A stretch of 64,000 nt of DNA from Antedon mediterranea (lineage: Eukaryota > Echinodermata > Crinoidea > Comatulida > Antedonidae), in the NCBI RefSeq assembly GCF_964355755.1, contig NC_092673.1:25611001-25675000 (forward strand). Direction: 5' to 3'. Every line of letters starts with the position of its first letter. Position 1 is the first letter of the stretch. Made by a program: the position numbers and the translations under genes. Positions 1-64,000 of this stretch are shown in pieces. The notes beneath the pieces were generated by a model that was not told the DNA's origin, did not search any database, and was given only the letters and a program-made list of their open reading frames with translations.

Positions 1-1059
1 TATCGATACTTTTTTTTCGAATCATTTTTGTCTAAAAACAGAATGTATCCTCTTTAGTGCTTGTTATTCTTGTATCTGTGAGTTCGGTAACAATGAAACC
101 GTTATGCATATAAACAAATCACATGGAAAATGTATAATAAACATACATCTATCACCCTCTGTGGAAGCTCGTTTTGTTCCTGTTTATTTATTATTCTATA
201 GAAACACACTCACTCACCTCACTCTTTATTCCATCAAACGTTTTAATGTTATCGATATGTGCTGTTAACTTGTGTAACAATAACCGTAGAATGAACCCCA
301 TAATTGTTAGAAAATAAAGGATATCTTACAGCTAGTAGCATAGCCAGGGAATTGAGTGAGATTCTCGCGCTAAAAAGTGTGTGGGGAGCTGTCAGATATA
401 TAGAAGAGTTGGGAAAATTATGTCGCCGATTTGCGCGTCGATCTCGACATTGGCAAACGACACAATTTTCTAAAACCTTCCTTTATATTATCGTTCATAG
501 CTTTTTTTCGGAATTAAAACAAATAAAGATATTTTCAACAACATTTTAACATTCAAAATATTTCTGCTTTTCTAAAATCAAGTAAATTGTTCAAATATAC
601 ATTTCGCGTGGTGTACAGTGGCCTATATTATACACTATTATCCTATTATTATATGTCTATATATAAACCTTAGACATACTAAAATGATGTAAATTCTCTA
701 TAGTTATAGCCAAACAGTTTACAATAAATAATTGACGTACGTGATTGCAATCGAAAGTTTAACTTCATTTAAATTACATGCAATTTCCCGAAGTTCGGTG
801 ATTAATTATAAGGATGATTTTGATTGCGTTTGTTAATCACAGTTATGTAAGTCGCATATTATATTTTCATTTGACCTACATTTCATAATGAAACCATTAC
901 ATCAGAGATTAACGCGTCACGGCACTTTTTATTTGTTTGGAGGCATACGGAACTGCTTCTCTTGGAACATAACGTATATTGATTTTCAAAGTTTAATGGA
1001 ATCTACAATTGACTGATTAACGTACTTCAATGACGTTATGTTTAACACATTCCGTCGTT
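1..1059. other. AT-rich stretch without a recognisable gene
   Basis: I see no spliced coding segment and no clear repeat here. A short open frame at 304-549 exists but has no recognisable domain. Confidence 0.5.
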
Positions 1060-1592
1060 AAGTTACAAAGACAAAGTCTGTGCAGCCCTTTATAAAATAA
1101 TATATACTGTATTTTTACCTGCGTTAATGTTTAACTAGAAAGAGTGGGTAAGAGGTGGTCTGCCCCCGTTTAAGATGTATTGTCCCCAAAAACATGAAAA
1201 ATGAAGATTAATTAAATCGACTTTGAATAGATTATTTTGTTGGTTTAATTAAGTAAATCACTGTCGTAGAAAAAAAAACAAAAAACAAAAATGTTTCACT
1301 TATAAAATAACCAAAACTCATTGAAAGCCAATTGACTATTTTCGGCTTTAAATTACAGTTTTTTAGTTAAATATTTTTTTTTCAATCCAATTTTTTGTCA
1401 AAGCGGGTAACTATTATGTGACATTAACATGGCATATTCAACAAAATTTGGTTAAGAATTATTTTTTCAGAGGGACAATACATCTTTAAGTTCCAAAGTC
1501 AAGGTCTGTGCAGCCCTGTATAGGCTAAAATGTATATTTTTAACTTCGTTAATGTTTAACTAGAGAGAGTGGGTAAGAGGTGATCTGCCCCA
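1060..1592. repeat. Direct repeat pair of about 105 bp flanking a MITE
   Basis: The segment 1060-1168 (GTCTGTGCAGCCCT ... GTGGGTAAGAGGTG) recurs in the same orientation at about 1486-1592 with scattered differences. The MITE at 1169-1489 lies exactly between them. This looks like an old tandem duplication with the MITE at the junction, or a duplication of MITE plus flank. Confidence 0.7.
1169..1489. mobile_element. MITE, GATGTATTGTCCCC family, copy 1
   Basis: The terminal inverted repeats read TTTAAGATGTATTGTCCCC at the left and the complement of GGGACAATACATCTTTAA at the right. The interior is AT-rich and non-coding. Related copies lie at 15264-15562, 26718-27036, 36419-36730 and 50413-50910. 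No transposase is visible, so the superfamily is left open. Confidence 0.75.
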
Positions 1593-2526
1593 GTTAATGC
1601 AAGTTTATTTATCTTAGAATTCAGCAAATAGAGTCAGAATCTTTCTTTTGGGACCTAGTTGATCAACCTCGTTACGAATTGTAAGCGCCTCTTACGTACT
1701 TATGACACGCCATAGTTGCAAACATACATTTTTAGTAGAATCGCCGTCTACAACAGACTACGAAAACACTAGCCCCTATATGAAAATAATTTCAGTAGGC
1801 CTATTTGTAATCACAGTACATTATTAATTGGTATTCCTTATTGTTTCTACGAAATCGCTACCATTGTATAGGCCTACTTATCTATCGTCGTCTAGATTCT
1901 AGAACCTAGATTACGGATACACCGGAGGCGATTAAAAAAACGTTATCATCATAAGGCCTACTAGGCCTATTTGTAATAACTTATAGTTAGCTTCCGCTAA
2001 TGTTTCTACGAAATCACCTAATTGTATTTAGCTCATAAAAAACATGATATCAATGCACGTACATTAAATTAATGTTGTAACAATATTTTGATTATGTAAT
2101 AACGGAGAAGGATGAAATTACAATTTCACTATTCCCTGGTAATACGGCTTTTCACGTGCGTAAATAAACTGCATTAACTAATTGCGTGGTGCTAAATCAG
2201 TCTTTAAAAATCATTTAAGATAATACTAATATTCGTAGGTTGTTATTAATACATAAAGTGTAAGATTGGTAAACATATTTGATAACTGTAATGTCAAGGG
2301 CTATTGATTACCGTGTTTTTATTATAGCTTAATGAACTAACTTGAGAACAAGTTATAAAACACTGATTATTAGGGAATGTTGTACAATTTGTTATTTGAG
2401 GCTAATGGTAGGGCTAATAAAGGTCAGAATTTAATCAAACTTCTTATAAAAAGGGTTGTTTTAACTTTGCCTTAATTTAATCATTAAAGATAATCTGTTA
2501 CGGAAATTACTCCTTAACATAGTTCT
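1593..2526. other. Intergenic, no gene seen
   Basis: AT-rich sequence with several AGGCCTA words but no coding exon or repeat family that I could assign. Confidence 0.45.
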
Positions 2527-2672
2527 TAAGCTTTGACTACACTATCAAATTTTATTTGACAAAAAAATTTGATGTGTCCAAATATGGTAGTGATATTCCC
2601 ATATATGGTAGTGATATGAAATCATCGTGTCCATATATGGGCACATCACATTTTTTTATAATTGGTAGTCCA
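2527..2672. mobile_element. MITE fragment, CTACACTATCAAA family
   Basis: The segment begins with AAGCTTTGACTACACTATCA and carries the internal words ATATGGTAGTGATAT and CCATATATGGGCACATCACA. These are shared with copies at 9300-9391, 29824-30059 and 35411-35533. The right end is not clear here. Confidence 0.55.
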
Positions 2673-3060
2673 ATGGAAATAGACCTAGTTCTCATTGCTT
2701 AACAACTTATTACTTAAAACTAGGTTTTACACACTATGTATAGATTCGAGGCGTATGGAATTATACCATTTGACTATTACTAGGCCGACATTACCAGCTA
2801 CTGCTGTCCACTCTAAGTAAATGTTTTTACTACTGACATTAATGATCTTTCACTGTTGAATAAATCCAACCATTAAAGTAATGATGAATGATAAAAATGT
2901 ATTACGTCACCTGTTTGACTTTTTTAGAATTGATGTTGATCCTTTGCAATGGTAATGACAGATGTGTTTAGCAGTGCAGTTTACACATGGGAATTAAATT
3001 CGGGATCACGGTTTTTCAAGTGAAAATATCCGGTTTCGTAACGACATATGCGCAGCGTAA

Positions 3061-3176
3061 ACCGTGGTTCCCACTAGAGACACAACGCAAGGACGTACGC
3101 GTCCATCGCTTGTGATTGGTCAAATTATTTACGTTGCGTTACGTCCTTGCGTTGCGTCTCTAGTGGGAACCAAGCT
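3061..3176. mobile_element. Harbinger-like MITE, short copy
   Basis: The ends are ACCGTGGTTCCCACTAG and the complement of CTAGTGGGAACCAAGCT, with a palindromic GC-richer body made of ACGCAACGCAAGGACGT words. The flanks are TAA on both sides (3058-3060 and 3177-3179), which is the 3-bp TWA target duplication typical of PIF/Harbinger elements. Confidence 0.8.
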
Positions 3177-4132
3177 TAAGCAGAAGTGTGAACAAGCTTT
3201 ATATAAGCGTGTTTCTCACTTTTGATTACAACCGACGTACGTACGCAAGCGACAGTTGCGGTCATTGCGTTGCGACACGTCAAGTGTGTATGTTTTATTG
3301 ACAACGCTTCTTCAAACAAAAAAGGCGCCTCACAATCTCTGACAGATTTGTTGTTTTAATAGAAAATGACATTTTTTTCAAGTGCTATGATGTAACTTTT
3401 CTAACTAAGCAGAAATTGAAAGCTACGGTATAATTGATTGAAGATATGCATTCTTGGTCGCTGCTGTATAATGGGAATTTGGTTTGATTGAAGTAGATCT
3501 TAAATACATCCGATAATAATAAACAATATATTATTATTAGAAAGTGGACAACTTTGTGAGATGATGCGCACGTAATAGTAACCCATTAATGAAACGTGGT
3601 CAGGATTTAGTCAAGATTATCATTGCAATGGTCGATGATACAAATTAATTACACCAGTAGCCTATTTACTCTATTTTCTAAAGAAATGTCTATACTGTCT
3701 GTATGCCTATTACTGATACTGCTTTATACATACGGTTTTTAACTGTTTGTTAACCCCTGTTAGGCCATATCTATTTTTCTATGTATAATTACGTACTTTT
3801 TGTGTATTGTATATCACTAAGGTGCAACTCAGGAGAAAGTAAAACATGTATCAAATAGGTTAAATTGGGATGCCAACAACTCTTTTCTTTCTTTATTTCC
3901 ATTCACAATTTGATGGGCCCATATGGACATGATGATTTCATATCATAGACATATGTCAAATTCAAACGACATTTATTTACGTCTAAAAGACAAATATTAA
4001 GAAAAAAATACAGTAATGACAGATTAAAAAATATTCTATAAAATGCGAATTTTCTCTCTGATTATTATATTATGTAGGCTACGCGCTACATGTGCGTTTT
4101 TGCGTAAGGAATACACTGACTCTCATGGACTC
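3177..4132. other. Intergenic, no gene seen
   Basis: No exon or assignable repeat apart from a short relic near 3900-3960 of the ATATGGACATGATGA type seen in the CTACACTATCAAA MITEs. Confidence 0.4.
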
Positions 4133-4135
4133 TTA

Positions 4136-4314
4136 AGCGTGGTTCCCACTAGCGACGCAACACAAGGACGTAACGCAACGCAAGTGAATTGACCAATCAC
4201 AAGCGATGGCTTATTCGCGTGTGATTGCTAACTGTCTATAACATCGCTTGTCATTGGTTAAAACGCTTGCGTTGCGTTTACGTCCTTGCGTTACGTTCTA
4301 GTGGGAACCAAGCT
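4136..4314. mobile_element. Harbinger-like MITE, 179 bp
   Basis: AGCGTGGTTCCCACTAG opens the element and its near-complement GTGGGAACCAAGCT closes it. The whole body can fold on itself. The flanks are TTA and TAA, which match the TWA rule but not each other. Confidence 0.8.
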
Positions 4315-5972
4315 TAACGATCAGTAATCGGTCTACAGAGGAAATAAAATTAATTCAGTCTGCAAATTATAGTATTAGTACATAATTACTAGGAAGTTCA
4401 AGGGGTCACCCTACTTCATAATCAAACGGTACGGGTCATTTTGCTTCGAACTTTCGGGTGTTAAAACCTAGGCCTATAGATCAATAAACCAATGTGAAAA
4501 TTCAGAAATTATGTTTGGAAACAGGATGTATAACATAAACCTTATTTAGGTTCATAGCAAAATAAACATAAGAACATCTGGGTAGAAATTGTCGCAATAC
4601 CGAATAAACAGTGTTAATGCTAACCAATCTATATTCATTTGTAAAATGATTTATACGAAAACGGAAAGAGGTTTAACGTTGTACAATTAGAAAATCTGAA
4701 CCGGATGGAAAATTAATTGGTTATTATTTTTAATGTTGGCCTACTCCGAGTTATTATGGTCGAAACATTTATACAGACGAGCGGTAATATAAATATAGAA
4801 TCTATGTTATTCCTTATGACCATTTACACACAACGTGGAGCGGACGGACACTTTCCGCTCAGGATAGATACAGATTCTACGTGGAAAAACCTTACGCGGG
4901 TTTTCGCTTACCGTTGTCCTTAATTAGTCATTTCCCAATGCCGAATTTTACCACCTACCCGTTTCAACTAGCTCCTCTCTATTCTAACTTAAATTAAGGT
5001 TGACACTAATCGTTGGAGTTATGACGTCATTAAATTATTTGGACAGAAAAACCATGTGATATAGAAATGTTAACGGAACAATGCACTTATTGAACAAAAT
5101 TATTGTCACTCAACCATACGGATAAACCATTCTTCCATGACATCAAAACACTGTATTAACAGATTTGTAACAAATTATTAACATTCATAAATTAAATAAT
5201 GATGGAGCATCTTTTCTAAATCTTGACAACAAAACAAATGGAATAACGCACCTTTTTGATAAAAGAATTAGAGATAGAACTTCGACGAGCTAACTTTTGC
5301 TTATAACTCCAGTTTCATCAAAATCACAGCGAATTCTACTTCTCCATATACTTAGCCTAGGCCTAGAGCAGGTTGATACTGCAAACGAACGGTCACCTAA
5401 CGGCAAGAACACCATAACATAAACATCTTTAACCTTTAGTTAAAGTCTTGTGTTCTATGTCCTGTCACGTCCAACAGGAATACCAGAACCATTACAAGAA
5501 ACAGGCTGCTGGTAGTTATATTAAAACACTGTATAAATCGTAAACACAGCACAGATGGAATCTACGATTTTCCGGTCAGGTGAACGAAAAAACAAATCGA
5601 CTGTTTACTGTAAAAATTGAAACAGTTATTCGTAGCATGTAGCCACTGGGTCGACAGCGAAGTGCTCACCTTAGTTATTTAAAGTGAATCTATTTATATC
5701 GTAGAAAAATAATGTTGTTTTAATGTCGATAATATCTTTTTAGTAGTCTGCATGCACCATTGAGATCTCCTCTTCCTTGTCTACACAACACACAAAAGTG
5801 TTTTAAATTAACATTTTCGTTTTAAGGTTCTGATTTCGATTCAGTGGTTCACACTGGCGTGCATTGCATTATCCTATATTTACGTTATGGTAAATATGTA
5901 CAGACACAGTATGTCAAAATAAGACATTACTGACTGCATCATATAACTGTATAGTAATAACATTTACAATAT
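4315..5972. other. Intergenic, no gene seen
   Basis: AT-rich sequence. Open frames are short (for example 4717-4923) and show no domain, and I found no convincing splice-linked exon set. Confidence 0.4.
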
Positions 5973-6508
5973 TCTTACTGAGATAAAGTTGGTTTTATTG
6001 CGTTGTTAATATTGTGCGACTCATTTCATACACGGTAACATCCCTTCATGTTTAAGATTGATTCCCACTTGGACGCAACGCAAACATCGCGTTATTGCGC
6101 TTACGTCATGACGTTGCGTCCTGTGTGAACGCAGCTTAAACCAAAGCAATGACAATAACTTTGATTTAACTACACAAAGCAAAACAAAATTCTCGATGTT
6201 ATCACTGGAACGTGTTAGTTCACCTATTATTATTATCTTATCTTACTGAGATAAAGTTGGTTTTATTGCGTTGTTAATATTGTGCGACTCATTTCATACA
6301 CGGTAACATCCCTTCATGTTTAAGATTGATTCCCACTTGGACGCAACGCAAACATCGCGTTATTGCGCTTACGTCATGACGTTGCGTCTTGTGTGAACGC
6401 AGCTTAAACCAAAGCAATGACAATAACTTTTATTTAACTACACAAAGCAAAACAAAATTCTCGATGTTATCACTGGAACGTGTTAGTTCACCTATTATTA
6501 TTATTATT
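5973..6508. repeat. Recent tandem duplication, 268-bp unit
   Basis: The unit 5973-6240 is repeated at 6241-6508 with only two substitutions that I can find over the roughly 240 bp before the terminal microsatellite. Each unit carries one diverged Harbinger-like MITE (6054-6136 and 6322-6404) and ends in a TTA microsatellite. The junction in TTA repeats suggests slippage or unequal exchange. Confidence 0.9.
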
Positions 6509-6927
6509 ATTTATTTTCTTAATAAACCTGAAAGTGTTCTTATGTATACGTCATATCTTACGTAATAATACTACACGAGTATCTCGCCAATATGTATCAA
6601 AAATTAAATAAACATGGATATAATATTGACAATAAAACTAAAAACTAAATTGAAACATATTAAAAACTTAAATTCAAACAAAAAACGATAATAAAATAAA
6701 AGCCATTCACCTTGGAATTTGACCACATTCAATATTTCCATTGTTATTAATAGAATTGTATGGACAAATATGAATCATCTACTGGTGTGGTTTTCGACCA
6801 GAACTAATTTCTGTGTGCGTTGGTTTCTTATACCGACCACTTGAGTCATTATACGTTGTATAAATGGAAAATCTACACAATATAAAGACAATCAGTGGCG
6901 TAACGGCTATAAGCCGTCACTGGCTAA

Positions 6928-7106
6928 AGCTTGGTTCCCACTAGAACGTAACGCAAGGACGTAAACGCAACGCGAGGGTTTTAACCAATGACAAGCGAAG
7001 TTATAGACAGTTAGCAATCACAAGCGAATAAGCCATCGTTTGTGATTCGTCAATTCACTTGCGTTGCGTTACGTCCTTGCTTTGCGTCGCTAGTGGGAAC
7101 CACGCT
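6928..7106. mobile_element. Harbinger-like MITE, 179 bp
   Basis: AGCTTGGTTCCCACTAG to CTAGTGGGAACCACGCT, with TAA on both sides (6925-6927 and 7107-7109). The body is a near-perfect palindrome of ACGCAACGCAAG words. Confidence 0.88.
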
Positions 7107-7193
7107 TAAACCCAGGGGCGGGGCAGTAAAATATGTCGGAAAAGGCTAAAAGCGCCAGAGGCGCGCCTCTCTCCAACGTTGGAGGACCACTAA

Positions 7194-7530
7194 AGCTTGG
7201 TTTCCACTAGGACGCAACGTAAGGACGTAGACGCAACGCAAGCGAGTTGACCAATGACAAGCGACAGTTCGAATAATTCATCTGTTTTTGGTCAAATCCC
7301 TTAAGCGTGGTTCCCACTAGCGACGCAACGCAAGGACGTAAAGCAACGCAAGTGAATTGACCAATCACAAGCGATGGCTTATTCGCTTGTGATTGCTAAC
7401 TGTCTATAACTTCGCTTGTCATTGGTTAAAACGTTTGCGTTGCGTTTACGTCCTTGCGTTACGTTCTAGTGGGAACCACGCTTTACGTTGCGTTACGTCG
7501 TTATGTTGCGTTTCTAGTGGGAACCACGCT
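7194..7530. mobile_element. Harbinger-like MITE interrupted by another copy
   Basis: The left part 7194-7300 starts AGCTTGGTTTCCACTAG and the right part 7486-7530 ends GTGGGAACCACGCT. A second complete MITE plus one TTA duplication sits between them. Removing the insert restores a continuous family sequence. The outer flanks TAA and GTA are degenerate. Confidence 0.8.
7304..7482. mobile_element. Harbinger-like MITE nested in a sibling copy
   Basis: A complete 179-bp copy bounded by AGCGTGGTTCCCACTAG and CTAGTGGGAACCACGCT, with TTA on both sides (7301-7303 and 7483-7485). It lies inside the older copy 7194-7530, so the family has inserted into itself. Confidence 0.88.
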
Positions 7531-7533
7531 GTA

Positions 7534-8369
7534 GGGTTCCTAAACCAGGGGCCTCAGGTCATTACGCCACCGAATATAATAAAGTGCGCTTGGCATTAAA
7601 TAAAACATATTACCTACAATTATGATATGTATACAATGTATCTTAACATTTATACAAAATATTCATTTAGCATGAATTGCAAATTTGTATATAAAAATAC
7701 GAGAGTAGGCCTAATATACTACTTTTACACCATTGCACCATTCGATATGTCATTCATATTCTATTATGTACATGATTTACAGCATTCGGTAAGTGTACGG
7801 TTAATAATCTAATCGAGGATATTAAATGTACACTTTGTGTATACTAAACGTCTATACAAAAAACATTTTCCATTCATTAGAGTCAACTTTGACTAGCACC
7901 AGATGGTGATGCAGACATTAACTTTTCAATTAGAAATAAGTCTCTTGCTTTTTCGTATAAAATTATTATATCTGCACAGGCTGTACGAAATTTTAAATCT
8001 ATACTGTTATTTAATGCAATCTAACTTTGCCCATATTTTTATAATACTATTTATTTAAGTCATATTGTTTGTATATATGTCCCTGTTCAAGTCGATAAAT
8101 TAACTATAAGGAGAATTTTAATCTACCAGGGTAGAATAAGTCACCCAAGCCGTATTAATTAATGTAGTATAATTAAAACTAAGACAGCAAGTCTTTTGTA
8201 GAAATAACATTTTTAAAATCATTAGTTGGTGACAAAACACAATTCAGCACTTTTTACATTTCAATGTGTATTAGACTAGATATTGGTTTACTTTAATTTT
8301 TATTAAACGTTTGGACCAAATATCCAATGGCTGTAATCAATAATCATACTTAAGCGAAATATTTCCTTT
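7534..8369. other. Intergenic, no gene seen
   Basis: AT-rich sequence. The open frame at 7627-7812 is short, compositionally biased and unlike any known domain. Confidence 0.4.
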
Positions 8370-8820
8370 TAACCATTTCACTTAAGTCAATTTATATCTA
8401 AGGAGTGGTATTTATTTAGATAGTAGGTCTACACGTTTCCACTGTGTTAAACTCTCTACTATACAGTTAAAAAGATAAAAAATTACACCTAGAAAGTGAG
8501 ATCAAGTATTTCACTGAAGTTATTAATATCTAAGAAGTGGTATTCATTCCGATTGGAGATTTTGTTTAGATGTTTACATGTACATGTTGTTCCTAAGTGT
8601 GTTATTGGTCAATACGCCCACCACTCTCTACTATACAGTTTAAAAAAACATTCACACTTTAGTGAGATCGAGTATTTCATTGAAGTTAATTTATATCGAA
8701 GAAATGGTATTCATTTCAATTGGAGATTTTGTTTATATTTTTACATGTAAATGTTTCTCTTAGCCTAAGTGAGTTAATGGTAAATACGACCACTCTATAT
8801 TTCTGTACAGTTTAAAAACA
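8370..8820. repeat. Degenerate tandem repeat, period about 170 bp
   Basis: Three diverged units share GAGATC(A/G)AGTATTTCA, GTGGTATTCATT, TTGGAGATTTTGTTTA and ACTCTCTACTATACAGTT. The last word recurs at 8451 and 8623 and, altered, near 8792. The open frame 8496-8750 arises from this array. Confidence 0.75.
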
Positions 8821-9299
8821 ATTTTGGAGTTGTCTGTTTACTATGAACCTAATCTTGAACTAGGTTAATGGTTTGTAATTGCAGGTGAAACTAAGATTAC
8901 GCTTACCTGGTAATAGTTATTTAAAGGGTTAAAGGAACATGTGATACCTATATAAGGTATCATTCAACAAATAATAAAAAAGATATTATAATTAATACAA
9001 AAAAGTTGGAAGATGGTTATAGAATATTGCATATGTCAAAATACTACATTCATGTACATTGCATTGATTGGTATCCATATATCTAACAGTAGTATTAAAA
9101 AAAAAATATTATAACCATTTAAAAAAGCACCAATTTGAAAAATCATGGTGAACATTAAAGCGTCGAGTTAGAATTTTAAACTAAAGACGGTATTCATTTA
9201 CAACATTAAGGCCTATAAAAACAACAACAGCTGCTCTAAAAATTATTTACAGTATTAATGTTCTTTACATTAAAAAAAAAATTAATATTGTTTTCACTT

Positions 9300-9391
9300 A
9301 AAATCATTACCATATTTGTACATATTATTACCATATTTGGGCACATCTCACTTTTTTTTTGTCAAACTAGCATGATAGTGTTGACAGAGCT
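9300..9391. mobile_element. MITE fragment, CTACACTATCAAA family
   Basis: ATTACCATATTTGGGCACAT is followed by TTTGTCAAACTAGCATGATA and GTGTTGACAGAGCTTA, which matches the right half of the 29824-30059 copy. Confidence 0.55.
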
Positions 9392-9864
9392 TAAGAGTAC
9401 TTGATTACCTTCGCAAGAAAAAACTATTTAACAGCCCTGAAGCAGTGGACTAAGTAACACTTTATGCTACAAATGGTTTAATGATATTTTTACAAAATCG
9501 TTATAGTTATACAAAATTTTTTAGTTTTACAAACACCACTAAATACTAAAATTCAAAATTTGTTGCACAATTCTTTTTTAAATTTGCAGCATTTTTCAGC
9601 ATTGTATTAAAACTATTTAAAATAAAACATTTTCATGTCATACTTTATATAGCAATAAAACAGAACACTTTCTCATTTTAAATTCTATCCGAGTTCACAC
9701 ACTAATAAATGTGTTCCAAAAATGTTACTAAGTGCTCTATTTCTTTTTATAGTCTTCATAAAAAAATCAATATTCTCACCAAAAAAAGAGGGAAAAATGG
9801 ATGATTTAAGAAAATAACCATATATTATTTACATTTCATAAAATTTAAGTAAAAATATGAGTTT

Positions 9865-12800
9865 TTATGATTGCCCCTGAAAATGCTTAACCATATTGTA
9901 AATACTGACGATCAGTCCACTTAGGCCTCCAACTACTCCAAAGAGTATCAGAAACACATCTTTAGCAAAGACTAGATTTGACATCTTCTTTCTTAACAAT
10001 TTTATACTAATTACGGCAGGCAAGATGTATGCTAGTAGGGTGCTTCCAATTGAGCCTAAAATAAAGAAAAACAATTTAATATAAATAAATTTATGAATAT
10101 GAGAATAAATTCACAGCCTACTGTTTGTGTGTTTGAAACAACAATTAACAGTGCACTTTGCAACGCAACGCAAGGACCAGAACACTTGGATCACTCTCTC
10201 TTCTGTGTTCTTAAAAGTGTACACAAGCCAGTTTCTAAGAAACCTTCTCTGAGAAGAATTGGTAAAGTATGTTGTAATATTATGTGTTAAAGGACAAATT
10301 GACAGAGGACCATATTTTAACAACGTATTACGTATGTGCATATGATTTCAGAACCATTGCGAGATTAAGGATATCAGCAATGTACGGCGACGGCTGAAGG
10401 CGACCGCGTGCGACGATATCCTTAATCTCGTGATTGTTCCGAAATCATATGTACATCCCTATCCTAATACGTTCTATGATCCTCGGTCAAGTTGTCCTTT
10501 AATAAATCACCAAAACCACATTAAGGTTTTTACAGAACTACAAAATCAAATAATGTGAGTGATGGGACACATATAATGTGATAAACAAAATGGTAAAATA
10601 AACTTTTTTTTTTAGGGGAAACAACCTGGTTGGTGAATATAACTATTTCTACTTTCTTATCAATAGAACTGAACACCTTTACAAATGGGTCAAACAAGGG
10701 GAACACATTTAAACTATCTTCCCTGTTGGAATAAAATATTTTTTCAGAGTACCTAAACAAGAACCGGTATCTATTTAGACACTAAACGAACGTTAAGGAA
10801 GAAGAATCAACAATTAGCTTGATGCTTTATGTTTTAAGTAAATAGATACCTATATCATCGTGAAAAAAAAAACAAAACAATCGTTGAAAATTGTCTTTTA
10901 TAATTTTCTATTGTAAATAATAAAGCTTGGTTTCGACTAGTGACGCAACGTAATGCTACCTACGAAACGTAAGAAAATGGCCTTCCAATAATTGTGTTTG
11001 CCCCCCCGCCTGCGTGAAATCAAACCTGCGATTTTTGCATCGTCGGTTCCCACTCCCAATGATTATGCAAAACATCACTTTGAGTCAATACGTCACTGAG
11101 TTGCGTTCTAGTGGGAATAACACTTCAGAGGAAAACGAATTCACACTATCCTATCTGAAAACATCAGCAATATCCTATGTCTATGTCTTACCCAATGTTG
11201 TAAAGTTAAGTAATAATAAATGCATAATTGTCGGCCACTTTTATGTGTTTTTTTTTCTTGGAATTCTCAACCAGGGTTTACCACTATATTGGGGGAGGGG
11301 GGCATGGATGCCTTATGGCACTGAAACAGCAGCAAAAGCATAGAATTCATGTTTTTAAAAAATAGCCAAAGCGGCAGGACAATTAAACTACATTACAACA
11401 ACATAACATCCATATTGCTAATCTGTAATTATTAAAACTTATAATATAATAATGTTTGTTGTTTTGATAAGAAGTTTGTTGTTGTTTAGTTGGCTTATTG
11501 TTGATTGGTTTGTTAATTTGTTAGCTGATTGTTGATTGGTTTGTTAATTTGGTAGCTGATTGTTGATTGGTGTGTTAATTTGTTTGTTGCTTGTTTACAG
11601 TCTGTTGATTGGTTTGTTAATTTGTTTGCAGTTTGTTGATTGGTTTGTTAATGTGTTTCTTTGTTGGCTGTTTGTTGATTAATTGATTGGTCTATACTGT
11701 TACTTTGTTAACTGATAGTTGATTGGTTTGTTAAATTGTTTGCTGTTCCTCATTGGTTTGATTGGTTTGTTAGTTTGTTAGCAGCATACTTACCATTAAT
11801 TGCATTAATATAAATAAACTGATCCTTGAAAATAATTGCAAATCCAGTCTGTATTAATACCATAGAAATCCTAACGACATTCCTCTTCCATGTAGCAACC
11901 TATAATAAAAAGCAAGACATATTTTGACAAATTTCTGTCTACTGTTATGTTTTATTTGAAAATATTTAAAGCAAGACAATCTAACAACAGGAGACCGAGT
12001 TCTGGATATCAAAGGGTTTATCTGTGGCTGTGACACAATCAGTTCCACGCCTCTTTACAGACACAGCGTATCAAGGAATTTATGTACATTGTACAGTACT
12101 GTTGGTATTTGTCGCAGCCAAAGATCAAAGAAATGTTACGAGTTCTTATCAATTGGCAAGACGAGCTCAGTGTCCTGTTGTTAGATTGCTTTGTTTAAAG
12201 ACAGATGAGATTAGTAGTGGCACCGTGGATTAGTGGTTGACATGCTTGCTTATCAATTCCAGGTTTCTTGGTTCAATTCACAATTCCAGGATTTTTCTGA
12301 TTGCTCATCACCTTTTGTCAATGAAGATTGTTTATGTTTATTGTTGGCAATAAAAGTAAAGAAAACGTGTGTTTCAAAATCTCCTATTTTTAATTTCTGC
12401 TCTATACTGGGGGTCCTCTTCAGTCAAGTACTGCCCTCCCAGGGGCCAAGTATACAGACAAAAAAAAACCAAGTTAATAATACAAAGACAAAACACAAAG
12501 ATAAAACAAGCCACCAAAATGTATTTTCTGTTGAATGGTAGGTATAGTTAGTAATGGTACTCACTGAATCTGGAACGGTTTTTGCTACAGGTATTAAATC
12601 GGAAACATCAATATCCTCGGCTGAAAAACTGTTTGATGACAACAATGGAGCTCGCTCATTATCATTTTTGATATTGACAAGTAACTTTGTTACATTAGGT
12701 CCGAATATTCGACCTAAAAAAACATGAAAAAAAAGGAAAACCATGTTAATTAATTATTTCTTTGATTCTTTCTTCTTTGAACTGGTGACCTCCTCAGTAT

Positions 12801-15800
12801 GAGACTCTCCCAGAGGATTCAGTCCAGAAATATAATCGGCACACCAAGAGACAATCCCTTTCTCATTTCAGCATACATAGGTATGTGCATTGTATGTTCA
12901 CAGGACCTACATCTTTATGTCTTATCTGAAGTACGAGACAATGTAAGTACTAAATGATACCTCAAGCATGAAAAGCAAGTCTATCACATAAGATACATGC
13001 AATGGTTGCCCATTTATTTTACTATGAAATGATGTGCATTGTAGTATTTATACAAAGTGTATGCTAATCCCTGGAAACATAAGTCATTTAATGCCACACA
13101 TCGTCGCACAAGGGCGTAGCAGTGGGGATGTAACACAGGGCAATATACTAAATCACTAACAACTTGAATACCTTAACCATACCTTCAGTAAACAGGATAT
13201 TTTCCAGAATTTCAATAATTGGATAAACCGTAAGAGGATAAGTAAAAGCCACACCAATACATATTGTCACATTCGCAATGTAGGAAAACACTGTGTTTGC
13301 TGGAAGATTCTGAATAAGGATCTGTTCAACATCATCTCCATACTTCAAGTATCCGAGAACCCCAAGCGAGCCTAACATTACAAACAAAAGCATCAGTGAT
13401 CCATGCAGGAACGATGGGTATTTTGGCCGATTTTCAGCCATACTGGATTCAATTGGTATTATCTGTAATGATAAAAATATATATAAGATTTATTATCAAC
13501 TTTCATCATGCTGATTGTATAAAGAATATCATTGTGATTTTCATTTTTAGCCTATACATTACATCAGGCCCAATTTTCTTGTACTACTTTATTAAAAAAT
13601 GTTATGATATTATGTTATTAAAGATTTTATGTGTTATTGAAACCACAATGTATTGTATAGTCATGATTGGGCCTTTTTTGATGATTTCCTTCATTGGACC
13701 ACACAGTTACTAAATATACAGTATATTTACACAGTGTATATATCCAGTATACATACTGCACACATATCTGCAGTACAGTATACACAGTATATAGGCAGTT
13801 AGTATACTGTGTATGCTTTTAATATATTTTGGGCATATTTAAATAATGTTTATTCTACTAAGGCTAAATGTTGATTCTTTGGATACAGATTTAACAATGG
13901 TTCTTAATCTTTCTAACAATATTTTGCTTAGTTTTTTTATTATTTCATGGTTGAATGACTTACAGTTCCGATTCCTTCATACATACAGGAAACTGCACCA
14001 AAAAAAACAGGAAAGGTTGCAAACTTAAAATATTCTACACTGTCGTCTACTGCAAAACCTAAAAAGAAAAAACATTTTAGTGGAGACTATCGGCATAGTA
14101 AACCGTAAAAGTTTTAAAATTTCCACAGTTGACCATGCCGATAGTCAATATCAGGCCTTTTCTTTTGAGGTGAGCGAGTGCGATCACTCACCTAACACAC
14201 TTTATCTACAAACGGCACACTTACATCACCCCTGAATATATTGAGGAGTGCAATTTGTAGCACACCTACAATTTTAAAAGAAAAGGCCTGCAATATTTGG
14301 TGTGGTTGCTATCGCCATGGTCGATCATACGTAAAACATATTGTTTCGTATCGAAAAAGGTCAACAATTCTTCTTAATTCTGTTGTCTATCGGCAGAAAC
14401 ATGTGCAAAGTCAACCATGCTGATAGACAACTTTACATTACATGCATGGTCAACTGTGCTGATAGAAAATAATATATTACGCACGTCAGTTAAATTTCAG
14501 CATAATTATTTTTCAATAATAATCATTATCAACATCAAATCATTTTTATTTGGTTTTAAAATAATCACTGCATTGATTACCTTTAATTAGTGACGTCAAT
14601 ACAACTCCATATCCTAGAAAGATACTGATGTTTGCTACGACGCTGATTGGTCCCATACTCCTCACATTCCGTAATAACACAAACAATAAAAACAATGGCA
14701 AAGGAAATAACACTAAAATAGGAAAAGCTGGAGCTGTAGTCACTCGCGCATACGGCTGCACATCAACGATTGTATTATTTTTCTTCTGACTTTGTAGCTC
14801 ATTTAAAGATGTTTCCGAAGTTTGGTTCACAAATGGAAATAAATTTGTTTGTAAAGTATTTCCTAAAAAAATCATATATGCAATGCAGAAAAAGAATTGT
14901 GTGAAAAAAAGTGCAAAGTTGACAACATAAAGCCCCCATATTCCCAGGGACTTCCGCGCAATGTCTCCATAAGTAAGATGCCGTTCCAATCGTTCACGTA
15001 GCTTTCCAATTTTCGGTGAGGCAACATCGTGTATTCCTTGCTTTGAGACAAATTCATTGATGATTTGGTCGACCACTAAATATTTACATTTGACGATAAG
15101 TTGACAACAATGATCTGTTACGATAGTAATTACAAGTAAACCAATGAGGCCAAGCTGAAAAATGTAAGGCACCAAATTTGATGAGCATTATAAATACAAT
15201 TTACAGATAATGAATGTAGTAGTAGTACAGATATATTCAATATACAGAAACATTAGAATATCATTTAAAGATGTATTGTACCCAAAATCATGAAAATAAA
15301 GATTTATAAAATCAGATTTTAATAGTCAATTTTGCAGTTTTATTCACTTCCATAGAAAAAAAGGGATTTTACTTATAAAAAGACAAAATGAACAGTTGAA
15401 TTTTAATTTTCAAATCAATGTCTTTTTTTTCAGGTAAATATTTTTACAGTTACTTCGATCCAATTTTTGGTCAAAGTGAATAACTTTTATGTGATATTAA
15501 AATGGCATATTCAAAACAAAAAAAATTGTAAAAATTATTTTTTAGGTGGACAATATAAAGTTTCAATTTAATATCAAAACTCTACATTTTAGTTTGGGCA
15601 AGTATTGCAATTTACTGTAGAGTCTTTTTGTATGTATTTTAAAAGAAACCAGTAAGAATAATACATGTTGTAGTAAAATAGTCATAAACAACCCTAGAAA
15701 TTATAATTTTGTTCAATGAATAAGCTAATTTGATGACTTATTAAAAGCTATAGTAACTATGAAATTCTTCGAAGGCATAGTTTTTTTTTTTTACACATTT

Positions 15801-18800
15801 TGTACTATAATTTGTTTGTACTATAATTTATTTGTACAGTATGGTACAGTTTGCTTTTGTATTGAGTATGTTATTTATACTTACTATAAGGCCACTTTGC
15901 AAGAAGGCAAATGCAAGGGCTAAGTAGTTTGTTCCGATGAATGCTTTAAATACATTAGCAAAGTCTACTGAAGCTTGTACTAGTCTATTACTATAGTATA
16001 TAAAAGAAATACAAAATATTAATCAATAGGGTAAAATAAAAATATAAGCTCCTCTTGGACCTATGTATTAGGCCTGTTGTGTGTGTACTAGTTGTATACG
16101 TTCCTACAGGTTTAACAGACACAACAATGTTGTTAAAATTAAAATCATAATGAATGTATGTTGTCAACATACATTAATATTATAATTGTATTATTTATTT
16201 AATAAAATAATAAACCTGTAAACACGGACTTCTCCACTTAGTTTAAGTTTGGTTAGATTATCGTTACTCTAGCTAGCTAGTTAGGGCTAAGAGGCTACTT
16301 AATACTTTATGATGGGGATGAAAACTAAGCATAACAGACGTTCAAAAAGGCCATTCATGCCATATGTGGTCTAGAGTAGAGGCCTAGCCCTAACAACCGA
16401 GCCCGTCGGTTGGTTAATGGGATCAGGTGCCGTTTTCGGCCACCTCGACGTATATGGACTATACCATTATAAAAAGAGGGGAAAATAGGGGTGTCCCATT
16501 TATTAATTGAGTGTGTTAATGTGTCAAAATACTGCTGCTTTTGTTCTTTTGTTTAGTGCATTATGTTTCAGCAACAAAGGGAAAACAACTACGCCCTGCA
16601 TGCTGTAAAATTAATTTCAGTTTTCAAGTTAATGCAGTATATTATGGCTCTTTATTTCTATATAATTTTTACAGATTTATAGATACAGAAAGTATATAAA
16701 GAAAGTTTTTATTCCAGTTACAAATAAAAAATATAATTTACCTAACGATAACATAGTAGTACATTTAATAAAGATGACAGTAGTACTAGTACATTTAATA
16801 AGATCTATAACATACTGATTATTAGGTAATCAGTAAAACAAATAAACATTATAATTTTGTCAATGAATCTGTACCATTTTGTTCCCAGAAAACACAGCGT
16901 TTGACATTGAGTGTTTTTAGGTTTGGTTTTTTTTAAACGTTTTAAACACGTTTCTGTGTAGAAATACATTTTCTAATTGAACAACGTTTGCATCAAAACG
17001 TTATAATAGCGAATGCAAAACGGAGCTGATAATGTCGCCATGAAGAGGATGATTGGTGTCTTCCAATATAGCACTATTTAATTAGCGCTTCTTCTTTTTT
17101 CGATTGTCCTTTTTGCTGTTTTTTGTCATTTTTATTATGTTGCTTTGTTTGTCTTTTTTGCTGTTCTTCCAAAGGACCTCATTGGAAACAAGTCCGTAGA
17201 GGACTTTTATGAGTTATCCTTGGCATCCTTGTTTTATATTGGTATTTTTATATTTGTCAATTTTAATTGTATGTCTGTGATATTTTATGTACTGATGCCG
17301 AAATAAATCAAATCAAATCAAACATGGAATACATCGGCAAGCCGTTCGCTGTAGAACGAGTCAAGCATTTGCATAGACAAACCAATTACTTTCCACGTTC
17401 TACCCAGTACCTTCTCAATTCGGTCTTTATCCTCCTTACATTCCCTTACTGATATTCCTAGCCCAATATACAATATGCCCAAATAGAACATCACTGATTA
17501 GTAAAACCATGGAGAAATAAGTTAACTTATTTCTCCATGGTAAAACATAAACATTCTATAGTACAAATATCCTGCTTTACCCCAAAGAACCGAGTTTCCT
17601 CAAGCAGTACAGCCTTGTATTTAAGTTTTAACTTCTTAACTACGATTAACATGTCCACCCATTTAAGCTTTAGTCAAACACTACTACCAAATACTTATAA
17701 TTGTTAACAATCTCTACTTCCTTTACTTTAATTAATGTATACTGTCAGACCAATTATGTTTTCGAAAATCAATCCTTATTTCTTTTGTTTTAATGTTTAG
17801 TTCAAGAAAATAAAAAATATGATTTATCTACCTATACGATTGGGCCAATTAGAATGCATTTGCCAACATTCTTTTACATATTTCACAACATTATAGAATT
17901 TAGGTAATTTAACCGATTGTAATGTAGTATTTAGGATATTTTAATATCGATTGTAATGTAGTATTTAGGATGTTTTAATTCCGATTGTATTGTAGTATTT
18001 AACATTTTCTAATTTCGAATCAGATTGTACTAAAATTTAAAGTGTTTAAACCCAGATAGGAATAACATAGGCCTAGTATTTAATATGCTTTAATTTTGAT
18101 TACACTGTAGTGTTTAGTTTAGTTTATTTATTTATTCATAGGAATCACCTTTATATCGGTGTCACACATTTATCAGTTAATGGTGCATCCAATTTACAGA
18201 CAAAATTACAAATAACAAAAGCCACAAAGTTCTAAATACTAATACATACCATTAAAACAAAATGTAAACTAATTAATTAATTAGATCTGTATGAAAATAC
18301 ATAATATGTAAATTGTACAATATATATAACTACAAAAATAAAAACAGAACAACAAAAATACAGGATAGGCCTAATAAATAAATAAAACATACAGATACAT
18401 CCTCATAGAGGTGTCTGTTTACTATATTAATCAATTAGTTGAGAGAGGTAATGCTGATAACATTGTAGATCTAGTAACCCATGCTTTCATTAAATATTTT
18501 TTACAATAAAAATCAAAGATTTTTCCTAATGTTTCATTTTCAGTGAATAAATTGTCTAGCATAAAGTGGTGTTTTAATTCCTGAGATCCACAATTCAAAT
18601 TATCCCAGTTAGTACATACTTAATTATTGTCTAACAGAGTTTAATGAAGGACATTTAAATAAAAAATGGTTTACTGTTTCTTTTTCGTTAGTACTACCAT
18701 TTTTTCCTCCATGGTACTACACATCTTACATAATCCTGTGTTATGATTTGACCAGGATTGTCTACGACCCTCAAGATCTAGAGAGTTTGATCTTGCTTTA

Positions 18801-19452
18801 AATTTTAAATTGATACTCTTAAAATTAGTTTTATCTAACAAATATTGTTCAAGGTTTGGAGTTCCTTTATACATAGTATATTCCGTTAACGTCGTTTTGC
18901 ATTGGTCCTTTGAAAACCACTCATTATGATCAACTTTTTATTTTTCCTAAATGGCTTTATACAGTTAGTAGATGGTTCTTCATTAAATTTGTCTATAAAA
19001 TTTGTTTTATTTAAAATATCTTTAGTTAATATAGTAATATTGTTTCAAAATCTTGCCATTTCCTAACACAGTACCTAATAATAACATGCCTTATAAAAAG
19101 TACATGCATTGCTAGTTTTTGATGTTCTGTATTGTTCCTTGTAGTTTGTACTGTAGGTTACGTAACAGAACAATTGTATTGTCTTCCAATTCAATAGACA
19201 CCCTTCTCTACATAAAACATAATACACCACACCCCTATCATAATAATGGTATAGTCCATATAAGTCGAGGTGGCCGAAAACGGCACCTGATCCGGTTAAT
19301 GTTTGATTGGCTTCGCTAGGGCTAGGCCCTATATAGGCCTACTAGTTTAGTAAGAGTACGAGTATCATTATAAATATTCGATCTAGCCTAGGCCTAGCTA
19401 GGCAGTAGGCCTACGTTACTTACTTCATTCGTTTTACAATTTTCCCTGCCAT
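9865..19452 (-). CDS. Amino-acid transporter of the AAAP clan (SLC36/AVT3-like), 8 exons
   Basis: Membrane transporter expected to move amino acids, probably by H+ coupling as in SLC36. Exons on the minus strand: 19452-19424, 15990-15885, 15154-14581, 14058-13964, 13462-13183, 12713-12565, 11899-11794 and 10055-9865. All introns are GT-AG and phases match, giving 1530 nt (509 residues plus stop), near the usual family length. The start MAGKIVKRM follows upstream AT-rich sequence, and its 2-nt remainder joins exon 2 exactly. Helix 1 includes VFKAFIGTNYLALAFAF (residues about 22-40). About ten further helices follow, with a luminal or outer loop carrying NQT and NNT glycosylation sites near residues 145-165. 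Other motifs are FFGAVSCMYEGIGTIIPIE, GYLKYGDD, and the tail GSIGSTLLAYILPA then ILFGVVGG. The helix-1 GTG...P signature of relatives reads GTN...A here. Substrate and membrane cannot be told from sequence. Confidence 0.88.
10291..10498. mobile_element. TTAA-flanked MITE, AGGACAA ends (Kolobok T2-like)
   Basis: The ends are AGGACAAATTGACAGAGGA and its diverged complement ending TTGTCCT. TTAA lies at 10287-10290 and 10499-10502. The centre holds an inverted pair GAGATTAAGGATATC / GATATCCTTAATCTC around a CpG-rich loop. A sister copy is at 55622-55821. TTAAAGGR ends are known for Kolobok T2-type elements; piggyBac is the alternative. It lies in the last intron of the transporter gene. Confidence 0.75.
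10924..11125. mobile_element. Harbinger-like MITE, long subfamily, degraded right end
   Basis: Starts AGCTTGGTTTCGACTAG after TAA. It carries the long-subfamily core (CCTTCCAATAATTGTGTTTG, CCCCGCCTGCGTGAAATC) and ends with GCGTTCTAGTGGGAAT. Confidence 0.7.
11465..11790. repeat. Minisatellite of GTTGATTGGTTTGTTAATTT units
   Basis: About ten irregular units of 20-50 bp built on TTGTTGATTGGTTTGTTAA stand just downstream of the transporter exon at 11794-11899. The array is GT-rich on the plus strand, so the transcribed minus strand is CA-rich. No open reading frame is implied. Confidence 0.8.
12221..12330 (+). mobile_element. tRNA-derived SINE relic
   Basis: GCACCGTGGATTAGTGGTTGA resembles a tRNA 5' half with an A box, and GGTTCAATTC resembles a B box about 50 bp downstream. 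It is degraded and lies in an intron. Confidence 0.5.
13715..13815. repeat. Inverted-repeat cluster rich in CAGTATAC words
   Basis: Alternating CAGTATAC / GTATACTG words form several overlapping dyads around 13730-13815 in an intron of the transporter gene. No coding content. Confidence 0.5.
14080..14480. repeat. Cluster of CTATCGGCAT hairpins
   Basis: CTATCGGCATAGT at 14088 is matched by ACCATGCCGATAG about 50 bp on. Similar arms recur near 14388-14424 (CTATCGGCAGAAAC / ACCATGCTGATAG) and 14445-14465. The pattern suggests two or three short foldback MITEs inserted side by side in the intron between transporter exons 3 and 4. Confidence 0.55.
15264..15562. mobile_element. MITE, GATGTATTGTCCCC family, copy 2
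   Basis: Left end TTTAAAGATGTATTGTACCC; right end GTGGACAATATAAAG, a diverged complement. Intronic in the transporter gene. Confidence 0.65.
17030..17323 (+). mobile_element. 3' end of a LINE with AATCA-repeat tail
   Basis: Non-coding sequence with TTTTGCTGTT words ends in GATGCCGAAATAAATCAAAT and further AATCA units, as in CR1/L2/RTE 3' ends. A related tail, CCCAAATAAATCAAATCAA, stands near 43523. No reverse-transcriptase part is left. Confidence 0.55.
17506..17541. repeat. Perfect 36-bp palindrome
   Basis: ACCATGGAGAAATAAGTT is followed immediately by its exact complement, with no spacer. It lies in the first intron of the transporter gene. A 22-bp palindrome with a similar outer word (CATGGAGGTAT) occurs at 49861-49882. 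Confidence 0.9.
17900..18115. repeat. Short tandem repeat, about 40-bp unit
   Basis: CGATTGTAATGTAGTATTTA followed by GGATRTTTTAAT is repeated two or three times with growing divergence, just before the LINE fragment at 18118. Confidence 0.7.
18118..19060 (-). pseudogene. 5'-truncated LINE fragment, C-terminal reverse-transcriptase tail
   Basis: Read on the minus strand, the frame at 18874-18671 gives MYKGTPNLEQYLLDKTNFKS and later GLCKMCSTMEEK. After a frame change the next bases give ETVNHFLFKCPSLNSVRQ. The CxxC ... HFLFKCP pattern is the C-terminal tail common in non-LTR retrotransposons. The 3' end near 18118 is AT-rich. A frameshift and several stops mark it as dead. It lies in the first intron of the transporter gene. 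Confidence 0.7.
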
Positions 19453-21506
19453 CTTGAAATATCAAGGTTATTGTGTGGCAATAGATTTGACTTTCCATTG
19501 CCATCCCGTGACCTAATAACATGATCGGAAACTTCCACTGCTCTCTCTAAAAATAAGTCTGCACTTTGTCTTGTCAACAAAGAAAACCTTTAACCTATGA
19601 CCTCTCTGTTTTTTAAATTCTCTAGAGGGCGACAGACAATGTCCACACATGTGTTTTTTGCTCTAACTATTAAACAAGTAAATTTTGCGTTTAAATAACT
19701 TAGGTACATATATAAAATGAAGTTTAAAACTTATTTTCGTTAAATATACAACTGGCGAAGTTTATCACCTAGCATAATAATACTGTATGTTTAAGTTACT
19801 GTAGCTCCTCGTTGGCTTCAGCTGCTAGGTAGGCCTAGGCCAGCACTGCCACTGAGCAGGCAACAAGGGCAAGACAGAAGAAGGAGTAGGCCTAGCTAGG
19901 TAGGGCTAGGCTAGCTAGCTACTAGGCTGGATTGGAGTGGAATGGAATGGATAGGCTTTTTATCGTGCGTAGTGTATGTAGTATAGTAGTAGGCCTAGTT
20001 ACTTATTTACAGGCCTAGACTGACTTTTCTCAGTCTAGGTTCGGCCTAGCCTACACAACATTAATTAAATTAGGCTATCATATCATCAGCACATGGATGG
20101 TCGACTACGGGTGTCACGAAACCTAAGACCACGAAAGCTAAGACCCCGAAAGCTAAGACCCCCTAAGACCTAAGATCACAAAAGCTAAGACCCAAGACCT
20201 AGATTACAAATATTTATCTTTCGCACCTGCCTTGTATTTTAACTCCCAACATTTATTCTGAATACCACACCTTAGAATTGGCACTTTTATGAAAAAGAAT
20301 CACATAAAAAGTAACAAATACATTTTTAAATTGATGATTTTACAGACGTTTATCTCGCACACAAACTGTTTGCGAATTTCGCATGACTAGCCTACAGTAC
20401 AGTAGCAGTTGTAGGCCTACCATGTTCAATGTTTTTGTTTCTATGGAACGTCAAAAGAGCAAAAATTATATAGAGGGCTGAAAACTCTGTGGAGTCCATC
20501 TACAGTGTGGATGGAACAATGTAAAATTAAAATTGTAATGATAATAGTATAATCATGCAAGTACAAAGAAATAAATACTGGCAAATAAATTTTAATTTAA
20601 AAATCATGATTTGTTTCGTTTTCTTTCTGTTTTTATACTTGTACTATTATTGTTGCTCTTTTGGCGCTCCATAGAAACAAAAACATTGAGCATGGGGGGA
20701 GCTCGAGGAGTTACAGTATACAAAGAAACATGTCTGTAAAATCATCAATTTAAAGGATTTATTTATTTGTTTTTATGTGTTTCTCCGTCTGAAAGTACTT
20801 ATAAATCCTAATTTTAAAGTGTGGTATTCAGGATAAAGTTAGTCAACAAATTTGGAGTCAAAATACAAGAAAGGCAGGTGCGTAAGAAAAACATCCTCTG
20901 AACCAACACAATGGAGTAAATATATACCAACAAACAGCCCGTCAAGTTTGTTTGTTGTAAAGAAAAAAATATACATTTACTCAACGGGCGAAAATAATGT
21001 GAGTTTATCTATGTTTTGCGGTAGTATTTAATTATATTTATGGTAATAAATGAAACCTACTGTGTTTAAAATTATGTATGGATAAACAAGTATTGTTTTT
21101 AAGCTGTAGTATATCTTAGAATTTGTAGTCTTGGGTCTTAGCTTTCTTGATCTTAGGTCTGGGGGTCTTACCTTTCGTGGTCTTAGGTTTCGTGACACCC
21201 GGTCGACTACTGTCTACTGTGCATATAAATTATAACTATTTATTTATATCATTTATGATCATTATTTATTATTTTTTCAATGTGTAAACGTAATTTTTTA
21301 ATAATTACTAATTGCAAAGTCTAATTAATAATATAATTCTACTGTGCCAAGAAAACTTTATGACATTTTTTTTTGGCCAAGATTAAACCAACAGTTGCAA
21401 TGCTATATAAATTAAGGTTATTCTACCGCCCTCCAGCCGAAGCTTTTTAATATATAACTTGTATAAATTGATTTGAAACCCATACAGTACTTTTTTTATT
21501 CTAAGA
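19453..21506. promoter_or_regulatory. Head-to-head intergenic region, transporter gene and NOP14
   Basis: The two start codons point away from each other, 2054 bp apart. Removing the 1092-bp element and one target copy leaves about 0.95 kb, a common size for a shared bidirectional promoter. I see no clear TATA box or initiator. Sharing is an inference. Confidence 0.5.
20109..21200. mobile_element. Mutator-like non-autonomous DNA transposon
   Basis: The element opens GGGTGTCACGAAACCTAAGA and closes with the complement ending CCTAAGRYC-type words and CGTGACACCC. Terminal repeats are long and imperfect (CTAAGACCC iterations, then CGCACCTGCCTTGTATTTT). GGTCGACTAC flanks both ends (20099-20108 and 21201-21210), a perfect 10-bp target duplication, which fits MULEs. 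The core has a second inverted pair (TGTTTTTGTTTCTATGG near 20430 and its complement near 20665). No transposase frame. Confidence 0.85.
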
Positions 21507-24500
21507 ATGGGGAAGAAAAATCGAAAATCTACTTCTGACAAAGTTAGAAGAGATAAGAAATCAACAGAGAAGAAGATTAATCCATTTGAAATTCGAATAA
21601 ACCGACAGAAACATAATATTCTTGGGAGGAAGTCCAAACATGACAAAGGATTTCCAGGGATCTCACGTTCTAAGGCAAATAAAAAGGTAGTGTCTATAAT
21701 TTTTAATTTACTGTTAAATACAAATAAAAAAAATCTTAAAATGTGCCCCGTACGTTATCAATCCCAACTATTAGAATAAAGTAATTACAGGCATGTTGTA
21801 AAATTTAACTAATGATTGTATATAAAGTCAGTACATATAAAAAAAATGAATGAACGAAAAAATGAAAAATGTCTGAATATAATTTATTTTATATTAAGAG
21901 AGCCAGTCACTAAAAATCAAACATTAGGTGGCAAGGGTCAAAATTTCGAATTGGCTCATATTTTGCACATTGGTAGACCTTGATGTAAGTAAACCTGATG
22001 TGTAAATTGTTTGGTAAAATATCGCTTAGTTTTCGAGAAAATCGAAAAATAACGATTTTCGGCCAATTTTGTTAATATTTGGTGTATAATTTACATTAAC
22101 CTTAACAGCCTCTGGAAGCCAAACGTAGCAACCTAGCGTTTTAATATTTTACACTTAAGTTAACTAGCATCTTGACAATAATTTAGTAAAGTTTCAAAAA
22201 ATTTTATGAAATTTTAAGATTTTGACTAATTAATTACTAATTAGCATATATAAAACTCTTAAAAAGTAGGGTAAAAACAAACGCGTTTTTATTCATGTGC
22301 AACGAATTTTTTTTAAATAAAAAAGTCATCAATCTAAAGTTTAGATACTAATATTTATGAATCAAGTAAAAAAAAATTGGGGAAACTATTTCCCGCTCCG
22401 CGCCAGAGCCACAAAGTTGTAAGAAATTCAAAGATTTTATCTGTCGGCAAGATCAATCAGATGTACCTATTGTTCTCTATTTAGCAATCCAAGTGGCTTT
22501 AAGCCAAACTTTTATTACGAGAAACAAACTTGAAAGATAAATTTTGAATTAAGTTGTAATTTAAACACAAACTAAAAATACGTTTCTGGTAAAATTTCAA
22601 TTACTAACCAATATACGAAATTAAGCAATTAACTAAAAATCACTCGCTTATTCTTTGTCAAACCACATTATTATAAATTATTTCATCCTCTCATAGTTTA
22701 TAGGATAAAACTGAAAAACAAATTTCTTTTAACTTGTTATCGTTTTCCTGTTTGTCGAACCTGGTCGCACTTACTCAACGAGAATGTTTCAAAACATTAA
22801 CCACAGTAGACAAAACACTTTACTGCGTATATTCGATAGATAACGATATCTTCATTGACGTTGACAACGGAACTGATTTGTTATCCATTTTAGTTTATGT
22901 CTTACAATGTAAAGACGTGTTGAAAATAATTCTTATATATAAGAAAACAAACAAAAGGGAGATTTCATGTTCTTTTAAATCGGTTGTCGGCGGAACTTGT
23001 GGATTCGATAGAAAAGACCGCAAACAGAGCACTGAAGTCCTACCTTTACAAGCATGCCAGAAGGAAATCGCTGCACACAGATACATGTTTAGGTTTACGG
23101 GCATCGATAGTGAGTGGTACTATTTGTGCAGCAGGAAAATGGAAAGGCGTGAGTCACATCAACAACATAGAGTATGGAAGCAGGTCCATGAAGGTGTGGA
23201 TGGCGTGTATGGTATTGGTGCAGGACAAAATCTACTTTTGAGTAAATTCTGTGTGCCCTTGAAGCTACCCAATTCAATTCATAACCAAGATACAACGTCT
23301 GATCAAAATAAATCAAGTATCATTTATTGCAGTAAAAGCAAGAATATAAGCCAAGACATCTCATGAAGAACAAGCTGATATAAATGACGACGACCAAATG
23401 GAAAGTGAAGAAAGTCCTGGCACCCCCAGCAAACTGTTCTTTTGTCGCGAACAAGGTTGCATTAGGTCATATCAGAGGTACTCTTCCCTAGAGAAACACT
23501 TAGATTATGAAAATCACAAGAACGCACTAGAACATGAAACACTTTATGACAAGGCAATGAAATTATACGCAACACAACTAGGAGAGAGGGTACTTCTAAA
23601 AATCCAGAACCAACAAGAACCAACAATTCCACGGTCTGACATTGGCCCCAAACTGCAAATGGGCTGGGCGTTAAAGTCCTCTGCAAAAAAACCCGATTTT
23701 CTGTACCACAGAAAACCTACCTTATTGATGTTTCTGACGCTGGAGAGCAGACGGGACAGAAAGCTGATCCATGTGATGTCTCACGAGAGATGAGATCGGC
23801 CAGGCACAGCGATGTTTCACATCTATTTAGCAAGACTGAATTTCTAACAGCACAGCAGATTGCAAGTTTTTTCTCACACTTAGCTAAAAAAAGGAGGACA
23901 GATGCAGTCGTTCATGATGATGATGATGACGAAGATGATGATTACGATAGTAATGAAGATGGTGACAAAGTCGAAGAAAATGGAGATGATTCAAAAACGG
24001 AAAAGGAAAGAGAAATTCAACTTTTTTCGCAAACCATACTGGACACAATAGGCTTGCAGCATCCAATAATGTTTGAAATGCATAATATTTGTGAACTGAA
24101 AGCTCAAGAAAAACTCTCCAGATTCTCTTTGCCAATGTTGCAAGAAATGTGTACTTCTCTTGAACTTGATACCACAGATATAACCATAAAGCGCAAGAAG
24201 CCATACATTGATTTGCTGGGAAAGCTGGTTTCCGTGTGCAGTTGCTCGATTGATTAAGGTAGCAATGAATTCTTTAAAATAAAAATTTAATATGTGGGAC
24301 GATTCTGTTGTCTAAATTGTTAGTATTTAAAGTCACGTTCTGTAAATTTTTAATAAAGCGAAGGGATGAAACAATGGTTTACAAGTTTACAAACAATAAT
24401 TTATTGTTTAGGCTACGAATTACGGTATTAGGAAATTTCGCACGAGCACATGAACGTTATCGGATGTCACCATTCTACTCATTTGCATAACAACAGAGTT

Positions 24501-27500
24501 CAGTGAACATTTGCATTAACGTACTTGCTCGTTTTGAATTCGCGCTTCGACGGGAAGTATAGAACGCAAAGCATGTGTAGCGCACGCAATATACGCTACA
24601 CGTATTAAAACAAATCATGGAATACCTTGGGTTTATAGAGACTAAGCCTAGCCAGGCATGTTTAATCATGTTTTGGTTAACGTTTTCATTTACGCTATTT
24701 TTCAGAAATAAGGTTCTCGATGCACGTAACTAAAGTTTTTCGCAATGCTTGCGCACGCACAGCAAGTTGTTTACAAAGTGGGCGGAGCTTGGAAAATAGC
24801 GTTAATGTGCTCGTGCGAATACTCCCTATATGAGAAGATAAGAACATTATGTTATATAGCCTGTTTTCCACTAGGCGAAATTATTTGCGCAAATCAAACA
24901 TTTTCGCGTATACGCACACGTCAAATGGAACACTTTGTTGATAAAAATAAACTGCGCATGCGCGCGTATAGTGCAAAAAATAAAAATATTATTATTATTA
25001 TATTATAATAATAATAAGAATAAATTCACCTAGTGGAAAACATAACAGGTGATGAAGCTAAGCGCGTTATAATGTTGAGCTTAGATAGTAATTGCTTAAT
25101 TTCATGGGTTAGTCGTTTAAATTTGACTAGAAATTTATTTGTAGATGTTTTTATATTAAAACGTAATTCCAAATTATTCAGGACCTTTCAGTTTACCTTT
25201 AAAGTTTGTTTCTCGTAGTAAAATTTACCTTAAATCTGTAAATAGAGAACAATAGGTACATCTGATTGATCTTGCCGACAGATGAAATCTTAGAATTTCT
25301 TACAACTTTGTGGCTCTGGCGCGGAGCGGAAAATAGTTTCCCCAAATTTTTTTTACTTGATTCATAAATATTAGTATCTAACCAGTAGATTTACTATTTT
25401 TTTATTAAAAAAAAATTCGTCGCACATGAAAAAAAAAGCGTTTGTTTTTACCCTACTTTTTAAGAGTTTTATATAAGCTAATTAGTAATTAATTAGTCAA
25501 AATCTTAAAATTTCATCAAATTTTTTGAAACTTTACTAAATTATTGTCAAGATGATGCTATTAACGTAAGTGTAAAATATTAAAACGCTAGGTTGCTACA
25601 TTTTTCGATTTTCTCGAAAACTAAGCGATATTTTACCAAACAAACTACACATCAGGTTTACTAACATCAAGGTCTACCAATTTGCAAAATATGAGCCAAT
25701 TCGAAATTTTGACCCTTGCCACTAAATTACGAATATGTCTGATTTTTGGTGACAAGCACTCTTAAATGCTTGTTATCAAGTTAATTATTAAAGTATAAGA
25801 AAATGTTATTAATTTTTATTTCTTCCTTTATTTTGCCAATAGAGAAAGGAGACCTTATTAAAGGAATATTTGAACAGAAAAAAATCAAACTTATTTGTAG
25901 ACAAGAGACTTGGAGAAAATGACCCAAGCATGTCTGTGGAAGATAAGATGATGCAGAGGTTTGCATTTGAAAAACAGGTAAAGTTAATTGTAATATATAG
26001 AATCTGGCAGTGACCAATGTTAGCAACATTATGTACACTTGATAAAAGTTAAATTGATGGAACAAAACAAATATAGTTATTTTTTTGTACAGTATCTAGT
26101 TCTAGTCATTGAAGTTATTGGACTACTGTACCGTACTTGAAAAGAAGCCCATATAGGCTTTTTTTGGGCTTCTTTTCGAGATTACTTGCAAACCAAAAAG
26201 GGGAGCTTCTTTTCAAGATGAGTGTCTTTATGGTATCATTATTTGCACACTAAGTACAGTATAAATTACCATTACTTATTTTACAAAGTAAAATAAACAT
26301 GTCTCTTTTCCACTTTTATTACTTTTATGCATTATATTAATATGTTGGTTGTAATATGTATTATTTGTAGAAATCAATGTTATTAATATTATATTAAGTT
26401 TATTAGCTCTATTTGAAAAAAGTTGAAATTGTAATGGCATGTTTATAGAGTGACCTGTACATTTACATTTAATAAATTAAAAATATGTTTGTATTTTGTT
26501 CATATTATATATCATATTTAATGTTGTTTAATTACAGAAATCGCATGAAAAATCTGCAGCATATAATTTGAACGAGGAAGAAGATCTTACGCATTACGGT
26601 CAGTCGATTGCGGACATCGAAAAGTTTGATGACAAAGAAGACAGTGATCATGACGATGATGGCAAATTAAATGGTCAGTTTTGTATTAGTTTTGTTGTAA
26701 AATAGATATATAATTCATTTTAAATATGTATTGTCCCCCTGAAAAAATAGTTGTTAAAAATTGTAATGCCACATAATAGTTATTTACTTTGACAAACAAA
26801 AATTATTTACCTGAAAAACTGTAATTTAAAGCAAGAAATAGTGAAATTGGCTGCCATGTTGAATTTAACCATTTTGTCATTATATAATTGAAAACATTTT
26901 TTTTTTACTTTGTTTTTGTTTTTTCAATGGAAGTGAATTTTTAATTTTTATTAAAACTACAAAATGGCTTTTATCAATATTAAAAGTCCGATTTTATTAA
27001 ACTTCATTTTTCATGATTTTAGTGACAGTCCTTACTTACTCAATATTGGAGTCTTTGAATATTTATGTCTGTTGTCCCCAAATTTGAGGCCCAGGTCACA
27101 ACAAGTGTAAATGAGTTGCACTATCTGTGTATTTCTTTGTGCACTTTTTTGTCAAGATAATTAGGTGATAATTTAGAATAAAATGATCACCTATTGTTAT
27201 TGTATGAAATCTTTATTCTTCTTCTTCTTTCTGTACACTATTTTGTGTAACAAATATCTCAAAAAGTTAAATGTCAATGACTACCAAAATTTCACAATGT
27301 CTGTCAAGTCCTGTAACTTAGTCCTAATAAGCTTTTCAGCGTGATCACTTATCCGTGACGTCATTTATACGCCATTTTGTGAAATCACATTATCAATCAT
27401 ATCTCCATAATTCATTATCAAATATTAATAAAATTCACTACACGTAAACTTCAGGTCAAGGGTAAAAATATTAGCAAATAAATATGCACGCGCACGTAGG

Positions 27501-30500
27501 GTCATGCGCGTGAAATCGCGCGTTAAAAATTTAAAAAGCTCAAAATTAAGTTTTGATCAATTTAGAGCATGAATTAGGCCATTTGCATGTTTCAAAAAAT
27601 TACTGCGCAAAAAAAATTTTTTGCGCGCGCGATACTTAAAAACCGTAAAAAATACAATTTTTTTTTACAAATCGCATTCTACTCACCATCTTTAGTACAT
27701 TAATCAAATTTGAGTCAGTTCCGATATAAAATAACGCTATACGAGCAGGTTCAAAATGACAAAATGCGCAAATTAATTGCATCAAAGTGTTGAAAATGGT
27801 GAAAAATAAGGCATTTTTAAAATGAAAATAATTCTTCAGAATGCACGATGACCCCCAATTTTTTTAACTTTTTCTGGAAGCCGTTGAGTTGTAGATATGA
27901 ATTCATGTACACATTTTACGTACAAAATGTTTTTACGTCATCAAATGGCCACTTGAATTTAAAATTAAGTTATTTTTCTCTTTTGTCATTCTTTTTCACA
28001 TTCAATAGAACGCATCTCTGTTATTTTGTGCCTGACTTTCGCTCAATTTTCAGTATGTGATTGCTCAATTAATTGACTTTCTTATGACTTGCCACTACTT
28101 TTATTTTGATGACGTCATCACGTGTAAAAACTTGATTAACATAGGTCGTGTAATTTCACCTTCACCGTAAATTTGAATATCTTACAGCTCTTCAGAATTA
28201 AATGTGACCTTGATGATTATAATTTATTATGAAAGCTGATGAAATGTAGATATGAATTCATATAAAAATTAAGCCTATTGGATGTTGTGATGTTATCATA
28301 TGGCTAGTTGAAGTTAAAACGTTGTTTTTAAATTTCTTTAGTCAAAGTTATACAAATTTCAAAGAGCGCGCATTGCGCTTCTACGTGTCAAATTCTCTTC
28401 CAATCCTTATATTTATTTGCTCAATTAATTATCTTTCGAAATTGTCATCTTCGAGTTTATTTTGATAATTCCATCATACCAAAAAAATAGAACATGATGT
28501 GGGTCCCGTAATTTGACCTATGCTACACTGTATATAGATATACAGTATATACTGTACATAATGTATATTGCATATAATAGGCACAACTCAGCACTATAAG
28601 CATATAATAGGATGGTATAAATCAACATTTTCCGATCGTATGTTAACATACGTGCATGTTTAAAAAATATTAATTTCATTAAAATGATAAAAATGATCAC
28701 CTATAATTCGTCAAAGTGACGAATTAAATTCTAGTTTTTATGTTAAAGTTGTCATTTCTATTGAATCAAAAGGGGGAGCATAGTTTACAAAATACCTTTC
28801 TAACTTTTATTACTTCAATGTAAATACAATTAATAAAAATCCTTTGTGTACTGTATGACAGTATTTTATTGGTGCTCACCTTAGAATCCGTGGAACACAC
28901 CTTTCGGTGGTGCGTTCATACAAAAATAAACAACAACATATAAAAGTAAATGATGATTGAACTTGATTTGAGGTAAACATGACAAATCATTATTGTATAA
29001 TTACAAATATAAACATAATCCTTAAAGTTACACGCTAAGTAAAAAAATTAATTTGCAAATGTTTTTTTTTTTTATTAATTTTACAGCTGAATATGTAGAG
29101 AGTGAACATTTTGGTGGTCTGCTTACAAAAAAGAAACCAGATTCACAGGTACATTGGAAAATATACAATTTATAAACTACAGTTTCCTATTAAGGGGACA
29201 CATTTTTGGCCCCACATACTGTCCCCTTAATAGAGGTTGTCTTCTGAATATGTATAGACTGTTGTGTTTTCTCTTTGATCAATGCATGGCAAAGTGTATA
29301 CACATTTTCTAAAAGCCAATAAAATGTATTCTTATTTTCATTGTCATTTGAATTTTTGTTTGTATGTTGCTAGGGAAATAAACCAAAAACAAGAGAAGAA
29401 ATATTTGATGAGATTATAGCAAAATCAAAAAAGGAAAAGGTAAATTGTGTGAGAAAAATAGATTAATGGAATGTTTTTATGAACTTGGGAACTGATATTA
29501 AATGTCAAGGCTGTTTTGAAAATTAAAAAAACCGAAAACACTGTTTATTTACTCAATATTCCACCCCAAATTAGCACCAACATTGTTCGGAAAACAAAGT
29601 TTATTTACAAAATACATTACCCCAAATTAGCCTCAAAATTGTTTTTACTAGATTTATTACTATATGTATTATACAATTTCTAGTACGATCGAAAACAGGA
29701 GAAAGAAGAAGTGACAGACATGCGGGATAAATTGGATGATGATTGGAAAGCTGTTAGTCAGTTGCTTGCAAAAGCAAAGGTATGTTCAGGATGTTTTTTT
29801 CTGTTTGAATACGAAACATGCATAAAGCCTTGTCTCCACTATCAAACAAAAAATTGTGATGTGCCTATATATGGACGTGATGATGTCATATCACTACCAT
29901 ATTGAGCATATCACAAACTTTATGTGACAAAAAACTGTGATGTGCCCATATATGGACATGATGATGTCATATTACTACCATATTTGGGTATATTACTACC
30001 ATATTTGGGCATTTCACACTTTTTTTGTCAAACAAGTTTGATAGTTTAGACAGAGCTTAAGAAATATTCATTAAAATAATTGCGAAATTTGGACATGAAT
30101 AGAAATAACATATATTAAGGACATCATTCACACACACCCACACAGTTTCATCTTGAATGTCCATACGTTTTAACGTGATATTAAATAAATTTGTTTATAC
30201 TCTCTACAATTTCTTCCTGGCTGTTTTACTTTATCGTTTTGATTTAGCTATTTGCTATTTTATTTGTATTTCCATTGACGACCACCCACAGCATTGTCAT
30301 TTTTCCAGTAATTTGCCTTTGGATTTATAAATAAATTGAATCATTTAAACATGTCAGCTTTTCTATATATACAATATAATTCATTAATTCTTCCAGAAAG
30401 AAGAAGAAGAAAATGATATACAAACATTTTATAATTTGTATTCCTTTTTTTAATTTTGTTCCTTTAGAGAAAACAAGAAAACACAGAAGTTATTAAATCG

Positions 30501-33500
30501 GATGATTATGATATTGCCGTTCGAAGTCTTCTATATGACATGAAAGCCAAAGTATGTTATTTTGTTGTATATTGTATAATTACTTTATAATACGTTAAAT
30601 GTAAATCTCATATGAGGCTTGTACTTGAGTCACAGGATTTGAACCAAGTATTAAAAGATTAATAAGCAAGCTTGCAAGCCACCGAGCTAAAGTACCACTA
30701 TGTCAGTTTTGACATTAAATGTAAAGTAAATCTGGTGTGTCATTTTATGTGCTATTTTACATTTATAGCACACCATTTGATTGGTTTATCTTGACATGCT
30801 GTTCGGTATTGGCTCTATTCTATTTTTCTAAACATTTTCTCTTGCATACAAAAACTAAATTTGTTGGGTGGGCTTTTTCACATTGTAGAGACAATGAGAT
30901 GGTCGCAATCAATTTTTTTAACTTATTAAATAGAACAGTGAATTCATGAAATATTCTAACCATTTAACTCATAAACATTTATCGACATTTATATGTTATT
31001 GTATGTACTGTGCGTTTTTTTAGCAACAGTTCTTTCAGTCTTAATCAACACTGCATTGGCTCACATTATGTTTAATTATCTATGATTATCTATTTCTAAA
31101 TGTTTTGCTAGGCTACAGATAGATTAAAAACTCCAGAAGAACTTGCAAAAGTGGAGAAAGAAAGGTTGGAAAAGTTGGAAGAAGATCGTCAGAGGAGAAT
31201 GAAAGGAATTGTTGAGGAGGATGAGCAACGGAAACGAGCATCGCATATATCAGCAGATAGTTTATCTGATGGGTAAATTTAATATTTATATTTTTTTTAA
31301 AGAGAAAAATGAAATAAGAAGCATAATTATTGTATAAAATGTCTTAAAATAACAATTGAAGTACATTTCTCGAGTCGAGTGGCCGAGCGGTTAAAACAGT
31401 GGTAAACCATAGTCATACAATTAGCACAGGTCCAAGGCTATTCTCGACCATAGTTATGGTGGTAGTCTCCTCAGATAGAGACTTAAAACCAGTGGTCAAG
31501 TGTACACATATCGATGCAAAGTGCTGTATTGTTGTATAATTACAAGTTGGAACCGACGACACAACAGTGCTGCAAAAATCGCTACGGGAAATCAAATCAG
31601 TTTTATTTCACGCAACGACGCAAGGCAAAAGAACACTGGAAAACTTAATACAGCTCGTAGGCCTACTCAAAAGTATGCAGGGTTTGATTTCACGCAGGTT
31701 TGATTTCACGTTGCGTCGCTAGTGGGAACCACACCTTAGAGGAGAAGAAAGTTCTTGCATGTGTATCCACACATGTGGGCAATTCAGCTCAGTAAGGCTT
31801 CAGGATTTCCCTTATATTTTCATTTACTTGACATTGTAACACACTATTTTGATCAATCTAATGTTATTAAGTAATTTTATTATAGTTATGTATTAAGTTT
31901 GACCCTTAGTTAATATCTCTCTCTTAATTTTATTCCAGCTATGACTTGTCAAGCAGTAAAAAGTCTGCTGCAATGATAAGTTACAAAGATGGAAAATTGG
32001 TGGACCCTAGTTCACGTAGACAAGGTATTACATCATAGTTACCAACCTGAGAGATTTGAAATGCATGACAGACTACACCATTTTTGTTGAGTAGTTCGGA
32101 CACAAAGTATTTGAGAGAGTTTCATTAAAAATGTTATATAATACAAAATATTGAATTGAGTTGAAGTATTGAGTGTTAAAGTTTCAACAAACTATTCATT
32201 AATCATTTTAAATCATCTATTTTTTCATTTATTCTGCTTCTTTCATGTTGAACAAAAAGCTGAATGAGTAGAGTGATGATTGGTTTTGATATATATTTCA
32301 CAAATGTACTTCTTTGAAAATTATTCTATTTACAATTGGTGTAACTGTGGTATGTGCTTTCAAAATGTTAAGAGCTATGACATCACAAGTAGATAACTGC
32401 TAATAAACTGTTACACTAAACAAACATAGGCTTTGTTGGGTCATTATTACGATAACTGTTTTGTCTTATGTCTAGGAGAAAGTGAAATTGAAGATGATGA
32501 AGATATGGAGGAAGAGGAGAATGATGAAAATGCTTCTGAAGTTGACAATGAAGATGATGAGGATGAAGAAGATGAAACAGATGATGACATGGAGGATTTG
32601 GAAGAAGAGGACGAATCAGAAGATGAAGAAACAAAGGAAAAGAAAGTAGAAGAGATTTTTAAAAAAAGAAAAGAATTAGCAAAGGTAACGTTAATACACT
32701 GGTTTTTCTCAATTACCATCCAACAGTATCACAACAATGTTTATGAAGTGTAACAAATGCGCTCTCTGTGTGCCTGTATTCAGTGTGTAGGTCTGTGGCC
32801 ATGATTTCATATACTAGATTTGTTTTCTGGCAATAAATAGATATGTATGATTAGTCTTAGCCTTTATTACTATTTAAAATATGGAACTTTTATGTATGAC
32901 GATGGCAGAACACGCATGTCTGAATAAGTTTATTTTCTTTGTGTTAGCATGATTATGAAATTCAGTATTAGTTGCCAATAATGTTGTTAATAAATGTTTT
33001 TAAGCATTATAAGGGAGGTTGTTTTGTAACATGTATCAACATAAGTATCGTTTTTATGTTTTTTTAGAAACGTAAAGAAGTTATTGAAAAGGCAAAGAAA
33101 GAATTGCCATTTACTTTTAAAGGTAAACCAGTTTCACTACTATTGTCTTTATTATTTAGTGCACTTTCATAAAGGTTATTTTAAAAAACAACTGCAGAAC
33201 AAACCCACCTCCATAGCAGTTGTGTCTTTCACAATAATTGTCCACTACTCAAAAGTAACTTGTGTCAGTTAACTAAGTCAGTTCGTCAGATGTTTTGCCC
33301 TACTCCGAGGTAATTATACTCAGTACAGAACCGTAATTTGTGAGTGAATTCAACCCACAACATTTATATCATTACACTGGCATTCATACCTCTTGACCAC
33401 CAGCTGATGCCTAGGGTTAGATTCAAGCCCAGGGAAGCAGCAGGTACTGCACCAACATAATGATAATTTTTCGAGGTATTTTTGTATGTAGAACCTAAGT

Positions 33501-36500
33501 ATAGACATAATTGTACATAGAGAACACTAAAGGCCAATTTACACAGACTAGTGGTAACAGTAAGCAGAAAACCGAGTAGGTTGTCCCACGTAGAATCTGT
33601 ATTTATCCTGAGCAGAATATGCCCGTCTGCTCAGAGTTGAGTGTAAATGGTCAAAAGGAATGATAGATTCTATAATTTTATTACCGTTACCGCTCGTCTG
33701 TGAAAATTTGCCTTTATGTGGAAAAATTACGTAGGAAAGAAACTTCTGATTTCACAACATGTATCTTTTACTTTACTCCTCCTGAACCCATTATTTGCAT
33801 ATGTTGTTTGAAGCTCCTGACAGCTATGATGAATTTGAAGAAATGGTTGAAGGACACACCACACCTGATATTGATACCATCATTCAGCGCATCAGAGCCA
33901 CCAACCACCCTAGTCTTGGCGAGGGTAACAAGCAAAAACTGGAACAGCTTTTCGGTCATCTGCTGGTACACTTTTGTGAAGTTGCAAGCGAGGAGCAGCT
34001 TGATTTTATTCTCATAGATATTTTAACCAAGTAAGAACACTTACTTATTATTTTATGAAACGTTGCACATACTACAGTCAACTATTACGATTTTTTGGAA
34101 ATCCAAATTTAATAATTTCCTAAGGACCAAGAAATCCATAATTTATATTCATTTTGAAAATCACACTTTCTGGAAACAAAATATTTTTACCTAGCACAAG
34201 GTGTTCGGTTATGAAATTTTTTTTCTTCAATATTTCACTTCAAAAGGAAACAATTGATAGTGCAGTGGCACAAAAAGAACAAAAAGTAAAGAAAATGATT
34301 AACAAGTTTCTGTAAATTGTAAAATTCTTTTTTTTTTGTCTAGACATCTGTATGAACTTGCTCAAATGTCACCTGGTAACGCTGGTAGATGCGTTCATAG
34401 TCTTATTAAAAACAGGCAAGAACAATTTAAGACCACAACAGAGAGCAAGGGGCGGGTACCATACCCCCCATCAGATGTGGTGAGTACCTTCTGTTAAAAG
34501 TCATATAGTCTCTCTTAAAATCTTGTTATGTTTTTAAAAGAGAATTGTTCTTTGTACTGTTTTTTTATTTGTAATGTGTCTCGGCCGGCGAGCAACATAA
34601 TTGTCTATGTATATCTTTATAACACACCTAGTAGATTCTTGTTGTTGGATTGTAGGATTGTGGAACACATGATATTCAATATAATATTCTATTGAAATCT
34701 TTCATCATCGAGTGTGCAATGTCGCTAGATGCGAGTACTGCAATTTCATTTTGTGCATTAATTTTTGTTATGCAAGTTAACAACCACACTTGCGACAGGC
34801 TGTTAAATCAACCTGAAGTGTGCGCTGTCTAAAATGGTTGGTCCAAAAATTTATTGCTGCCTTATGTAATTGTTTAGGCCTTGTCTTTATCTCTTGTTTA
34901 AAGTAGATGTGGTATAAATCAAGGAATGAATGTTTTATATTTGTGCAATGAAACCAATAATTTCATTCAGTGAAAGATGAAAATTTGTTCTTTTTTCTTC
35001 TATACTTCATGAAATTATTTGTACCATTGCGCTCATAAACATTCATTATTTGTATAATATGATATTACTAAATGGAAATGAAATGTTGCCACTGATGAAT
35101 AATATGTAATTGTATTTCAGCTGTTTTGTTTCAAGTTAATATCAGTAATATTCCCCACATCGGATTTCAAGCATCCTGTTGTCACGCCAACACTTTTATT
35201 TATGGGTCACATTTTGTCAAGGTGTTCTGTTCGTGATTGTCATGATGTGGTTGTTGGATTATTTATGTGCAATTTGTTTTTACAGGTGAGAGTGTAAAAA
35301 AAAATTCTTTGAAATTGTTTATATCACTATATTTGTGATCATCTATAATACAACCCCTGTTAAGAAAGAGGACCCAATAAAGTATCCCCTTAATAGTTGG
35401 ATGTGTGTTAAGTTCTGTCTACACTATCAAACTAGTTTGACAAAAGTATGGTAGTGATATGCTTAAATATGGTAGTAATATGGCATCATCACATATTTTT
35501 GTCACAGAAAGTTTGATAGTGTAGACAGAGCTTTAGAACATGTATTTGCCTCTTGTGTCCCATTAATGGGAGTGTCTTTTTACTCATCATCATCATCCGT
35601 TACGCTATTCGTCTTGGGTAGACATTGCGTACGCTAATCGTTTCCATGACTCTCTTTGTACTGTATTTTATGAATTGTGTTTATTGCTTATGACTGGATA
35701 AATAAACTCGTGAGGTGGTTTCCCGAATGATCGTAAAATCAAAAACGGTACTGGGTATGACCAACTAGCGTTCTTGTCACCAACTAGTCATCCATTCATA
35801 GAAGTACTGATGTAGTAGCCTACCTGTACGGTGACCATAGAATGTTTATTGCTTATGACTGGATAAATAAACTCTGAAAGAAAACCACTGCTAGACATGA
35901 TACTGTGCACCAGTGTTCTGTCTACCCTTTTCTTGCCTTAGTACAAGTCACCAAACAATTGTTTTAACATTTTATTTCCTTTATTTTCGTAGTATGTTTC
36001 TCTGTCCAAGCGCTTTATTCCAGAAGTGATCAATTATTTAAATGGTATTTTATTTCTTGCCAAAAAGAAAGATCCTACTAAAATATGCTGCAATGTGGTT
36101 CCACCATTTAAACCTGTCGGAAAATTCACTGACTTGCTTTTTATCGATAAAAAGGCTAGTGGTAAAAGGTAAGTTTTTTATATATCACTTATATATATGT
36201 TAAATCAGTTAAAAATAAACCATTTTACATGTAACAATTGTCAAAATAATTTAGCCAACATAATTTTGTCATTAATTGGAATATATAACAATTAAAGCAG
36301 CATTTGGAAGGAATTTTTATACAGTAGAGTACCTTCGGGATAAAAAAAAGTGTCCCCTAATCGAGGTATTTTTTTAGTAGGGATTGGTCATAGTGCCAAA
36401 TATATTAATTGCCCCTTCTTTTAAATATGTATTGTCCCCCTGAAAAAAATTTTTTTTAACATTTTAGTTGAATATGCTATTTTAATGTCACACATAATAA

Positions 36501-39500
36501 TAGTTATCCAAAAAACTGTAATTTAACGCAAAATATAGTCAGATGTGCAGCTGCCAATGTGTTTTGGTTGAATTTAACCATTTGTTTTTTCATTTTATAA
36601 GTGAAAACATTATTTTTCTTTTTTTTTTCTAAGGAAGTGATTAACTTTATTAAAACTGCAAAATGGCCTATTCAAAGTCTGACTTAATTAATCTTAAATT
36701 TTCATCTTTTTGGCGGACAATACATCCTTATTAGAGGTATCCACTCCTTTTATTTCAACCAAATCTTCGGCTGTAGTTTTAAGTTTTTATTTAAATTAAT
36801 AAAATATGCAATTTTTATAACGCTATTATTGTATTGTTCCTGAAACCTAAAAAGTTACATTAATCTACAGTATACTGGTACTGGTACTGGTTCAAATAAC
36901 CGTCTCACAGAGACATCTGGTAGCCATTGACTTGAAGTTGGCATTTGGATGTGTTACTTTTAAATGTAGGCCTACAGTATGAGAGTGACTACTACCAAAT
37001 TACACAGTCACAAAACAACTTATAAAACAGTTCATATATACAGTTAAAACATTGCTGGGAATTATAAATTTCTGTTGAAGCAGGCTCTAATGAAGTTGCA
37101 TCTAGTAAGTTGACTTTGTTGTACAACTCTATCAAGTACTGATGGTATCTTCTGACCTCTTCGTTTACTTTGTGTTGTGTGAAAAGTAAGAATTTTTGTA
37201 GGATCTTCATTTTCTTTTCTAATTACATGTCCGATCCAGTTGAATTGTTGCTTGTAGACATATTCTTCTAGCGGTTGACAGCCAGTAATTTTGTAGAGAT
37301 CGTCATTATCAATTACGTAACGCCAGTCTATATAGTTTTCATCTGTTTCTTCATCTGAGGATATGTCTACATCGTTTGGTGGGCAGACTCTTTGAAAGCC
37401 ATTCACTAGCATTCTTCTTAGGAAGGTTTTGTATGTTGTGCTAAGTTTGGACATTTCACTTCCTGTTGCCCTCCAAGCATGGCAACCATAGGTGAGTCTA
37501 CTCCTAACTAGACCATTAAGAAACATCATTCTTGTTTGTAGGTGAATCGTTCTGTTGGTAAGCAATGCCCTATTCTCTGCAAATGCTCCTTTGGCTGAAT
37601 TGATTCTGTATTTTACTTCTTGATCTCCAATATGAACATCATTGTAGGTAGCCCATACACCAAGGTATCTAAAGTGTGTTACGTTGTTAATGTGTACGCC
37701 GCCAATTTGTATGATGCATCTTGGGTATTCTTCAACTTCCTCTTTCCAGTTCCATATAATGGTTTCTGTTTTGGGGGCACTAATTCTTAGACCAAATTCC
37801 AGACAAACTTTATTCAAGATGTTCACAATGGTTTGCAGTTCTTCTTGTGACCAGGAGCTTACAGCAAAGTCGTCAGCATAGCCACTTTCAAAGTCGTCAT
37901 AGATGCCCCTTGATGGTGCTTTACATCTTTGAGCACGATTTGTAGCTTCAATAGGAATTAGGTATTGTATCATTAGGCCATCCAAACTAGCATCTTTACA
38001 GCGTTGTTTGAACACTCTAATAACGTAATCAAAATATTGGTTAAACATGCTGGTACTCTCAATACCACCCTGTCGCACCCCAGAAGATGTTTCGAACTTA
38101 TCATCACTCGGATCGTCGTCAGCAAGGTATGCTTTCGTTGAGCTGTACAGTGATTGTATAATGTCAATCATAGTAGTAGACTGGTTTAAGTGAAACCTAT
38201 TACGAACGCTTAGGAAAAGAAGATTACGATTCACATGGTCGAATGCTGCTGTTAAATCAATGAAGCATGTATAGAGATTTGAGCGATACGCAATTTCCTG
38301 GATCTGCTTGATTACATATATAGCATCATTGCACCCTCTGTTGGACCTGAATCCAAACTGTGTGCGTAGAAGTTGACTTTCATAAAAGATGGAAAAACGT
38401 GAAAGAATGATAACCATAAGTATTTTTGAAAATGTAGACCCAATCGATATTCCTCTATACATTGATGGATCAAGTGGACTGCCTTTTTTTTTCCAAATGG
38501 TTGTTAATTTGGACAGTCCCCAATCACTTGGTACTTCTTTCGTTCTCCAAATTTCCTCAAACAGTCTATGTACATGGTCGACGAATACTGGGTTCTCTGT
38601 GGCGACTTGCAACATTTCAGAAGCGACATCTAGGGTAGCTTTGCGACCTTTTAGATGTCCGATTGCATCAATAATTTCTTTCTTGGACGGAGGTTCATTG
38701 TCTATCTCAAATTCTGGTTGTCTCAGGTTGATAATATATTCTGGAGGTGTGCTAATTTCATCTGGGATTTTAAGGCTAGATTGGTCTGGATTAAAGTGAT
38801 CTTTAAAGTGTTCACGTAATCCAGGACATTTTATAGGCTTTGGTGCTTTTCTTATAACATCACCGTGCTCCTTAGCTTTTATCCATAAATCAAATATTTT
38901 TCTATTTTGGTGGGCTTCATTTAACTTGCTTGCTTCTTCATACAAATATTCATTCCGTAGTTCCTTCACCCTTATCTTAATTGCTTTCTGCATAGCCTTG
39001 ATCTCCTCTTCTTTGTAGGTAACTGTGCTTTTGTTAATATTCTTTCTTTCTTTTATAAGCTGTTGTAGTCTTTCATCACCATCCCAGGGATGAGCATTTT
39101 GGTTTCTTGTTTTCTTCGGGACTTCTTCAACTGCCTTATTTAGCACTGTCATAAGTGTTGTATAGCGCTCAGTTGATGTAGTGGTTGTTGTCTTTTCAGG
39201 GGAAGTAATTTTATTAATTTCTTCTATCTTTGTTTTAACATTATTTCTTACTTCTCGATCTTTAATTTACTCATGTTGGCTCTCTTGCTCTGTTTTTTCT
39301 TTTTATGCTTCTTCCACCTGGCTGCTTTGTTGGCTGGTGTTGTCATATTACTCACAAGGATTCTATGATCCGACGAAAGATAATAGTTGTTATAGACTCT
39401 TGTGTCAGTAACATACTTCCTCAACCAGTGATCACATATGTTGTAATCTAGTATTTTCTTTGTAACACCATCGTTGCTATGCCAAGTGATCCGATGAACG

Positions 39501-42500
39501 TTTGGATGGTCAAACCAGGTGTTCAGTATGCATAGCTTGAAGTCAGAGCAGTAGTTGATGAGTCTTGTGCCATTGTCGTTACTAATGTCATCTGTGTCTT
39601 GAAATCTATGTAGGTTTCCATCAAAGAGTGATTTTCTGGTTGTTTTCTGGTTTATAGACAATTAAATTAGATAGATAGATACCAACTTTATTCACATCAT
39701 CATACATAAATAGTACAATACAATAAAATATGTATGTGTGTGTGAAAAGGAGCCAAAAAATAGCTTTTGCTAATCAAGGTTTGACTCCTGTCACAAAAAA
39801 TAAATTAGTCATAATGCATACATTTTCATCTATCAACAATAATTCAATAAGAAAGAAACAGCAACTATATGAAAGAAATAACGTAAACAAGGGCTAACAT
39901 TTATATTTTTGTAAAAGTAAACATTTAACTTCATTTATGAATTTAAATCTAGAAGAGGTACATTTTATAACTAAGGGTAAATTATTCCAAAGTTGAGCTC
40001 CATTAAAAGAAATTCTAAATTTACCAGCATCTGTGCGAGCTTTCGGAATTGCAAAATTATATCTATTACTAAATCTGGTACTAGCATTATGTGTAATTAA
40101 ATAAAAGTATTCCATTGTTTGATGTGGTGTTTTGCCGTTAATTTGGTCATGAACAAACTAAACTATACTTAATTCGAACAACTTAAAAACGTCTAAAATA
40201 CCCAGATCTTTAAATAATGGAGAAGATGGAGCCATAAAATTAATCATACATTTATAATATATTTTTGTCTTTCTCTTCCACCTAAAGATCACTAGAGCCC
40301 TTCCGCCTGTCTGATGTACTGTCTTGTGATCAACCTGATACACTAGACACTAATACGTTTAAAGTCAGTGCTGTCGCTCTGTGTCTAGAGTTAATCCAAA
40401 GTTTTGCAGTTCTTTACGAACATCTGGAAAGTTACCGGGAAATATTTCAGACAATAAAAGAATCATGTTGTTCACAGGATATCCCATGGGATTTATATCC
40501 TATAGAAATTAAGGTACATTTATGTTTAATATCTGTTTTTGTATTATTTATGGACATGAAGGCCAGAACATCATTAAATAGATAATGAAATGCAATTAAT
40601 ACTATCATTATGCCTAAAAAAAGTTATGTTATGTTGCCAAAGTCAGACCATTCCTAATTCTATAAAGTCTAGGTCTGACTTTTTATAATTAAGCTTAAGT
40701 TTTTAATTGATGTAATTGTATGCGAAGTGAGTGAATTTTCTATAGCTTAATTTTTTTGCATAAGTACATAATTATTAATGTAAAATCTGATGGACCATGT
40801 TTTTCAATAGATGATGTGTTTTGGCAACATACACATTTGTTTAATAGGCATTTACTGAACATTGTTTTGTCATTTTGTATTGTTTACACGTTATTTATTT
40901 ATTATATTATTATTATTATTATCAACATTATGATCAACTTCGTTTCAACATCATCTCTTCATTATAATTTTAATTATTATATATTTGTAGGAGTTAAGAG
41001 ACCAAGTGATCAATCAGCTCTCAAAACAAGATGGTCAATTAAGGCGACCTTTGACCTCAGTAGAGAAAACTATTCCAATGTTGAAAATGTTTGAACCAAA
41101 GATTGATGAAAGGTTTGTGTATCAATGGTTGAAATCAAAATGTTATAGATTTTGGTAACCAGCCGCACTCTGTCTCCACAATGCTAATGTAGGCTTTTTC
41201 TCCAGTCATTCCATCTGATTTGAGAGTTGTTTGTTGTAATGGTTAAGGGATAGCATGTGAAGGACATGGGCTCCAGACCAGTCTGTAATATTAGTGCATC
41301 CTTTATACTCTCATTGCCTCATCCTTCAGATGGAATGTAAATACATTTAACATTGTGCATGTTAAAGATGTTTATACACTATTTTCACGACGTGCTGAGG
41401 ATGGTGTGTACTGGGCCCTCTGGGAAAAAAACCTGGTATTGAATAAATCACCCAGATATAAAAAAGAAATAGAAAAATTGTTTTCATATATTTTATTAAT
41501 TAATGGCTTTATCAACATAATGTCCATGTCTATTAGAATACCTGACTCATAATTTTTGCAATTTGTTATTTTGTAGGTACGATCCAACTCGCAAATATAA
41601 TGATTCTGATAATAAAGAAATGAATGAGAAAAAGAAACTGATGAACAAACACAAAAAGGAAATGAAATCTGCTATTAGGGAAGTCAGAAAAGATGCCCAG
41701 TTCCTCTCCCGTCAAAAACTCAAAGAACAGATGGAAAGGTGAGATTATTTATAGATTTTCATTTTATTTATTCATTTCATCACTGTATTGCGGTTCCCAC
41801 TAAAAGAGAAATTCTGCCGCAACAGAATGTGACCGACGCCATGTAAGAAAAAGTCTTCCATCAATATCACATCCTTATGAGAAGTTGTATCATTGCTGTA
41901 GCGATGTACGCAAATTAGAAAACGGTGTTAAATATATTTCTATAGCACCTGTCGGTTCCTATGCAAGGTTGTATCCTCCCGTCATATTACGTTGATATGT
42001 TGGGTCTATGTGCTTAGGTTGTGTCCTAGGTGCCTGCCCTTCAATTTTCCTATAAATTAAGTGAACAGCAATTGACTTGAGTTAAATGAAATGCTTAGTA
42101 TTTAAGGAAAATATTTCACTTTTGTGTGATTGATATGGCGACTTATACTAGGACTAAAATTGAATATTTGAATGTAGTTTTAAAATGTCAATAAAACAGA
42201 AAAAAAGAAAGATAAATGGTGGCGGTTACTGTGAGATCATGACATTTTTCTTGTTTATTATTATTGTATTTTTTACGAGACATTTATTTCTAACTTTTTA
42301 GTTAGTTATTTGTTTTTTCATATTTTCTTTTATTTTATTATAAGTACCCTAAAATTTATTTATTTATTTTAAATGTGTTTTATATGTTCAATATTATTTT
42401 TTAATGTTATATTACTTTCTTTGTTACAGAGATGCAGAACGAAAACAGAAGGTAAAAGAAATTTACCATATGCTGTCCAGTCAAGAAGGAGAGTTCAATG

Positions 42501-42526
42501 AAATGCAGAGAAAAAAAAACAAGTAA
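21507..42526 (+). CDS. NOP14: Nucleolar protein 14, ribosome-assembly factor, 19 exons
   Basis: NOP14 is a nucleolar component of the SSU processome needed for 18S rRNA maturation and 40S assembly. Exons: 21507-21686, 25843-25977, 26538-26673, 29087-29148, 29374-29439, 29684-29779, 30468-30551, 31112-31272, 31939-32024, 32476-32684, 33068-33122, 33814-34030, 34344-34479, 35121-35285, 35993-36168, 40288-40513, 40991-41112, 41577-41738 and 42430-42526. Phases agree at every GT-AG junction. The sum is 2571 nt, 856 residues, as in animal NOP14. Landmarks: N-terminal NPFEIRINRQKHNILGRKSK, LNEEEDLTHYGQSIADIEKF, the acidic stretch of exon 10, PTSDFKHPVVTP in exon 14, and a basic C-terminus with AIREVRKDAQFLSRQKL and RDAERKQKVKEIYHMLSSQE. 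No break in the frame. Introns 1 and 15 carry large transposons. Confidence 0.96.
22984..23241 (+). pseudogene. Possible upstream exon or relic of the transposon-borne gene
   Basis: An 85-codon frame contains ELVDSIEKTANRALKSYLYK and AAGKWKGVSHINNIEYGSRS, which read like real protein. It ends in a stop and lies in the same frame as 23398. It may be a decayed exon of the same gene. The competing frame 22734-23366 looks random. Family not recognised. Confidence 0.4.
23398..24257 (+). pseudogene. C2H2 finger / acidic / SAP-like protein, split over two frames
   Basis: Frame one (from 23398) begins MESEESPGTPSKLFFCREQG and forms a C2H2-like finger (C-x4-C-x12-H-x5-H, FFCREQGC to HLDYENH). At 23685-23691 the frame meets A-AAA-AAA. 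The coding sense then continues in the -1 frame without a stop through TAQQIASFFSHLAKKRR, an Asp-rich run, and a Leu-rich C-terminus with FSLPMLQEMC and KRKKPYIDLLGKLV that resembles a SAP helix pair. This is either a homopolymer frameshift or programmed -1 slippage. From memory, similar uncharacterised proteins occur in cnidarians; this was not checked. No catalytic transposase triad is seen. Confidence 0.6.
24415..25049. mobile_element. Two small foldback elements inside the TTAA transposon
   Basis: TTTCGCACGAGCACATGAAC near 24438 is matched inverted near 24815 (TTAATGTGCTCGTGCGAA). Separately, CCTGTTTTCCACTAGGCGAA at 24860 is matched inverted by CACCTAGTGGAAAAC at 25028. Neither carries a gene. 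Together they explain most of the sequence between the decayed gene and the right arm. Confidence 0.65.
26718..27036. mobile_element. MITE, GATGTATTGTCCCC family, copy 3
   Basis: Left end TTTTAAATATGTATTGTCCC. The right end is eroded (AGTGACAGTCCTTAC). Interior words (CAAAATGGC, CTGAAAAACTGTAATTTAAA) match the 36419 copy. In NOP14 intron 3. Confidence 0.65.
27165..28715. repeat. AT-rich repeat region with a 355-bp internal period
   Basis: GTAGATATGAATTCAT at 27892 recurs at 28246, and TTGCTCAATTAATT at 28062 recurs near 28418, so two diverged units of about 355 bp stand in tandem. ATGATCACCTAT appears near both outer edges (27183 and 28693). CpG-rich words such as GCGCGCGCGAT interrupt the AT background. 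It is probably an old non-coding transposon in NOP14 intron 3; no frame supports a gene. Confidence 0.55.
29824..30059. mobile_element. MITE, CTACACTATCAAA family, with internal duplication
   Basis: Ends AAGCCTTGTCTCCACTATCA and the complement of TTTGATAGTTTAGACAGAGC. The inner block TGTGATGTGCC(C/T)ATATATGG plus TGATGTCATAT(C/T)ACTACC occurs twice. In NOP14 intron 6. Confidence 0.75.
30613..30712 (-). mobile_element. tRNA-derived SINE relic, minus strand
   Basis: On the minus strand TAGCTCGGTGGCTTGCAAGC resembles a tRNA A-box half and GGTTCAAATCC is a good B box. Truncated, in NOP14 intron 7. Confidence 0.55.
31371..31734. mobile_element. tRNA-Leu/Ser-type SINE next to a long Harbinger-like MITE
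   Basis: CGAGTGGCCGAGCGGTTAAA at 31375 is a tRNA-Leu/Ser-like A box and matches the copy at 58505. From about 31500, CAAAGTGCTGTATTGTTGTA to GCGTCGCTAGTGGGAACCAC is a MITE of the long Harbinger-like subfamily on the minus strand. Both lie in NOP14 intron 8. Confidence 0.65.
35411..35533. mobile_element. MITE, CTACACTATCAAA family, compact copy
   Basis: AGTTCTGTCTACACTATCAA and its complement TTTGATAGTGTAGACAGAGCTT bound only about 120 bp. This is the clearest view of the family's ends. In NOP14 intron 14. Confidence 0.82.
35670..35880 (+). repeat. Direct repeat of a retroelement-like tail
   Basis: TGTTTATTGCTTATGACTGG plus ATAAATAAACTC occurs at about 35678 and again at about 35844. It resembles a LINE or SINE 3' tail copied twice. 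In NOP14 intron 14. Confidence 0.6.
36419..36730. mobile_element. MITE, GATGTATTGTCCCC family, copy 4
   Basis: TTAAATATGTATTGTCCCCC to GGCGGACAATACATCCTTA. Its interior at 36641-36660 (TTAACTTTATTAAAACTGCA) is the empty counterpart of the Harbinger-like insertion in the 50413 copy. In NOP14 intron 15. Confidence 0.8.
37062..39152 (-). CDS. LINE reverse transcriptase ORF, RTE-like, 696 codons
   Basis: An open frame with reverse-transcriptase blocks: CFIDLTAAFDHVNRNLLF (palm motif A), GVRQGGIESTSMFN (motif B), SGYADDFAVSSW (catalytic YADD, motif C) and FRYLGVWA. The tail FNWIGHVIRKENEDPTK is typical of RTE/Ingi-type LINEs. The expected catalytic aspartates are present. The frame has lost its connection to the endonuclease part upstream (39248-39661) by a frameshift, so the copy is not active as it stands. 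It lies antisense in NOP14 intron 15. Confidence 0.85.
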   Translation of the reverse strand: MTVLNKAVEEVPKKTRNQNAHPWDGDERLQQLIKERKNINKSTVTYKEEEIKAMQKAIKIRVKELRNEYLYEEASKLNEAHQNRKIFDLWIKAKEHGDVIRKAPKPIKCPGLREHFKDHFNPDQSSLKIPDEISTPPEYIINLRQPEFEIDNEPPSKKEIIDAIGHLKGRKATLDVASEMLQVATENPVFVDHVHRLFEEIWRTKEVPSDWGLSKLTTIWKKKGSPLDPSMYRGISIGSTFSKILMVIILSRFSIFYESQLLRTQFGFRSNRGCNDAIYVIKQIQEIAYRSNLYTCFIDLTAAFDHVNRNLLFLSVRNRFHLNQSTTMIDIIQSLYSSTKAYLADDDPSDDKFETSSGVRQGGIESTSMFNQYFDYVIRVFKQRCKDASLDGLMIQYLIPIEATNRAQRCKAPSRGIYDDFESGYADDFAVSSWSQEELQTIVNILNKVCLEFGLRISAPKTETIIWNWKEEVEEYPRCIIQIGGVHINNVTHFRYLGVWATYNDVHIGDQEVKYRINSAKGAFAENRALLTNRTIHLQTRMMFLNGLVRSRLTYGCHAWRATGSEMSKLSTTYKTFLRRMLVNGFQRVCPPNDVDISSDEETDENYIDWRYVIDNDDLYKITGCQPLEEYVYKQQFNWIGHVIRKENEDPTKILTFHTTQSKRRGQKIPSVLDRVVQQSQLTRCNFIRACFNRNL
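39248..39661 (-). pseudogene. C-terminal part of the LINE endonuclease, frameshifted from its RT
   Basis: The frame contains NGTRLINYCSDFKLCILNTW, RITWHSNDG and YYLSSDHRILVSN, the last third of an AP-type endonuclease with its terminal SDH motif. It ends with KLKIEK and a stop. One frame over, the sense continues as DREVRNNVKTKIEEINKI into the RT frame at 39152, so one base is gained or lost near 39255-39266. The N-terminal two thirds are missing, so the element is 5'-truncated at about 39661. Confidence 0.8.
39662..40230 (-). pseudogene. 3' piece of a CR1/L2-type LINE with ATAG-repeat tail
   Basis: On the minus strand 40115-39894 encodes NASTRFSNRYNFAIPKARTD and GKFRISFNGAQLWNNLPLVI, the C-terminal end of CR1/L2/Jockey-type RTs (compare YQGTHIWNNL in the LINE at 44631). 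It ends in an (ATCT)n tract next to 39664. The other LINE's truncated 5' end abuts this tail. Confidence 0.75.
41225..41470 (+). mobile_element. Probable SINE relic
   Basis: TAATGGTTAAGGGATAGC near the start and the tail GTGTACTGGGCCCTCTGG through CACCCAGATATAAA resemble the tail of the SINE at 58500-58770 (GCCCAGTATAAATAAA). It lies just before NOP14 exon 18. Confidence 0.45.
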
Positions 42527-44419
42527 ACATTAATGGTAATTTATTTTTAGAAAGATTTAGGCAAAATTTGATTTTAAAAATAAAACGCTTGTGTGTAGAT
42601 ATTTAATCTTTTAAACAAACACAAGTAATCACAATTCTTGGATGAAGAAGAGGAATAAAACAGCGTCCTATGAAGTGACCAGAAAACCACATTTTAGTGT
42701 TCTCCTGAAGAGCAGCAATATTTAAAGGCCAGGTGCAGGCAAAAAATGTCTATTGATCATACATTCCAATAATTATCGATCTATAGTTGCCCCTATGTTT
42801 CATAATTTTTTAGATTTTATTTGTGTTACAAAAGCTTGTTGAAAATAAGCACTTTCTTATCAGTGGGGGGATAGTTCAAATTACACAGTAAAATCTCTAT
42901 TCTTTTGTATACAAATGTTGTAAATAGAGAGGCATTTTAAAAAAACTATAAAAAATAAACAGTGTGGTAAAAAATGTTATCAGATAACTAAATATAATTA
43001 ATATGATAATTTTAAGTTTCTGGTATTTTTATTCAACTTTAGTTTTATTTTCATGCTATAGCAAAATTATCCACCATCTATCCACCTTTTTTCACCTTCT
43101 AGGGTGTTACCAGACATTACCTAATTACTGAAAAAAAGTCTTTCTGGTTTTTATAGCAGAATTTTGTATTTGACCATTTTAAGAGAAATTCATATTTTTT
43201 TGTGCTGATTTCTATTACAAATATTTGATTTATGTACAATTAACCTAATATTATATTTAAAATTCATGCCTGTACCTGAGCTTTAAAGATTTACAGGAAT
43301 AAATTTGTTTTTACCAAAATTTAAATTGTAAGAAAATATTTTAACTACACTTGTTAAGTAGTAGGGTTATGCTAGGTCTAACATTTAAAAACATAAACAG
43401 GAAGAATCGAGCTGTATTTTGTTAATTGGATTGATAAAAATAAAAATGTTATATTATTTAAAACTTTCATTTGTTATCCTTGTTCAATTAGTTTCGTTTT
43501 TTATTGTTTTTCATGTTTTGACCCAAATAAATCAAATCAATATACAGAATATTTGATTTTTTATATTTAGATTAGATAAATCTTTTTATAATTTGATACC
43601 TCACTTAATTTCTATATTGGATGAGATTTTGATGTTAGAGATATGCAAGCCATAAACCAGCTCTATAGTTATGCCATTTCCAACAGGTTGCTGGCTGTTC
43701 TGTCTTCACTGACCACTCGACATTTACTGAGCATATACAAGATATTATAACACTGCTATACCATTTTTGTTCAATTAATAATTCATAATATTTGCAACAC
43801 TAAAGTTAAAATTTAGCTGATGTCACAGCAATGTCAGGCTATGTTTATTGTGTATGGCATAATTCAATTTACATATGTTCAGGCTTAAATTAGTTGCAGG
43901 TCACATGTATGTCTACCTATTTCTGAGTCTAAATTAGGCTGTTATCTAATAACTGTATGTTTATATAATTTGATAAAGTGAGGTTATTTTGAGTAATAAT
44001 AACTGAATATTAAATCAGCAACTCCCATGCTTAATTTGATTATGTAGTTAATTAACATGTATGTACAATAATTATTATTATTGTATTATAGGTAGTACAA
44101 TACTATTCATAGATGAATTTAAACGTTAAAGATAGAAAATAAAGGTGCCCTTTGATAGAACATGCTTCAGTTGTTCAGTTTTATAAATAACCTATTTCCA
44201 CGTTGTAGTTCCATTGTTACCGTACGTACGTATAATTATATTACTCTCTCTCTCTCTTTATTCTCCTCTTTTTTTATATCAATTATATTAAGTGTTCTAA
44301 TATATTGATAACTCTCGTACATCATTGCTAACAATAAGTGCGAAATGCCAAAGCAGCTATTATACCGCTTCTTGGGTAACTGTGCCTTTGATCTTTAGCT
44401 AGAAAATGAGCAACTTATT
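42527..44419. other. NOP14 3' UTR and intergenic sequence
   Basis: No further gene is seen. AATAAA words occur soon after the stop (about 42579) and again near 42653 and 43524; the last is inside a LINE-like tail. The rest is AT-rich with a short CT-repeat near 44246. Confidence 0.5.
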
Positions 44420-44630
44420 ATTAATGATGATATATTCAATTCAATTTCATCGACATTTTTATTCCATAATCAAAATAAAAACATATACAAATACAATACA
44501 AATAATAAGATAATGGAATGGGATACAAAATAAGCACAAGTGCTTTAAGCATGTAACCCTAACAAAAAAATCAAACAATTAGTACAAACAAAAAGAACAA
44601 ACCAAAATAACATAATGTGATTTACTTAAC

Positions 44631-47597
44631 TTAAATATTTCTATTGTTATAATATTGCTTTAATCTCTGTTTAAACAAACTTAAAGTGGGGGATTGTTTT
44701 ATATAGTCTGTTAAATTGTTCCAAATATGTGTTCCTTGGTAGGAAATACATTGCTGTCCGACTTTGGTGCGTTTTAGTTGTGGACAGTAGTTTGACCTGT
44801 TTCTAGTTGAGTAATTATGGAATGAGGCAGATGTACTAAATAAGTTATTAAATGATTCAGGTAATAGATTATGTTTATATTGATACATAAATATAGCAGT
44901 GTGTTTTGTATAAAGGTCAAAAATATTTAATGTTTGGGTTGAAATAAAAAGTGGATGAGAAGGATGCATAAAATGAACATGACAAATATTTCTAAGTGCT
45001 TTTTTCTGGAGAATATGTATACGGTTTAAGTTTGTAGCAGAAGTAGCACCCCATACTGTGATAGCATACGTTATTCTAGGTAATATAAGTGCATTGTATA
45101 CCGTTAACAAGATTTTACTTGATAACATAGACTTCACTTTGTTTAAGACACCAATTATTCTAGAAATACTGTTTGCTACCTCATTTACATGAAAATTAAA
45201 CGATAAAGTTTCATCCAGAAATAAGCCTAGAAATTTAACTTCAGTAGCTTTTACTATACATTCATTTCCCATCCTCAATTCTAGTGAGGTAGTGTCAGCT
45301 GACTTATTTCTAGCCTTAAATATAACATATTTTGATTTGTTTACATTTAGCGTTAATTTGTTAGCAATAAACCAGTCCGAAAGTATAGATAACTCCTGGT
45401 TCATTGTATCAAAAGCTTGAGTAATATCATTGTGACTATAAAACACATTTGTGTCATCTGCATACATAATCATGTCTACATGGTTACATGCTAGACTAAT
45501 ATCATTAATGAATATAAGAAATAATAATGGACCCAATATGGATCCCTGAGGAACTCCAGTGTTTACTCTCATTTTACTAGATGCAGTATTAACAATAAAT
45601 GTGTATTGTAGTCTTTTTTTAAGATAGTTTGAGAACCAGTTTAGCGGAACTCCTCTTATACCATAAAATCTTAACTTATCTAATAATATATCATGATCGA
45701 TTGTATCAAACGCTTTTGATAAATCAAGGAAAACTCCTAGTGTGAACTCTTTATTCTCAATAGCGTTTGTGATTTTTTCAATCGATTGTATTAAAGCATG
45801 ACTAGTTGAATGGTGTTGTCTAAATCCATACTGTGTTTTACTCAGTACGTTATATTTTGAGAGGTAACAAATCGTTTGATCATACACAATCCTCTCAAAT
45901 ATTTTGGAAAAAAGGGGTAAAATGGAAATAGGCCGATAATTATTTATATCGGAGATGTCACCATTCTTAAATACCGGGATAACTTTAGCAATTTTTATAT
46001 CAGCCGGGACACAGCCCGATGATAATGACGTATTAATAATATGCAATAAAGGTTTTAAAATAAACGGGGAAGCAGATTTTATGAGTTGGGCACTTATACC
46101 ATCATGGCCAGGAGAAGTATTCTTTGTGTTTTTAATATAGTGGTTAAGTTCATGTTCAGTAACAGGCTTAAAAAACATTGAAGAGGTAAAATTTCCCTTT
46201 AAGAAAGTTCTGTGGGTGATTTCTTCATTTTGAGATTCATGCCTAAATTTATTATTTAGTTTTTCTCCAATATTAATAAAAAAAGAGTTGAATGCATCAG
46301 CTTTCTCATCATTATCAGAGAAAGTCTCAGTACCCAATTTTATTTTTGTAGGCAAATTGGTAGTCTTTTTCCTACCCATTATATCATTTAGGATTGTCCA
46401 CGTTTTTTTAATATCTTGTTTATTTCGTTCAAACTGGACCATATAATATTCTTTTTTCCGATTTCTAATAGTAGTGGTTAACTTGTTTCTAAAATGTATG
46501 TACGTACTTTTATTAGTAGTGGTGTTATTTTGTTTGTACTTTTTATATAATTTATGTTTTTGAGAGATAGCTCTGGCAATTTCAGCTGTGATCCAAGGAG
46601 ATTTTAACTTGTTCGCCTTATTTCTAATTCGTTTTAAAGGGAAACAATTATCAATTGTTTTATTTAAAGTGTTTGTAAAATTTTGATAAGCAACATTCGC
46701 ATTATTTGAGAATAGCACATCATTCCACTGATTACTTTGTAATTCTTGCAAAAAATACTCCGTTTGTTGAGGAGAGTATTGTCGTTTATATACAAATCGA
46801 GGATATTGCTTATTATGTTTTTCCAAAGTATCTACACAGAATATTGGGAAGTGATCAGAAATATCAGTAATAAGTATTCCACTTTTAAGGGACGTAGTAA
46901 AAGAATCGATGTTGCAATAAATGTTATCAATTATTGAAGCACAATTATCGGATATTCTAGTAGGACTTTTTATGATTGGCTGAAATGACTGAGAAAATAT
47001 TGTGTCTAAGTGTGATTGGATAGTGTTGTCGGTAGATTGTTGGAGTAAGTTTATGTTATAGTCTCCCACAAGGTAAGCTTTCTTTTTTTCTAGATTAATC
47101 ATTTGCATTACACATGTTAATTCATCATCAAACTTTTGCAAGGAACGTGAGGGTGGTCTATAAACTATACCACAAATAACATTATTTCCTGATTCTAACT
47201 CAATCTCAATAAAAATAGTCTCTGCTTCAGTCATACAAGATGACAGATCATTTCTAATAATATATGTTAGTTTGTTGGTAACATAGAACGCTACCCCACC
47301 ACCTCTCTTATCTTTCCTATCATTGTGAATCAAACTGTAGCCTGGTAACTGGTATAGATTAATATTATCTTTTTCGGTTAACCAGGTTTCACTGAAGGCA
47401 ATAACGGAGAAGGCATGTACGAGTGAGTCTAAATAGTTTGAGATTAAGTCAAACTTATTAACAACACTACGACAGTTTAGTCCAAATATAGAAAAGTTTG
47501 ATGATAAATTAGAATGTTCAAGTAAAGAAATTAAGTTATCTTCGTTAAAATATTCTGTGCTCACATTTACATTATCAAAAAGGTCACATTCAAACAT
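44631..47597 (-). CDS. LINE ORF2: AP endonuclease plus reverse transcriptase, 988 residues
   Basis: The N-terminal endonuclease (residues about 35-255) shows FGLNCRSV, FSETWL, GIVYRPPS, LVGDYNIN and ITDISDHFPI. The reverse transcriptase (about 480-760) shows KNTSPGHDGIS, NYRPISILPLFSKIFE, GVFLDLSKAFDTIDHDILL, GVPQGSILGPLLFLIFIND, MYADDTNVF and FLGLFLD. The C-terminus has ISYQGTHIWNNLTDYIKQSP. The order and motifs fit the Jockey/CR1/L2 group. All catalytic residues I can recognise are present. The product would nick the target and prime reverse transcription there. Confidence 0.95.
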   Translation of the reverse strand: MFECDLFDNVNVSTEYFNEDNLISLLEHSNLSSNFSIFGLNCRSVVNKFDLISNYLDSLVHAFSVIAFSETWLTEKDNINLYQLPGYSLIHNDRKDKRGGGVAFYVTNKLTYIIRNDLSSCMTEAETIFIEIELESGNNVICGIVYRPPSRSLQKFDDELTCVMQMINLEKKKAYLVGDYNINLLQQSTDNTIQSHLDTIFSQSFQPIIKSPTRISDNCASIIDNIYCNIDSFTTSLKSGILITDISDHFPIFCVDTLEKHNKQYPRFVYKRQYSPQQTEYFLQELQSNQWNDVLFSNNANVAYQNFTNTLNKTIDNCFPLKRIRNKANKLKSPWITAEIARAISQKHKLYKKYKQNNTTTNKSTYIHFRNKLTTTIRNRKKEYYMVQFERNKQDIKKTWTILNDIMGRKKTTNLPTKIKLGTETFSDNDEKADAFNSFFINIGEKLNNKFRHESQNEEITHRTFLKGNFTSSMFFKPVTEHELNHYIKNTKNTSPGHDGISAQLIKSASPFILKPLLHIINTSLSSGCVPADIKIAKVIPVFKNGDISDINNYRPISILPLFSKIFERIVYDQTICYLSKYNVLSKTQYGFRQHHSTSHALIQSIEKITNAIENKEFTLGVFLDLSKAFDTIDHDILLDKLRFYGIRGVPLNWFSNYLKKRLQYTFIVNTASSKMRVNTGVPQGSILGPLLFLIFINDISLACNHVDMIMYADDTNVFYSHNDITQAFDTMNQELSILSDWFIANKLTLNVNKSKYVIFKARNKSADTTSLELRMGNECIVKATEVKFLGLFLDETLSFNFHVNEVANSISRIIGVLNKVKSMLSSKILLTVYNALILPRITYAITVWGATSATNLNRIHILQKKALRNICHVHFMHPSHPLFISTQTLNIFDLYTKHTAIFMYQYKHNLLPESFNNLFSTSASFHNYSTRNRSNYCPQLKRTKVGQQCISYQGTHIWNNLTDYIKQSPTLSLFKQRLKQYYNNRNI

Positions 47598-48488
47598 TTA
47601 AATTAGACAGAAAAGAAAATGACAAATGAATAAAATTGAGCAAGCTGCTTACAGCAGAGAATAGTTAACACATAATAGCCTAAGTTAACAAGTATGTACA
47701 ATAAATTACAATATATACAATGTAATATGAATTGTTTTATCATGACATACCAACAACAACTAAACGACAGGCAGTGAAACAATAATGATGATCATGGACG
47801 CCAATTAAGTATTTGGTTAACTTAAAAGATTTTGATCAATCTAACTCACCGATGTCCAGAATGTATTATTATGGCAAGTTATCGTTACTCACTGTTAAGT
47901 CAAACATCGCCGGTAAACAGCTACGTTGAAACGGTCTAGAACATGATGTCTCAATAACGGCGCTCACTTATTAATCACATCAGCCACTTAATGTTGTTAT
48001 AATTTGTCATTATATATCACTAGTAAAGTACGGATAGTATAACTTAAATACATTTAGTTGTGTTGTGTTTCATTAAAACGATGTGTTTAACGTTTACGAG
48101 TTTGATCAACCCAGTAACTCATCGATGAATAACCGGTAAACAACTACGTTGAAACTTACATCGTCAACAGCCACTTAATTGTTGTTGGTATTTCTCATTA
48201 TGTAACACTATCGTCGCACACCTGCCGTGGGTCACATGAATTAAAGTTTGAATGGACAGAGATATCCAGAACATAACACTAACAGCCAGGTGCGCGACAT
48301 AAACAAACAAACTTCGTTTATTTACAATTTATAACGGTAGAAATACTACTACAATCACATAATTAGTCTACGTTCTACAAGACAATGATAGACTCTGCGG
48401 TAATGTAGGTATGAAATATAATTCATAAACATTAATTAATTGTGTTCAATTGAACATTAATTAATTTGGCTTAATGACTTAATTATAG
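47598..48488 (-). other. LINE inter-ORF spacer with a degenerate duplication
   Basis: GGTAAACAGCTACGTTGAAAC (47911) recurs as GGTAAACAACTACGTTGAAA (48135), and CAGCCACTTAATGTTGTTAT recurs as CAGCCACTTAATTGTTGTTG, so two diverged blocks of about 230 bp stand in tandem. No coding frame. It could hold an internal promoter or a translation-reinitiation signal for ORF2; this is a guess. Confidence 0.6.
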
Positions 48489-49310
48489 TTATTTTAGTGG
48501 CTTGTATGGCTTACCGTCGATAAACAGTTGTCCATTTCTGAATACGGGCTTACGTTTTTCGGCATATGCCTGCGCCATAATTGTAGATAATTCTCTCTTT
48601 TTCTTCATGTCCGCGTCAGGTAAATCTTCAGTAATAAATACGTTTTGTGATTTACTTTTTAATTTTACTTTTCCTAGTTTTAGGACTTGGTTTCTTTGTG
48701 GACGGTACAGAAATTTAGCTATTATATGCCTCGGTTTGTTATCTAAACGGCGTTTCCCGGTGCGATGGCAATTTTCAATTTCGATGTCCTCGAGTCCGAG
48801 TTCTTCGCGTAGTACTTTTTGCAATAAGTCCTGGGTGTTTTCTGTAGCATTTTCTATAACTCCTCCAAACCTTAGATTAAAACTCCTACTGTATCTTTCT
48901 TGTTTTAGGATTGAATTTTCCATGTCCGCCATTTTATCCTGATAAGCCGCCATTTTGTTTTCATACTCCTCCATTTTCTTGATTTCATTTCCAATTTTTT
49001 TTATTTCTTCCTTCGTTTTGTTAGTTGAATCATGCGCATATTCCACACTTTTTTCTAGATCTTTGACAGTTGTTTCCAGTTTGGTAAGCCTTTTGTTGTA
49101 GTTTTTTTGATTTTCTAGGACTTTATCTAGTTTACCATTAAGTTGTTCTGATAGCCTACCTAGTTGATCGGCGAGCGTTTGAGTTTCCCCCTGTCGGTCG
49201 CCGGAGGCTTCGATTGGATCATCTGCTTCTAGACTTTCGGAGGGTCTAGTTTTTCTTGTTAAGTCAATTGATTTAGTATTTGCCCTAGTAGGCCTATTAG
49301 TCGCCATCAT
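48489..49310 (-). CDS. LINE ORF1: coiled coil plus RRM-like RNA-binding protein, 273 residues
   Basis: The N-terminal 60 residues are polar. A long heptad-rich coiled coil follows (about 60-150, with LADQLGRLSEQLNGKLDKVL and TKLETTVKDLEKSVEY). Then comes an L1-ORF1-like RNA-binding region with RYSRSFNLRFGGV, ENCHRTGKRR, PRHIIAKFLY and NVFITEDLP, and a basic tail FRNGQLFIDGKPYKPLK. By analogy with L1 ORF1p it should trimerise, coat LINE RNA and act as a nucleic-acid chaperone. ATG at 49310 is preceded by a short leader. Confidence 0.88.
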   Translation of the reverse strand: MMATNRPTRANTKSIDLTRKTRPSESLEADDPIEASGDRQGETQTLADQLGRLSEQLNGKLDKVLENQKNYNKRLTKLETTVKDLEKSVEYAHDSTNKTKEEIKKIGNEIKKMEEYENKMAAYQDKMADMENSILKQERYSRSFNLRFGGVIENATENTQDLLQKVLREELGLEDIEIENCHRTGKRRLDNKPRHIIAKFLYRPQRNQVLKLGKVKLKSKSQNVFITEDLPDADMKKKRELSTIMAQAYAEKRKPVFRNGQLFIDGKPYKPLK

Positions 49311-49861
49311 GCAGTCTTCTTTTAGTTAGTGTATACAACTTTTAAAAATAGTAGAGTTTGTTGGCTATATATTACCTTTAGTCTGAATTTAAGATCTTTT
49401 TCCCTGCGTGTAAAAGTTAGGTGTTGTCTCTACTCGCGCATGCTCACTACACATTAACACATAACATTAATGATAATTGGTGAACGCTTTTGATATTGAC
49501 TATAAATAAACTTGAATGTTATAGAAAAATATCAGAAAATGTCGTTTAATGTTGAAATATGGAATCTTAGTAGACTTCATTTCTTGAAGTATATTGTTTT
49601 AATTTTTTTCCAAGATATTTTGAATTCATAAGGGATAACCGAATTAATTTATTTAGCAAAAAGTATAATAAAATTGCTCATAATGTTTTGAAGTGAAGAT
49701 AAATAAACAACAATTACATTTTAAGCTCTTTCCGATTACGTGATCGATGAATAAATAATTTGACCATCTTCGACCAATACTGTATAGTGTTAATTATAAG
49801 CTATGACATTTTAATCTTCTCTCTTCAACAACGGAAATGAAAAGAGAGTAATCAAAAAACC

Positions 49862-50060
49862 ATGGAGGTATATACCTCCATGCATAAATCATGGTTTGAT
49901 AAAGAAGCTGATATCGCAATAAAACGTAGAAAAAATGCTGCATGTACACTAAACATTAAAAGAATAGATAATGCTACTTCAGAATTTTTATGGAATAATT
50001 ATCTGGAAAAACGTGCCTATACTAAAGCTCTAATTAAACCAAAACATTTTTTTAAAAGAG
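49862..50060 (+). pseudogene. LINE fragment, linker between endonuclease and RT
   Basis: The frame gives SWFDKEADIAIKRRKNAACT and WNNYLEKRAYTKALIK, the Trp/Lys-rich linker just before the RT of CR1/L2/RTE elements. It begins in a 22-bp palindrome (49861-49882). The rest of this element appears displaced to 51014-51127. Confidence 0.55.
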
Positions 50061-50240
50061 TTTACAATTCATTAACAATTGCTAATTTTATTTTATTTAT
50101 TTATTTTATTTCAACAATATTTTACGAGGGTGGTCCATCCAGCCGAAGGTGATCATTAGGAATGTTATACATACAACGTGATAAGACATAAACATGTAAC
50201 AATAAAAATTAAAATAAAATAAATATGATTTATAATGAAA
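50060..50240. mobile_element. Retroelement tail-like AT-rich block
   Basis: TTTTACGAGGGTGGTCCATC plus CAGCCGAAGG followed by AATAAAATAAAT sequence looks like the inverted 3' end of another non-LTR element. It separates the two LINE fragments at 49862 and 51014. Confidence 0.4.
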
Positions 50241-50412
50241 AAAAAGTGGACCAAGATGTAAAACCTTAAAAGGTTCAACACTTAAACAGAAAGTGGTCTG
50301 TTGTTTTAAATTACGAAATTATTACGGAAAAAGTTAACATAAATCAAACAGTAAACAATAGTGGGAAACGCTGGTAAGAAAAATGCATATGAATATTTCA
50401 GCTTGCATCTTA

Positions 50413-50910
50413 CTTTGAGATATATTGTCCCTCTGAAAAAATAATTCTTAATTTTTGTTTTGTGTGTTGGATATGACATTTTATTGTCACATAAAAAACA
50501 CCAATTATTTACCTGAAAAAACTGTAATTTAAAGCAAAAAATAGTAATAATTGGTTGCCAGCCAATGAGTTTTTGGTTGATTTTAACCATTTATTTTGTC
50601 ATTTTATAAGCGACAACCTTATTTTTTTACGAAAGTGATTAACTTTAAGCTTGGTTCCCACTAGAACGTAACGCAATAACGTAAACGCAACGCAAGCGTT
50701 TCAACCAATGACAAGCGAAGTTATAGACAGTTAGCAATCACAAGCGAATAAGCCATCGCTTGTGATTGGTCAATTCACTTGCGTTGCGTTACGTCCTTGT
50801 GTTGCGTCGCTAGTGGGAACCACGCTTTATTAAAACTGCAAAATAACCTATTCAAAGTCTGATTTACTTAATCCTCATTTCATGTTTTTTGGGGGACAAT
50901 ACATCTTTAA
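50413..50910. mobile_element. MITE, GATGTATTGTCCCC family, copy 5, interrupted
   Basis: Left end TTTGAGATATATTGTCCCTC; right end GGGGGACAATACATCTTTAA. A Harbinger-like MITE (50648-50826) splits it. Without the insert, the interior is continuous with the 36419 copy. Confidence 0.85.
50648..50826. mobile_element. Harbinger-like MITE with proven TTA target duplication
   Basis: AGCTTGGTTCCCACTAG to CTAGTGGGAACCACGCT, 179 bp, with TTA on both sides (50645-50647 and 50827-50829). The related MITE at 36641-36660 has the same flank with a single TTA and no insert, giving a natural empty site. Confidence 0.93.
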
Positions 50911-51013
50911 CACGTCATATTTATCCATAAGGTGCGTTCTCACCTAAAATTCCTACTAATACTATTACTGTATAATAATACATATAATAATGAACATTCG
51001 GATTCATTTCTGC

Positions 51014-51127
51014 ATAATATTAAATATAGACGTATATACTGTCTCTAGTGCTCTGTCACATGGCAAAAATAATAAGGCGCCAGGGAAAGATGGAATTACC
51101 TCTCGAATGTATGACCGTGCTTCTTAA
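51014..51127 (+). pseudogene. LINE fragment with RT motif KAPGKDGI
   Basis: Translation gives SALSHGKNNKAPGKDGITSR and then a stop. NNKAPGKDGI is the first reverse-transcriptase block of CR1/L2/RTE elements. It is probably the continuation of the 49862 fragment. Confidence 0.7.
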
Positions 51128-51540
51128 AGTTCAGTGTACGCTGTCTGTTTACACTGTGTAATAATTAGATATTAATTTATAACATTAACATTCAATACCG
51201 GGCGTATTTCAATTGAAATAGGCCTACTTTGTTTAAAATGCTTCGCTATCACTTAATTAAGGTACTAAAAATAATTGCGTGCATTACTGTATTTAAAACA
51301 AATCGAAAAATTTAGTATTGAAATGCATAATTGATTACTGTGAAGTAGAGCTGTGTGTGGTAGCATTCTTCTTAGTTGTAATTGCTAATCAATTAAGTAA
51401 TTTCGAACTTGGTTATTTCGTACGGTTAATGTTGATGCCTTCATTACGCAAGAGAGAATATAGATAAAAGATTTCTTTGCGTTAATTACCGTCATTTTCA
51501 ATAAATATGTTTTCTACTTCCGATCGAAACTCCTAGCTTT

Positions 51541-51982
51541 AAGGTTTGCCCCAACTAGGTCGCAACGCAAGGACGTACGCGCAACGCCAGTGACCTGTTC
51601 AATTAAGCGTGGTTCCTACTAGAACGCAACGCAACAACGTATCGAAGTGCTGTATTGCGTAATCACAAGTGGGAATCGACGACGCAACAGTGCTGCAAAC
51701 ATCTCTCGGGTGTGATTTTCATACGTTGCGTAGGTTACGTTGCGTCGCTAGTGGGAACCAAGCTTTAATCAAGTCATTGTTCAACTCGCTTGTGTTGCGC
51801 CGACGGTCTTGAATTGCGTTGCGTCCTAGTTATGCTGGGTTTCCACTAGAGAAGCAATACAACAAAGTAATGGATTTGACCAATCACAAGCGATGGATTT
51901 ATTCGGCCGTTGCTTGTCATTGGTCAACACGCTTACGTTGCGTTAACTTCCTTGCGTTGCGTCCTAGTGGGAACCAAGCTTA
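51541..51982. mobile_element. Cluster of three Harbinger-like MITEs, one nested
   Basis: An outer diverged copy (about 51542-51834) is split by a complete long-subfamily copy at 51606-51764 with TTA on both sides (51603-51605 and 51765-51767). A third copy (about 51832-51980, GCTGGGTTTCCACTAG to CTAGTGGGAACCAAGCT) follows directly. Confidence 0.75.
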
Positions 51983-52254
51983 AGAACCAAGCTTAAAGTA
52001 GGCAACTCCGATGTTGGTTTACATTTTCTTTTTTCAACACACCAAAAGTTATTACAAAACCACTGATCTTAAGAGCCTGTTCGGACGTAACAATTTACAC
52101 GTGTAATAGTGGCGTGTGGTGTTCATTTTATGACCTTGCTGGGTAAAAATGTTTAGTTTACACGTGTAACGTAAACGATCACTGATTTACTTCTCAGGGG
52201 TATTCCACAATTACTGTGTAACTGATTTTACGTCCGAACACAGCCTTAGTCTCT

Positions 52255-52375
52255 TGTGAATAAAATGCTACTGCTTGACCAGGGAATTCCAGGTCCACTG
52301 ACTGGATTTGAACCCAAATGCACTGATAACAATTGCTAATCACCAGTGTCCTTATCAGGCTATCAACAAAAAGGT
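52255..52375 (-). mobile_element. tRNA-derived SINE relic, minus strand
   Basis: On the minus strand ACTGGTGATTAGCAATTGTT is followed by GGTTCAAATCC, a good B box. It has no clear tail and is heavily eroded. Confidence 0.45.
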
Positions 52376-52819
52376 ACCAACAATATGATCAAACGCAGTA
52401 TGGTGATTTAAATAACATCTTAAATTTGTTATTTAGGAATTTGTTTGTATATCTGTTAAAAAATACTATAACACGTTGGCGTTTCATATATCAATTTACA
52501 GAGCATTAGTATTACAATAACTATAAGTACTTTATTTTTTCCTGCATGCGTACTGCAATTTATTATAATTAGGGACATGAAGAATTATCGTTGAAATAAC
52601 TCGAATGCAGACTAATCGAATGTAAAACTCCAGCACTGTTCGTATAATATTATCCGACATTGGCGTGTCATAGTATTTTTTTTTTTCGATCGAAATATAA
52701 TATCAAAATTAATCAGTCGGAATTGTTTACAACGATTGGACAAAAATCATTAATACTTAGACCTTGTTCACGTGAATGCGGTACTAACCGTTATTTTGTA
52801 TCGTAGAAACCTTTTTGTT

Positions 52820-53503
52820 ATGGCGTCGTATATTTTAACCGTGTTATTTTGTACATGTAAGTATAACAATTTGTTAACAGTTTATCAATGTTGTATTTGG
52901 TATTATTAAGTCCTTAGATTTAATAAAAAGGAAAATGATGACAGTGTAGGATGAACCCGACTACTTAATTATCTTAGTATTTTTGAAAATGTTGGTTACT
53001 ATAGGCCTATATATACTTTTTCAGTTTATGTATCGTTTTAAACAGAATTGCAGTCAAACTACATTTTCTTTGTATTTTTACGAAGACAAATACATTTTTG
53101 TAGATAGGGTCTAGAGAATACGTTGAAATAAAATTATTATTGTTAATAGTTATGAAGTAGGCCTACAGAAACTTATCTATTTGGAACCGCATCCCAAAAT
53201 TTAATTTAATGATAAAGAATGGATATTAAGTTTGCAGTTCATTGAAGTTTGCGTTTTATTTTGTTTTATAACCAACCGTTTTAAGGCGTAATTCCGATGA
53301 TAAAAGCGTCAGTCGTAACAGAGGAGTCAGTCGTAACAGAGGACTCAGTCGTAAAAGGGGCAAAAGTCGTAACAGAGGGGTCAGTCGTAACAGAGGACTC
53401 AGTCGTAACAGGGGGAACAGTCGGAACAGAGGGGTCAATCATAACAGAGGGGTCAGTCGTAACAGAGGAACCAAACGTGACAGACGTAACAACGGCAAGT
53501 ACT
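52820..53503 (+). other. Exons 1-2: signal peptide and repeat-coded Thr-rich segment
   Basis: Exon 1 ends in phase 1 at the GTAAGT at 52857. Exon 2 starts at 53286 and completes the split codon as Cys, keeping the hydrophobic core unbroken. Cleavage is expected near IKA-S. Exon 2 then encodes about ten VVTEGS-like hexapeptides, likely O-glycosylated in an extracellular protein, and ends in phase 0 at 53503. Confidence 0.72.
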
Positions 53504-56500
53504 GTAAGTACCGATGCCTAGTATTTGTAGGAAGATGTAGTTTAATTTGTGTAAAGCTTGGTTCCCAGTTAAGAGGTAACGTAACGCAACCTACACAACA
53601 TAAGCAAATGCCCTTCCAATAATTGTGTTTACCCCCGCCTGCGTGTAATCAAACCTTTTTTTGAAGCACTGTTGCGTCGTCGGTTCACACTGCGTTGCGT
53701 TCTAGTGAGCAGGTACATCTCAAATTATTGCTGTCTCCGCCTGTGATCTATAGTATAGGCCTACTCCCGTATACACATGCATTTGGACAAATGAACATAA
53801 CTTGTAATTGAAATGGTACCGTAAAGCTTGGTTCCCACTAAAACGTAACGCAAGGACGTAAACGCAACGCAAGCGTTTTAACCAATGACAAGCGAAGTTA
53901 TAGACAGTTAGCAATCGCAAGCGAATAAGCCATCGCTTGTGATTGGTCAATTCACTTGCGTTGCGTTACGTCCTTGTGTTGCGTCGCTAGTGGGAACCAC
54001 GCTTAAGAGGTTTAGGTTGGATATTTACTGTACGCTTGTAACTGTTAATGGAAAGACACATACCATCATGATATTCCTTCGTTCTATAGTTACCAATGTA
54101 CATGATACTACTAGGTCATGGTATATCACCATAAGAACTATTTTATATTTTGTTTATTATTTATTATTGTTGTATTATTTTACTGGTTTACTGCTCTAGG
54201 ATCCAACTATTACTTTTACAAAAACTCACGGATCCCAATATATTGACGAACTTTACGTCGGTGGTGTTCTTCGAGGTAAAGTTAAGGTTACATTTCCCGC
54301 TGGACACACAAGTTCTTCGTTTAACTTGTATATATTTGCTTCAACTGAAGAGGGGATACAATTCGGAGCAGTTACTTCACCTGTCCTAACAACCAAGAGT
54401 ATTGGAATTACAAGCAGTCATCACGGCGTTAGCGACGTAAGTATTCTTTTTTTAATTTATTGTGTTTGTATTTTAAAGCGTGGTTCCCAATAGAACGCAA
54501 CGTAACGCAATCTACGCAACTTAAGAAAATGCCCTTCCAATAATTGTGTTTACTCCTGTGCCTCCTACGTGAAATCAAACCTGCGATGTTTGCAGCACTG
54601 TTGTCGTCGTCGTTCCCACTTGTGATTACAGCTTGGTCTCACTCTAGCGACGCAACGTAACGCAATCTACGCAACGTAAGAAAATGCCCTTCCACTCATT
54701 GGGTTTTCCCCCGCCTGCGTGAAAGCAAACCTACGATGTTTGCAGCAGGGTGTCACAAAACCTAAGATCACGAAAGCTAAGACCCCTTAGACCTAAGATC
54801 ACGAGACCTAAGACCTAAGATTACCAATAGTTCTCTTTCGCACCTGCCTTGTATTTTAACTCTAAATTTGTTGACCAACTTTCTCCTGAATACCACACCT
54901 TAGAATTAGCTTGAATGAAAAAGAATCAATAAAATAACAATAAATTCTTTAAATAAATGGATGATTTTACAGACTGTTTTGTTATCGGTTCCCAGTTTAA
55001 TACGCCTAAATTTAGTATTTTGTGGTATTATTGTGTAGTAGGAGAGATATTTGTTTATAATGTATAGGACAAAATCTAATTTATATTTTCATTATTATAT
55101 ATTAATTTTGTATTTAATTGTACTTTAAGGCAGGGCGCTGCAAAACCATGGCCATAGCATTGCGCAGGTTCAAGCATCTGTCGGATAAGGACTGTATACT
55201 GGAGGTCCGGTGTAAATCTAGTTTGCATGCCGTCCGGTGTACTGGTCTATAATTAGTCCTTATCGTCGTGGGTAGTCGAATGAGCGCCACCGCTTAAACA
55301 CGAAGGGAGTCTTGGTATAAAGCGCATTACAAATGCATCCATTACATTCTTATGCTTCTAATTATCTATCTGTAATTTCAGATGGGTATTTATTCTATGA
55401 GTGGATCGTCAGTTAATGTTTATGTAGATTCAAAGATTGTAGTATCGTTTGCAATGGCTACGGTAGACGATATTTCAGAGCTCAATGACGGCCAAATCTA
55501 CACTTGGTACGCTTCTTACACGTATAACGGCAATGAAATTAGAGCTTCTACAACTTTGACTGCAAATTTTTCTGTAATAGTAAGTTATTGTATTATTATA
55601 AATAAATTGTAATCGTTTTAAAGGACAACTCGACCGAGGAACATATTTTTACAATCGCGAGATTAAGGATATCGCGATGCACCTGTGACGTCACAGCAAT
55701 TTACTGCGACGGCCGGCTGTACGGCGAGCGCGTGCGGCGATATCCTTAATCTCGCGATGGTTCTGAAATCATGTACATCCCTAACACGTTGTTAAAATAT
55801 AGTCCTTGGGCAAGTTGTCCTTTGTAAGTTCTACTTGCCGGTTATCGAGAGTATGTTTTTGTACTATCCCCAACGTAAAACTGAATTATTAGAAAGCGGT
55901 GCCTATATGTCGGCATGATCAAGCGATTTGTGGTATATTTTGAAACACCTTAATAGAACGAATCAAGTAACAAACAAAAAACAATAATATTGGTTCACCT
56001 TTACCGTTAAAACATTATTAATAGATTTTGGGCTACAAAAAATTCTTTTCTTTTCAATAAAAATGACAAGTTTCTACAATATATAATTTTCAAAGGTTAC
56101 TCCAAAGTCGAGTTTGTGTTTGAGCTAACTGTTCTGAAATTGACCGTTTATTTTTATTTAAATAGATAGATAATGATATTAAACTAGACCTGGAACGTAC
56201 AGAGGGAGATCAAGTGATGCATCCCGGTGATAAAATGTCTGTTTTGATCACCGCCATCTTTCCTCAATATTTTTTCGGAAATATTCGACTAAAAGTGTCA
56301 ACAGAGTATGAAACTGACCCCGAGATACGAACATTTGGATATTTCACACAAGAACCACAACTACAGGATAAAAGTGGTGCAGATATGCGGGATACACACA
56401 GTTATATTGCGTCTACGGTAAGAATTTGTGAATTAAAATGTAACCTTACAAAGTATATTTTGATTTTGAATGCGCACCCCAAGGATGTATGCACACAATG

Positions 56501-59500
56501 TAAACACACAATACAGAAATTCCTTTTTTTTTATAAATAATTCCATGTTATTGTTTAAAATGGTAAAAGTTAAAAGCAAACAAATTGTGTGTTTTATGGT
56601 GTTTCCATCTCAACTGACATGCCTCATCGCAGACGGAAGGAACCCCTATCATCACTTTCGTTTCGCCTATATATTTGTCTTTTCTTCTAGCGATATAAAT
56701 ATGCTGCTTATACTCGAAGTGAAGCAGATTTTTCTGCAAGCCTCGCTGAAGAACGAATGGTTAAAATAGGGTTAACATTCATTTTGACTAACATGGAAGA
56801 TATACTTGACAATACGAATTATACTATGAATGCTACATTAACACAAGATGGCGAAATTCTAAAAATTGCTCAACTTAGCTTTATTACGAATCTTACTACT
56901 GAGGTATGAGATATTTAGTTTATTTTAATCTTACATACTAATAACACTGTCATAAAAGGATTTCTTTTGTTGAGCCTGGTTAGACCTTGGATGGGAGACA
57001 ATCTAGGATTATCGGGTGCTGTATATGGAGCTGGCATTTTAAATCAGCATTGCTGACACTTATGGCAGCCCCTGCATCTAGTATCTGCCTTTCCTCTGGT
57101 GAAAATGGGCACTGGACGAGAGAAGCCCTTGGTCAATGTTAGGACCAATCAAGGTGCTTTAAACAGTCCTGGCTTTGTTTGTATCAAAGCTGTTATAGTG
57201 GCGGTAATTATCGCTGTTGGTTTTGATTGAATAAAAAAAAAGAACATACCATTCACGTCTCTAACACATTGTCAACTTTCCAATAACCGAAATTGTACTG
57301 TACTGTACATTTGAATTATTGCTATTATTATTGCCTGAAGAATAGTGCAATCATGGTTTTTGTTAGCAAGAAGTGTCTTTTTTTTATGAACTCCATGCAT
57401 AGCTTCTTAAAATGAATCAATTCTAGTGATAATGTCTTCATTAGAACAATCAATTGTATACAAATAATGAATGTTTATGAGCCAAAGCCTACATTTTGAT
57501 TCACATTGATTAAAACAAGAACATTTGGTATTAATAATTATATTAAATATTATTAACCCATAATTTAAATTCCTTTCTGATCTAAATTATATCTCTCCAA
57601 AATGTACATCCATCGCGAAAACGTCATAACAATAACATTCGCGGCGCGAAAGTACAACATAGAATATGGCGCTGTTGTATTTTAAAAGCAATAGCATAAA
57701 AAACGAAAAAGGGTACTATTAAACGATCGTTTAATAGTGCGTACTATTGCACGTCATGTGACCCACAATCGTCTAATCAAATGACAGGAATTTAATTAGG
57801 TGTTATATAGTAAGTATTTTTTAGAAGTCAACATTGTACCATAATGGGGTAAAATCAATAATAATTTCATTCATTAATAATATATATTTCTTTTTTGTTG
57901 TATATATGTATTATGTATCGAAGGTCTATTGATATTGCCTTGGAAGGATAGTTCAAGCATAGTTTTTTGTTACCAAGGAGTGTAATTCTTTATGAGTATT
58001 TATCTGAAATAAATAATAAATAAACGAATTTATAATATAATTTTTTTTATTATTTTTCATTTGCCTTTAGGAGCCTTTTATTAATGCTACAGTAGATTTC
58101 CCGTCTGTTCTCTACTTTAACCAACCTGAAGCGATGTTAATAAATATAAAAGTTAAAGGAAAGTCAGCGCACTGGATTACAGCCTATGTTGACTTTAATG
58201 GACTAAATGACATTGTTATATGCCAGAAAACATTTTACAATATGGGAACCTTCTGTGCAGATTATAGATATATAGATATTGATTCAACAGCGTCGGGCGG
58301 TAAGAAGTACGACTTCGGGGCATTAATAAACTGCCGTAAGTTTTAATTAATTTCTACTTAATTCATCTCGTTTGAATTTATAAACTATGTCCCAATAATA
58401 TTATAAGCCGACAAGGAAGAAGAGGTTGGAACTGAGGTCAATCATTGGTACGCATTGCCATATGATTTGTTTAGTAAACGCAACAACAAAGTATCCCTGA
58501 GTGAGTGAGTGGCCGAGCGGTTAAGACAGTGGAACCGTAATTACGAAGCCAAGGGTTTGAGGCTCACTCACTCCATGGTTCTGGTGGTAGAACGAGTCTT
58601 CTCGGATAAGTACTATAAACCTAGTACATCTTTCGAGACGAGTAGGAGGGGTGGGGTAACCCCGGGGTTTACCCCGGTGTATTAGTACATCACAGTCACT
58701 AATAGCTGGGCTCTCTGAGAGACCAGTCTTTGACTGAAGAGGTCGCCCAGTATAAATAAAATATTCCATTCATACTTCAACATCTGTGCAAGTGTTTGAA
58801 GCAAAATTGAACAAGTTTTGGTCAAATAAGGACTTTAATATCATTCTGGGCTATCAGGCATAACTGATTGTGGGTGAAAAATTAGCCATGTTACCAACAT
58901 CATAAGGGTGTCAACAAACAGAGATTCTTGTATAAGGCATAATTGGTAGTTAAGTTTGTTTAGATCGGAGTTTATTTTTATATTTCAGAAACTGATTCTG
59001 ATGAAACGGAACTGGTTCTCTTTCTTGGACTTGTATTACAAAATAAAGTGACCAACGTAACAAACATCAACGTTACTATACATATAAACGGAGAGCCATT
59101 AGCATCGGACCGGGTAGACAGAGAAATACTAGTCGTCGGCTTGGAAGAAGAAAATGCTTACCAATTGGAATCCGTAAGATAAGCTTGGTTCCCACTGGCG
59201 ACGCAACGTAACGCAAGCTACGCAACATAAGAAAATGCCCTTCCAATAATGGTGTTTGCCCCCGCCTGCGTGAAATCAAACATGGTTGTTGCGCGTCAAC
59301 GTTAGCGTGTCGGCGTAGACTTTGACCTTTTGTTCACCCCGCGTACGTGTTGTACTATATTTTCCGATCCAGTGGTATTTTGCCTTGCGTTGGTTGTTGC
59401 GTAAAATCAAACTGATTTTATTTCCCGTAGCGATGTTTGCAGCACTGTTGCGAAGCGTCGATCGTCGGTACCTTTCGTCGATACGTCGCTGGGTTACGCT

Positions 59501-62500
59501 GCGCTGCGTTCTAGTGGGAACCATGCTTTAATACTAAGTTCCACCTGCATAGAGGTGGGCGTAGTGTTAAAATATATTTTTACACATGTTAGCCCGATAA
59601 ACACAGAAAATAAAGAAAGACCGATATTGGTTATAAGTGTCTAATATGAATGGCAAGTCGTTGTTGCAACACCTAAAAGGAGAACATTAAAAATGGAACA
59701 TAAACGAAAACAAAAATAATGAGGGAGAGGAGGGAAGGAAGTTGAAATTAGTTTACTTGTTGACGTACCGGTTGACAGGGTGATGTAAATAGGAGGAGAG
59801 ACGCTGTCAAAAGACGGGCGCCCCGCATTAATCTTTTTTTTGACACATGTGAGCCCGATACACACACAAAATAAGAAAGTATACTGGAAAGTTGTACCCT
59901 AAAAAGGGTGTCCTCTGAATAGGGTAGTCCCCAAAGAGTGGGTCGTCCTTATTCCCCTTGTTTGTTTTACAGGAAAGTGCTCCTTTAATATGACTAATGA
60001 TAATCATATTTATTCGGCAAAAGTTCTTAAAAGTACGTTTTACATTTCATCTTGCCAGGATCAAGTAATAGGCATGAGCCCAAACAGAAAACTGCTCTTA
60101 CTCCATCATTATTATAAAATTAATAAAAACAAAACAAAACAAAGTTATAATGGGATACACCAATTAAGAATAAGCTGCATTGAATAAACAATAGCCTATA
60201 AACAATTACAACATAATATTTTGAGATCAAATGTTTGGTGAGTTGGGCTTTTAAGTCTGAAATTATAGCTTTGTTTAATTTCATTGAGAAGTTGCTCCCA
60301 TAAACTAGGAAAAAAACAAACGATGAATTTAAAAATGTATTGGTCTTAGCCTTCCAATATATTAAACGCATGCATGTATCAAATTCACACCTCTCACTTT
60401 ATCTCACAAACTCATTAAAGGATGAGGGACAGATGCCATGCAATATTTTAAAGTTACCCAAAGGATGGGTCCTAATGTAGGCCTAGGTCCTTTGCTTTAC
60501 ACAATTGTTTTTTACATAACTGAATTTGTAGGGTTTTTCCGCTTCAGTATCACGAAGTATCATGAGAATAGATAGAAAGTTAACGTTTTTGTTTGTTGTT
60601 TAATACCTTATACCTCTTTTCTGAGGCATATGAAATTAATTGATAAATAAAGAAATCGGATTCTAAATCAGCTACAGCATGTGGTTGCTAGCGCCTTTTT
60701 AGTGGATATGCGCTATATAAATTATTATTATTACATCTATTTACAGTATGACCCTGACATTGAAGAACCAGTCGTGTCTTCCGTGTCATCAAGCTCGACA
60801 TCTGGTGATCGGAGAACTGTTAATTTCTATCTCTCTATACCCGCATATCAAAACCGCTCATACACACTAGTTCCGGAATGGAAATCACCGGAACTTGACA
60901 GCAGTAACTTAAGAATAACCTCAATAAGTAAATCTGATAACTTCGGACAAAATATCCCATGTGTAGATAGAGAAATAACTGAAGGAATTCCAGGCAGAAG
61001 CGTAATGATGGGTAGAATGATCAACTCTGGTAAGTTGTACAAAGTGTCATGTTTTTCTTTTCGCTTGGGGCCATTTATTTATTTATTTAGGCCTATTCTG
61101 TCTTTATACTGAATGAAACTTTCAGTGTTAAATCATTGATTTCAAACTGGTTCAGTAGAAAACAAATAAATAATACAAATGATTCAAAGACAACTAAAAC
61201 ATAGTAATTTATATTTATTTATTCACATAGGCCTACAAATAAAGTAAATATATGTAGATTTTGTTGTTCTAATTGACAATTGACAATAATTACATTTGTT
61301 TCAAAACTGTAGGTCATAATGAAAAAAAGTTAAACTGTTCCAATTAGATACGTCTGCATAGGCCTATATAAATAAGCAATATTGTTGTAAATTCGTATTG
61401 TAACATTTCTAATGGAAACATACAAATGATTTAAGTGTTTTCCATGATTATATGAGTCGGGTTGGTGAACATCAGTCCAAAATACGCAGAATTTTTTCCA
61501 AAATACGTCAAGTTGAGGGTGCTATACTAATCCAAAATACGCGTGTCTTTCCAAAATACGTCGACTTGAGGGTGCTATTCATTTTCCAAAATACGCGAAT
61601 TGTCCAAAATACGTTAACTTGAGGGCGCTATTCATTTTCCAAAATACGCGATTTGTCCAAAATGTGTCATATTGAGAGTGTACTGAATAAAAACAAATAT
61701 GTGCCAACATCAGTCAATAGACAGTGCCTATAATATAATAATGTCGGAACGATGTACGATTGCATTGCCAGACGTAGCTAGAAATGAGGCATAAACCGGC
61801 TAAAAACAGCATGTACAAGTATTGTCATAGGTGATGTGTTATATATTTGGTGATCTACAAAATTGATATTTTTCCCGAGCTCGATAGCCCAACATCGCTT
61901 TCAATTAATGGTTCATCTTTTCAATGTTGAAGATACAATTCTTTATAGTAATTTTTAAAACAGCCTCGCGTTTTGAAGGTTCGAATATTTTTTGGGAAAA
62001 TTTGCGTATTTTGGAAAACTGTGCCTTCAAGTTGGAGGGTATGTCGGATAACTTTCTTATTGTAGAAAATTAATAGCGCTACAAAAGTTGTTTTAAGTTG
62101 GATAACTCAAGTTGACGTATTTTGGAAAAATTCTGTGTATTTTGGACTGATAGCGGATAATAGTTGGATAACTTTCAAATTTTAGAAAATTAATAGTGGC
62201 CTCAAGTTGACGTATTTTGGAAAATTACTAACGCTCTCAAGTTGACGTATTTTGGACAAATCGCGTATTTTGGGAAATTAATAGCGCCCTCAAGTCGACG
62301 TATTTTGGAAAGACTCGCGTATTTTGGATTAGTATAGCGCCCTCAACTTGACGTATTTTGGAAAAAATTCTGCGTATTTTGGACTGAATTTCACCAACCC
62401 TATTGGATTATATCGGAATAGGCCTATAGAACATTTTGATTATCAGAATAATTCGGTTGAGTAATTAAAAAAAAATCATATTTCTATTCCTTCCGCCTAT

Positions 62501-63705
62501 TGTAAGGTGTGGCGCAGTGTGTTGGACGTTGGACTACTGATCGTGAAACGCATTGCTTGTATCCTTAGGCAAAATACCTTACTTACGTTTGCCTCTCTCC
62601 ACCCAGGTGTATACATGGGTACCCGGCTAGATTAAGACACAACTTTTTGATGATTACTAGCTGCATTATGGGAGTATGTTTCCATACGTGTTTGATGCAA
62701 AAATGACCGGAGTAATAATGTTCAGCGCTTAGAGGTTTCACAACATTAGGCGCTATGTAAATCCAGGATAATATTAATATAACTCATGCCCAATAAATGT
62801 GTGATGAATCGAACATTCTATACTATTTCACGTTTATATGTATTGTTATTTAATAGGATATGTTACCAACAATGGGAATTACAACAAAATGAGAATTAGC
62901 GTGACTGTAGAGCATAATATGTGCAATCTGCATCCGTCGGGCTCAAATGTATTCTATATACACGCCCATTATTCACCCACTCAGTCTGTAAAAGCTCAGT
63001 CATCTTTTACTTATAATCCAGACCCATCACCCGAGGTAAGCCTAATTTTGTTTTGAGAACCTGTATGCGCATTTGTGGCGTCCGTGTAGAGCAACTGGGG
63101 ACCGAGTTTTGAATACGTTAAATACGTTGGGGACTAACTAAGCCTAGCAACCCTCTAAATAATCTAAAAACAAATGTATAAATACAAATTGGACGCGGCA
63201 CAAGGACGTTAAAGTGGTTTGACCAATTATGACGCGTAGATCACCCAAACTATCGCTTGTGATTGGTCAACTCACTTGCGTCTACGCCTACCTCGTCGTG
63301 TTGCATCCAATGAAATGCAAGCTTAACAATATTATAAATTTACCTTTTCTCCTTGATATACTTGCTGATTTTACTCTCTTTTTCAGATCCCCGAAATACC
63401 TACACCGGATCCATACCCTTTGGAATGTTCACCGACTCCAGACGTTTTAATGTTTTCAAACGTGACATGCCGGATCATTTTATTGCTACGGGAATCACGA
63501 ACGTCTGTATCAGTTGAAGTTCGTCTTAGAGAGTCCGCTTCAGAACCTATTCTATTCCATTTTGTACAAGAAACGTTCGATGTCCATACAATTGGTGACG
63601 GTTTAGATATAAATGACACCATTTCATTTAACGTCGATCCCGATGAAGACGGGTCTGCTAACAAAAAACTTGTTATCGAAATAGGCCCAGTCAACAAACT
63701 TGAAT
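52820..63705 (+). CDS. Unrecognised secreted or cell-surface protein of two-exon modules (3' partial)
   Basis: Predicted exons: 52820-52856, 53286-53503, 54200-54436, 55382-55579, 56166-56417, 56691-56903, 58071-58335, 58989-59173, 60747-61029, 62857-63035 and 63387-63705. All have GT-AG borders and matching phases, about 795 residues so far. The start MASYILTVLFCTCVIPMIKA is a good signal peptide. A Thr/Ser/Val/Glu-rich segment follows, then modules of 145, 155, 150 and 154 residues and half of a fifth, each from two exons. The first half often has a G-x-V/K...FP core (GGVLRGKVKVTFPAG; PGDKMSVLITAIFPQ). The second half has alternating hydrophobic strands and N-x-T/S sites. This suggests beta-sandwich repeats, loosely like the DUF11-type repeats of bacterial surface proteins. 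Family and function unknown. No membrane anchor within the window. Confidence 0.78.
53309..53480 (+). repeat. Coding minisatellite, 18-bp unit
   Basis: About nine to ten units of TCAGTCGTAACAGAGGRG, each giving one S-V-V-T-E-E/D/G hexapeptide. Units vary at the last codons. All lengths stay multiples of three apart from small internal shifts that keep the frame open. Confidence 0.88.
53554..53710. mobile_element. Harbinger-like MITE, long subfamily, eroded
   Basis: AGCTTGGTTCCCAGTTAAGA to GCGTTGCGTTCTAGTGAGCA with the core CCTTCCAATAATTGTGTTTA. It lies in the second intron of the modular gene. Confidence 0.7.
53825..54003. mobile_element. Harbinger-like MITE, 179 bp, TAA duplication
   Basis: AGCTTGGTTCCCACTAA to CTAGTGGGAACCACGCT with TAA on both sides (53822-53824 and 54004-54006). 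Nearly identical in body to the 50648 and 6928 copies. Confidence 0.9.
54200..55579 (+). other. Module 1 of the secreted protein (exons 3 and 4)
   Basis: Exon 3 (54200-54436, 79 residues, phase 0-0) has THGSQYIDELYVGGVLRGKV then KVTFPAGHTSSSFNLYIF. Exon 4 (55382-55579, 66 residues, phase 0-0) has KIVVSFAMATVDDISELNDG then ANFSV with an N-glycosylation site. Together 145 residues. Confidence 0.72.
54477..54985. mobile_element. Two long-subfamily MITE pieces followed by a Mutator-like end
   Basis: AGCGTGGTTCCCAATAGAAC at 54477 begins one long Harbinger-like copy. A second begins near 54632 (GCTTGGTCTCACTCTAGCGA) and is cut at 54747. From 54748, GGGTGTCACAAAACCTAAGA to GGATGATTTTACAGAC matches the left end of the 20109 element for about 235 bp, then stops. 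All lie in intron 3 of the modular gene. Confidence 0.75.
55622..55821. mobile_element. TTAA-type MITE, AGGACAA ends, copy 2
   Basis: AGGACAACTCGACCGAGGAA to CAAGTTGTCCT. TTAA is on the left (55618-55621), but the right flank reads TTGT. The centre is the GAGATTAAGGATATCGCGAT hairpin shared with 10291-10498. Confidence 0.75.
56166..56903 (+). other. Module 2 of the secreted protein (exons 5 and 6)
   Basis: Exon 5 (56166-56417, 84 residues) has IDNDIKLDLERTEGDQVMHP then GDKMSVLITAIFPQYFFGNI. Exon 6 (56691-56903, 71 residues) has VKIGLTFILTNMEDIL and the N-glycosylation sites NYT, NAT and NLT. All boundaries are phase 0. Together 155 residues. Confidence 0.72.
56971..57243 (+). mobile_element. 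5S rRNA-derived SINE
   Basis: GTTAGACCTTGGATGGGAGA, then ATCGGGTGCTGTAT, closely follow the 3' half of 5S rRNA, including the internal promoter region. About 200 bp of unrelated body follow, ending in a poly-A tail (AATAAAAAAAAAGAAC). The 5S 5' half is missing. It sits in intron 6 of the modular gene. Confidence 0.82.
58071..59173 (+). other. Module 3 of the secreted protein (exons 7 and 8)
   Basis: Exon 7 (58071-58335) has NATVDFPSVLYFNQPEAMLI and three cysteines near its end (ICQKTF, TFCADY, INC). Exon 8 (58989-59173) has DETELVLFLGLVLQNKVTNV with sites NVT and NVT. The internal intron is phase 1, unlike modules 1-2. Together 150 residues. Confidence 0.72.
58500..58775 (+). mobile_element. 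tRNA-Leu/Ser-derived SINE
   Basis: GAGTGGCCGAGCGGTTAAGA is a close match to a tRNA-Leu/Ser A box, and GGGTTTGAGGCTC stands in the B-box position. The body runs to GTCGCCCAGTATAAATAAA. A second copy begins at 31375. In intron 7 of the modular gene. Confidence 0.75.
59182..59527. mobile_element. Long Harbinger-like MITE abutting a splice donor
   Basis: AGCTTGGTTCCCACTGGCGA to GCGTTCTAGTGGGAACCATG. It begins 8 bp after exon 8 ends, directly behind the donor GTAAGATA. The flanks ATA and TTA are imperfect. It is the longest copy (346 bp). Confidence 0.78.
60655..60746 (+). mobile_element. SINE 3' tail supplying the acceptor region of exon 9
   Basis: TAGTGGATATGCGCTATATA then AATTATTATTATTACATC is the common GCGCTATATAAAT-(ATT)n tail of tRNA-type SINEs. 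It ends only about 12 bp before the acceptor TTTACAG at 60740-60746. Confidence 0.6.
61454..62405. mobile_element. 952-bp foldback transposon built of CAAAATACG words
   Basis: The ends GAGTCGGGTTGGTGAA and, inverted, CAATAGGGTTGGTGAA are bordered by GATTATAT on both sides (61446-61453 and 62406-62413), a likely 8-bp duplication. The long arms repeat CCAAAATACG(C/T) and TTGAGGG(T/C)GCTATTCA at least four times per arm. No coding frame. Confidence 0.75.
62502..62780 (+). mobile_element. tRNA-derived SINE with conserved 3' domain
   Basis: GTGTGGCGCAGTGTGTTGGA starts a tRNA-like head. The body has CACCCAGGTGTATACATGGG and TACCCGGCTAGATTAAG, and it ends TTAGGCGCTATGTAAATCCA. This pattern is widespread in marine invertebrate SINEs. 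In intron 9 of the modular gene, close to exon 10. Confidence 0.72.
63187..63325. mobile_element. Eroded Harbinger-like MITE
   Basis: The core ATCGCTTGTGATTGGTCAAC, with TCACTTGCGTCTACG, matches the body of the 179-bp family, but both ends are lost. Confidence 0.55.
63387..63705 (+). other. First half of module 5 (exon 11), window edge beyond
   Basis: An Ile/Pro-rich opening (IPEIPTPDPYPLECSPTPDV), then LRESRTSVSVEVRLRESASE and SANKKLVIEIGPVNKLE. The donor GTACGT at 63706 gives phase 1, as in exons 7 and 9, so a partner exon is expected to the right. A weaker donor at 63710 is possible. No further exon is seen to 64000. Confidence 0.68.
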
Positions 63706-64000
63706 GTACGTAATTTTAAAATCACGTTCACCATTGCAATGTTTTTTTTGTATATTCATTTTTCATCCTGGATACATCCGGCCGAATGAGGACGCCTACA
63801 TATTATGTTAATCTATATTAGTATTTGCCAACTCCCGTCCAGTATCATCACGCAAAGTTTTGCTTCAAACTATTACAATTATTGATTTAAATTATTCAAC
63901 AATTATTTGTCCTGTTAAAGTGACAACATCGTGTGTTCACTGTTCAATTTTTTCCCGCATAAATCGTTTAGTTATTATTATTAGTCTGTCTGTTTGCTTG

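Follow-up and report, generated by a model that had tools for sequence, protein, structure and literature searches.

We consider it moderately probable that the window, i.e., the whole 64,000-nucleotide stretch of Antedon mediterranea DNA analysed here, carries the first half of a gene whose product would be a large secreted mosaic glycoprotein with recurrent unnamed modules, a C-type lectin in the fifth module, an Asp-box-like end and a presumed extracellular role in adhesion or recognition. The protein would run from a signal-peptide-like start through a short repetitive Thr-rich segment into a row of ~150-aa modules, the fifth of which (M5) would hold the lectin, and then through another module-like unit, an F5/8 type C domain and a kringle to an Asp-box-like C-terminus; it would be secreted and have no membrane segment. 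Within the window, the predicted gene model comprises 11 exons on the + strand (52820-63705), with all 10 introns bounded by GT-AG and the frame open throughout:

E1, 52820..52856, + strand: start codon plus the greater part of the signal-peptide-like start; phase 1 at its end
E2, 53286..53503, + strand: remainder of the signal-peptide-like start, followed by a Thr/Val/Glu-rich segment coded by a minisatellite; phase 1-0
E3, 54200..54436, + strand: first half of module 1 (M1), the top module in profile searches with C9 modules; phase 0-0
E4, 55382..55579, + strand: second half of M1; phase 0-0
E5, 56166..56417, + strand: first half of module 2 (M2); phase 0-0
E6, 56691..56903, + strand: second half of M2; phase 0-0
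E7, 58071..58335, + strand: first half of module 3 (M3); phase 0-1
E8, 58989..59173, + strand: second half of M3; phase 1-0
E9, 60747..61029, + strand: first half of module 4 (M4), with a GQNIPC motif (compare GSNIPC in a C9 module); phase 0-1
E10, 62857..63035, + strand: second half of M4; phase 1-0
E11, 63387..63705, + strand: first half of M5; phase 0-1

The modules are 145 (M1), 155 (M2), 150 (M3) and 154 aa (M4) long, and the half of M5 in the window is 106 aa. All five introns entering M1-M5 are in phase 0 and the E1/E2 intron is in phase 1, while the inner introns are in phase 0 in M1 and M2 and in phase 1 in M3, M4 and M5. With these exons already known when the codon table and splice settings were made, the top phase-consistent exon chain in 53601-63800 (without E1 and E2) scored 189. 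Its own reverse strand gave 16, and no score above 66 was seen in ten tests (five other 10.2-kb stretches on two strands) and none above 7.8 across 30 Markov resamplings. A LINE-like ORF lies on the stretch and strand that gave the control maximum of 66; the other strand of that stretch reached 54. When the codon table was made from E3-E6 only, the only frame free of stops outranked the other two in all 10 later exons, and its score was positive in eight of them and negative in E13 and E15. The exons, module lengths and phases proposed by an earlier sequence-only reading were borne out to the residue. The word TAGGCCTA was observed 27 times in the window (0.6 expected), an excess that points to an echinoderm or hemichordate.

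At the N-terminus, hydrophobicity over 19 aa reaches its maximum for the predicted protein in a stretch that straddles E1/E2, which supports the earlier claim of a secreted protein with a signal peptide. E2 consists of a 9-copy, 18-bp minisatellite coding for a Val/Thr/Glu-rich hexapeptide; as the minisatellite is open in other frames also, the frame of E2 depends on the splice phases. The segment had been called minisatellite-coded and mucin-like, of which the first description stands and the second is loose, as Ser and Thr together account for 21 of its 72 aa and Pro for 2.

The window truncates the gene. Its predicted end lies at extended coordinate 72455, giving 24 exons and 1,647 aa in all. 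The predicted continuation is as follows, where L001 is the DNA following the window and an L001 position plus 63799 gives the extended coordinate:

E12-E13, L001:211-534 and 890-1009: C-type lectin; phases 1-1-1
E14, L001:1193-1409: second half of M5
E15-E16, L001:1876-2035 and 2888-3107
F5/8 C exons, L001:3512-3649, 3992-4179 and 4742-4931
Kringle exon, L001:5475-5879
Asp-box-like exons, L001:6873-7029, 7370-7428 and 7944-8213 (the last being extended 71743-72012)
Last exon, with stop, L001:8547-8656

Exons 15-24 were picked among alternatives; for example, E18 has several possible donors. In the 1,647-aa prediction, Pfam models matched above their cut-offs for Lectin_C (2.7e-9; 38.2 bits vs 22.6; residues 820-942), F5_F8_type_C (1.1e-7; 32.5 bits vs 28.2; model positions 1-126 of 127) and Kringle (2e-21; 76.5 bits vs 34.3). 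Past residue 40, the highest 19-aa mean hydropathy is 1.23, and the predicted protein has no membrane segment. The S-x-D-x-G-x-W Asp-box-like motif looks like that of a CatSper auxiliary subunit by eye, but the gene has no Pfam CATSPER match, and the CATSPERB_C match of the genome lies elsewhere (C4:8.91 Mb); a CatSper identity for the downstream part is not supported. The two-exons-per-module architecture, described as strict from the window, breaks beyond it: M5 is interrupted by the two lectin exons, and the next module-like unit (M6) begins within E14 and covers parts of three exons.

The modules themselves matched nothing by which they could be named. Searches of M1-M5 against Pfam, NCBIfam and PDB gave no credible match and none above cut-off, and modules encoded on contig C9 likewise stayed unnamed, which supports the sequence-only reading of an unrecognised protein. 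A scan of bacterial/archaeal and viral contigs with the M1-M2 alignment returned 34 and 28 pattern matches, respectively, and no relative, and no description of this module family was found in titles and the opening parts of abstracts. An immunoglobulin-like or other beta-sandwich is a putative fold for the modules, the earlier reading having suggested a beta-sandwich from strand patterns; the AlphaFold2 model of the half-module exon E6 with three other second-half exons was of unusable quality (mean pLDDT 65, with a doubtful helix).

Relatives were recognised within the genome. We compared the modules with seven modules from C9 genes (K1-K7), which were chosen by eye and therefore carry a bias toward a match. 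A profile of the seven ranked M1 first (E 1.3e-5) and M2 second (2e-4), followed by M3, M5 and M4, all above 200 shuffles. Against 600 shuffles, the top two ranks went to M1 and M2 with each of three profiles, and two of these profiles put M3 in third place; M4 and M5 were interleaved with shuffles, and M6 was absent from the best matches listed. Once M1 and M2 were added to the profile, M3-M5 fell among or below the shuffles. Four of the 42 pairs exceeded a z of 4 (M1-K1 6.0, M3-K7 5.4, M1-K4 5.2 and M6-K3 4.4), with a mean over all 42 of only 0.96, and the reversed control of M5 (1.56) exceeded the real module (0.04). Intron positions add to this picture. In M3, M4, K5 and K7, the inner phase-1 intron falls in the codon two places after the Asn of a G-x-x-x-N strand, M4 having been aligned and the K5 donor read by eye. 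M1 and M2 share phase 0 with K1 and K3, but the profile alignment, in which M2 is aligned only after its inner intron, sets the M1 intron approximately 6 residues later. Our results support a relationship of M1-M2 with the C9 modules on statistical grounds, of M3 weakly so, and of M3 and M4 by the exact intron match, while M4 and M5 are doubtful in the profile.

The Asp-box exon (71743-72012) links the same loci. It is related to a C7 exon (pairwise 4e-8; z 12.5) and, at lower scores, to exons of the C9 genes L009 (z 4.0) and L010 (z 3.0, p 0.011). Furthermore, for one C9 module, all 20 listed loci have a same-strand downstream Asp-box exon, at a distance of up to 13 kb in 19 loci and of 21.7 kb in the remaining one. 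The median dN/dS among 17 copies of that module exon was 0.17 over 136 pairs, i.e., purifying selection; one of the 20 loci seems interrupted by a stop within its second piece. The gene looks like a distant relative of a family of approximately 20 similar genes in the same genome.

It is, however, conceivable, though rather unlikely in our estimation, that no single domain is repeated through the exon pairs. In that case homology would be confined to M1-M2 (perhaps also M3), and M4, M5 and M6 would be beta-rich segments that are unrelated but have exons of similar length. All 15 module pairs within the gene lay near noise and behaved like shuffled sequences (Smith-Waterman, best M1-M2, z 2.0, p 0.04), hhalign gave module pairs probabilities of 0.1-1.2%, and the failure of M4 and M5 to exceed all 600 shuffles, the absence of M6 from the best matches listed and the reversed control of M5 agree with this explanation. 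Against it, the inner intron of M4 shares residue and phase with those of M3, K5 and K7, M4 contains the GxNIPC motif seen in C9 modules, and M5 agrees in intron phase, its intron lying two residues beyond the site in M3 and M4.

Tentatively, and at rather less than even confidence, the modules may be regarded as an undescribed extracellular domain family of about 20 or more loci that is tied to the Asp-box-like C-terminal domain, a whole lectin having been put into the phase-1 intron of M5 by 1-1 phase exon shuffling. The predicted gene model places both lectin exons (phases 1-1-1) within M5, in its inner phase-1 intron. Because the second half of M5 (E14) did not match its C9 counterpart significantly (p 0.12) and the M5 intron is displaced by two residues, the nesting rests mainly on phases and order. 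If true, this would offer a clear-cut example of domain nesting, a lectin set into a module through a 1-1 exon pair. The classical sugar/calcium-binding motifs of C-type lectins are EPN or QPD, and WND; none of six motif strings looked for was found in the lectin domain, so that protein binding or calcium-independent binding appears likelier than classical sugar binding.

Growth within the gene by two rounds of exon-pair duplication, M1-M2 first and M3-M5 later, had been read from the inner-intron phases, which do form two blocks. E4/E6 is also the sole outstanding exon pair of 55 (z 3.8), and apart from it the modules share no detectable sequence, leaving the proposal unsupported. Moreover, both inner-intron classes are present in one C9 gene (L032/L009), with K1 and K3 in phase 0 before a D-x-G strand and K5 and K7 in phase 1 after it, so the classes are probably older than the gene studied here. 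M1 and M3 also score higher with K1 and K7 (z 6.0 and 5.4) than with their best partners in their own gene (2.0 and 0.9), the two comparisons having used different matrices, and we regard such growth as improbable. Equally slim is the chance that the gene encodes a membrane receptor, adhesion-GPCR-like or otherwise, with its membrane part overlooked, as might be suggested by the C7 locus, where downstream of a related Asp-box exon come lectin, F5/8 C-like and EGF-like exons and then a 7tm_2 match (1.9e-22), which may or may not belong to the same gene as that exon, and by the adhesion GPCRs bearing kringle domains that an amphioxus study reportedly described, whereas the predicted last exon stops at 72455 and the top exon chain on the gene's strand does not extend into the following 31 kb.

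With a secreted mosaic protein as the preferred product, the modules, an unnamed extracellular domain family that would recur in the genome with the same kind of Asp-box exon, may serve as a rod-like spacer, and binding of a partner such as a matrix glycoprotein, a cell surface or a microbe may fall to the lectin, F5/8 C and kringle domains; on that supposition the protein would be an extracellular adhesion or recognition molecule. The earlier guess of an adhesion, matrix or immune-type protein gains backing, for the adhesion or recognition type, from these downstream domains. Invertebrate genomes encode many secreted mosaic proteins with unnamed spacer domains. Intron position and phase may here record a module kinship nearly lost from sequence, and could help to define the domain family. 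If active in recognition or adhesion, this multigene family would provide candidate immune or surface-interaction proteins.

Echinoderm adhesive proteins such as the sea star footprint protein are likewise large secreted mosaics with lectin and discoidin-type domains, but that protein has von Willebrand and EGF-type domains, which were not found in this gene, and is not known to have a kringle. The C7 locus (L005-L008) shares a related Asp-box exon and partly the same companion domains, with Asp-box, SRCR-like, F5/8 C-like, C-type lectin and EGF-like exons and 7tm_2 (SRCR, EGF and F5/8 C by eye only); it differs in that a 7TM region follows and no module was recognised in its readable part (10 kb upstream being N). 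The C9 family (L009, L010, L011-L031 and L032) differs in that the L010-type module is confined to one exon, the modules of the L032/L009 gene are preceded by EGF- and cadherin-like exons (cadherin 2.9e-4, under cut-off), and the one C9 place with a listed kringle (0.88 Mb) is far from these loci. It shares with this gene the ~150-170 aa modules and the Asp-box-like exon, an F5/8 C-like stretch downstream in L009 (4e-5, under the Pfam cut-off), a C-type lectin in L010 (3.4e-17) and, in L032/L009, the two inner-intron classes.

Rebuilt from the DNA, the gene comprised 11 exons within the window (52820-63705) in a single open frame with GT-AG introns. It encodes, in order, a signal-peptide-like start split by a phase-1 intron, a minisatellite-coded segment, modules of 145, 155, 150 and 154 amino acids, and then 106 amino acids of a fifth. 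The module lengths of the sequence-only reading were reproduced exactly, and the phases it had assigned to the module introns were correct. The exon chain is beyond chance: under a scoring trained on the same exons that were scored, it reached 189 compared with 16 on the opposite strand, ≤66 in ten tests on other 10.2-kb stretches and ≤7.8 in 30 Markov resamplings. A held-out check on 10 later exons found the sole stop-free frame to be the best-scoring one in all of them, with a positive score in eight.

Intron inserts were also seen by eye. The one at 56965-57230 resembles a 5S-derived SINE (a 5S rRNA 3'-half-like part plus tail; an Rfam search at gathering thresholds listed no match in the window), and that at 58499-58760, with a tRNA-gene-like beginning, is probably a tRNA-derived SINE (ARAGORN listed no tRNA in the window). 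The intron between exons E9 and E10 holds two tandem arrays of 53-bp period (61476-61663 and 62179-62383), whose units look complementary by eye and could form a large inverted repeat. Words of the type GGTTCCCACT ... ACGCAACGCAA recur in both orientations at 53560-54000, 54475-54740 and 59185-59530, by eye like a short mobile element family. Also by eye, two long minus-strand open frames (37062-39266 and 44631-47597; 734 and 988 amino acids) are LINE reverse transcriptase-like, the LINE-like element at 44631-47597 may have its first ORF in a 278-amino-acid frame at 48489-49325, and minus-strand exons at 13148-15187 resemble a multi-pass, proton-coupled amino acid transporter (SLC36-type).

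The window lies at C4:25611001-25675000, and the gene runs past its edge, with 13 further exons predicted in the next 9 kb and a stop at extended coordinate 72455. The full prediction has 24 exons, 1,647 amino acids, one stop and 26 N-glycosylation sequons, the exons from E15 onward being picks among alternatives and predicted only. No second strongly hydrophobic segment was found in the predicted 1,647-amino-acid protein. Three domains lie above the Pfam cut-off:

Residues 820-942: C-type lectin
Residues 1165-1302: F5/8 type C
Residues 1321-1392: kringle

An Asp-box-like stretch in the last four exons fell below it (BNR, 9.3 bits vs 27). The EPN, QPD and WND motifs are absent from the lectin. 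The kringle set of this 354-Mb genome is large, with 72 over the Pfam cut-off among the 76 matches listed, many of them clustered (contigs C1, C3, C5 and others).

Like the first halves of modules 3 and 4, exon E11 ends in phase 1. Next come two lectin exons (phases 1-1-1), after which E14 takes up the module in phase 1, just as the second halves of modules 3 and 4 do. On the simplest reading, the inner intron of module 5 would have received this pair of lectin exons by insertion. This is an inference: the resemblance of E14 to the corresponding exon of a relative is not significant (p 0.12), and among the five modules support is poorest for module 5.

Compared with each other, the five modules (M1-M5) and M6, the unit ahead of the F5/8 type C domain, stayed at noise level (best z 2.0 over 15 pairs; hhalign probabilities at most 1.2%). 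Among 55 half-exon pairs, E4/E6 alone stood out (z 3.8). The domain that the sequence-only reading could not name indeed has no name in Pfam, NCBIfam or PDB, and nor do the modules of the relatives on contig C9. Module searches of the same genome returned the gene itself and two weak matches on C8 (E 5.45); the DNA around the first held nothing convincing on reading.

The C9 relatives were reached through the Asp-box exon (71743-72012), which matches an exon on contig C7 (E 0.58 in the genome search, 4e-8 pairwise). That C7 locus (C7:30057200-30093000, first 10 kb all N) carries Asp-box-like, SRCR-like, F5/8 C-like, several C-type lectin and EGF-like exons and then a 7tm_2 region, and is probably one or more adhesion-GPCR-type genes. 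A search with the C7 exon listed 25 places. The exon's own position and the window's gene are among them, and many lie on C9, where two adjoin DNA with modules of the same style and clearer motifs. One C9 module gave 21 matches over 20 loci, one of which appears interrupted. Judged by eye from the two match lists, an Asp-box exon lies downstream on the same strand at all 20 (19 within 13 kb, one at 21.7 kb). These Asp-box matches are each weak (E 0.025-1.7), so the weight rests on the co-location. Purifying selection acts on the C9 module exons (median dN/dS 0.17; 136 pairs, 17 copies), which argues that the domain is real and gives no pointer to an arms race; dN/dS exceeded 1 in one pair, from two near-identical copies.

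Seven C9 modules (K1-K7) are solidly related to each other (mean z 7.2 over 21 pairs, minimum 0.8). Against 200 shuffles, their profile placed M1 (E 1.3e-5) and M2 (2e-4) clearly above, and M3, M5 and M4 weakly above. Against 600 shuffles, M1 came first and M2 second with three profiles and M3 third with two of the three; M5 and M4 dropped among the best shuffles, and M6 lay outside the best matches listed. With M1 and M2 included in the profile, M3-M5 failed to rise above the shuffles. Pairwise, four of 42 pairs exceeded z 4 (M1-K1 6.0, M3-K7 5.4, M1-K4 5.2, M6-K3 4.4), the C9 modules having been picked by eye, a choice that biases towards a match. Mean z for M1-M6 was 2.17, 0.91, 1.15, 0.73, 0.04 and 0.77, compared with 0.31, 0.43, 0.29, 0.10, 1.56 and 0.59 for reversed sequences, which puts M5 below its own control. 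M6 weakly resembles the unit ahead of the F5/8 C-like stretch in the C9 piece L009 (p 0.017). The window's gene probably belongs, as a divergent member, to a larger gene family.

The sequence-only reading had explained the phase-0 inner introns of M1 and M2 and the phase-1 introns of M3-M5 by exon-pair duplication in two rounds. Both kinds also occur in a C9 gene (pieces L032 and L009), where the inner intron of K1 and K3 is phase 0, directly ahead of the D-x-G strand, and that of K5 (donor site read by eye from the sequence letters) and K7 is phase 1, directly behind it; K4 lacks an inner intron and K6 has one at a third position. The phase-1 introns of M3, M4, K5 and K7 match exactly, splitting the codon two places past the strand's Asn (N-[SC]-split codon), and that of M5 is shifted downstream by two residues. 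M1 and M2 have their phase-0 introns earlier than these sites, the exactness of the match to K1 and K3 being uncertain: in the profile alignment, the M1 intron falls about six residues later, and M2 aligned only downstream of it. The phase difference is thus one of introns at two different sites. Because both kinds exist in another gene, duplication in two rounds within the window's gene is not the best account; the best is instead an older array made up of two types of module. The gene structure seen in the sequence-only reading is confirmed, and its interpretation is partly supported: what stands is a predicted secreted mosaic protein with an unnamed module family and a putative lectin insertion.

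Extracellular proteins of the adhesion, matrix or recognition type are commonly built as a secreted chain with a Thr-rich start and spacer modules followed by binding-type domains. With its row of spacer modules, three binding-type domains, predicted secretion and Thr-rich start, the product of this gene may, by analogy, be an adhesion, matrix or recognition protein.
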